This document shows positions 1 to 30,734 of a stretch of DNA of 30,734 nucleotides, one piece after another (the stretch's first letter is position 1; each line of letters begins with the position of its first letter). The notes beneath the pieces were generated by a model. The model did no database searches and was not told where the DNA came from. It worked only from the letters and a program-made list of their open reading frames with translations. The position numbers and the translations under genes were made by a program. The stretch is from a virus. Location: positions 1 to 30,734 of IMG/VR virus record IMGVR_UViG_3300035145_004205; one strand, 5' to 3'.

Positions 1-265
1 GTGTTTCTCCCATGCAAACATATGTAAGAATAGGATACACTAAATAAGATAGACCAAAGAATATAAAACGTGCAGACCAAACAGAGCCATTTGAATTATT
101 AACAAAATAAGTCCAAGCATAAAGATAAAGATATGCAATAGGAAGACTGAATAGTATGATAATGTGATTCTGTTTTGTTTTATAATATGCGTCAATAAAT
201 TGCAAATTCTGCTGCAAAAAAGTTAAAACTGCAGCAAAAACATATGCTGCTAAAGCGTATACCAT
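1..265 (-). CDS. Small multi-pass membrane protein, cut by left window edge
   Basis: Reading the minus strand from an ATG at 265, an open frame runs without a stop to position 1, giving about 88 residues. The start follows the stop of the radA-like gene by three bases (TAA-TAT-ATG), so it is probably translationally coupled. The product is strongly hydrophobic: an N-terminal segment rich in A, V, Y and L, a second helix around residues 37-53 (IIILFSLPIAYLYLYAWTY), and a third around residues 65-85 containing ARFIFFGLSYLVYPILTY. The pattern resembles small phage inner-membrane proteins related to drug/metabolite-transporter halves, but I recognise that only loosely. The C-terminus lies outside the window, so length and function are open. 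Confidence 0.6.
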   Translation of the reverse strand, partial: MVYALAAYVFAAVLTFLQQNLQFIDAYYKTKQNHIIILFSLPIAYLYLYAWTYFVNNSNGSVWSARFIFFGLSYLVYPILTYVCMGET

Positions 266-268
266 ATA

Positions 269-1018
269 TTATTTAGTCCCCACTCTTGCTACTTCGTTAA
301 ATCCTTCTTTCTTAAGATCTAAGAAGAACGTCCATCCAGCTCCACCAAAACGATTCTTAATAGTTTCTAGAACTCTTAAACCTTTAAAGTCCTCATCTTT
401 CTTTTCAATAGATAGATGTAGCATAGCATCCACCATATGCTTGAGCTTTTGAGAACCTGCCATATTGCCACTCTTGTTAACTTGACCAATACAAATAACA
501 TTGATGTAATGCTCTTTAGCATAGTCTGTTAGCATTTGCAATGCTCTTACAGCTGATTGACCGTTTGTATGCTCTTCACCGTACTTGCCGTCGTTAAGGG
601 TTTGCAGGGAGTCAACAATAAGAAAGAAAGGCTTGTTTCCAGTTTTCTTTCTTAAAATATCACATTGTTTAAGAAGACGTGGAACATATGATTCTTGACC
701 AGCAATAAAACCACTGCTAAGTTCAAGCCTTTCACATGTAAGCTTTACTTGATATAAACTTTCCTCTGCAGTATTAAATAAGCATGTATAACCTTGAGAA
801 GTTAATGCGTTTGCTAGTGTTAACATAAGTGTAGTTTTACCAGCGCCAGGCTCGCCAGTAAACAAAGAAATTGTAGAAGGAGTAAAACCTTCTCCACCAA
901 AGGCTGCATCAATGTAGTCAACGCCACACGGGTTTCTTTCTCTTAGCTTTGAAGGAACGTTGATATCAAGGATGTTAGTGCCAAAAACAATACCGTCATT
1001 TTTAACGTTGAGTTTCAT
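269..1018 (-). CDS. radA-like: RadA/Sms-like recombination ATPase, minimal form
   Basis: A 249-residue RecA-superfamily ATPase. Seen: Walker A GEPGAGKT at residues 55-62, an EES motif near 85-87, a Walker B-type segment FFLIVDSLQT at 131-140, the stretch GQVNKSGNMAGSQKLKHMVD at 178-197 that matches the RadA pattern GHVTKEG...AGP..LEHMVD, and the RadA signature KNRFG at 221-225. In bacteria RadA/Sms is a branch-migration helicase that extends D-loops and processes recombination intermediates. This protein lacks both the N-terminal zinc finger and the C-terminal Lon-like domain of cellular RadA, so it is a bare motor core. It probably works in phage recombination or replication. A GTGTAT-18-TATAAT promoter-like site lies 45 bases upstream. 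A UvsX or DnaB-like helicase is less likely because of KNRFG. Confidence 0.85.
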   Translation of the reverse strand: MKLNVKNDGIVFGTNILDINVPSKLRERNPCGVDYIDAAFGGEGFTPSTISLFTGEPGAGKTTLMLTLANALTSQGYTCLFNTAEESLYQVKLTCERLELSSGFIAGQESYVPRLLKQCDILRKKTGNKPFFLIVDSLQTLNDGKYGEEHTNGQSAVRALQMLTDYAKEHYINVICIGQVNKSGNMAGSQKLKHMVDAMLHLSIEKKDEDFKGLRVLETIKNRFGGAGWTFFLDLKKEGFNEVARVGTK

Positions 1019-1062
1019 TATTTAATTTCCTTTATCAGGTGATTTGTTATTGATTATACTTT

Positions 1063-1092
1063 ATTATAATTTATTGTTGATCTTAAATACAC
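1063..1092 (-). promoter_or_regulatory. GTGTAA-type promoter upstream of radA-like gene
   Basis: Minus strand: GTGTAT (1087-1092), an 18-base spacer and TATAAT (1063-1068). The -10 ends 45 bases before the ATG at 1018. It is one of eight sites in this window with the same layout; the -35 box differs from the consensus GTGTAA at its last base. Confidence 0.55.
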
Positions 1093-1100
1093 TTAAGAGT

Positions 1101-1439
1101 TTAAATCTGGCGAATATATCTACCATCGAACTGCGTCACTGCGCCTTTTACCAAGACAAAGAAACAATTTTTTTCAACTCTTCTAGAGAAATATTCAAAA
1201 TCAGAAACAACTAAACCTATAACCTTTTCATTTCCATATTTTACTTCAACTAATTGGTTAGGTTTAAAAGAGTATCTAATAATTGACTTTCTTTCAGTGA
1301 ATTCTGTGTCTCTAACAATCTTCTGTTTTGAAACTTGGCGTGACTGCTTTGAAGCTTGCCTAGCTGCTTTAAGACCACTTGGGTCTGTGTTTGCCATTTT
1401 GTTTTTAAGCTCTCTTAGTTGCTTTCTCGATAATGCCAT
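1101..1439 (-). CDS. Unknown 112-aa phage protein, SH3-like C-terminus
   Basis: The first 50 residues are very basic and helical (repeated K, R, Q, S), and the second half looks like a small beta barrel: SFKPNQLVEVKYGNEKVIGL, a VVSDFEYF strand and a closing GRYIRQI. Such barrels recur in small phage proteins, including the 65-aa gene at 2514-2711. No catalytic motif is visible. The start is well supported by TAAAGGAGG seven bases before the ATG at 1439, and a strong GTGTAA promoter ends 22 bases upstream. A nucleic-acid-binding role is plausible from the basic tail plus barrel, but that is inference. Confidence 0.7.
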   Translation of the reverse strand: MALSRKQLRELKNKMANTDPSGLKAARQASKQSRQVSKQKIVRDTEFTERKSIIRYSFKPNQLVEVKYGNEKVIGLVVSDFEYFSRRVEKNCFFVLVKGAVTQFDGRYIRQI

Positions 1440-1460
1440 AGCAACCTCCTTTATATAAAT

Positions 1461-1489
1461 ATTATATACGGATTTTATAATAATTACAC
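1461..1489 (-). promoter_or_regulatory. GTGTAA-17-TATAAT promoter
   Basis: Minus strand: GTGTAA (1484-1489), 17-base spacer, perfect TATAAT (1461-1466), 22 bases before the ATG at 1439. The GTGTAA box contains the last Val codon and the stop codon of the upstream peptidase gene, so promoter and gene end share bases. This is the clearest example of the motif. Confidence 0.7.
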
Positions 1490-1954
1490 GTGCTTAGTAT
1501 AAATTATGTCTGCCTTGATTTCGGAGCCATATAAACAGTTAAGGCCGTTTCTTACGTGTGACATAATACAATCAGACATATATTCATCAAGTTTATCCTT
1601 ACCATAGAAAAAGTTTAGATGTTCAGCAAGCTCTTTGCCATAGTTCCAAGCTAATATTTCTTCGTTCATCAAGTGAACAAATCCTTTTTTTGATCTAACA
1701 TTCCATGGCATGTTTTTATTAAAACATATTACGCCTTTACGCTTGATTTGTGTATCAATAATCATATGACCTGCTTCGTGCAAAAGCGTAAAAAGTCTTT
1801 CTCTATATTTGAGATTTTGATTGATACGAATTATTTTCAGTTGAGGATACCAGGCATCTTCTGCATAAGGCTTTTGAATTACATCAACAAAGTAATTGTC
1901 CTTAATGTATTTAGTTAAAATATAAAATTGATTTTTGTAAGTTTGAGGGTTCAT
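1484..1954 (-). CDS. ImmA/IrrE-type zinc metallopeptidase-like protein
   Basis: A 156-residue protein with the zinc-binding motif LLHEAGHMI (HEAGH at residues 59-63) and a downstream EEILAWNYG segment (98-106) that fits the third ligand region of the ImmA/IrrE (DUF955, gluzincin) family. Known members cleave or regulate repressors, often paired with an XRE-type HTH protein. Here there is no fused HTH and none next door, so its target is unknown. It could be a phage protease acting on a host regulator, or a domesticated remnant. Its own GTGCAA/TATAAT promoter-like site lies upstream. Fold assignment is fairly secure; substrate is not. Confidence 0.7.
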   Translation of the reverse strand: MNPQTYKNQFYILTKYIKDNYFVDVIQKPYAEDAWYPQLKIIRINQNLKYRERLFTLLHEAGHMIIDTQIKRKGVICFNKNMPWNVRSKKGFVHLMNEEILAWNYGKELAEHLNFFYGKDKLDEYMSDCIMSHVRNGLNCLYGSEIKADIIYTKHV

Positions 1955-1973
1955 ATTGTTGTCCTTTTATATT

Positions 1974-2003
1974 ATTATAAATTGTATTTGAACAAATTTG
2001 CAC
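1974..2003 (-). promoter_or_regulatory. GTGTAA-type promoter (GTGCAA variant)
   Basis: Minus strand: GTGCAA (1998-2003), 18-base spacer, TATAAT (1974-1979), 20 bases before the ATG at 1954. The flanks match the other copies (AAGTGCAAAT). A TTGACA lies nearby at about 2008-2013, but its spacing to any -10 is poor. Confidence 0.55.
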
Positions 2004-2014
2004 TTATGTGTCAA

Positions 2015-2521
2015 CTAAATGTTTTTATATTTCTGGAGTATTTTTCTTATTTTTCTAGTATGCCTGTTAACACCTTTAACGTATCCTGAAGTGTAGTTGT
2101 TTTTTTCATTACATTTTTTTGAATTATTGTAGTAACAAAGTGCCTTGTTAAGGGGCTTAAACTTTTCTTTGTAATATTTTAATGCTTTAACTCCATGATG
2201 GAATAAATCACATTTTTGCAATAAACCATCTCTTTTAATGGCATTAATATTTCCTTTCTTGTTAGGACACCAAAACTGGTATTTGATTTGAAGCGGGCCT
2301 ACACATTTGTACTTGTTAGGTTTAGGCTGCTCAGTCATTCTAGACTCTTCCCAAGCTACACCAAGTGTTAAAGGTATATCTAAGTTATTATCTTTTGCTT
2401 CTTCGATTAGAATAGAACACACTGCAAGATTTTCTTCTCGTGGTTCGTTGTTAGATAATTTATGATAAACCTCTTCACAAAAACTATATTGAGTAGCTAA
2501 TGCAATTAAAAGTTTAATCAA
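2015..2521 (-). CDS. Lysozyme-like (SLT-type) muramidase, probable endolysin
   Basis: A 168-residue protein with lytic-transglycosylase/lysozyme features: a probable catalytic acid in GVAWEESRM (E58 or E59), the core motif GPLQIKYQFW (75-84) that corresponds to G-L-Q-I in SLT domains, GVKALKYYKEKF (110-121) and a YYNNSKKC segment (130-137) matching the family's A-Y-N-x-G region. The C-terminus is basic. The first 15 residues (IKLLIALATQYSF) are hydrophobic and could act as a short export or anchor sequence, but there is no clear cleavage site. It would cut peptidoglycan at lysis or at entry. It overlaps the 65-aa gene upstream by eight bases, so the two are co-translated. No holin was identified. 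Confidence 0.65.
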   Translation of the reverse strand: MIKLLIALATQYSFCEEVYHKLSNNEPREENLAVCSILIEEAKDNNLDIPLTLGVAWEESRMTEQPKPNKYKCVGPLQIKYQFWCPNKKGNINAIKRDGLLQKCDLFHHGVKALKYYKEKFKPLNKALCYYNNSKKCNEKNNYTSGYVKGVNRHTRKIRKILQKYKNI

Positions 2522-2711
2522 AATGTTTTTGAATATCTCCTGATCTGTGTGTCTCTACAGAGTTATCTTGAAATCTAATTCTATAATAAATTCTAGATTC
2601 TGTTGTTCCACCTACTGTTAGTTGATTATTACCTTCTGTGATGATTTCTTCTACTGTGCCTATTTTGTTTATTCTTTGCCAGTGATAAACTTTGTCACCT
2701 ATTTTTATCAT
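2514..2711 (-). CDS. Small SH3/KOW-like protein of unknown function
   Basis: A 65-residue protein with a beta-barrel look: IGDKVYHWQRINKIGTVEEI, a polar loop, then YYRIRFQDNSVETH and a short charged tail. The opening 'GDKV.H......GTV..I' is typical of small KOW/SH3-like phage proteins. There are no catalytic residues. It is the first gene after a GTGTAA promoter and overlaps the start of the lysozyme-like gene, so it may serve mainly as the upstream partner of a coupled pair. Function unknown. Confidence 0.65.
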   Translation of the reverse strand: MIKIGDKVYHWQRINKIGTVEEIITEGNNQLTVGGTTESRIYYRIRFQDNSVETHRSGDIQKHFD

Positions 2712-2737
2712 TTTAAAAACCTTTCGAAATTTGGTTT

Positions 2738-2766
2738 ATTCTAATAATAAAAATTATAATTTACAC
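2738..2766 (-). promoter_or_regulatory. GTGTAA-17-TAGAAT promoter
   Basis: Minus strand: AAAGTGTAAAT (GTGTAA at 2761-2766), 17-base spacer, TAGAAT (2738-2743), 27 bases before the ATG at 2711. The -10 matches five of six consensus bases. Confidence 0.65.
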
Positions 2767-2771
2767 TTTTA

Positions 2772-3320
2772 TTAACCAAATACCCCACAGTTAACAAGAG
2801 ACTGCAAAACATCTAATAACGCTTTAGTAGAAGATTCTCTGCATGTTGATCCTGTACAATCCATTAAAGGTTTAAGAAATTTATCAATATCATCAGGTGT
2901 TCCCATTAGATGCTGTGAACACATATCATAAGAATCTTTACAAGGAACTGACTGGTATGATTGATCTCTTAGTTGATTATAATGTTCTAAAGATTCTGGA
3001 TGAGCTGCATGGTATTGTATATGATCTACGTATTCTTGTGGCGTAACAATACCATCATCGTTTAAGTCAAAATGATGATGCAGTTCCTCAGGCGAAATAT
3101 TTCCTTGATGATCAAATTCTATTTCGTGATGAGCTTCACCATGATCCATTGAGTCTAAACTGTAGTCAGAATCCACTCTACTTTCTTCAGGTGAACATTG
3201 ACATATTTCGCATCCACAGCAATCACAAAGTGCATCGCATCTGCACGGGTTATAACCACAACCTGAGCATGTTCCTGATGACATGTCTAAAAATTCTCTA
3301 ATAAGTTTTCTCTCGTTCAT
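2772..3320 (-). CDS. Cys-rich EF-hand protein
   Basis: A 182-residue acidic protein with three zones. Residues 1-14 (MNERKLIREFLDMS) resemble the leader of the packaged proteins in block B, although the LxE cleavage motif is not clear. Residues 18-42 hold ten cysteines (C18, C21, C26, C28, C32, C34, C35, C37, C40, C42), which could bind zinc or another metal. Residues 85-96 (DLNDDGIVTPQE) form a canonical EF-hand loop with D, N, D, a main-chain ligand, T and E at positions 1, 3, 5, 7, 9 and 12; residues 70-80 may be a degenerate partner. The C-terminal third has four more Cys. Calcium binding is likely; the role, perhaps structural in the virion, is inferred. Confidence 0.7.
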   Translation of the reverse strand: MNERKLIREFLDMSSGTCSGCGYNPCRCDALCDCCGCEICQCSPEESRVDSDYSLDSMDHGEAHHEIEFDHQGNISPEELHHHFDLNDDGIVTPQEYVDHIQYHAAHPESLEHYNQLRDQSYQSVPCKDSYDMCSQHLMGTPDDIDKFLKPLMDCTGSTCRESSTKALLDVLQSLVNCGVFG

Positions 3321-3332
3321 ATTTAAAACCTT

Positions 3333-4511
3333 TCAATATGATTCTAAATATAACTCATCTATACTATTTTTTTGCATTAAGTCATGTGCTTGTTTTCTAC
3401 TCATGCCTTTTTCTATTTCTTTGGTCATTTTTCTTTGAGAATCAACAGCATCAAACATTTCTGAACAGTGACTTTCTGCGTTGTCTGTTTCCAGAATCAT
3501 GTTCTTTGCAATATGTTCTAGTCTTTTTAATGTAAAGCAAGCAATATGTGCTGAATCTTTAAATATAATTCTTTCTGATGACGAGTGTGAAATATCTCTT
3601 TCAAACAATGTTGTACAATTTTCAACTGCAGTATGAAAATAAGATTTAAATAGTCTTGTCAAACCACAAATATTTTCTGTAAGGATCGGATTTTTCTTAT
3701 GCGGCATCGCGCTTGAACCTTTTTGTTTGTCTGTAAACGGCTCAGACATTTCATTTATACCGTCTATACTATACATTCTAATATCGTAAGCAATCTTTTC
3801 TACAGCAAGAATAGTTTGTAGAATACCATAAAAGTAGTCGAGGTAATGTTGCCTAGGAATTATCTGTGAAGATGTTACTGGATTTAATCCTAATCCTCTT
3901 AGGGCATTGTTTTCACATTGAACAGAATTAAAGTTATAATTTCCTGTTGCTCCACTTAATTTTCCTAAACTAATCTTACTCTTGGCTTCCACGACAGAGT
4001 CATAACCTTTTCTTAACAGGTCTAACCATCTATATATAACGTCATAGTAAGTTTGAATTTCTGCAGCTCTCCCGTGAGTTCTTGCAAGGATTTTACCTTT
4101 AGCTTTTTCTGATTTTAAGAGTTTTGTCATATGATATATGACTCCACTAATATGATCAAGAATAACTTGAAGGCTTTCTTTGCACATTAAAGACAGCGAT
4201 GTATCAAGAATATCAGAAGATGTTAAGCCGTAATGAATCCACCTGCCGCTATTATCAGGAATAGACTCTTCTAACATTTGAACAAATGCTTGAACGTCAT
4301 GCCTAGTTTCTTCTTCGATCTCTTTCCAACGATCAATATCTATTTTAACGTTTTCTCTAATTACATTAAATTCATCAGAAGTAATTGTTGGATGAGTTAT
4401 ATTGCCTAATTGGGATTCAAGATGTGCTAGTTCTACTTTTAGCCAAGTGTTTAGTTTGTTTTCTGTTTTCCAAATATCATGAATCTTTTGAACTTTATAC
4501 CTTGGTATCAT
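3333..4511 (-). CDS. purB: Adenylosuccinate lyase
   Basis: A 392-residue member of the fumarase/aspartase superfamily. The superfamily signature GSSAMPHKKNP is at residues 265-275, the conserved TH of ARTHGRA at 145-146, and HYGLTSSDILDT at 93-104 matches PurB. The enzyme splits adenylosuccinate to AMP plus fumarate (and SAICAR in de novo synthesis). It is somewhat shorter than the usual 430-460 residues, the loss being at the C-terminus. It follows purA by one base, so it is co-translated with it, and a GMP reductase/IMP dehydrogenase homologue precedes both. The operon points to AMP formation from IMP, not de novo synthesis, since no other pur genes are present. Confidence 0.9.
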   Translation of the reverse strand: MIPRYKVQKIHDIWKTENKLNTWLKVELAHLESQLGNITHPTITSDEFNVIRENVKIDIDRWKEIEEETRHDVQAFVQMLEESIPDNSGRWIHYGLTSSDILDTSLSLMCKESLQVILDHISGVIYHMTKLLKSEKAKGKILARTHGRAAEIQTYYDVIYRWLDLLRKGYDSVVEAKSKISLGKLSGATGNYNFNSVQCENNALRGLGLNPVTSSQIIPRQHYLDYFYGILQTILAVEKIAYDIRMYSIDGINEMSEPFTDKQKGSSAMPHKKNPILTENICGLTRLFKSYFHTAVENCTTLFERDISHSSSERIIFKDSAHIACFTLKRLEHIAKNMILETDNAESHCSEMFDAVDSQRKMTKEIEKGMSRKQAHDLMQKNSIDELYLESY

Positions 4512-4512
4512 T

Positions 4513-5739
4513 TTATTCCTTAATAAGTCTAGTATTACTTGATTTGTCTGCCCAAACTATTTCCCCTCTTTTCGGGCCTGTTGTGTAAGATATCTGTTTT
4601 ACACCTGTGTGTGTTTTAATGACAGAGATTAATTCCATAAAGCCTTCATCTTTCATGCTTACAGCGTTAATTTTAGATAGCGAATATTTTCTGCCGTGCA
4701 AAAAGAAAGCTGGCTTATCTACATGTGTCATTACATCTGTTTTGACAACACATAAATGATCTACTCCATTTTGATGTATTGCTAACTTAACTTCATCTAA
4801 GTCTAGCCAGCCACACTGTCTAGGTCGACCGGTTGTTGCACCAAACTCTTGACCAACTTCAGCCAATATCTTTTCTTGACCGTCTTTAATAATACTAGGA
4901 AACTTTCCGCTTCCTACTTTAGTCTTGTAAGATTTGATAACACCTATTACTTCATCAATTTGCTTATGATTTAATCCTGTAGAGTTTATGGCACCACCAA
5001 CTGAAGGTGATGAAGATGTCACGTCTGGATAATTGTCTGAGTATATGTTTAATCCGCTTCCTTGTGCGCCTTCTAAAAGAATGTTATAGTCTTTTTTATA
5101 ATAATCATGAAGAACATTTTCATTGCTTAACTGATACATTCTTAGGATAGAAACCATGTTTGCATATTCAGAAACCCACAAGTTAAAAGAATCAAAATCA
5201 GGCTTTAAGTCCTCTAAACTTTCACCATCTTGTGCTCTTCTTTCCTGTAAATCGTAAAACTTAGATTGTATCTTAATTAGAGTTTGTTCAGGCATATTAA
5301 CCAAATCTTTAATTAAGACAGAGTCTCTAGCATAAAAGTCAGAATAAGCTGGCCCAATTCCTTTAGCAGTTGTACCTAGCTTTTTCTGATATTTGAGTCT
5401 ATCGATAATTTTGTGCGTTGGTTCTATAATAGGACAGTAACCTGAAACTGAAAGATTAGAACCTGGCTTTACATTTAAGTCAGTAACTTCTTTACAGAAA
5501 TCTTCTATGTCAATTACACAACCTCTAGCAATAATATTAATAACTTCTTTTGTTAAAACACCTACAGGAAGTATGTGTGTAACAAACTTATTACCTCGTC
5601 TATCGTATACAGTGTGACCTGCATTTCCGCCACCTTGAAATCTTACGACAACGTCAGCCCATGTTTCAACTAAATCGTCAACAACCCTGCCTTTACCTTC
5701 ATCTCCATGTTGGAGACCTAATACTAATTTTACTGGCAT
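4513..5739 (-). CDS. purA: Adenylosuccinate synthetase
   Basis: A 408-residue PurA homologue that makes adenylosuccinate from IMP, aspartate and GTP. Visible motifs: GDEGKGR at residues 12-18 with the catalytic Asp at 13, QGGGNAGHTV at 35-44 with the catalytic His at 42, TAKGIGPAYSD, LLEGAQGSGLN, VTSSSPSVGG and TTGRPRQCGWLDL. The catalytic Asp is retained. Phage PurZ enzymes, which make 2-aminoadenine precursors, carry Ser there, so this is PurA chemistry. One oddity is His in place of the usual Trp before GDEGKG. Its start codon overlaps the stop of the upstream gene at 5739, and purB begins one base after its own stop, so all three are one translational unit. Confidence 0.92.
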   Translation of the reverse strand: MPVKLVLGLQHGDEGKGRVVDDLVETWADVVVRFQGGGNAGHTVYDRRGNKFVTHILPVGVLTKEVINIIARGCVIDIEDFCKEVTDLNVKPGSNLSVSGYCPIIEPTHKIIDRLKYQKKLGTTAKGIGPAYSDFYARDSVLIKDLVNMPEQTLIKIQSKFYDLQERRAQDGESLEDLKPDFDSFNLWVSEYANMVSILRMYQLSNENVLHDYYKKDYNILLEGAQGSGLNIYSDNYPDVTSSSPSVGGAINSTGLNHKQIDEVIGVIKSYKTKVGSGKFPSIIKDGQEKILAEVGQEFGATTGRPRQCGWLDLDEVKLAIHQNGVDHLCVVKTDVMTHVDKPAFFLHGRKYSLSKINAVSMKDEGFMELISVIKTHTGVKQISYTTGPKRGEIVWADKSSNTRLIKE

Positions 5740-6800
5740 TATTTGTTCCTATTGAATATGTGAGCATTGCCTTCTGCATGCGATGATGTTGTTTGTCTTC
5801 TAAAGACAGCGTTTTCGTATAATTCTTTTAGATTACTAGCACCGCTATACGACATACCACTTCTTACGTTAGACATAATCTCATTGACGACCTTTGATGT
5901 TGTTCCTTTATATGGAACAAATGATGAAACGCCTTCGATTGAGTTATAAGTCCCTTTCCAGTTTTTTTGTGCTGCCTTTGATGCCATGCCGTTATATCTC
6001 TTAATCTTTTTACCGTCCTGAATAATTACTTTGCCTGGAGTTTCTCTTGTTCCACTTAACATTGATCCAAGCATTACAAAATCTGCTCCTGCTGCAAGCG
6101 ATTTAACAATATCACCGCTGTTCTTAATGCCGCCATCAGCAACAATATAAGGTGCTGGCCAGTCTTCACCGCTATCAATATATTCTTGTCTAGCTTCATA
6201 ACAGTCTAAGACTGCCTGAAATGTTGGGATTCCGTGCCCAGTCTGTATTCTTGTTGTACAAATACTGCCACTTCCAACAGAAGTTCTTATAGCATGAGCA
6301 CCTGCTAGTGCAAGACGTTTATAAGCATATCCTGTAGCAACATTACCTGCCATAACAAATAGATGTGGATATTCACTTCTGATAAATTCTATTACTTTTT
6401 CCATAAGAATATGGTCGCCATGAGCAATGTCAATACAGACAACACTTAAATCATTTTTTACTAGCTCTGATAATCTTTCCTTGTAATCTCCTGTTGCACC
6501 AATTGCTGCTGCTCTATAGTCTCTGTGGTTAACATAACCTAATAACTTAGCTTGAAAATCAATTGAGTTGTATCTATGAATAATTCCTAGTCCACCTTGA
6601 CTAATCATAGCATTAGACATATGAGCCTCTGTTACTGTAGACATAGGTGAGCTGATGATTGGTATATTGAATTTTAAGTTTCTGTTATTGTATTTTACTT
6701 CAATAGAAGTATCTATATCTTTTCTAGTTACTAGTTCTGAGTATTGTGGTTCTAATATAACGTCATCAAAACTTAGCACTTCATTATTATTAATTCTCAT
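5739..6800 (-). CDS. guaC-like: GMP reductase / IMP dehydrogenase family enzyme
   Basis: A 353-residue TIM-barrel enzyme of the IMPDH/GMPR family without CBS domains. Catalytic Cys181 lies in GSGSICTTRIQTG, ADGGI at 221-225 binds phosphate, and GSMLSGT follows. The N-terminus (FDDVILEP, STVTEA, GGLGIIHR) looks like IMPDH. The C-terminal flap instead looks like GMP reductase: GMASKAAQKNWKG followed closely by SIEG with Glu at 289, and there is no Arg-Tyr dyad as in IMPDH. YSGASNLKEL also resembles GMPR. I favour NADPH-dependent GMP to IMP conversion because purA and purB follow directly and would take IMP to AMP. IMPDH activity (IMP to XMP) remains possible. A GTGTAA promoter-like site lies upstream. 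Confidence 0.72.
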   Translation of the reverse strand: MRINNNEVLSFDDVILEPQYSELVTRKDIDTSIEVKYNNRNLKFNIPIISSPMSTVTEAHMSNAMISQGGLGIIHRYNSIDFQAKLLGYVNHRDYRAAAIGATGDYKERLSELVKNDLSVVCIDIAHGDHILMEKVIEFIRSEYPHLFVMAGNVATGYAYKRLALAGAHAIRTSVGSGSICTTRIQTGHGIPTFQAVLDCYEARQEYIDSGEDWPAPYIVADGGIKNSGDIVKSLAAGADFVMLGSMLSGTRETPGKVIIQDGKKIKRYNGMASKAAQKNWKGTYNSIEGVSSFVPYKGTTSKVVNEIMSNVRSGMSYSGASNLKELYENAVFRRQTTSSHAEGNAHIFNRNK

Positions 6801-6820
6801 TTAAACCTCTTTATAGAATT

Positions 6821-6849
6821 AGTGTAATAAAACAAATTACTATTTACAC
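6821..6849 (-). promoter_or_regulatory. GTGTAA-type promoter of the purine operon
   Basis: Minus strand: GGTGTAAAT (GTGTAA at 6844-6849), 17-base spacer, TACACT (6821-6826), 21 bases before the ATG at 6800. The -35 element is perfect; the -10 matches only four of six bases, making this the weakest copy. Confidence 0.5.
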
Positions 6850-6856
6850 CAAAGAT

Positions 6857-7777
6857 TTACATATTATTTAAAAAGTCTTTTCGATATTTCATAAGAGCTT
6901 TTTCTTTGCACTTAGCCTCGAGCATTACGTCGACTGATTTACCGCAGCTATCAAATGGTTTATAATAATAATCTGAATGTGCTGCAGCTGATCTTGTTGT
7001 AGGATCTTCGAACTCTTTTTTTCCATTTGAATGGTGGCATGTTGGCCGAATAGTTGATGGCCATGAATCGAAAGCCATATCAAAAGACTCGTCATAAGGT
7101 GCATCTTGTGGACCTAAGGTAAAGTGGTGTGCGTCAAAAACAATAGGAACCTTAGAAACTTTATAAATATTTTCGTATAGGAACTTTGAGCTAAACATTG
7201 AAGCTTTGTCATCGTTTTCTACTGTAAGTCTTGATTGAACTGAAGTGGAGAGCCTTTTAAAGTTTTTATTAAAGTTATCAGCAGCAAGTTGTAGATTACC
7301 TCCACACGTTGAACCTAAATGGATATTGATTTTTGACCAGTGGTCTTGGTCTAATCCCATAAGATCAAACAACTTGCCATGTATTTCTAAGTCTTTGATA
7401 CAATTGTCAACAACATAATCTTTTTCTGATGCAAGGCAGTTAAATTGTCCTGGGTGAAATGAAACTCTCTGCCTAATAACTTTAGTATAATCACCTGCCA
7501 TTTTTAGATAATGTTTTATTTCTTCATAATCAGGCAAATCATGAAGCTCGTACTCAGATGCCCAAGGAGCAATCTCTGACGAGATCCTAAAAACTTTAAT
7601 GTTGTTTTTATAATTCCAATTAAATATAGGCATCAAGTCTTTTACGTTTTGCAATACCAACTGCGAAACGTAAGGCAGACCTTTTGATAAAAAGGTAGCT
7701 TTGCGCATCGTTCTAGAATTGAATATACCTTTTTCTCGTAACTCCATATTAATGCATGCATATCCAAATCTATTCAT
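6857..7777 (-). CDS. uvdE-like: UV DNA damage endonuclease (UvdE/UvsE family)
   Basis: A 306-residue TIM-barrel endonuclease that nicks DNA 5' of UV photoproducts. Family landmarks are in order: an N-terminal GYACINMEL strand, FRISSEIAPWAS, RVSFHPGQFN, the metal-binding NIHLGSTCGG, LTVENDD, VFDAHHFT, and the C-terminal DVMLEAKCKEKAL. Length matches the family. It gives light-exposed phage DNA a photoproduct repair route separate from T4 DenV. It is transcribed away from the packaged-protein island, with a divergent 91-base region between. A GTGTAA promoter-like site and an AAAAAAGGA Shine-Dalgarno precede the ATG at 7777. Confidence 0.9.
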   Translation of the reverse strand: MNRFGYACINMELREKGIFNSRTMRKATFLSKGLPYVSQLVLQNVKDLMPIFNWNYKNNIKVFRISSEIAPWASEYELHDLPDYEEIKHYLKMAGDYTKVIRQRVSFHPGQFNCLASEKDYVVDNCIKDLEIHGKLFDLMGLDQDHWSKINIHLGSTCGGNLQLAADNFNKNFKRLSTSVQSRLTVENDDKASMFSSKFLYENIYKVSKVPIVFDAHHFTLGPQDAPYDESFDMAFDSWPSTIRPTCHHSNGKKEFEDPTTRSAAAHSDYYYKPFDSCGKSVDVMLEAKCKEKALMKYRKDFLNNM

Positions 7778-7800
7778 ATTATTATCCTTTTTTATTATAT

Positions 7801-7830
7801 TTTATATAATAATATTCATATTTATTACAC
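7801..7830 (-). promoter_or_regulatory. GTGTAA-18-TATAAA promoter of uvdE-like gene
   Basis: Minus strand: GTGTAA (7825-7830), 18-base spacer, TATAAA (7801-7806), 24 bases before the ATG at 7777. It lies in the 91-base divergent region shared with the plus-strand ART gene. No GTGTAA copy faces the plus strand here, so the ART gene probably uses a different, perhaps late, promoter. Confidence 0.6.
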
Positions 7831-7868
7831 AAATACACGATAAAATTACAACGAGGGTTTGTAAACAT

Positions 7869-10670
7869 ATGAAAAACAATATAAGATGGTTATTAACAGA
7901 AGCAAAAATATCAAATATTGATCCTAACAAAATAAACTTTATAGATGGAAAGTTAATATGTTATCACTTAACATCAAAACAAAAGTGGATAGATAATAGC
8001 GAGATTGTAAGATTAATGGATTCGCCTTTTCCACCTGCAGACAAGGAAATTCTACCTACAGACAATAGAGCACAAAGAATTTTAAAAAAAATATCTAATG
8101 ACAAAAAAAACGTAAGACCTAAAGAATGGGAAATAGAAGAGTTTGTTATTACTGATATGATGGAAGATCCTTATACAAACACTAGCGGCTTTACTGCAGG
8201 TGGCGGTGACTACCATGGCAAAGGCCTCTACACTTGTTATAAGTTTAATCCTAAAATTGCAAGTAATTATGGTAACATATGTTTAGTATTTGAAATAGAT
8301 ATAAGTAACTTCTTAATAACTTTCGAAGACTTAGCAAAACAAGTTCATGGTGAAAACTGGAGAATCAAAGACCAGTTGGTAAAGCTCTATCAGTTAGAAG
8401 AAAGAAGTCCTGAAAGTATTGAAAAGTATAAGCAATTTTTGTCTGGAATACCTGACAGTGATTTGCAAATGGGAACTTCAGTTCAAGATCTTTCTACTAG
8501 AACAGCGCATATAAGTTTAAGATTACTTCGTGAATTTACAAAACAAAATATAACGTGTTTTTACGATGGCGTTGTACTATTTGGATCTGGAGATGGTCCT
8601 GTTTGCGTTTCTTTTTTGCCAAAATATGATGCTAAATTAATTGGACTAGGAAGAGTTAACAAGGTTAAACCTGAGATTGTTGACTGGTATGATAGCCTTG
8701 ACGATTTTCTTGGTGGACGTGCAAAGCTAAAGCAAGACTTTGAAACTCTAAACGACATCGCCATAGAAATTACAGATCCTGATGAAAAAGAAGAAATGAA
8801 GTCGAAAGATCGCTTGCCTTTTGATATGGAATATATAGAAATTTCAAAATTTTTCAACTCATACTATAATGCAAGTGATAAAAAACTAAGTGCTATTAAT
8901 GAACTATTTGACCTTTATGACAAAACAAAATCATCAAATGATCAATCAAAGCTTGAATTTTTCTTAAAGACTTTTAAAATGTCTAAATATTCAACTGACG
9001 TTGAATTAATTAAGCATCCAAGATTCAGTGAAATAAGTGACGAAGTTATTAAGTTTTACAATAGTAAGGCTTGGGACATGAGTATATACTATTATTCTGG
9101 CATACTAAATGTTTGTAGTCAATACAATATAAAAGTTTCTGAATTTTTCTTAGAAAATGCAATTAACGAATGTTTAAATGAAAAAATATTTAGAGCGAAA
9201 CAAGGATATGCAGTAGTACATTTTAACAAATTCCTTAATTCGTATCTAGAGAAAAACGGAGGCAGTGCCTATGTCCGTAGTATTTTACAAGACAAGTTAT
9301 ATGAAGTTGAGCCTGCCATAGCTGTTACATCAAACAGCGCTGAAAGAATTGTAGATGCTTATAACAATGGAGATAAACGTAACAAAAACAAAATACTTGA
9401 TTTAATATCACAAGACTTAGATAAAGTTGGAGGACAACGAAATTGGGGAAGAATTTCTTCTGATAAGTTTGATACTGCTAACGAAATATTAGAAAGAATA
9501 GTAGAAGCTATTTCTAAAAGCCCAAGCAATGATCATGAAATAGAATTTATCAAGTATTTAAGAGATGACTTGCCTTATACAGATTACTTCTCTAATATAA
9601 TAGACGAGTTCTTAGCTGAAGCTTTTGTTAATAATATTGCTGAAATTAAATCAATGAGTCCTAAGAGTCTATTTGTAAATACTTTAAATTATATTAAAAG
9701 AAAGCTAGGTGAATCTCATCCTAAAGTATTGCAAGCAAAAGAATTTATTGCGGAAGATGCTGCTAACGCAGGAAGAGACATTGAAGACTTTATTGAAAAA
9801 CTAAACTTAGGTAAAGTAACAAATTCACAACTTAAGTTAATGTTTAGAAGACTGCAAGAAGACTTACCTTATATTTCATATATTAGCGGAAAAACAAAAG
9901 ACTGGTTTAAAACATTTGTTAATGCTGTTATAAACAATATTACTATCAAAAACTTTAAAGTTTTAGGAAAATCAGAAACATATTTTCTTTTAGCTATTAT
10001 ATTAGGACAAGATATTATATTGTCTAGAGATGAACAGATTTCTTTTACAAATAAATTTGGTAAGTCTGACTATAACAGTAAAAATCTCATTGCCAATTAT
10101 AGGCACATTGATCCAGACGTTTTTATTAATCTAATCGGTCCAGACCTTAAAGCAGGCGGGATGGGTCCAGGTTTGACGTTTAAAGGCTTTGAATACACAC
10201 CTAATATTTATAGACTCTTGTATAATCACAGAAAAATTGTAGATCTTTTTTGCGACGTAGCTCGACCAGGATTGATGAAAATGATTATAGGCAACCTTAA
10301 CGACGAGCTTATGGGTCATCCTAATCCACAACATACTTGGGGTCAAAGTGGTTTTCTAAAAGGATCGTCTGTAAGCTACCACTTTGATACACTTCCTTAT
10401 ATACATGATACTAGTGAAAAAATAAAAATATCAGAAGCAGTCAACATGGATGACATTGCTTGGTTTGAATACTTTATTAGCAAAGCCAAAAAAGCACCAA
10501 AAAGAGGTGTTGCTGGAGTTATCGCTACACTTGAAATGAATCTTAATGACAAAAAATCAAAAATGCAACCGACAACATCTACTCAGACAAGTGATGATTT
10601 AGATCCTCAATTAGATTTAAGTCATAGAAAAATCGTAGGCAGTTCTCTTAAAGAAGTTTATAATTTTTAA
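7869..10670 (+). CDS. ADP-ribosyltransferase-like protein with capsid-targeting leader
   Basis: A 933-residue protein. The frame stays open upstream, but the start at 7869 is chosen because ACGAGGG lies just before it and because it yields a leader MKNNIRWLLTE|A like the neighbours. Residues 30-150 carry ADP-ribosyltransferase features of the H-Y class: CYHLTS (H33), then GDYHGKGLYTCYKFNPKIAS (113-132; Tyr121 in GKGLY) and NYGNICLVFEI, close to the PARP/diphtheria-toxin pattern G-x-G-[IL]-Y followed by S..Y. I could not assign the third catalytic acid. About 650 helical residues of unknown role follow. T4 Alt is the precedent: a packaged, injected ART that modifies host proteins. The same job is inferred here. 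Confidence 0.7.
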   Translation: MKNNIRWLLTEAKISNIDPNKINFIDGKLICYHLTSKQKWIDNSEIVRLMDSPFPPADKEILPTDNRAQRILKKISNDKKNVRPKEWEIEEFVITDMMEDPYTNTSGFTAGGGDYHGKGLYTCYKFNPKIASNYGNICLVFEIDISNFLITFEDLAKQVHGENWRIKDQLVKLYQLEERSPESIEKYKQFLSGIPDSDLQMGTSVQDLSTRTAHISLRLLREFTKQNITCFYDGVVLFGSGDGPVCVSFLPKYDAKLIGLGRVNKVKPEIVDWYDSLDDFLGGRAKLKQDFETLNDIAIEITDPDEKEEMKSKDRLPFDMEYIEISKFFNSYYNASDKKLSAINELFDLYDKTKSSNDQSKLEFFLKTFKMSKYSTDVELIKHPRFSEISDEVIKFYNSKAWDMSIYYYSGILNVCSQYNIKVSEFFLENAINECLNEKIFRAKQGYAVVHFNKFLNSYLEKNGGSAYVRSILQDKLYEVEPAIAVTSNSAERIVDAYNNGDKRNKNKILDLISQDLDKVGGQRNWGRISSDKFDTANEILERIVEAISKSPSNDHEIEFIKYLRDDLPYTDYFSNIIDEFLAEAFVNNIAEIKSMSPKSLFVNTLNYIKRKLGESHPKVLQAKEFIAEDAANAGRDIEDFIEKLNLGKVTNSQLKLMFRRLQEDLPYISYISGKTKDWFKTFVNAVINNITIKNFKVLGKSETYFLLAIILGQDIILSRDEQISFTNKFGKSDYNSKNLIANYRHIDPDVFINLIGPDLKAGGMGPGLTFKGFEYTPNIYRLLYNHRKIVDLFCDVARPGLMKMIIGNLNDELMGHPNPQHTWGQSGFLKGSSVSYHFDTLPYIHDTSEKIKISEAVNMDDIAWFEYFISKAKKAPKRGVAGVIATLEMNLNDKKSKMQPTTSTQTSDDLDPQLDLSHRKIVGSSLKEVYNF

Positions 10671-10679
10671 GGTAAAATT

Positions 10680-10964
10680 ATGTTGCCGTTTAGAGAAAAG
10701 ATAATCGAAGAAACAGAAACATATATACTCGTCCAGCGCAACTTCATGTCAGACGTGTCTGGTGATGAATTAAACTGGCATATGGACAAAGAAGATCGAG
10801 AAGTCTTTGTTGTTGAAGGTGACGGATGGTATTTGCAAATAGAAAATGAGCTGCCTCAAATGATGCAGAAAGAATCTTTATTTAAAATACCTAAAGAAAT
10901 ATGGCATCGAATAATTAATAGAAACGGAACAAATTTAATAATCAACGTGAGAAAATATAAATGA
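10680..10964 (+). CDS. Small single-domain cupin
   Basis: A 94-residue protein whose centre reads as a cupin barrel: ELNWHMDKEDREVFVVEGDGWY (about 30-51, similar to cupin motif 1, G..H.H....E.) and IPKEIWHRIINRNGTNLIINV (about 70-90, motif 2, with W-H). Potential metal ligands are H34, E38 or D39, and H76. It has no capsid-targeting leader although both neighbours do. It follows the ART gene by nine bases and its stop overlaps the next start (ATGA), so it is translated with them. Substrate and enzyme activity cannot be judged; it may be a small stabilising or regulatory protein of the same late transcript. Confidence 0.65.
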   Translation: MLPFREKIIEETETYILVQRNFMSDVSGDELNWHMDKEDREVFVVEGDGWYLQIENELPQMMQKESLFKIPKEIWHRIINRNGTNLIINVRKYK

Positions 10965-12712
10965 ACTTGTTATTAAAACAATATATTAAAAATTATTTAT
11001 TAGAAGCTGCATCAACTGCAATTGCGATGCCAGCAAGCTCTATCGGTGGAGAATTTCAACACAACTTAGGTGCATCATATCAAAACGATATGACTTCTTT
11101 GAATGATGAAGAATCACTTTTAAAAGTTTTAGAAAATGTCGGTAATAATTGCTTTATTTCTTTTGTAGACAAATACGACGAAAACATACCAAGGTTAGAA
11201 ATAAATCCTGACGTTTCTTACGACACACCTCACGGAAATTATGCTTACCCTCTTACAATTAAAAGTCTTAAAGATATTATAGAAAAGTCAAGAATTGGAG
11301 GTACATCTTTTGCATTAAATAGACCTTATTTTCATATGTTTAAAAAGTCTAATAATGTTAACGCAATAAACTTAGAAAAAGATGGAAGTAACAATTATTC
11401 AGGAGACTTTAGAAAAGACTTGAAAACAATTGTACATACATCTATTATATTTAAAGCAGCAAAATTTTTAGAATCAAATGAGTTTGTAGATATGTCTGAT
11501 TTGACTGCTAATTATAAATCCCAAGCAATATTTTTTGCGAAAAATCGAATTGGAAGGAAAATTAAAGCTAATAGTAATAATAACATTAATGACAATAGGG
11601 CATTCAATAAAACTTTGTTAGATCTTTTAGCGCAATTATGTAGATTATACCAACTTAATAATAATCAATTTCCAATTAATGAAACTAAAATTATTGTAGA
11701 CTTCATTAGTAAACAAATTTATGATAGGGCAAATTCTAAAAACAATATATTTTTTAATAAAAAGACAAACAAGGCTTTATCTGATTTTCATATTCTTTAT
11801 TATGGATGTTGGTTACTTTCTACTTTATTAACTGAGGAATCTTATTCTGACTTTCCTTCTGATAATGATAATCGCATCATGGGTCCTGTTTTTACTATGC
11901 TTTTAAATTCTATAGATATTGATTTTATAAATGATAAAGGCTCACAAACTATTCACAAAAATGAACCTATACAAGCTGTTTATTTAAATTCGTCAAAAGA
12001 AGAAAATATTGTTTTAATTGGAACTTTTAATAATATATTTAGCACAAAAAAAATTAATTCCATTGATGATCTATTTAATGCATATCACGAATCAAGTTCT
12101 AACTCAAACAAGGGCGTTACAATGAACAAAGTAGTTGATATGATTGAAAAAAATCCACAACTTGGTGATCTTTTTGGAACTGAACTTTTTGATGATGTTA
12201 AATTAGAAAATTCCTTAGAATATCTAAGAGAAAAAGCATGGCAAGATTTAACTAAAAAACAATTAAAGATTGCAAAGTTTAAACAATTTCATTTAGCAAA
12301 TAAAATAATAAGACTAAACATATACCAACAATCTCAAAATACTTCTAACCCAGGATTAATAATATTTGATATTGGAATTAAAAAAAGCTTTAAAAATGCA
12401 GATATAAACCAACAGCTTTTAATGATACATGAAGACCTACCAAAAATAGTTCAGATCGAAGATTCACTCACTTATCTTCAAGTATTTTTGTCAAAATATC
12501 AGAAAAAAAACGTATATCACATTTTTGGTATGAATGCTTTATCAAACATGACAGAAACGCTTGATAAAATACAAGATTATGCAGCAAGCATTGAAATTGA
12601 AAGCGAAGAAGTTAAAAAGCAAGTTATGTCACTTCAGATGTTTATTTACATAGTTCAGGACATTATAAATCTCGCTTATATAGCTCATGAAAGTACACTA
12701 CATGACAGTTAG
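10961..12712 (+). CDS. 583-aa putative internal head protein
   Basis: The protein opens with MNLLLKQYIKNYLLE|A, a basic amphipathic leader ending in a T4-like prohead-protease site (L-x-E before A). Behind it comes a short linker rich in A, S and G, then a segment around residues 70-110 with NPDVSYDTPHGNYAYPLT that I associate only vaguely with conserved phage proteins, and a long AT-rich helical body containing many N, K, I and D. No catalytic motif is visible. Its position between the ART-like protein and the histone-like proteins, with the same leader, suggests a packaged protein of unknown function. Confidence 0.65.
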   Translation: MNLLLKQYIKNYLLEAASTAIAMPASSIGGEFQHNLGASYQNDMTSLNDEESLLKVLENVGNNCFISFVDKYDENIPRLEINPDVSYDTPHGNYAYPLTIKSLKDIIEKSRIGGTSFALNRPYFHMFKKSNNVNAINLEKDGSNNYSGDFRKDLKTIVHTSIIFKAAKFLESNEFVDMSDLTANYKSQAIFFAKNRIGRKIKANSNNNINDNRAFNKTLLDLLAQLCRLYQLNNNQFPINETKIIVDFISKQIYDRANSKNNIFFNKKTNKALSDFHILYYGCWLLSTLLTEESYSDFPSDNDNRIMGPVFTMLLNSIDIDFINDKGSQTIHKNEPIQAVYLNSSKEENIVLIGTFNNIFSTKKINSIDDLFNAYHESSSNSNKGVTMNKVVDMIEKNPQLGDLFGTELFDDVKLENSLEYLREKAWQDLTKKQLKIAKFKQFHLANKIIRLNIYQQSQNTSNPGLIIFDIGIKKSFKNADINQQLLMIHEDLPKIVQIEDSLTYLQVFLSKYQKKNVYHIFGMNALSNMTETLDKIQDYAASIEIESEEVKKQVMSLQMFIYIVQDIINLAYIAHESTLHDS

Positions 12713-12720
12713 GAATTATT

Positions 12721-12996
12721 ATGAATTATGATTTAATATTAAAAGAATTTATAAGAGAAACTTTACTAGATGAGGCTAGAAAAAAAAGAAAGCGTAAAAA
12801 GAAAAAGCGTAAAAAGAAAAGGCCTGGCAGAAAAGAATACTATCAAGGTATAAACAGTAAAGGGAAAAAAGAAATGGCTCGCGAAATAAACAAATGTACA
12901 AAGCCTAAAAATGCGCCTAAAAACTGGAAGCCACCAAAATCTTGTTATGATAGTGAATGGGAAGCAGACAAAAAAAAGTATAGGACTAAAAAATGA
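12721..12996 (+). CDS. Highly basic 91-aa putative packaged DNA-binding protein
   Basis: The leader MNYDLILKEFIRETLLDE|A matches the capsid-targeting pattern. It is followed by an extreme Lys/Arg tract (residues 20-39), then EYYQGINSKGKKEMAREI, a segment with two Cys (CTKPKNAP...PKSC) and a basic tail. Protease cutting after LDE would release a mature protein that is almost entirely basic, well suited to neutralise packaged DNA. It overlaps the next gene by four bases (ATGA). Similar leaders and composition in the next protein suggest a functional pair. No enzyme motif seen. Confidence 0.7.
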   Translation: MNYDLILKEFIRETLLDEARKKRKRKKKKRKKKRPGRKEYYQGINSKGKKEMAREINKCTKPKNAPKNWKPPKSCYDSEWEADKKKYRTKK

Positions 12997-13364
12997 ATAA
13001 TCTTGTATTACTTGAAGAATTTATAAAAGAATCTTTATTGAACGAAGCTAAAAGAGGTAGAAAAAAAGGAAAGAAAAAGTCTGCTTCTAAAAAAAGATCT
13101 GCTAAAAAAGGCAAATCAAAGTCTGCTAGGCGAAAGTCTTCTGCAGGAGGATTATCAGCTGCTACAAAAGAAAAGTTAAAAAAACATGCTGATAAGAAAG
13201 GTTATACCGCAGCGTCAGTTTATGCTGAATATAGAGCAGGATTAGCTGCATGGGTTACTGGTCATCGCCCTGGAATACCTCAACATGCTTGGGCAATGGC
13301 AAGAGTTAAATCAGCAACACCCTCAAAGCCTTGGGCTAAAGTTAAAAAGAAAAAAGGCAAATAA
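12993..13364 (+). CDS. Histone H1-like basic 123-aa putative packaged protein
   Basis: The leader MNNLVLLEEFIKESLLNE|A is nearly the same as that of the preceding gene. Residues 20-52 are a K/S/R/A-rich low-complexity tract (KKKSASKKRSAKKGKSKSAR), like bacterial and phage histone-H1-like tails. A small folded part follows with KEKLKKHADKKGYTAASVYAEY and a conserved-looking GHRPGIPQHAWAMARV, then another Lys-rich tail. I infer a DNA-condensing internal head protein. The stop is followed one base later by the TTG start of the next gene. Confidence 0.7.
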   Translation: MNNLVLLEEFIKESLLNEAKRGRKKGKKKSASKKRSAKKGKSKSARRKSSAGGLSAATKEKLKKHADKKGYTAASVYAEYRAGLAAWVTGHRPGIPQHAWAMARVKSATPSKPWAKVKKKKGK

Positions 13365-13365
13365 A

Positions 13366-14013
13366 TTGAGAAATAATAAACTACTAAATGAAAACAAAAA
13401 CATACTTTCAGAAGGATTACGTTTTCATCTGATTGAAGAAATTGGAATAGATAACAATATATATAGACCTGGATCTTCTAAATACTTTGATTTATTTAGA
13501 GAGGTTAGGGACTTAAGCCACATGGGTTTATATGAATTAAACTCAGTAGAAAAATATTTCATTACCGAAACTGATATTGGTGAGTGGGAATTTTATAATG
13601 GAAAACTAGTTCCATTAGACTATCCAATCTTAGAAGGCGACGAATCTTTAAAAGCAAGTATTCCTTTAGAAGTATTAGAAGAAAAACGTAAAAGAAAAAC
13701 GTCTAAAAAAAGCAAGTCTAAAGGTGGAAGTATGTACCAAGGTAGAAAAGTACAGCTTAACAAACCTAAAAAAGGTGGATCCAAAAAGTATTATGTTTAT
13801 GTTAAAAATCCTAAAACAGGAAACGTCAAGAAAGTTTCTTGGGGTGCTAAAGGAATGTCTGTAGGCATTAGTGATCCTAAAAGAAGAAAATCATTTGCAG
13901 CTCGACATCGATGCCATTTAACTAAAGACAAAACAACAGCTAGTTATTGGGCATGCAGAACAGGTCGTTATCCACATTTAACTGGTTCAAAAAAGAAATA
14001 TACATGGTGGTAA
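13366..14013 (+). CDS. 215-aa basic putative packaged protein, TTG start
   Basis: The frame is open further upstream, overlapping the preceding gene, but no sensible start lies there. A TTG at 13366, one base after the previous stop, gives MRNNKLLNENKNILSE|G, again a leader with L-x-E before a small residue, so I place the start there. The middle contains EWEFYNGKLVPLDYPILE. The C-terminal 95 residues are basic, with KKYYVYVKNPKTGNVKKVSW, then KRRKSFAARHRC and SYWACRTG, a pattern with paired Cys and aromatics that I recall from conserved phage proteins of unknown function. It ends seven bases from the convergent minus-strand gene. Confidence 0.65.
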   Translation: MRNNKLLNENKNILSEGLRFHLIEEIGIDNNIYRPGSSKYFDLFREVRDLSHMGLYELNSVEKYFITETDIGEWEFYNGKLVPLDYPILEGDESLKASIPLEVLEEKRKRKTSKKSKSKGGSMYQGRKVQLNKPKKGGSKKYYVYVKNPKTGNVKKVSWGAKGMSVGISDPKRRKSFAARHRCHLTKDKTTASYWACRTGRYPHLTGSKKKYTWW

Positions 14014-14019
14014 TAACAA

Positions 14020-14553
14020 TTATTTTTTCTTTTTCTTTTTAGGAAAACCTATTATAGTTCTATTGTTAAATCTTCTTGCTAGATATCCTCTTAACTGCTC
14101 TGTCATATCAAAATTACCAATTTTTTGAGAATCAGGTAAATCTTGTATTCGCTTAACTAACTCTTTAACAAAGTCTTCTTCTAGATCATTATCAACAATT
14201 TGAGAAACTTCGTCGTCTATATCAAAATTAGCTAAAAAATTATCTGGTCTATCTTCGTCTTTAACTTTATACAAAGATGTAATAAGATCAACAACATCTA
14301 ATGAACCGCCAAGAGGAGTAAAACCAAGCAAAGCTTTTCCTACTTCTAGACCTTTGCTAGTCTTACTAGAATCTGAAATTGTAATTAATATTGATTTAAG
14401 TTCTCCGTATGTAGAGTCTTTATTTAAACTTTTAATTTTCTTTGTTATCGGGTTAGCATCGTTAATTTTATTTTTTAAATATTCTATTTCATTTAATTTT
14501 CTTGTTTTGTGTATAGTTTCTCTTATGTATTTTTTTAACAATCTATTGCTCAT
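14020..14553 (-). CDS. 177-aa conserved phage protein with capsid-targeting-like leader
   Basis: Encoded on the opposite strand to its neighbours, yet with the same kind of leader: MSNRLLKKYIRETIHKTRK followed by LNE|IE. The body has a hydrophobic glycine-rich stretch GKALLGFTPLGGSLDVVDLI (about 76-95), an acidic section with DIDDEVSQIVDNDLEEDF, FDMTEQLRGYLARRF, and a terminal Lys tract. The GFTPLGGSLDVVDLI...DIDDEVS pattern is one I recall from T4-like marine phages as a conserved structural unknown. The hydrophobic stretch might interact with membrane during DNA entry, but that is speculative. It shares a 69-base divergent region with the nuclease gene at 14623. Confidence 0.65.
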   Translation of the reverse strand: MSNRLLKKYIRETIHKTRKLNEIEYLKNKINDANPITKKIKSLNKDSTYGELKSILITISDSSKTSKGLEVGKALLGFTPLGGSLDVVDLITSLYKVKDEDRPDNFLANFDIDDEVSQIVDNDLEEDFVKELVKRIQDLPDSQKIGNFDMTEQLRGYLARRFNNRTIIGFPKKKKKK

Positions 14554-14622
14554 GTTTAATGCCTTGTTTGGACTTTCTTGTATATTTACTATATATTTGT
14601 TTAATTCAAAAAAAGGTAAAAC

Positions 14623-14988
14623 ATGAAACCGTATTATTATATTGCTGAAGTTGTGTCTGTTTATGATGGCGATACTTGTACATGTGTTGTTGATTTAGGC
14701 TTTAAGACACAAGTTAGAATTAAAGTCAGAATGATTGGAATCGACACGCCAGAGATTAGAACAAAAGACAAAGACGAAAAAGAAAAAGGCTTAGCAACAC
14801 GTGATTGGCTACGTGAAAGAATTCTTGGCAAGAAAGTCCTATTACATACAAAAGAGCGTGGAAAGTTCGGTAGATGGCTTGGTATGATTTGGGAAATGGA
14901 AGAAGATAAACCTGAGTTCGAAAATAGTTATAATAAAAAATTAATAAACGAAGGTCTCGCCAAAGAATACTGGGGTGGTAAACGATGA
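14623..14988 (+). CDS. Staphylococcal-nuclease-like (TNase) endonuclease
   Basis: A 121-residue SNase-fold nuclease. Catalytic and metal-site motifs: VYDGDTCTC (residues 13-21), RMIGIDTPE (36-44, giving the first catalytic Arg, Asp and Glu) and ERGKFGRWLGMI (78-89, the second catalytic Arg at 84). The C-terminus NKKLINEGLAKEYWGG fits the family's final helix. Such enzymes cut DNA and RNA non-specifically with calcium. It lacks a signal peptide and a capsid leader, so it probably acts in the cytoplasm, perhaps in host DNA or RNA breakdown. An AAAAAAAGG Shine-Dalgarno precedes the ATG, and its stop overlaps the next start (ATGA), tying it to the 829-aa protein. Confidence 0.88.
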   Translation: MKPYYYIAEVVSVYDGDTCTCVVDLGFKTQVRIKVRMIGIDTPEIRTKDKDEKEKGLATRDWLRERILGKKVLLHTKERGKFGRWLGMIWEMEEDKPEFENSYNKKLINEGLAKEYWGGKR

Positions 14989-17474
14989 AATATAGTCTTA
15001 AAAACGAATATAAAAAATTACTTAACGAAGAAATAGTCTCTGTAATAAGAAGCTCTAATTATGCTGAAGAGATATATGATGTAAATTTCGATCCTAGTAC
15101 AGGAAAAATAATTTCAGGCGAAAAGTTTGAACCTACACAAAATACAGCTGACAGAACTTATAGAAAAATATTTGATGAATCATTAATAGCACAACAATTT
15201 ACTATTGAGTCTAGATTAAAAATAATATCTTTTTTAAATAAACTAATGAGACCAGATGCAACAGGCTCCTACAAAGGATATGGCATATTACAACCTTGTC
15301 CAAGCAATCCAATCGAAATTGTTGATCGTTTAAACAGACATTTTCGTGAGACTATTGAATGGAGACCTTCAAACAAAATTGGAAGAGGCGAAGTTTCTAT
15401 AAGGCTTGCTTTTTCAAGTAAGATTAACAACTTAAAAGAAGGTGAAGATGCAAGTAATTACAGAGAGCCTGATTTTATTGGATGGAATGAAAGAAACCAA
15501 CAAACAATCAAGCTATCAATAAAAAGTTTTGTATCTATAAAAAAGCAAGGTGCTGATCAAGCTGGAACTGTTAGAACTGGAACAAATCTAGACCCTTTGA
15601 TAATTGACATACTTGAAAAACTTAGTAAAGAAGTATTTAACGGCACCGAATATACGTCAGTTTGGAACCCTAAAAATAAAATAATTACTAATCAAAAAAC
15701 AGGAATCAATCATAAAGCTTTTAGAGAAATTGTTAATCATTATACAGAAAATGACAGCGTTACAAATAAACTGCAAAAATTAAACAAAATCAAAATATAT
15801 CTTCAAAATATCAAGAGACAAATTATTAAAGAGCACGGCGCTGTAGGTATTATTGCAATTAAAAAAAATAAAACATTTGACTATATAAGTCCTGACCAAT
15901 TCGATAGAATATCTATATACACTTTTAATGGCAAGAGGTTTTTCTTTTATATGCCAGAAGATGACTCTGAAGCTGGAAGATCAAGCTGGGAACTAGAATT
16001 AAATGATATGATTATAGAGCAAGAAAATCTTTTAAGTCAAACAGATCAAATTCCTACTGAAAATTCTTCTTATGTTCCTCAAGGCAAGGTGTTAAAAGAA
16101 GTCTATTCGTACTTATTTAAAAAAAAACTAATTAGCGAGGGTGGATTAGCAGGTCATATGATGCATCCTTATGAAGCATTAGATATGACACCAAGACAGA
16201 TAATTGATAGAATAAAAGAATATAGTAATTCACAAAAGATTATAGAAAAAGTCGACGGACAAAACTTATTCTTTACAGTCGAAAAAGACGGTACTCTTAT
16301 GTTCGCACGTAATAAAGAAGATATGACACATAATGACTTAGTAGAAAAGTTTACTAACCACCCCGCAGAAGTTCCGTTTGTTACAGGTGGCAACGCTATT
16401 AAAAAAGGTGTAGACCAGTGGTTATCTTCAGCAGGTGCATTTGGAAGTCAAGAAATATTAGATATCTTTCATCCAGATGGTGAAGCTAGATCATTTATAA
16501 ACTTTGAAATTATGCACAAAGACCACCCAAATCAATTAGAATACGGAGAAAACTTTATTGTTTTTCATAGTATTGTTGATTTTATCAATGGAAGGGAAGC
16601 AGTTTATTCTTCAAACAACAGTCAAAGGCTTAATAAATTAATTAATCTTATGAAGCCAGGCATTGAATCTTCTGGTTATACATTAGCGTCTAATAGAACA
16701 GTTGATATTAATAAACTTACAAACGTACAGATAACTCATTATGTAGATAGAATCAAAGAAATTGCTAATCGGCTAGACATTACTGAGACTGAGTTCCTTG
16801 GAGACGGAGTAGAAAAACAAATCAAAAAACAATTAGATGCTGAAGGTATTGACATCAGCGATGAAGCAATAAAAATTTTATATGACTTTGCGCTTTATGG
16901 CGAAGATAGACTAGGCAATAAAATAAAAAGTAAAGACTTTACTAGACTAATGAAGTCTGACGATGTAAAAAAACTAAGAGATATCAATTTAACTAGTGCT
17001 AACAAAGCAGCAGCTAAAGTAAGAAATATTTTGTCTCCGTTTAAAGATATATTTGTTGATCTAGGTATAGATTTGCTAGACGGTACACCTTCAGCATATA
17101 TGGATTCAGAAACTGACTTGAGAAATATTGATAATTTGCGTGACAAGCTAGAGACTGCAATTGATGATCTAAGAATGTACATGAACAGTACACCAGAAAA
17201 CGAATGGGATTCAGTAGTAACTAGACTTAAACCTCACTATGACAAAGTTGTCGAAGTAGGTGTGTACAACACAATATCAACGTCAGTTGAAGGCGGCGTT
17301 TACGACTATCAAGGTGATCTATTAAAAGTTACTGGCGGATTTGCACCGATGAATCAGATTTTAGGCGCAGCATACAGAGATAAAAAAGGTATATTTACAA
17401 CCTTTAAACAAAAGTTTATGCATCAGGAATCAAATAGAAGATCTTTAAAATCTGTTTTTAGTTCAATCTTCTAA
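14985..17474 (+). CDS. Nuclease-like plus ligase-like fusion with capsid-targeting leader
   Basis: An 829-residue protein beginning MKYSLKNEYKKLLNE|E. Residues 130-185 look like a PD-(D/E)xK-type nuclease core: GRGEVSIRLAF (133-143), PDFIGW (Asp163) and LSIKSF (Lys180), although the usual Glu of ExK is replaced by Ser. Around residue 386 begins GGLAGHMMHPYEALDMT, then the nucleotidyltransferase motif I EKVDGQNLFF with Lys422 as likely AMP-attachment site, FARNKEDM (motif III-like) and INFEIM (motif IIIa/IV). This is the covalent nucleotidyltransferase fold of RNA and DNA ligases. The last 270 residues are unassigned. A packaged protein that can both cut and seal nucleic acid ends is suggested; substrate (DNA or RNA) is unknown. 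Confidence 0.68.
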   Translation: MKYSLKNEYKKLLNEEIVSVIRSSNYAEEIYDVNFDPSTGKIISGEKFEPTQNTADRTYRKIFDESLIAQQFTIESRLKIISFLNKLMRPDATGSYKGYGILQPCPSNPIEIVDRLNRHFRETIEWRPSNKIGRGEVSIRLAFSSKINNLKEGEDASNYREPDFIGWNERNQQTIKLSIKSFVSIKKQGADQAGTVRTGTNLDPLIIDILEKLSKEVFNGTEYTSVWNPKNKIITNQKTGINHKAFREIVNHYTENDSVTNKLQKLNKIKIYLQNIKRQIIKEHGAVGIIAIKKNKTFDYISPDQFDRISIYTFNGKRFFFYMPEDDSEAGRSSWELELNDMIIEQENLLSQTDQIPTENSSYVPQGKVLKEVYSYLFKKKLISEGGLAGHMMHPYEALDMTPRQIIDRIKEYSNSQKIIEKVDGQNLFFTVEKDGTLMFARNKEDMTHNDLVEKFTNHPAEVPFVTGGNAIKKGVDQWLSSAGAFGSQEILDIFHPDGEARSFINFEIMHKDHPNQLEYGENFIVFHSIVDFINGREAVYSSNNSQRLNKLINLMKPGIESSGYTLASNRTVDINKLTNVQITHYVDRIKEIANRLDITETEFLGDGVEKQIKKQLDAEGIDISDEAIKILYDFALYGEDRLGNKIKSKDFTRLMKSDDVKKLRDINLTSANKAAAKVRNILSPFKDIFVDLGIDLLDGTPSAYMDSETDLRNIDNLRDKLETAIDDLRMYMNSTPENEWDSVVTRLKPHYDKVVEVGVYNTISTSVEGGVYDYQGDLLKVTGGFAPMNQILGAAYRDKKGIFTTFKQKFMHQESNRRSLKSVFSSIF

Positions 17475-18066
17475 ATAAAATATTAAAGATTTCTTCTTTA
17501 TCTTCGTCTGATATTTCTCTTGGTAAACCATCCAAAAATAAAAACTTATCCTCAGAAGCATTTGACAAGTAAGAGCGCATTAGTGTACCGCTAATTGCCA
17601 TTGTGTCTTCACCTCTAAGTAAGGTTCTTAAATAAACTCGATCAATAATCGGCGCGTAATACTTTGAAGAATATCTATTTTCATCTTCCTCACCTGTATA
17701 TATTGCATAAGTTGTTTCATCGTTTTTTATCGATGCTTCTTCAAGCTTTTTATAAACATTACCAACAGGTGAGCCACCAAAAACACACAAAGCATTTTGA
17801 GGCAAGTATTTTGAAATGATTGTTTCCCAAATAATTTTCATGTCTTCACCAAATATAGTGACTTCACCTTTTCTTTTTCTGTCAGATGTTGAAACATATA
17901 TAATAACTTGCTTGCATTCATCGCATGCTTTTCTTATTAATGACATATGTCCTTCATGAAAAGGTTTAGCTGACATCGGTACAAGACCAATATCATATTG
18001 ACCTTCTAAGTCATAGTCTTCGTTTATAAAGCTACGCCAATTTTCAAGCAATATATTTGATTTCAT
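17458..18066 (-). CDS. HxGH nucleotidyltransferase (NMNAT/cytidylyltransferase-like) with leader
   Basis: A 202-residue Rossmann-type nucleotidyltransferase: GLVPMSAKPFHEGHMSLIRKA (H37 and H40 of the HxGH motif) and ISGTLMRSYL (158-167, the ISxTxxR motif), as in NMN adenylyltransferases, PPAT and cytidylyltransferases. It starts MKSNILLENWRSFINE|D, fitting the packaged-protein leader. Possible products are NAD+ (from NMN and ATP) or a CDP-linked compound; sequence alone does not decide. A link to NAD+ is attractive because the window also encodes a NAD+-using ADP-ribosyltransferase-like protein. The gene's 3' end overlaps the convergent 829-aa gene by 17 bases, and its start overlaps the stop of the 97-aa gene. 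Confidence 0.75.
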   Translation of the reverse strand: MKSNILLENWRSFINEDYDLEGQYDIGLVPMSAKPFHEGHMSLIRKACDECKQVIIYVSTSDRKRKGEVTIFGEDMKIIWETIISKYLPQNALCVFGGSPVGNVYKKLEEASIKNDETTYAIYTGEEDENRYSSKYYAPIIDRVYLRTLLRGEDTMAISGTLMRSYLSNASEDKFLFLDGLPREISDEDKEEIFNILFRRLN

Positions 18067-18356
18067 TTAAATATTCTCATAGAGGTTGTAATATAAGTTC
18101 TTAAATCATCTTCAGAAAGTTCTTTATCCATACACTTCTTTGCTATCTTTGAACTTAAATAGTTTGTAACAGTTTCAAGATCAGCGCTACTTTTAGCTAG
18201 CTTATAATGACACCATTGTGGTAAATCATCTTCGTCATCAAGTAACTGATAAAGATTGTACATGTCTCTTGCCATACTTAGAAGAGTTGTTTTTGCCATT
18301 CTACCTTCGCCAGCATCGGACTTTACTTTGCCATAATCTAAATTTCTTCCGCTCAT
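18063..18356 (-). CDS. 97-aa conserved phage unknown
   Basis: Helical 97-residue protein with GEGRMAKTTLLSMARDMYNL (about 16-35), an acidic patch DDEDDLPQWCHYKLAKS (about 40-56) and a C-terminal helix. The arrangement 'EGRMAK..L..MA....L......DD.LP.W...K...A' is one I recognise from many T4-like marine phages as a conserved protein without known function. It sits between the lipoprotein gene (one base gap) and the nucleotidyltransferase gene (four-base overlap), so all three are translated together. Confidence 0.7.
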   Translation of the reverse strand: MSGRNLDYGKVKSDAGEGRMAKTTLLSMARDMYNLYQLLDDEDDLPQWCHYKLAKSSADLETVTNYLSSKIAKKCMDKELSEDDLRTYITTSMRIFK

Positions 18357-18357
18357 T

Positions 18358-20103
18358 TTATTCTCCGCAAGGTGGTATTAAACATTCTGGTAATGGTAAT
18401 GTTGACTGCATAGCTTCTTCGCAACTAGTTGCAACTGATAGTTCTGGTGCCCAAGCCCAAGAATTCATCATTATAAAGCCTGCATGATTTGCAAAACCGT
18501 TAATGTCATAAGTAATTATTTCAGACAACTTTATATATCTACTAGTTTGTCTAAAGAATATACCGTATCTTCCACGAGGAATATAACCGCTGTAACTGAA
18601 AGTTGTTGAACTGCTATTAGAATTTACAATAGTCTGTGATATACTTTCGCCATTACCTTCTGTTACAACTTTGCCGCTACTCAAACTCTCAGACATGTTC
18701 CAAACCCTACCAGAAGATAATGAAGATGACTCAGAAATAGAGTTTGATGTTGAACTTGATAAAACATATGCACCGCTTAAAGAATGACTTCTGGAATCAT
18801 TCTGAACACTTCCGTAGGATCTTCCATTTTGTGCCGAGCCACCTGTAGAATATCCTCTACTTTCTGAATTTGTTTCACTAGAAGAGCTTCCACTAGATTC
18901 TCCCCACCCTCTAGATACACCTGCAGATACTTCGATCTTTCCGCTCGCTTTAGCCAAGAAAGGAAGTGAGCCTTCTCCGCTTGCACCTACAGTTGTTGAA
19001 CCATTTACTCCTGTGTTTGTACTTTGACTTTGATTTTGACCCTCTGTTGAAGACGAAGACTCATCTAAAGACCAAGACCAATTCTCGCCTTCTGAAGTAT
19101 TGAAAGAAATATTATTGCTTTCTCCTTCGCTTTGTGTTTCTGAAAAAGACTCTGATTGTGTTTCAGAATTTAACATTGAAGATGAGTTAACTGTACCTTG
19201 TGTTTCACCAACAGAAATACCTTCTGATATTACTCTGCTCTCATTAGAAGAGAAACTATTACTCCAGTTATTATTGATTGTTATTGAAACGCTATTTTGT
19301 CTTGTCTCTGAAGTTGACTCAGAATATTGAACATTACTTCCAATAGTTCCAGGAATACAACCTGTAACAGGAACAGGTTCATAGACCTCAGCTAATTCGT
19401 GACTTCCAAAATGTTTAACTTCAACAGGCCGAACAACTTTGACAGGAAGAACAGTTTCTGCACTATTGTTATCCATATCAAAAACAGAAATTTTTATCAA
19501 GGCAATATAAAAAGATAAATCACTAGAAACTTCTTTAAACACTATGTTAGGTAGATAGTCTATTGAAACTGGTGAGTTAAACTCATGAACAAACTGGTAG
19601 CTTTCATATGGCGTTTCTATATCATAGACAAACTTAACAGGCATGATTTTTAGTGTAGAAACTGTTAAGTTATTACTTACATCATTAATTACGTTTCCTG
19701 AAAGTGATTCGCAACCATCAGAGTTACAAAGACTTTCGACAACAACAGAAGGCTGAATGTCTATATCGATAGCTTGTGTATAGATTTCTGATGGCGTGTT
19801 AATAGCACAATCAAAAAAATAGTTTTGATGAGGAGATATTTGCTTATTTAAAAATCGATTAATTACAAACTTGTTATCTTTTCTAAGTAAGTTATATTTT
19901 TCTATAGAGTCATTCAAACTAGATGATTTAAGTAAACATGAAATGTCTGTTACATTAATTTCTTTTCTATCTATAGAAAACTCTACTATCTCTCCAGAAG
20001 TTAAGCTTGAATTTTCAATACTCAAAATCTTTCCTTGCTTTACATTGCCTTGAGCACAAGACAAAAATATAATTCCAATTAATAGTAAAATTATTTTTTT
20101 CAT
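18358..20103 (-). CDS. Large Ser-rich lipoprotein
   Basis: A 581-residue protein with a lipoprotein signal peptide: MKK, a hydrophobic stretch ILLLIGIIFL, then S-C at residue 16 as the lipidation site. Residues of roughly 50-260 look like beta-sandwich domains, followed by a GCIPGTIG segment. A long low-complexity zone rich in S, E, N, G and T comes next (about 265-500), and a folded C-terminal part with YIPRGRYGIFFRQTSRYIKL and MNSWAWAPELS. The layout (GCIPG, Ser-rich zone, FxRQTxRY, WxWAPxL) resembles lipoproteins I recall from myxobacteria and Bdellovibrio relatives. It would sit in the host envelope, where superinfection exclusion or surface change is possible. Host acquisition is inferred. 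Confidence 0.7.
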   Translation of the reverse strand: MKKIILLLIGIIFLSCAQGNVKQGKILSIENSSLTSGEIVEFSIDRKEINVTDISCLLKSSSLNDSIEKYNLLRKDNKFVINRFLNKQISPHQNYFFDCAINTPSEIYTQAIDIDIQPSVVVESLCNSDGCESLSGNVINDVSNNLTVSTLKIMPVKFVYDIETPYESYQFVHEFNSPVSIDYLPNIVFKEVSSDLSFYIALIKISVFDMDNNSAETVLPVKVVRPVEVKHFGSHELAEVYEPVPVTGCIPGTIGSNVQYSESTSETRQNSVSITINNNWSNSFSSNESRVISEGISVGETQGTVNSSSMLNSETQSESFSETQSEGESNNISFNTSEGENWSWSLDESSSSTEGQNQSQSTNTGVNGSTTVGASGEGSLPFLAKASGKIEVSAGVSRGWGESSGSSSSETNSESRGYSTGGSAQNGRSYGSVQNDSRSHSLSGAYVLSSSTSNSISESSSLSSGRVWNMSESLSSGKVVTEGNGESISQTIVNSNSSSTTFSYSGYIPRGRYGIFFRQTSRYIKLSEIITYDINGFANHAGFIMMNSWAWAPELSVATSCEEAMQSTLPLPECLIPPCGE

Positions 20104-20124
20104 GTTTTTACCTTACGTTTTTAG

Positions 20125-20316
20125 TTATGAGTCGTAATATTTTTTTCTTTTTCTACCGTAACAATCTTTTAAAACATCTTTCTGGTAAGAATCTTCATTG
20201 CTAAAATCTTGATTACAACTGCTAGAGTCTTTGGACTTTTCTACTTTTCTACTTTTATTAACTTTAAATAAGTCTTTAATGTAAAAAAAGAAATCAGTCC
20301 ACTCAGCTTTGTTCAT
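20125..20316 (-). CDS. 63-aa Lys/Ser-rich unknown
   Basis: The frame is open for 25 further codons upstream, deep inside the preceding gene, so I take the internal ATG at 20316, which leaves a 14-base overlap with the 99-aa gene. The product starts MNKAEWTDFFFYIKDLFKV and continues with K/S-rich sequence ending in GRKRKKYYDS. There is no recognisable domain. The Shine-Dalgarno is poor (A-rich), suggesting coupling with the upstream gene. Could be a minor accessory protein; reality as a gene is moderately supported by position and strand. Confidence 0.5.
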   Translation of the reverse strand: MNKAEWTDFFFYIKDLFKVNKSRKVEKSKDSSSCNQDFSNEDSYQKDVLKDCYGRKRKKYYDS

Positions 20317-20602
20317 TTTTTCTTTTTCGACTTTTTCTTTTAGGTTTAGTTGCAGCAGGCTTTTTAACTTCTTTAGTTTTTGTTTCCTCAACAGGAGGAG
20401 GTGTAGGAGGTGCTAAATCAATTAAAACTTTTTGTCTTGCTTTGTCAAACAACTCCCTACTAGGAGGTGTTACGTTTTTATTTCTAAAGTAATCTGAAAT
20501 GTCTTCGTAACTAATTTCTTTATTTCGCAATAAAAAATTGTATAAACTAAATTTTTTACGGCTGCAAAATAAACTAAAGTTTATTAAATATTCGTCTTTC
20601 AT
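20303..20602 (-). CDS. 99-aa unknown with Pro- and Lys-rich tail
   Basis: The N-terminal 60 residues look folded and helical (INFSLFCSRKKFSLYNFLLR, EISYEDISDYFRNK). A proline tract APPTPPPVEE follows around residue 64, and the tail is basic (KKPAATKPKRKSRKRK). Its start overlaps the stop of the HTH gene (TAATG), placing it in the sigma-factor transcript. A short folded head with a basic, flexible tail could bind RNA polymerase or nucleic acid, but there is no direct evidence. Confidence 0.6.
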   Translation of the reverse strand: MKDEYLINFSLFCSRKKFSLYNFLLRNKEISYEDISDYFRNKNVTPPSRELFDKARQKVLIDLAPPTPPPVEETKTKEVKKPAATKPKRKSRKRKNEQS

Positions 20603-20853
20603 TATCTTCTCTTTAATAGTTCAATAACTGATTCTTGAAAATCAGGTGACTTTGCAATATTAAATATCTCTTCTTTACTATGATTTAACTCATATTTTTT
20701 TGAAATATTTTCAGCAATCTTAACAAACGATCTATTGATAATATTTCTTACAGTTGAGTGATTCATTTTATCTCCGTCGTTTGTCATGACTTTAGCGATA
20801 TCATGAAGACCTAGTCCTGTGTTTTTTACTGTTACGTATTTTTTAGCTTTCAA
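20602..20853 (-). CDS. Small HTH protein resembling sigma region 4
   Basis: An 83-residue protein with a TTG start at 20853, inside the last codons of the sigma-factor gene and in its +1 frame (11-base overlap). Residues 14-50 read as an HTH close to sigma-70 region 4.2: LGLHDIAKVMTNDGDKMNHSTVRNIINRSFVKIAENI, where helix 2, a turn with an insertion, and the recognition helix STVRNIINRS align with E-I-[AG]...S...VR.I...A..K[LI]. Because the sigma protein upstream ends right after region 4.1, this protein may supply the missing -35-binding module in trans, or by a frameshift. The role is inferred; the HTH is reasonably clear. Confidence 0.65.
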   Translation of the reverse strand: MKAKKYVTVKNTGLGLHDIAKVMTNDGDKMNHSTVRNIINRSFVKIAENISKKYELNHSKEEIFNIAKSPDFQESVIELLKRR

Positions 20854-21595
20854 GGTATTTTCTCATTTCTGGTGTTATTGGAAATTTTTCAAAGTTATCG
20901 TCATTATTATTAATCCCAAATCGAAGTCTAATGATTTTTTCTTCTTTTGGCGTTAAAAGTGATAAGCTTTCTTCTACAATCTGATTTAACTCTTTGTTTT
21001 CTAAAGAAGTTGCCGGATTTGAAAACTCAGACGTGTCTTCTATTTTGTTTAGTAAACTAAAAGTATTTGACTCATCATTGCTGTTATCAATAGAAGCAAT
21101 ATGCTTATTAGACTTTAATGTATATTTTATTTTCTTTACAGGTTCATCTACTAGCTTTGATATCTCTTGTAGCGTTGGATTTCTGCCATTTTTATTTTCA
21201 AATGCAGTAATTTCTTTTTTGATTTTTGCATTTAAAAGTCTTGAATGTGTCGGTACTTTAATATTTGTAGAGTTTTCGTTTATGTATTGCAACGCTGCTT
21301 GTTTAATCCACCAGCAGGCGTATGTACTAAACTTATAACCTAATTCAGGATCAAACTTATTTACTGCTTTAAGAAGACCAATACTGCTTTCTTGAAGTAG
21401 ATCCTCAAAGTCAAGATCTTTTCTGTGATATTTTTTTGCAATAGAAATAACAAGTCTATAGTTTGACTCAATCAGTTTTTTTCTTGCTGACTCGTCACCT
21501 TTCTTAATTCTTCTAGAAAGTTCTATTTCTTGTTTTTTTGTAAGCAAAGGATTTTGTTTAATGATACGTGAATAGTCTGAACTAATAGCTGCCAT
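20843..21595 (-). CDS. Sigma-70 family factor lacking region 4.2
   Basis: A 250-residue sigma factor. Region 1.2/2 is well conserved: LTKKQEIELSRRIKKGD (18-34), LIESNYRLVISIAKKY, DLDFEDLLQESSIGLLKAVNKFDPELGYKFSTYACWWIKQA (60-100, regions 2.1-2.4). Region 3 is TLQEISKLVDEPV (141-153). Region 4.1 begins LTPKEEKIIRLRFGI (214-228), but the protein then ends in a short unrelated tail (NNNDDNFEKFPITPEMRKYLES) with no DNA-binding HTH. It resembles group 1-3 bacterial sigma more than T4 gp55. It probably redirects host RNA polymerase to phage promoters, with the -35-reading part perhaps given by the overlapping downstream ORF. A GTGTAA promoter precedes it. Confidence 0.85.
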   Translation of the reverse strand: MAAISSDYSRIIKQNPLLTKKQEIELSRRIKKGDESARKKLIESNYRLVISIAKKYHRKDLDFEDLLQESSIGLLKAVNKFDPELGYKFSTYACWWIKQAALQYINENSTNIKVPTHSRLLNAKIKKEITAFENKNGRNPTLQEISKLVDEPVKKIKYTLKSNKHIASIDNSNDESNTFSLLNKIEDTSEFSNPATSLENKELNQIVEESLSLLTPKEEKIIRLRFGINNNDDNFEKFPITPEMRKYLES

Positions 21596-21629
21596 TTATT
21601 TTCCTTTAATTAATATAATATTTTTGTTT

Positions 21630-21658
21630 ATAATATTATATGTCAATTATTATTACAC
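21630..21658 (-). promoter_or_regulatory. GTGTAA-17-TATTAT promoter of the sigma gene
   Basis: Minus strand: GTGTAA (21653-21658), 17-base spacer, TATTAT (21630-21635), 35 bases before the ATG at 21595. The -35 box lies within the last codons of the 62-aa gene. A TTGACA also lies in the spacer but has no well-placed -10. Confidence 0.6.
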
Positions 21659-21824
21659 GCTTAGGTTCTTTCTTTTCTTCTTGCGTAATAACAGAGTTGT
21701 AATCATAACTGTTAGGTGATTCAATACGTAACAGTCTATCATTTTCGTCTTTGATTTGTTGGTCTCTTTTATTCTTCTCAATTAAGAGATCAGTCAAAAC
21801 GTCTATGTCTATTTTCGTAGTCAT
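21636..21824 (-). CDS. 62-aa acidic/basic unknown
   Basis: A 62-residue charged protein (IDIDVLTDLLIEKNKRDQQI ... KKEPKRVIIIDI), probably one helix plus a C-terminal strand. Start at 21824 is backed by TTAAGGAGA seven bases upstream, a strong Shine-Dalgarno. It lies between groEL and the sigma gene. Its last codons contain the -35 box of the sigma promoter. No known domain. Confidence 0.65.
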   Translation of the reverse strand: MTTKIDIDVLTDLLIEKNKRDQQIKDENDRLLRIESPNSYDYNSVITQEEKKEPKRVIIIDI

Positions 21825-21850
21825 TGATGTCTCCTTAAAAATGTATTATA

Positions 21851-23482
21851 TTAATACATATCGTCAGACAACTGAACTAGCTGAACTCCTGCATGAGAAT
21901 CTTGTGTATTTAGTACAATACAACCAACTGATAACAGGCTATTACACACGCTTACAGCATTTGAAATTGCTGTTGCAGTTACCTTTTGTGGATCTATAAT
22001 GCCTTCTTCAATCATGTCTACATATCTTTCTGTTCTTACGTTGTAACCATATTCCCATTGCGGATTATTTTTAATCATTTCAATAATATAGTCAACAGGT
22101 TTGTCTCCGTTTCTTAGAATTTTTCTTAATGGTGACATACATGCATCTGCAACAATTTTAGCGACAGTAGAATCAAGAAGTGACTCCTCGCTTAAATTTT
22201 CTAACAGCTTAATTCCAGCTTTTGCTAAAGCAATTCCGCCTCCAGGCAAAAACCCGCTTTCAATTGCTGCCTTTGTTGCGTGAAGAGCATCGTCAATTCT
22301 ATCTACTAATTCTAAAAGCTCAGATTCTGTGTGTGCACCAATTGACAATACAGCCACGATACCTTTATTAATAATAAGTCGTTGCTTATAAAATGCTTCT
22401 TCTTCTTTAGTAATTGATTTATCTTCTAGCTTCTTTTCAATGTCACGTGATATTTCATCTGAATTTTCGCAAGAAGCACATTCAACAAATAAAGTTGTAT
22501 CATGAGTTGTTTCAATCTTTTTACAAGAACCTAAATCTGAAAGCACTGCACTAGAGATTTCTTTTTCGTCTAGATCATAGAAAACTTTTGTGTCGAGCGC
22601 CTTGGCTAAGTCTGTTAGAATCTGGTTTCTCTTCTCACCATAAAAAGGTGATCTAACTGCACATACTTGAAGCATACCCTTAGAAACATTTGCAAGCAAA
22701 GACTGAATTACTTCTTGTTCATAGTCGTTTGCAATTAAAAATAAAGGCTTTCCTGTCTGATGGACTTTTTCTAGCACAGGTAGTATCTGTGTTAAAGAGT
22801 TTAACTTACAAGAAAGAATCATAACAAGCGGATCGTCTAATACTGTTTTTGATTTCTCGTTATCATTTATAAAATAAGGTGAAACATATCCTCTGTCAAT
22901 CTTTACTCCTCTAACAAGTTTAAGCTCGGTACTTGTAGTCTTTGATTTCTCAACAGTTACAAGTCCAGATGTTCCTACCTCAAGCATAGCATTAGCAATA
23001 AGATTTCCAATGTACTCGTCACCATTAGCGCTGATAGTTGCGACTTGCTTTATCTCTTCGTTTGAAGAAACCTTCCTTGACTTTTCGCTAAGAATATTAA
23101 CTACTTCTTCTACTTTTTTATTTAGAAAGTTTGTAATTTCCGAAGGTGATCCAATACCTGTTTGTAAAGCCTGTGATGATCTAAAGTATAATTCTTTTGC
23201 AAGAACTGTAGAGGTTGTGCTTCCGTCACCAGCAACTGTTGCAGTATTTTCACTTGCTTGCTTTAACAGCTTTGCGCCTAAGTCTTCTACTCTATTTTCT
23301 AGTACAATACTCTTTGCTACTGTTGCGCCATCTTTTGTTAAGTGAGGTGGCTCGTTGTTTTTTTCTATAAGAACGAGCTTTCCTCGTGGGCCCATAGTAA
23401 TAGATACAGCATCACAAAGCTTTTTAACACCGCTTTTAAGCAATGACTGTGCTTCGGCATCAAAGAAAATTAAATCAGACAT
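21851..23482 (-). CDS. groEL-like: Phage-encoded GroEL-type chaperonin
   Basis: A 543-residue group I chaperonin homologue, close to the usual length of 540-550. Seen: ITMGPRGKLVLIE (28-40), the ATP-site loop VAGDGSTTSTVLA (83-95, usually AGDGTTTATVLA; Asp86 kept), DRGYVSPYF, and the C-terminal equatorial RIDDALHATKAAIESGFLPGGGIAL with Asp in the position of the hydrolytic Asp398. It lacks the usual GGM tail of bacterial GroEL and ends in a different sequence. No GroES homologue was seen nearby, so it may act without one, as the phage EL chaperonin does, or borrow the host co-chaperonin. It probably folds phage structural proteins or enzymes. Confidence 0.93.
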   Translation of the reverse strand: MSDLIFFDAEAQSLLKSGVKKLCDAVSITMGPRGKLVLIEKNNEPPHLTKDGATVAKSIVLENRVEDLGAKLLKQASENTATVAGDGSTTSTVLAKELYFRSSQALQTGIGSPSEITNFLNKKVEEVVNILSEKSRKVSSNEEIKQVATISANGDEYIGNLIANAMLEVGTSGLVTVEKSKTTSTELKLVRGVKIDRGYVSPYFINDNEKSKTVLDDPLVMILSCKLNSLTQILPVLEKVHQTGKPLFLIANDYEQEVIQSLLANVSKGMLQVCAVRSPFYGEKRNQILTDLAKALDTKVFYDLDEKEISSAVLSDLGSCKKIETTHDTTLFVECASCENSDEISRDIEKKLEDKSITKEEEAFYKQRLIINKGIVAVLSIGAHTESELLELVDRIDDALHATKAAIESGFLPGGGIALAKAGIKLLENLSEESLLDSTVAKIVADACMSPLRKILRNGDKPVDYIIEMIKNNPQWEYGYNVRTERYVDMIEEGIIDPQKVTATAISNAVSVCNSLLSVGCIVLNTQDSHAGVQLVQLSDDMY

Positions 23483-23484
23483 TA

Positions 23485-23703
23485 TTACCCTTTCAGCAGA
23501 GTCTTAGAGGTTGACTCTGAAAGTGATTCGTTTTGTTTCATAGAAGTTACCATATTACCATCAATCATTCTTTTTTCATTTGTTAAAACATTTTTAGCAT
23601 AAAAAAGGTCTCCTGCTTGGATTGCAACCTCACTATCACTAATCACGCTTCTACTTCTTAACTCTGATAAAATATTATTTGGTAGCACTGTCTCTGTTGT
23701 CAT
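23485..23703 (-). CDS. 72-aa unknown between exonuclease and groEL
   Basis: A 72-residue protein of mixed composition: VLPNNILSELRSRSVISDSEVAIQAGDLFYAKNVLTNEKRMID, ending in a Ser-rich tail. There is one base between it and the exonuclease gene and two bases before groEL, so it belongs to the same translational run. AAAGGAA lies upstream of its ATG. It is too short and different to be a GroES (which is about 95 residues with a mobile loop), so its role is unknown. Confidence 0.6.
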   Translation of the reverse strand: MTTETVLPNNILSELRSRSVISDSEVAIQAGDLFYAKNVLTNEKRMIDGNMVTSMKQNESLSESTSKTLLKG

Positions 23704-23704
23704 C

Positions 23705-24514
23705 TTAAATGTTCCTTTCTAAATTAGAAAATGTATTAATATACTTTTCCCAAGACTTTTCTTTTCCTATTATAGAATTAAATTCTAAATTTATAAATTC
23801 TTTTTTAAGACCTTCCCAATTGCAAGAACTAGGTTTTGATTTTTCAAACTCTTCTTCTTTATCGTTTAAGTCATGAAATTTAACCATAAAAAAGTTTTTG
23901 TCATATTTCTCTTTATTATCTTCTTTAAGCAAAAAGTCTTCTAATAATTTACTGTCAGATAATAATTTCTGTGCTTTTTTATTGCCAATCCCTAAGAAAC
24001 CTTCAATATTATCTGACTTATCACCTACTAAAGATTTCCAAGCAACATAATCATATTCAGTCTTTTCTAGAAAACATTTTCTTACCGGGCTATAAACTTG
24101 AGTGTTTTCGTTAATACTCTGTATAAAGTCTGTATCAGATGATATAATCACTACATCATCATCTTTATATGTTACAGATGCCAAGTGACCAATAACATCG
24201 TCACATTCAAAGTCATTATGGCGAATAGTTGTAAAAGGAAAGTATTCCTTAACAAGTCTAATAATTTCTCGTCTTTGCTCTGAAAAGTTGTCTTTATTGT
24301 GATAAACTCTTTGCCCTTTGTAGTTTGGATCTATATTAAGACGTTGAGTTGGTCGGCCTTCTAAAGTAAAATAACATTTATCTGGATTAAATTTTTCAAT
24401 AATAGGTCTAAGACTTCTAAAAAAATTAAATATTATTGAATGATCACCTTTGTTCATTCTAGAATGTCTAGCACGATATATTAAATTATAGCCATCAAGT
24501 AGTAGTACTTTCAT
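23705..24514 (-). CDS. FEN-like 5'-3' exonuclease (T4 RNase H type)
   Basis: A 269-residue structure-specific nuclease of the PIN/FEN superfamily. Key motifs: MKVLLLDGYNLIYRARHS at the N-terminus (first metal-site Asp), FTLEGRPTQRLNIDPNYKGQR, DFECDDVIGHLAS (acid cluster), VIISSDTDFIQSI (second acid pair) and the helix-hairpin-helix GDKSDNIEGFLGIGNKKAQKLL. It would remove RNA primers and flaps from lagging-strand fragments, as T4 Rnh does. The start at 24514 overlaps the upstream gene by 20 bases and gives the family's usual N-terminus. Confidence 0.9.
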   Translation of the reverse strand: MKVLLLDGYNLIYRARHSRMNKGDHSIIFNFFRSLRPIIEKFNPDKCYFTLEGRPTQRLNIDPNYKGQRVYHNKDNFSEQRREIIRLVKEYFPFTTIRHNDFECDDVIGHLASVTYKDDDVVIISSDTDFIQSINENTQVYSPVRKCFLEKTEYDYVAWKSLVGDKSDNIEGFLGIGNKKAQKLLSDSKLLEDFLLKEDNKEKYDKNFFMVKFHDLNDKEEEFEKSKPSSCNWEGLKKEFINLEFNSIIGKEKSWEKYINTFSNLERNI

Positions 24515-24968
24515 TTTTCTCTTTGATTTTCTGTGTAAGACTCTCGTCTAAGGTTGAGGTATTATCAATAATGTTGGCGACTTGGCCATTTCCTAAATCG
24601 ATTTTTAATTTGTTGTTACCATTTATTTTAACTTGATTATTATCATTTATACACGCAATGTCAATATCTTTGCTTGGATTAACTTTGAAAAACGTATCTT
24701 CTAAATGAATAGCATCTTCTACCATTTTGTCAACTGACTCTTTTGTTTTCGTTAAAATATACTCAGATACTTCATCTAAGTCTAAAAAGACATTGTCAAG
24801 TTTTTCAATATTAACTTTCTGCGTTTTCTTATTAGGAAGTAAAACTTTATAATTTGTCTTTTCAGATTCTAGATCTTTAACAGTAATTTGTTCTACAACC
24901 TGGACAGGAACTACAATTTGTCTGTCTTTTATAATCGTATAGAGTATTTGTCCAACTTTATATTCCAT
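24495..24968 (-). CDS. 157-aa conserved phage unknown
   Basis: Starts MEYKVGQILYTIIKDRQIVV, then PVQVVEQITVKDLESEKTNY, a beta-rich N-terminal half that reads like a small barrel. Next comes a helix (DEVSEYILTKTKESVDKMVE), and a C-terminal strand pair (NNKLKIDLGNGQVANIID). The order 'VGQ.LY......I.PVQVVE.IT..', barrel, then 'EV..Y.L......ID.M' is a layout I recall in marine T4-like phages. AAGGTGATG precedes the ATG. Possibly a small structural or assembly protein; no function assigned. Confidence 0.7.
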   Translation of the reverse strand: MEYKVGQILYTIIKDRQIVVPVQVVEQITVKDLESEKTNYKVLLPNKKTQKVNIEKLDNVFLDLDEVSEYILTKTKESVDKMVEDAIHLEDTFFKVNPSKDIDIACINDNNQVKINGNNKLKIDLGNGQVANIIDNTSTLDESLTQKIKEKNESTTT

Positions 24969-24979
24969 ATATCATCACC

Positions 24980-25321
24980 TTATTGACCAACAATTTTTTT
25001 TGCATTTTCTAAGTTGCTGCTTATTTGATCGTTAATTCCTGTGCCTAGTTCTTCTGCTTTTTTTAATGGCATTAGCCCTAATGCTTCTCTTACTTGATCA
25101 TATAACTCTGGACTCAAAGCTGACTTTAACTGGAGCATGTTTGCATAAGAATGTAACACGATCTCTCTTTCCAAAGTTTCTTCTTCAATCTTTCTTGACT
25201 CATACATAAACAATACACTCGGCATATTTCCTTCATCAATGTTTATAAAAGGCAAACCACCAGTAATTGTAGCTTCACCTCTAGAAAAATCCTCATAACA
25301 AATTTCAGGTTGTCGATTCAT
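24980..25321 (-). CDS. 113-aa conserved phage unknown
   Basis: Starts MNRQPEICYEDFSRGEATIT and carries an EREIVLHSYANMLQLKSALS stretch (about 50-70) that I recall as conserved in marine phage proteins; ELYDQVREALGLMP follows. Mostly helical, no catalytic motif. It has a strong Shine-Dalgarno (AAAAAGGAG) and a GTGTAA promoter 20 bases upstream, making it the first gene of a run (113-aa, 157-aa, exonuclease, 72-aa, groEL). Confidence 0.7.
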   Translation of the reverse strand: MNRQPEICYEDFSRGEATITGGLPFINIDEGNMPSVLFMYESRKIEEETLEREIVLHSYANMLQLKSALSPELYDQVREALGLMPLKKAEELGTGINDQISSNLENAKKIVGQ

Positions 25322-25340
25322 TAAAACTCCTTTTTAATGA

Positions 25341-25369
25341 ATCATAAAAAGATTTTTTAATATTTACAC
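25341..25369 (-). promoter_or_regulatory. GTGTAA-17-TATGAT promoter
   Basis: Minus strand: AAGTGTAAAT (GTGTAA at 25364-25369), 17-base spacer, TATGAT (25341-25346), 20 bases before the ATG at 25321. It would drive the exonuclease-groEL run. Confidence 0.65.
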
Positions 25370-25382
25370 TTATTTTTATATT

Positions 25383-27188
25383 TTAAGTTGAAGTATTTGA
25401 CTTTCCTGTATTTGTTTTTTCATAGTTTTTTAATTGTGAATCAATACTTTTTAGCTCGTCTTCAAGTTGCTTTTCTGTATCACTTATTGTTGTTGCAAGT
25501 CTAGAAAATTCTGATTCAATTTCTGACTTATCAAACTTTGCTAAACTTTCTAATATTTCTACAACGTTTTTAGGTGCATAAGATTTATTAAACTTAGGAT
25601 TTTTATCATCAATTGCAGTCGTGGCATAATTTTTTATACTATCAAATAAATTTTGTTTTTCAAACTCTTCTTTGATGTTTTCATAATATTCTTTAATAAA
25701 AACAAATAACTCAACTTTTAATTTTATCTCAGTTTCTTTTTTTATTATAGGGCTTACTTCTTTTGTATTGCTATATTTTTTTCCTGCGTTAGTTATTTTT
25801 TCGTCGCCTTCATTTTTGATTTTTTGAATATTACTAGAAAGACTAACATTAAATTTATTTTTTGCTCTTTTTTTGATAAAGTCAGTTATTGCTTCCTTTA
25901 AAGGATTAAAAACTTCTATGTTGTTTCCTAGTTTTTCTTTATAGGCTTCTGTTAAATAAGATTCAAAGCTGGAAACATTAAATGATTTTTTAACATTACT
26001 AGGTAATTTATTTAAAAATTCAATTTCTGCAAGAAAATAATAAACTTCAAATCCCATGTTACAAACAAATTTTTCCAAAAAACCGAGCTGTTCTTCTTTG
26101 TTGTCTTTATCTTTATCTAAATCAAGTTTTCCTTTTAAACTTTCTAACTCTTTTTCTGTATTTTCTTTAAAGTCTTTAATAACAATTTCACTAATTTCAC
26201 TGCTAACATGAAGAATTGAAACTGCTATTGACCTTATTAAGTTTGTAAACTCTACGTTCCATTCATCTAATTCAATATCTTCTTTAAATTCTCTGACTAA
26301 ACTTGTTTTTTTGTTTGATATATTAAGTAAAGGTCCTGAAGGTAGATTTTTATTTGTTATGCTTTCGTTAACCTTAAACTCTGATAATTTGTTTCTTAAT
26401 GTAGTTAAAAACTTTTCAGCATTTTGAGGCTTTGACGCTATATTTTCATAATGATTTGTTCTGCCAAGGCTAGTTAAAACTCCTTTTTTAAGAAAATCTA
26501 ATACTTTTTTAGACTTTGTTTTTTTAATTTTTTCTATAATACTTAAATCTATTTTTCTTGTATTGTTTAAAAATTTAGGAACATCTCGTTTTAAAGCTAC
26601 AATGTTTCTTTTGTAAAAATTTTCACTAGTAATTTGAGTCATTATAGATTCAGTAATCTTACTTTGACTTTTATATTTTGGATATATTTCAACAAACATA
26701 AAGATTATAATCATTTCAATTGTATCTTTATTGATTGGATCTATTTTTGTGTATTGCCTTTTTTGTCTGCTTGAAAGCAAATCACTAGCTGTTATATTTT
26801 CTATTATGTTATAGCCTGGAAAGCCTAAAAGATAAGAATTTACTTCAGACTCAGGTATTCCTGCTTTTGAAAGCATTTGTGAAATATTAGAATCTATTTC
26901 TCTATTAGCACTTTCTGATTCGCTTTCAAAGCTTACTTTTACATTGTTAAGTGCATCTTTATATTCATCCTCTGACATGTTATTTAACACTTTTGCTCTA
27001 AAAGTATACCAGCTGGTCATTCCTAAAAACTTTCCCATACTTTTCCAAAATTTTGCACTACTCACAGCAAATTTAGCAACATCTTGAACAGTACCTACTG
27101 TCATATCTGTTAAGCTGTCATATGTGTCAACATTTTCTAGTATTGCTTTTTTGTTTTTAATTTTTAATATTTTTTTATTCTGTTTCAT
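25383..27188 (-). CDS. Large Lys/Asn-rich unknown, 601 aa
   Basis: The frame opens at 27206 without a Shine-Dalgarno; I choose the ATG at 27188, preceded by GAAGAAGA, giving MKQNKKILKIKNKKAILE|N at the start. That end (I-L-E) could be a prohead-protease site, weaker than those in block B. A short hydrophobic part near residues 45-60 (AKFAVSSAKFWKSMGKFLGM) follows, then long helices and coiled-coil-like K/E repeats to the end. No enzyme motif. The composition (K, N, I, E, S) is extreme even for this AT-rich window. It may be an internal or structural protein; function unknown. It overlaps the 91-aa gene by 14 bases. Confidence 0.6.
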   Translation of the reverse strand: MKQNKKILKIKNKKAILENVDTYDSLTDMTVGTVQDVAKFAVSSAKFWKSMGKFLGMTSWYTFRAKVLNNMSEDEYKDALNNVKVSFESESESANREIDSNISQMLSKAGIPESEVNSYLLGFPGYNIIENITASDLLSSRQKRQYTKIDPINKDTIEMIIIFMFVEIYPKYKSQSKITESIMTQITSENFYKRNIVALKRDVPKFLNNTRKIDLSIIEKIKKTKSKKVLDFLKKGVLTSLGRTNHYENIASKPQNAEKFLTTLRNKLSEFKVNESITNKNLPSGPLLNISNKKTSLVREFKEDIELDEWNVEFTNLIRSIAVSILHVSSEISEIVIKDFKENTEKELESLKGKLDLDKDKDNKEEQLGFLEKFVCNMGFEVYYFLAEIEFLNKLPSNVKKSFNVSSFESYLTEAYKEKLGNNIEVFNPLKEAITDFIKKRAKNKFNVSLSSNIQKIKNEGDEKITNAGKKYSNTKEVSPIIKKETEIKLKVELFVFIKEYYENIKEEFEKQNLFDSIKNYATTAIDDKNPKFNKSYAPKNVVEILESLAKFDKSEIESEFSRLATTISDTEKQLEDELKSIDSQLKNYEKTNTGKSNTST

Positions 27189-27450
27189 AGTGTTTGTCTT
27201 CTTCATACAATCTTAATGTCAAGTTATAATTATTTAAACAGAAACAAATAAATGATTCTTCGAAACAATTTAGAACATGTTTCTTTGTTTTATGATGTCT
27301 AGTAGAAAAATATTTTCTAACATCAGGATGTGAGTATCTCAGTATGTATTTCTTTACAGTAAGCCAGTTGTCTTCTTTATAAAATTCAATTATCTCTTCT
27401 AATAGTTCTATTATTGATTCTTTATGACTAGCATCTATAGCTTCAAACAT
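27175..27450 (-). CDS. 91-aa unknown with His/aromatic residues
   Basis: Starts MFEAIDASHKESIIELLEEI and continues with FYKEDNWLTVKKYILRYSHP, RKYFSTRHHKTKKHVLN and a Cys/Phe-rich segment FEESFICFCLNNYN. It is predicted helical with several His but no known motif. It abuts the 317-aa gene without spacing and overlaps the 601-aa gene, so all three seem co-translated. Confidence 0.55.
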   Translation of the reverse strand: MFEAIDASHKESIIELLEEIIEFYKEDNWLTVKKYILRYSHPDVRKYFSTRHHKTKKHVLNCFEESFICFCLNNYNLTLRLYEEDKHYETE

Positions 27451-28404
27451 TTAAAAAACTCCTGGCAACATAAAAGTATTATCATATTCTATAGGATTTT
27501 TCTTCTCTATATAATTTGTTTGATTAAATTCTTTTATTACAATGTTTTTTTGCAAGTAGCTATCATAAACCATTATACCTGAATTAACTAGTAAAACTTT
27601 TTTTATAAAGTCTAAAAATATATTGTGAATTATGAACGGTAATATATTTTCTACATCTTTTTCTTTATTATTTATTTTACTATTTAAAACTAAGTCTTTG
27701 CAAAGAGAAAAGCTATAGTCTTTTTTAAACATTGTATTCATATGATCGTATAAAGATATTATTATCTCTTCGTTTTCTTTTATGTGTTTAACCTTAAAAT
27801 TAAACAATTCAGACTTAAAGCAGTTATATTCGCTTAAATAAAAATTAATTTTATACCTTACTGGAGGTATAATATTAGATGAATTTAATAGTTTACAAAT
27901 ATTATTTATAGTTTTTTCTGAATTATCTATCAGTACTGATTTTTTACCTTTGGAGCAAAACTTTCCTTCTCTTCCTTTTGTTTGATTAAAAATATATAGT
28001 CCTAAAAAAATAAAATTTTCGTTGTTACTTTTTGTAAAACACAAAAATCTATTTTCGTTTTTTTTAATTTTTATGTCATCCCATAAGTCTTCTGATTTTT
28101 TTTTGTTTATACTGTTTATTAAACTTAACATGTTTGAATAATCATTAGACTCAATAGAATAGTATTGACTTAATGTATCACAGCATAATCCATCAACATC
28201 TCTTGGTTTTTTAGTTCTAAAATCTATTACGAATCTTTGCTTTTTTATTGACCATCTAATTGGATAAATGTTATTATAGCTAAATTCAATACAACCTTTT
28301 TTAGATATTATTTTTAAAATATTTTTATAAAAAGCTAAGCTTTTTGGTATAGTATTAATATCATAGATTTCGTAAGGTTTGACTGCATCAATTAAATCAA
28401 TCAT
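27451..28404 (-). CDS. 317-aa unknown, extremely AT-rich
   Basis: The frame is open to 28458, but the ATG at 28404 has a good Shine-Dalgarno (AGAAGGAAT) and only an eight-base overlap with the upstream gene, so I start there (MIDLIDAVKPYEIYDIN). Visible parts: RWSIKKQRFVIDFRTKKPRD (about 50-70), DGLCCDTLSQYYSI, ENFIFLGLYIFNQTKGREG and several K/N-rich loops. No family recognised. With the 601-aa and 91-aa genes it forms a block of strongly AT-rich, low-homology sequence. Confidence 0.6.
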   Translation of the reverse strand: MIDLIDAVKPYEIYDINTIPKSLAFYKNILKIISKKGCIEFSYNNIYPIRWSIKKQRFVIDFRTKKPRDVDGLCCDTLSQYYSIESNDYSNMLSLINSINKKKSEDLWDDIKIKKNENRFLCFTKSNNENFIFLGLYIFNQTKGREGKFCSKGKKSVLIDNSEKTINNICKLLNSSNIIPPVRYKINFYLSEYNCFKSELFNFKVKHIKENEEIIISLYDHMNTMFKKDYSFSLCKDLVLNSKINNKEKDVENILPFIIHNIFLDFIKKVLLVNSGIMVYDSYLQKNIVIKEFNQTNYIEKKNPIEYDNTFMLPGVF

Positions 28405-29065
28405 TATTCCTTCTAAAGACTTCGTATACTTCTGTTTTGACTTGAGATTCTGGTCCAATAGTAATAGGAGAATTGCTTAGTTTTTTAGCATCTTCTTTTG
28501 ATTGCTGCTTTCTAGCTATTGATTTGAGCTTTTCACTTGTTGCTGATCCTCTTTTTTCAATTTCAAATTTTAAATCAGACGGACTATAAGCAGATTTTCC
28601 ATCAACATCTAAAAGAGTAACTTGAACTAGTCCTTTAATAAAAACATGAAGAACTTTCTTCTCACTGTCAGTAAGCTTATTAAAATATTCTTCTAGCTCA
28701 ACTTTAACTTCCTTGTCTGATAAAGATCTAGAAGCTCTAAATTGATTTAATATTTTAATTAAGTTTTTAAATTCTTTTGCATCGCTTAGATTAATAGTAG
28801 AAGGTGACTCATCTGGAGTGCTGACTTTTTCGTCTTTGTCAGACTCTTTGTTGTCATCATCTTCATCATTAATATCTTTTTCTGCTTTTTTTGTAATTGA
28901 CTCGTCAGAGTCTTCTTTTACTTTTCCTTTAATAGTATCTTCATGATAAGCGCCTCTAGATCGAGCGTCTGCTATAAAAGCATTTGCTTTGTCTTTTGCA
29001 TTTTCCCACTGATCGTTGCTTTCGTTTAGGATTTTTTCTAATTTACTAATAATGTCTAAGTTCAT
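28397..29065 (-). CDS. 222-aa conserved phage unknown
   Basis: Begins MNLDIISKLEKILNE|S, leader-like; then an acidic linker rich in D, E and K (about 45-90), and a folded C-terminal half with LRFKL-type helices: KVELEEYFNKLTDSEKKVLH, FIKGLVQVTLLDVDGKSAYS, PSDLKFEIEKRGSATSEKLK. The segment 'VTL.DVDGK.A.SPSDL...IEK.GSA.SEK' is one I remember in marine T4-like phages. GGGAGGATAAAAG precedes the ATG and the start overlaps the 57-aa gene's stop (ATGA). Function unknown. Confidence 0.7.
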   Translation of the reverse strand: MNLDIISKLEKILNESNDQWENAKDKANAFIADARSRGAYHEDTIKGKVKEDSDESITKKAEKDINDEDDDNKESDKDEKVSTPDESPSTINLSDAKEFKNLIKILNQFRASRSLSDKEVKVELEEYFNKLTDSEKKVLHVFIKGLVQVTLLDVDGKSAYSPSDLKFEIEKRGSATSEKLKSIARKQQSKEDAKKLSNSPITIGPESQVKTEVYEVFRRNND

Positions 29066-29235
29066 CTTTTATCCTCCCAAACAATTCTATTTTGCCATCT
29101 CTCGTGATATTGCTCTGCTCTAAGTCTTCTCAAGCGATCCATTTCAGCTTCATCAATTCTTTTTGTATTCTTTTGTCCGTTCTGTTGTTGCCTTTTTTCA
29201 AGATCTGTTACAAACTTATCAAACTCAAAATCCAT
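29062..29235 (-). CDS. 57-aa charged protein
   Basis: A short gene read directly from the minus strand: ATG at 29235, TGA at 29062-29064. The product starts MDFEFDKFVTDLEKRQQQNG and ends ERWQNRIVWEDKR, with a helical, Arg/Glu-rich middle (EMDRLRRLRAEQY). It has a very strong Shine-Dalgarno (AAGAGGAGA) and shares an ATGA overlap with the 222-aa gene, both good signs that it is expressed. It may act as a small helical linker or a regulator; no family known. Confidence 0.7.
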   Translation of the reverse strand: MDFEFDKFVTDLEKRQQQNGQKNTKRIDEAEMDRLRRLRAEQYHERWQNRIVWEDKR

Positions 29236-29248
29236 CTTAATTCTCCTC

Positions 29249-29605
29249 TTATGCTTTTTCTTCTTTTATAAAAGTTAACTTAACATTATAAATATTTTTA
29301 AAACATTTTTTTATTTTAAAAGAAGCCAAATCTTTAGACAAGTCGTATGTAGATAATGTTTCCTGCCCTAGTTTGACAAAGACGATATCCTGTTGTTTTG
29401 AAAATAAACTCTGCAAGTCTTTTTCATCTAACATGATTGTTAACTTTCTCTTTGTTGGTGTTTCTTTTAAAGATAAAACAGATAACTTTTTATTATTAAT
29501 TTCAAAGCTCAAGTAAGCATTTTCATCTTTTGATAAATTGCTAAGATCAATAATATCTTTTAAGTCATCTGACAAAAATATTTGATTTTCATTTTTTGTC
29601 TGCAT
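29249..29605 (-). CDS. 118-aa unknown, beta-rich
   Basis: Contains LSFEINNKKLSVLSLKETP, RKLTIMLDEKDLQSLF, IVFVKLGQETLSTYDL and a final strand NVKLTFIKEE: alternating hydrophobic and polar residues that suggest a beta-sandwich or barrel. No signature residues. It overlaps the upstream 115-aa gene by 17 bases and has no clear Shine-Dalgarno, so it is probably translated by coupling. Confidence 0.6.
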   Translation of the reverse strand: MQTKNENQIFLSDDLKDIIDLSNLSKDENAYLSFEINNKKLSVLSLKETPTKRKLTIMLDEKDLQSLFSKQQDIVFVKLGQETLSTYDLSKDLASFKIKKCFKNIYNVKLTFIKEEKA

Positions 29606-29936
29606 AATAATACATTACATCTTTTTTAATTTTATCAATATCTTTAATCGCTTCTTTTTCAAGTTCTGTAACTACATTAGCATAAGAATGAACAATAATA
29701 CCAATTTTAAGATCTCTAAATCTTAACTCAATATCTGCGTCTGATTCTCTTTTGTATTTTATAATCTCTACCGCAAAAGCTTCGACAAACTTTCTCTTTT
29801 CAAATTCAAAAACTCTTTTAATAGAATTATCTGTATATTCCCATTCTGATTTTTTAACACTAAGCGGCTTAAAGTTATTTTCAACTTCAAAATTTGATTC
29901 ATTTAAATAATTTGACATGACTGTTCTTAAATACAT
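29589..29936 (-). CDS. 115-aa protein with pterin-dehydratase-like (DCoH) fold
   Basis: The C-terminal 80 residues follow the layout of pterin-4a-carbinolamine dehydratase: WEYTDNSIKRVFEFEKRKFVEAF (strand, then helix entry), a helix AVEIIKYKRESDADIEL, then KIGIIVHSYANVVTELEKEAIKDIDKI, matching the family's V.V.L.TH...G.T..D...A..ID. The catalytic His pair (HHP) seems to be replaced by DA-D, so enzymatic activity is doubtful and a structural or protein-binding role more likely. Similar proteins occur in T4-like phages. It starts MYLRTVMSNYLNE|S, again leader-like. Confidence 0.5.
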   Translation of the reverse strand: MYLRTVMSNYLNESNFEVENNFKPLSVKKSEWEYTDNSIKRVFEFEKRKFVEAFAVEIIKYKRESDADIELRFRDLKIGIIVHSYANVVTELEKEAIKDIDKIKKDVMYYYADKK

Positions 29937-29955
29937 TTACATCTCTCTAGCTATA

Positions 29956-30734
29956 TTACTGGAATGATTTGCCGCCTGGTTTTTTGACGCCTTTTGCATT
30001 AACATCAATAGGTTCAACGCCTAAGAAATCGTCTAACCATTCTGTAAAATCACTAGAAGTTAGAAGTTTTCCATATTTTTTCTTATAGTCAGAAACTGCT
30101 TTAGCAGTATCTTTACCGATTTCCTCTATAGGAAGTGTAATCATTGCATCTATATCTTCTCTTCTATAGAAGTCAGAAAGTCCCATACCTAACATAATAG
30201 CTTGATCAAGCTTACCTTCAGGATAAGAGCCTATCCAAGTAATAATTTCTCCAGCTGACGTTGTGTTAAGTCTTTTTAATTGTCCACTAATTTTTCCAAT
30301 AATTCCTGAGTTAGAAAAAACATCGTTGATTAAGTCTTCAACATCGTCTTTGCCAAAAACTGATCCGTATTTACCGCTTAACGGCTTTTTACCAGATTGA
30401 TATTTTGCATTATAAGCAGCTACTGCCTTTGAAAAGTCGCCTCTAGAATCTAATTTACCTCTAAGATAATTTTTTCTTTCTTCAACGCTATCGCCTATAT
30501 TAGGTACTCCTTTGCCTGAAGATTTTATTCCTGTTCTTTCCATAGCAACATAAATAATCTTATTAAACAAGTCTTTGCCCTCGTCAGGTCTAACAGCATC
30601 AGCACCTTCGTCTGCACCTAGTGATTTAGCAATACCTGCTGCAGGATAATTTTTAGCAAAGTATTGCTTTACAGCTTGTGCAAGAGCAATTTCAGTGTCA
30701 GGCCAAATCTTGTTATTATAAAACTCTTTTAAAA
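29956..30734 (-). CDS. Phage protein cut by right edge, at least 258 aa
   Basis: The frame is open from 29956 to the right edge; a TTG at 30570 can be read as a start, but coding continues past it (EFYNNKIWPDTEIALAQAVK near the edge, then AAGIAKSLGADEGADAVRPD), so the gene is partial and its true N-terminus is outside. Visible are GIKSSGKGVPNIGDSVEERK, a helical middle, LGMGLSDFYRREDIDAMITL and a C-terminal GVKKPGGKSFQ. Mostly helical and acidic/basic mixed; no enzyme motif. Its position upstream of the small structural-type unknowns suggests a head or tail accessory protein, but this is a guess. Confidence 0.6.
   Translation of the reverse strand, partial: LKEFYNNKIWPDTEIALAQAVKQYFAKNYPAAGIAKSLGADEGADAVRPDEGKDLFNKIIYVAMERTGIKSSGKGVPNIGDSVEERKNYLRGKLDSRGDFSKAVAAYNAKYQSGKKPLSGKYGSVFGKDDVEDLINDVFSNSGIIGKISGQLKRLNTTSAGEIITWIGSYPEGKLDQAIMLGMGLSDFYRREDIDAMITLPIEEIGKDTAKAVSDYKKKYGKLLTSSDFTEWLDDFLGVEPIDVNAKGVKKPGGKSFQ

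Follow-up and report, generated by a model that had tools for sequence, protein, structure and literature searches.

Background

The internal proteins (IPs) and Alt of bacteriophage T4 help infection during its first minutes. Besides Alt, T4 has three IPs, and passages of PMC12373910 report at least ten IPs among T4-related phages. In the giant phages phiKZ and SPN3US, many head proteins are cut after E and many are ejected, as described in parts of PMC5694885 and PMC9026906; their protease is diverged and of S80 type, and most of the SPN3US propeptides listed in part of PMC5694885 exceed 100 residues. A PF03420 match was not found in phiKZ.

In this study, the window (the whole 30,734-nucleotide stretch of viral DNA that was analysed) and its relatives were compared with these systems. 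The clade resembles T4 with its IPI-III, Alt and gp21 in carrying a short N-terminal (L/I)-x-E leader on unrelated proteins, an S77 protease and a variable cargo, and in having one motif common to the leaders and the major capsid protein. It differs from T4 in number, with the tag on 12 to 45 genes of each large relative by the strict threshold (score of at least 8), in the presence of enzymes among the putative cargo, in an internal site between fused domains, and in the position of the E, which is mostly residue 14-19 (107/172). Like phiKZ and SPN3US with their inner-body and ejection proteins, the clade consists of giant phages; unlike theirs, its protease is clearly of S77 type, and its sites lie at roughly residue 9 to 42. 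Microcystis phage Mel-JY01 also has an S77 protease, as well as cytidylyltransferase-like and RNA-ligase-like parts in one protein with IAE/GG before the latter part, but it is cultured (190 kb) and has fewer strong leaders (6/218 at a score of at least 7 versus 6/694 in the control). Passages of the open-licence literature that was covered (PMC7824862, PMC3012670, PMC5694885, PMC13282480, PMC12373910 and PMC9026906 among it) yielded no description of the clade's leaders; because the coverage was open-licence only, their absence from print is not established.

Leader-bearing genes of the window

The preliminary description had listed eight proteins with (L/I)-x-E leaders, starting at 7869, 10961, 12721, 12993, 13366, 14553 (minus), 14985 and 18066 (minus), and all eight starts are present in the sequence. 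The features are as follows, with genes named below by their lower coordinate and a slash marking the predicted cut.

2772-3320, minus strand: 182-aa Cys-rich protein; possible leader MNERKLIRE/F, nt 3294-3320; score 5.0
7869-10670, plus strand: 933-aa putative cargo protein; leader MKNNIRWLLTE/A, nt 7869-7901; long helical region after the N-terminal region
10961-12712, plus strand: 583-aa putative cargo protein; leader ending IKNYLLE/A, nt 10961-11005; no family match; [LI]xE in 8/8 members
12721-12996, plus strand: 91-aa very basic putative cargo protein; leader ending FIRETLLDE/A, nt 12721-12774; 2/2 members
12993-13364, plus strand: 123-aa basic putative cargo protein with DUF5824 domain (PF19141, 1.6e-7); leader ending FIKESLLNE/A, nt 12993-13046; 14/15 members
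13366-14013, plus strand: 215-aa putative cargo protein matching phrog_7595; TTG start; leader ending NILSE/GLRFH, nt 13366-13413
14020-14553, minus strand: 177-aa putative cargo protein; leader ending KTRKLNE/I, nt 14488-14553; 7/7 members
14623-14988, plus strand: SNase-family nuclease (PF00565, 2.4e-11) without leader; overlaps the start of the next gene
14985-17474, plus strand: 829-aa probable polyprotein; leader MKYSLKNEYKKLLNE/E, nt 14985-15029
16131-16139, plus strand: internal site I-S-E/GG, residues 383-385 of the 829-aa protein; directly precedes the RNA-ligase-like domain
17458-18066, minus strand: 202-aa adenylyl/cytidylyltransferase-type protein; leader MKSNILLENWRSFINE/D, nt 18019-18066; phrog_3462
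25383-27206, minus strand: 607-aa protein; uncertain leader ending KKAILE/N; score 14.5; [LI]xE in 2/4 members
28397-29065, minus strand: 222-aa protein; leader ending KLEKILNE/S, nt 29021-29065
29589-29936, minus strand: 115-aa protein; possible leader MYLRTVMSNYLNE/S, nt 29898-29936; weak score of 2.2

Leaders were scored with a family-held-out model that was seeded from the window and then iterated, with a strict threshold of 8. Five of the eight reached this threshold (10961, 18.3; 14985, 15.9; 17458, 14.8; 7869, 12.6; 13366, 9.5) and all eight scored at least 4 (12721, 7.1; 14020, 5.2; 12993, 4.2). The start at 7869 is an ATG within a longer open reading frame (7701-10670), and R6, W7, L8, L9 and E11 of this leader are invariant in eight aligned sequences. 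In relative G003, two DUF5824 proteins are fused and the leader occurs twice. The eight were said to have no other similarity; BLAST clustering keeps their mature parts apart, with the exception of 14985 and 17458, which share a single-linkage cluster that presumably stems from a fusion protein.

Three further leader-like starts had been suggested. The candidate at 28397 is good (score 7.8), with [LI]xE at residues 5-36 in 10/10 members versus 27/166 internal 32-residue windows. The one at 29589 is plausible (7/8 members versus 12/29 internal windows), though weak by score, and the high score of 25383 is offset by its family, in which internal windows carry the motif at 148/299. The additional candidate at 2772 (KLIRE/F) has the motif in 10/10 members versus 1/99 internal windows.

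Prohead protease and capsid protein

The leaders had been proposed to be of the T4 capsid-targeting type, with gp21-type cleavage, an idea that the lack of such a protease would have refuted. It withstands this check, since 4/4 relatives longer than 200 kb encode an S77 prohead protease like gp21; the protease was absent from the window and from 13 shorter contigs searched (25-116 kb), all of which are fragments. The clade's protease matches head maturation protease in PHROGs (2.6e-51), and portal and major head protein genes lie nearby. It carries (L/I)-x-E close to its own N-terminus in 4/4 relatives, and a comparable site, LIE-9, is described for T4 gp21 in part of PMC9026906. In the major capsid proteins of all four, LRE occupies precisely the alignment column of the cut at residue 65 of T4 gp23, whose propeptide is given as 65 residues in part of PMC5694885.

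Capsid-targeting leaders of T4 type, together with a gp21-type protease, are thus strongly supported by sequence: the protease itself, the capsid LRE, the recovery of T4 substrates and the sites at domain starts (the latter two described below) all point this way. We consider it very probable that the shared leaders are propeptides of this kind, cut by the S77 protease, on cargo that is packaged and injected; cleavage, packaging and, most of all, injection are what we infer, and entry of the cargo into the host is proposed by analogy with T4. During head assembly, the short leader would bring its attached protein into the prohead core, where the protease would cut after the E of (L/I)-x-E, the same type of site as in maturation of the capsid shell. 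The released cargo would stay beside the DNA inside the head and accompany it into the host, and its jobs would probably be help in the first minutes, such as RNA repair, oxidative protection, and host modification or anti-defence. The system would thus be the internal-protein system of T4 on a larger scale.

The tagged proteins could instead be assembly-core proteins, with leaders that dock to the scaffold and are cut, and with cargo that is mostly degraded or shell-bound and little or none of it injected. This is unlikely, although tagged genes 121413 and 121786 of relative G007 sit between the protease and capsid genes, where T4 has core gene 22, T4 core genes 67 and 68 flank the other side of the protease, and the protease also cuts core proteins in T4, according to part of PMC9026906. 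Tagged genes are numerous and dispersed across the genomes of the relatives, many of them distant from the head cluster; they include enzyme-like proteins (superoxide dismutase, HAD phosphatase, nucleotidyltransferase); and, unlike core proteins, the tagged set differs among relatives.

Sites at domain starts and the 829-aa protein

The site coincides with the beginning of a conserved domain in three cargo families (residues 13-25, 23-42 and 29-783). In the family of the 215-aa protein, it immediately precedes GL[RKQ]FH in 9/9 members (residue 13-25). P3 is L or I in 24 of the 26 site-bearing members of the three families; for two of them, the pattern demanded E at P1 and one of L, I, V and M at P3, and all 16 members matched, whereas the three site letters were left free in the search for the RNA-ligase-like family. 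The E and the L or I paired with it are conserved there, while the remainder of the leader varies.

This conservation speaks against leaders that serve as a localisation or interaction tag of another purpose (membrane, replication compartment or tail), in which (L/I)-x-E would be incidental. The consensus alternates hydrophobic and basic residues and could bind membranes or other proteins, but the capsid protein bears the same site and the model recovers T4 gp21 substrates, and we regard such a tag as very improbable.

Under the reading of T4-type propeptides, the 829-aa protein is probably a polyprotein, because its internal site marks a domain start and the free domain starts there in one relative. 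E385, G386 and G387 are invariant in eight sequences, and residues 311-397 around the site have pLDDT below 50. G013 encodes the RNA-ligase-like domain as a separate protein that starts M-GG, with in-frame stops upstream; this protein has no leader, and therefore this cargo is not necessarily packaged in every relative. The 829-aa protein would be loaded whole and cut twice, so that the RNA-ligase-like enzyme is released from the N-terminal part.

Statistics of the leader motif

In the window, 6 of the 38 proteins (10961, 14985, 17458, 7869, 13366 and 25383) scored at least 8, versus 27/5200 in the internal-Met control (binomial p 4.7e-8). At a threshold of 5, this number rose to 11/38, including two likely false positives (GroEL at 21851 and a cupin at 10680); GroEL, guaB and purB gave false matches at thresholds 5-7. 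The motif model that had been proposed was also run beyond the window and found further members on other contigs: a matrix built from the eight window leaders alone, applied independently to proteins from different families on 12 related contigs outside the window, scored at least 8 in 65/1474 N-termini versus 22/4726 internal control segments of the same proteins (Fisher p 7.5e-24). The family-held-out model identified 143/1598 proteins in 97 families versus the same 27/5200 controls. A typed consensus leader searched against a phage collection gave one match, to an uncultured 484-kb record (E 5).

(L/I)-x-E alone is a common motif and is enriched only 1.4 to 2.5-fold at residues 5-17 in the four large relatives; T4, P-SSM2 and HTVC008M (1.4-1.5) and T5 (1.3) are near the low end of this range. 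That eight look-alikes were picked by chance from the K/L/I/N/E-rich N-termini of AT-rich genomes is scarcely credible, since, frequent as (L/I)-x-E is in internal 32-residue windows (e.g. 391/1004 in the family of the 933-aa protein), the idea is refuted by the same-protein controls and by the density of [LI][LI]xE starting at residues 11-15 in the four large relatives (10 to 31 per 1000 versus 1.2 to 2.1 internally), unless gene starts are systematically wrong.

Application of the model to other phages

Among the 235 T4 proteins, the clade-trained model placed gp24, ipIII, gp22 and ipII, all known gp21 substrates, within the top 8 (P 1.9e-5 for the seven substrates first listed; 6.6e-5 with ipI and gp21 also counted). 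Alt, ipI, gp68 and gp23 were missed, and the total count of leader matches in T4 showed no excess by this model. A leader excess was absent from T5 and crAss001, which have no S77 protease, and a significant one was not found by this model in P-SSM2 and HTVC008M, which have it. In the examined half of phiKZ, which has no S77 protease, the excess was slight (2/149 versus 0/669, p 0.03).

Identity of the putative cargo

Three enzyme labels had been assigned to the cargo, with different outcomes. The nucleotidyltransferase label of the 202-aa protein was supported (TIGR00125, 37.1 bits over a cut-off of 27.7). The ADP-ribosyltransferase (ART) label of the 933-aa protein was not confirmed: Pfam, PHROGs and PDB sequence searches gave no ART match, and the AlphaFold model, with pLDDT below 50 across most of residues 1-320, lent the label no support. 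For the nuclease-ligase, the ligase label of the C-terminal part of the 829-aa protein is likely, though weak by score. The K-x-D-G motif (K422 V423 D424 G425) is invariant in eight sequences, and ranks 1-8 in Foldseek are all RNA or tRNA ligases, none of them reaching E 0.001 (best 4.4e-3, prob 0.95) and with low TM-scores (up to 0.40) and high rmsd; a sequence match to the PDB was not found. The nuclease half is a candidate label, assigned by visual inspection. At this locus, the unambiguous nuclease is the leaderless SNase at 14623, in which IAE sits at the domain's own start and reads IAD or KAK in 3 of the 7 sequences compared.

Pfam was searched with 20 proteins, whose tags had been called either by score or by inspection. 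The first ten gave superoxide dismutase, HAD_SAK_1, a weak lysozyme match and two sub-threshold DUFs, and the ten from G013 and G012 gave none above the curated cut-off. The cargo appears to include RNA-ligase-like, nucleotidyltransferase, phosphatase-like and superoxide-dismutase proteins. A separate assignment of a PurA-like protein to PurZ (2-aminoadenine pathway) was rejected at 122 bits against the NCBIfam PurZ cut-off of 300; PurA matches it better, yet also below its own cut-off.

We give even chances to a wider reading, in which each giant phage of this clade would deliver between about a dozen and some 45 tagged proteins into its host as a large, exchangeable toolkit, with an RNA-repair set and superoxide dismutase and with some of the proteins loaded as polyproteins split inside the capsid, such that counter-defence and repair begin before phage genes are read. 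Candidates for the RNA-repair set are the RNA-ligase-like enzyme, a polynucleotide 3'-phosphatase-like HAD protein and the adenylyltransferase. If this is true, the tag would be a clade-wide list, readable from sequence alone, of the proteins that an uncultured giant phage brings into its host, and the question of what giant phages inject would become directly testable. Injected cargo would then comprise enzymes besides inhibitors, head proteases would also split fused cargo enzymes, and the leaders would form a natural collection of head-targeting tags.

Upstream words of leader genes

The late-promoter word TATAAATA preceded leader genes in 0/21 (G007), 4/22 (G008), 0/12 (G012), 0/47 (G013) and 0/9 (window) cases, and other genes in 12/256, 5/229, 0/245, 2/273 and 0/29 cases, respectively. 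It was rejected as a sign of late expression of leader genes: G008 alone showed an excess (p 0.004), and there was none when the five contigs were pooled (p 0.18). Another upstream word, the 8-mer GTGTAAAT, is a mark of genes in the early region and in nucleotide metabolism rather than of leader genes, with non-leader versus leader-called counts of 17/252 versus 1/25 in G007, 9/226 versus 0/25 in G008 and 2/27 versus 0/11 in the window; the single leader-called gene of G007 that carries it is guaB, a false leader call.

Relatives and leader motif

The window, a phage fragment and a complete IMG/VR record of 30,734 bases, encodes GroEL, a sigma-70 factor, PurA-, PurB- and GuaB-like enzymes and UvdE. 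Relatives were collected using two window proteins and an alignment of the conserved KaiC/RadA-like ATPase (44 loci). The contigs exceeding 200 kb, with their relationship to the window according to this ATPase, were as follows:
G007, 239,550 bases, close (90%)
G008, 211,364 bases, close (90%)
G012, 235,681 bases, distant (54%)
G013, 273,025 bases, distant (54%)

A preliminary description had proposed that eight window proteins share a short N-terminal leader ending in (L/I)-x-E, and all eight starts are present in the sequence. A position weight matrix was seeded from these eight leaders only, proteins clustered with any seed were excluded, and the controls were internal methionine segments taken from the scored proteins. 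A score of at least 8 was reached by 65 of 1474 N-termini on 12 other contigs versus 22 of 4726 controls (p 7.5e-24). An iterated model that held out entire families matched 143 of 1598 proteins (97 families) versus 27 of 5200 controls, and approximately 8 of the 143 are expected to be false from the control rate.

Among 172 proteins scoring at least 6, P3, P4, P7 and P11/P12 were hydrophobic, P6 and P10 were basic, and P1, the residue before the predicted cut, was E; the residue after it was mostly E, S, A or N. P1 lay at residue 14–19 in 107 of the 172. Tagged genes at a score of at least 8 numbered 14 in G007, 18 in G008, 12 in G012 and 45 in G013, counts that are rough because gene starts came from a simple caller. 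Inspection by eye gave 25–30 in G007, a higher figure because the model misses some likely leaders. A second leader type was found in G013, where 24 of the 45 tagged genes start with MK or MR, then I/V/L, then T/S/N (e.g. MKITKRQLRRIIKE). A further (L/I)-x-E often lies close behind these second-type leaders (loci L097–L111), and this tag set is the richest among these contigs. Additional cargo is possibly encoded in the window by the following gene:
2772-3320 (minus), Cys-rich protein, [LI]xE at the start (KLIRE and the like) in 10/10 members

Predicted cleavage sites at domain starts

The position of the sites at domain starts is the strongest sequence evidence for the putative cleavage. Patterns for the domain starts were set after inspecting the families, and those for the 13366 family and superoxide dismutase demanded L, I, V or M, and E. 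All 9 members of the 13366 family have the site immediately ahead of GL[RKQ]FH, although its distance from the start ranges between 13 and 25 residues; all 7 members of the superoxide dismutase family carry it immediately ahead of [AS][YL]V, at residue 23 to 42. Among the RNA-ligase-like proteins, a site reading ISE, LNE, INE, ITE, IAE or MLE directly precedes GG[LKA][AG]GHM in 10 of 11 members, at residue 29 to 783. The eleventh member, from G013, lacks the upstream part. Its protein starts M-GG and is closely preceded by a ribosome-binding-like site and in-frame stops, so that the predicted cut falls where a natural protein begins.

The window member of this family is the 829-aa protein 14985, in which the site lies within the chain (residues 383-385, nt 16131-16139), in a modelled stretch of low confidence. 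In G003, the C-terminal part is 90% identical and the N-terminal half differs with the MKYSLK start kept; in G008, the N-terminal half occurs by itself, leader included. The simplest reading is that 14985 would be a polyprotein cut at its leader and at the internal site. A separate fusion, whose doubled leader looks as if copied by recombination, was observed in G003:
15716-16327 (minus, within locus L023), one ORF that joins two small basic tagged proteins and repeats its initial leader internally

Prohead protease and predicted capsid maturation site

The gp21-type prohead protease expected by the preliminary description was detected in the large relatives, as the S77 Pfam model matched all four contigs over 200 kb (E 8e-26 to 1.5e-29). 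No match was obtained in the window, its six first relatives or seven shorter contigs, all of which are fragments (25–116 kb). In G007, the head genes are ordered portal, one gene, protease, one gene, two short tagged proteins, two genes, a scaffold-like protein (named by position, with no family match) and major capsid protein.

The T4 gp23 propeptide comprises 65 residues according to the available excerpt of PMC5694885, and that of PMC9026906 gives the gp21 cut motif as L/I-x-E. When gp23 was aligned with four clade capsid proteins, VLRE or LLRE stood exactly in the T4 cut column in 4/4, and a stretch of variable length started directly after it.

Leader model in reference phages

Trained on this clade alone, the leader model ranked gp24, ipIII, gp22 and ipII 2nd, 4th, 5th and 8th of 235 T4 proteins. 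The chance of four substrates in the top eight is 1.9e-5 for the seven substrates first listed, and 6.6e-5 with ipI and gp21 added. The remaining four places were taken by DNA ligase, the DNA-end protector gp2, NrdC.9 and gp31.1; Alt, ipI, gp68 and gp23 were missed. The excerpts of PMC5694885 and PMC9026906 disagree on gp68 cleavage.

The S77 Pfam model matched T4, P-SSM2, HTVC008M and Mel-JY01. Two uncultured huge-phage records gave weaker matches, and T5, crAss001 and phiKZ gave none. No leader excess was found in T5 and crAss001, which lack an S77 match. The absence of an excess in P-SSM2 and HTVC008M, which have S77, and a slight excess in the examined half of phiKZ indicate that the leader model is not a universal detector.

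Proposed cargo identities and island variation

The enzyme labels previously given to the cargo fared unequally. The nucleotidyltransferase was supported at 17458 as the adenylyl/cytidylyltransferase type (TIGR00125 over cut-off), and the ADP-ribosyltransferase label of the 933-aa protein 7869 was not supported. For the nuclease-ligase, the ligase part is likely but weak: the C-terminal domain of 14985 has an invariant KVDG and appears RNA-ligase-like from its model, its eight top-ranked Foldseek hits all being RNA or tRNA ligases, though none reaches E 0.001 and the TM-scores are low. The nuclease in the first half of 14985 is a putative label given by eye, and DNA condensation is a putative role of the basic proteins. 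The SNase at 14623 lacks a leader. The 12993 and 13366 proteins matched DUF5824 and phrog_7595, respectively, and tagged cargo in relatives included an Fe/Mn superoxide dismutase (1.2e-19) and a HAD_SAK_1 phosphatase (6.5e-19), which PHROGs places in the polynucleotide kinase family.

Gene lists showed a cargo island between UvdE or GuaB and a serine-rich lipoprotein, recognisable in the relatives compared and varying in content. The families of the 933-aa and 583-aa proteins (7869 and 10961) had no member in G005, G006, G007, G008 or G010. Such differing cargo would be expected of an exchangeable toolkit. The border gene in the window is as follows:
18358-20103 (minus), 581-aa serine-rich protein with a lipoprotein-like start, bordering the island in relatives

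Proposed function of the leaders

The common tag, its excess, the S77 enzyme of the large relatives, the matching capsid site and the anchoring at domain starts are established at the sequence level, and the leaders are very probably head-targeting and cleavage signals. By analogy with T4, the tag would steer a protein to the prohead core, the S77 protease would cut it off, and the cargo would enter the host together with the DNA; injection of most cargo is reasonably likely. CTS-directed packaging and injection of IPI are described for T4 in the excerpt of PMC3012670, and that of PMC12373910 presents Ip2/Ip3 as anti-restriction proteins and IP genes as recognised by their signal sequence. The proposed principle is that of T4, and S77 proteases were already known in jumbo phages (PMC7824862, in part). 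For this clade, no earlier description of tagging on such a scale, of enzymes among the cargo or of putatively cut fused cargo was found in the literature searched, which was available in part.

Other features of the window and relatives

An 8-mer, GTGTAAAT, perhaps an early or middle promoter, lies approximately 35–90 bases upstream of nucleotide-metabolism and early-region genes in G007 (17 genes besides guaB), G008 (9) and the window (2). The relevant features are listed below:
Window 3333-6800 (minus), consecutive PurB-, PurA- and GuaB-like genes
Window 5739-6800 (minus), preceded by GTGTAAAT
G002 ~18.8-25.7 kb (L010-L011), DNA polymerase III alpha subunit gene, seemingly split by inteins/homing-endonuclease-like ORFs (by eye)

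The window PurA-like protein is diverged (310 bits versus a cut-off of 402). It is not PurZ (122 bits, NCBIfam cut-off 300), and thus a modified-base pathway is not shown.

Follow-up and report, generated by a model that had tools for sequence, protein, structure and literature searches.

The locus raises the question of whether the 829-aa protein encoded at 14985-17474 is one enzyme that cuts and seals nucleic acid, or a precursor from which separate enzymes would be released. The window analysed here is the whole of a 30.7-kb virus fragment from IMG/VR (30,734 nucleotides), and a preliminary description of it had read this ORF as a packaged-type fusion of a nuclease-like domain and a ligase-like nucleotidyltransferase. 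The 829-aa ORF was found exactly at these positions, with the motifs that had been named for it: GRGE (residues 133-136), PDFIGW (162-167), SIKSF (178-182), EKVDGQN (421-427), FARNK (440-444) and FEIM (507-510). These motifs exceed chance; residues within them are invariant in 73 ligase-domain relatives or, for the nuclease-like motifs, in five module-bearing sequences. The full 829-aa protein gave no family in Pfam, NCBIfam, PHROG or PDB-sequence searches. Its features are as follows.

14623-14988, + strand: SNase-like nuclease gene, which shares its last 4 bp with the beginning of the 829-aa ORF.
14985-17474, + strand: predicted precursor ORF, 829 aa, ATG start, comprising a leader, a nuclease-like module, a second leader with a protease-type site and an RNA-ligase-fold domain.
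14985-15029, + strand: residues 1-15, a capsid-targeting-like leader MKYSLKNEYKKLLNE at the N-terminus that closes with a Leu-x-Glu site (LLNE15).
15030-16079, + strand: variable N-terminal module (residues 16-365), a probable PD-(D/E)xK-type nuclease.
15390-15392, 15468-15473, 15516-15518 and 15522-15524, + strand: nuclease-module codons for E136, P162-D163, S178 and K180, respectively.
16080-16139, + strand: second leader-like segment KVLKEVYSYLFKKKLISE (residues ~366-385), ending in a predicted prohead-protease site, LISE385/G386 (the slash marks the predicted cut).
16140-17471, + strand: RNA-ligase-fold nucleotidyltransferase (residues 386-829), from conservation and predicted fold.
16248-16250, 16308-16310, 16506-16508, 17289-17291 and 17325-17327, + strand: ligase codons for K422 (motif I), R442, E508, E769 and K781, respectively.
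16605-17279, + strand: residues 541-765, a mostly helical insertion of ~220 aa that separates ligase motif IIIa from motif IV, from the secondary structure of the predicted model.

Close relatives keep the SNase-like gene at the same place before the precursor ORF.

The C-terminal part, residues 386-829, is confidently predicted to take an RNA-ligase (Rnl2/Trl1-type) fold, with pLDDT mostly 84-97 across residues 390-800. The top 35 Foldseek matches to this model were all RNA/DNA ligases or tRNA ligases, T4 Rnl2 coming first, followed by a Naegleria RNA ligase, a tRNA ligase and T4 Rnl1, and then by an archaeal RNA ligase and DNA ligases. The top 36 VIA matches were likewise ligases, the best being the Naegleria RNA ligase with a modest Z of 8.3 (rmsd 4.3, 184 residues aligned). 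The fold thus resembles ligases and not an unrelated protein, and the ligase-like nucleotidyltransferase core suggested earlier, together with its putative AMP-accepting lysine, is borne out: K422 and D424-G425 of the motif I Lys-x-Asp-Gly are present in 73/73 non-redundant relatives, where H391, H394, E421, R442, F495, E508, N516, Y520, E769, K781, G784, F786, N790 and Q791 are also invariant. The domain begins with a conserved GG-x-x-GHxxH, the GHxxH segment preceding motif I.

Motif spacing points in the same direction as the fold. The EK-x-D-G-x-N and the Arg that follows are spaced as K35/N40/R55 of T4 Rnl2; by eye, EKVDGQN with R442 aligns with EKIHGTN and R55, the Arg lying 20 residues after the Lys in both, and across motifs III-IIIa FEIM...N...Y...F.VF can be set against GEFAG...N..Y....F.VF at near-equal spacing. 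Profile comparison with the Rnl2 family was weak (E 0.0067) with motif I in the same register, and 2/200 column-shuffled controls scored as high. The Pfam RNA_ligase model matches 9/47 family members weakly (best E 0.0038). The window protein gave no match to this model (PF09414), falling short of its curated cut-off, and hhalign of the domain against single T4 ligases returned no significant match. Motif V reads K781-V-T783 (first Lys in 73/73, Thr in 71/73) and not Lys-x-Lys, the form common in covalent nucleotidyltransferases; Lys-x-Thr is unusual for a ligase. As Lys-x-Lys is not universal, the fold assignment stands, while function as a ligase becomes less sure. The domain is therefore not assigned to PF09414 and would act like an RNA ligase by analogy with its predicted fold.

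Two known identities were considered and rejected. An NAD+-dependent DNA ligase (LigA) does not fit, as DNA_ligase_aden (PF01653) was absent from the Pfam scan of the window protein; PF01653 was also not among the best-ranked families of 47 ligase-family members, and a search of 16 ligase-bearing records for a LigA-type ligase gave one unrelated locus only, in record W02. Nor is this the usual RNA ligase or tRNA-repair ligase of these phages, since 5/16 ligase-bearing records have separate genes for canonical RNA ligases, which argues that the family described here has a distinct function.

The family is common in environmental sequences. At least 582 IMG/VR stretches encode it, the best 80 of which were taken for analysis, and it occurs in 3/50,697 GenBank phage records, namely Microcystis phage Mel-JY01, for which the literature search returned no paper, and a pair of uncultured phages (462 and 484 kb). 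When bacterial and archaeal genomes were scanned, 10 loci emerged, almost all of them from metagenome-assembled genomes. None of the Pfam, PHROG and NCBIfam models names the family, leaving a large ligase-fold family of environmental phages unnamed in the databases searched; related entries are annotated as 'cytidyltransferase-like', that domain being their recognised part. When the tree is rooted at its midpoint, the seven window-clade proteins group together, beside ligase-NMNAT proteins with the fusion at the C-terminus.

The second feature that bears on function is the gene adjoining the precursor ORF.

17458-18066, - strand: NMNAT-like HIGH-superfamily adenylyltransferase with its own leader MKSNILLENWRSFINE, carrying H37xGH40 and ISGTxxR.

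This gene and the end of the precursor ORF are convergent, with a 17-bp overlap. From its sequence, the product is a HIGH-superfamily nucleotidyltransferase, exceeding the TIGR00125 cut-off of 27.7 with 37.1 bits, and the closest solved structure is the archaeal NMNAT MJ0541 (E 2.5e-12). The best NMNAT models score far below their equivalog cut-offs, so the partner is called NMNAT-like only. HxGH and ISGTxxR are kept in most of its counterparts. An NMNAT-like domain was observed fused to the ligase or nearby in 76/84 ligase loci, as an N-terminal fusion in 25, a C-terminal fusion in 25 and within the fetched neighbourhood in 26; of the eight loci that lack it, four are contig-edge fragments truncated on the 5' side. 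No account of this pairing or fusion was found in the literature searched. A variant arrangement occurs in relative L008 (LR756508.1), where positions 4474-7221, upstream of a terminase-like gene, encode ParB-like, NMNAT-like and ligase domains in one 915-aa protein without the Glu-Gly-Gly junction described below.

The near-universal pairing, in both fusion orders, suggests that NAD metabolism and nucleic-acid repair are enzymatically connected as infection begins, and it may be read in more than one way. The ligase could be fuelled by NAD+ as AMP donor, with the partner converting released NMN and ATP to NAD+, which would agree with the resemblance of the partner to archaeal NMNAT and with the conserved GHxxH segment ahead of motif I. 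However, an NAD+-specific Ia-type domain was not recognised in the ligase, the partner falls below every NMNAT equivalog cut-off, and RNA ligases of the RNA-ligase fold normally use ATP, and this reading is given a fairly low probability. The fold might instead be reused for AMP transfer involving small molecules or proteins rather than for nucleic-acid sealing, as in recovery of NAD+ against an NAD-depleting defence. The second Lys missing from motif V, the large helical insertion, the separate canonical RNA ligases of several of these phages and the presence of the NMNAT-like partner would all suit such a role, but every other ligase catalytic position is invariant and NadV, an enzyme of NAD salvage, turned up in no more than 2/16 ligase-bearing records; the proposal is considered unlikely.

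Upstream of the ligase, the sequence [LIVMF]-x-Glu/Gly-Gly marks the junction in 48/50 proteins with any sequence before the domain, against a background of 4% (58/1374) for the same signature at 30 other offsets. The upstream contexts fall into 26 groups less than 40% alike, 25 of which keep the signature. Glu residues in this setting are where the proteases of T4 (gp21) and of giant phages cleave, T4 uses a short peptide at the N-terminus as its capsid-targeting leader, and the propeptide of T4 gp23 is 65 residues long (PMC9026906). The junction is thus probably a T4-type prohead-protease signature, with a predicted cut at E385/G386, which makes the product more probably a packaging polyprotein than one cut-and-seal enzyme. 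In Mel-JY01, the Gp23-type capsid protein has LISE/A near residue 61, the same tetrapeptide as at the window junction.

Whether the signature could instead reflect the structure needed where the domain begins, in an ordinary intracellular late enzyme, was also considered. Cleavage is predicted from sequence, and searches of the window and of its nearest relatives, all of them fragments, gave no prohead protease, but also no Gp23 and no convincing terminase. Against this, the 22 proteins without an extension begin M-GG (one M-GA), so that the fold does not need the Glu, and a gp21-type protease (PF03420, S77) is encoded in 10/11 ligase-bearing records larger than 110 kb. A purely structural junction is accordingly given a low probability, and maturation by a prohead protease is preferred. 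About 20 loci with the NMNAT-ligase arrangement have a terminase ~2 kb downstream.

The leader offers further evidence for packaging. Its first ~16 aa are conserved among relatives whose modules differ, and similar leaders are borne by neighbouring genes.

7869-14553: genes with similar leaders, starting at 7869, 10961, 12721, 12993 and ~13354 on the + strand, and one at 14020-14553 on the - strand.

These neighbours form a putative cohort of packaged proteins. The leader pattern occurs in 10/11 genes of this island and in 7/26 others (p = 0.0007), a result that is supportive only, since two of the island genes counted have a match that is not leader-like, the region and the loose pattern having been picked post hoc. 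The 'packaged-type' character proposed in the preliminary description therefore gains support from the leader peptide, the protease-type junction and the packaging-gene context, all of them read from sequence.

Several members of this group were observed to have features of their own. The 933-aa product of 7869-10670 (+ strand), with leader MKNNIRWLLTEA, shows ART/PARP-like motifs by eye (CYHLTS and GKGLYTC) without a family match, and could be an Alt-like packaged enzyme. The gene at 12993-13364 (+ strand) encodes a DUF5824-like basic protein with a leader, which is matched by the C-terminal part of the phrog_3041 'cytidyltransferase' profile, a further link between the cohort and the adenylyltransferase. 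Outside the window, a HAD-like protein recognised by eye at 365-970 of relative L032, with leader MKLLLENWRNYV, is found close to the ligase in seven loci and is perhaps another packaged enzyme.

Between the two leader-like segments lies the module that differs most among relatives. Residues 16-365 are flanked by the conserved start of the leader and by a conserved last ~18-30 aa, and the module is 28-42% identical in relatives whose ligase is 69-87% identical. Five sequences carry it, with G133, E136, P162, D163, S178 and K180 invariant in the pattern G-x-G-E136, P162-D163, S178-x-K180, in which Ser replaces the acid of ExK. The conservation of D163 and K180 is thus upheld, and with it the motif on which assignment to the PD-(D/E)xK nucleases had been based, whilst the match in fold is weak. 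No usable nuclease fold came from the model of the whole protein; modelled alone, the module reached pLDDT 65, and its best eight VIA matches were restriction enzymes (HincII, HhaI, EcoRV and HinP1I first) at Z 4.7-5.4. Foldseek gave nothing below E 1 for this model, the module matched no family model, and no downstream invariant acid was found. The module is considered a probable PD-(D/E)xK-type nuclease with a low-confidence fold.

The suggestion that the Ser may render the nuclease inactive does not follow. Active CCGG-family enzymes use PD-x(21-53)-K-x(12-13)-E, with the acid displaced (PMC4652773), and in PD-(D/E)xK enzymes another part of the chain may supply the D/E or K (PMC4081073); as the Ser is conserved, it does not imply decay. 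By analogy, E136 could supply the displaced acid.

The distribution of this module also bears on whether the two parts form a single cut-and-seal enzyme, in which joined nuclease and ligase would process the ends of the entering genome or host RNA. They lie within one ORF, and catalytic-type residues are kept in both. The module is, however, confined to the small window clade, a scan for further copies having yielded known relatives only, and in L004 and L012 its place is taken by another module, which bears an Asp-Leu-Lys motif (the two copies being 27% alike, E 4e-22). With the nuclease missing or replaced in almost all relatives, and a protease-type LISE/GG junction common to unrelated upstream contexts, the single enzyme proposed at first is not supported and is regarded as quite improbable.

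The explanation preferred here, which is judged rather likely, is that of a head-carried precursor cut by a T4-gp21-type protease, its ligase-fold enzyme and NMNAT-like partner repairing nucleic acid early in infection. The leader would direct the precursor into the prohead, where the protease would cut after E15 and E385, as the near-invariant junction suggests, giving a nuclease-like piece and a ligase beginning Gly-Gly. From its fold and invariant residues, the ligase would be a covalent nucleotidyltransferase taking AMP onto K422, from ATP or from NAD+ remade by the partner. Their coupling is observed, and a joint reaction with the adjacent adenylyltransferase may be proposed from it. Delivered with the genome, the pair would most likely repair broken nucleic acid in the first minutes of infection, with RNA (cleaved tRNA, for instance) a likelier substrate than DNA in view of the fold and motif similarity. 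The swappable nuclease module would be a separate weapon or processing enzyme sharing the packaging route. A more specific proposal, offered tentatively and held at low likelihood, is that this represents an unrecognised phage system, comprising a head-packaged RNA-ligase-fold enzyme matured to Gly-Gly by the prohead protease, an NMNAT partner recharging its AMP donor and, in the window clade, an exchangeable nuclease 'warhead' that this protease would also set free.

Similarities to known systems are partial. With T4 RNA ligase 2 (RnlB, gp24.1) and PF09414 the family shares its predicted fold, the EK-x-[HD]-G-x-N motif I with Arg 20 residues beyond the catalytic Lys, the motif III Glu and the motif IV EG-x-V, but it differs in scoring below the Pfam cut-off and in its helical insertion ahead of motif IV, the Lys-x-Thr of motif V, the GG-x-x-GHxxH start, the NMNAT-like coupling and the packaging-type leader. 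The internal head proteins of T4, and Alt, resemble the adjacent gene group in their short leader and hydrophobic-x-Glu site, and related phages encode the gp21-type protease; the window precursor, whose packaging is predicted, differs in a second in-chain site that would free two enzymes. Phage NadM/NadR NMN adenylyltransferases of NAD+ salvage (PMC9503650) are, like the partner, of the HIGH superfamily and NMNAT-like, whereas the domain that accompanies the partner, by fusion or as a neighbour, has a ligase fold and is not a Nudix or kinase domain, with NadV mostly not found in the records searched. Phage Rnl2-HNH fusions (PMC7824862) likewise combine an RNA-ligase-fold domain with an N-terminal nuclease, but the nuclease of the window is PD-(D/E)xK-like, the modules meet at a protease-type junction, and the ligase lies outside the RNA_ligase model. 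The restriction enzymes HincII, HhaI, EcoRV, HinP1I and those of the CCGG family share the order Glu ... PD ... x-x-Lys and include the best, weak, fold matches, the window module differing in its Ser at the ExK acid.

The protease-type junction provides a simple sequence rule that could expose further packaged enzymes, and proteomics of a single cultured phage, Mel-JY01 of Microcystis, would bring the question of what T4-like heads inject within reach of a test.

Elsewhere in the window, homologues of adenylosuccinate lyase, adenylosuccinate synthase and IMPDH/GMP-reductase lie in a row at 3333-6800 (- strand), forming a phage purine-nucleotide cluster, the PurA-like protein of which scores far better with the PurA model than with that of PurZ (2-aminoadenine). 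A UV damage endonuclease, UvdE, is encoded at 6857-7777 (- strand) and scores above the curated cut-off, and a Cpn60-like chaperonin homologue, recognised by eye, lies at 21851-23482 (- strand), near a sigma-70-type factor gene at 20843-21595.
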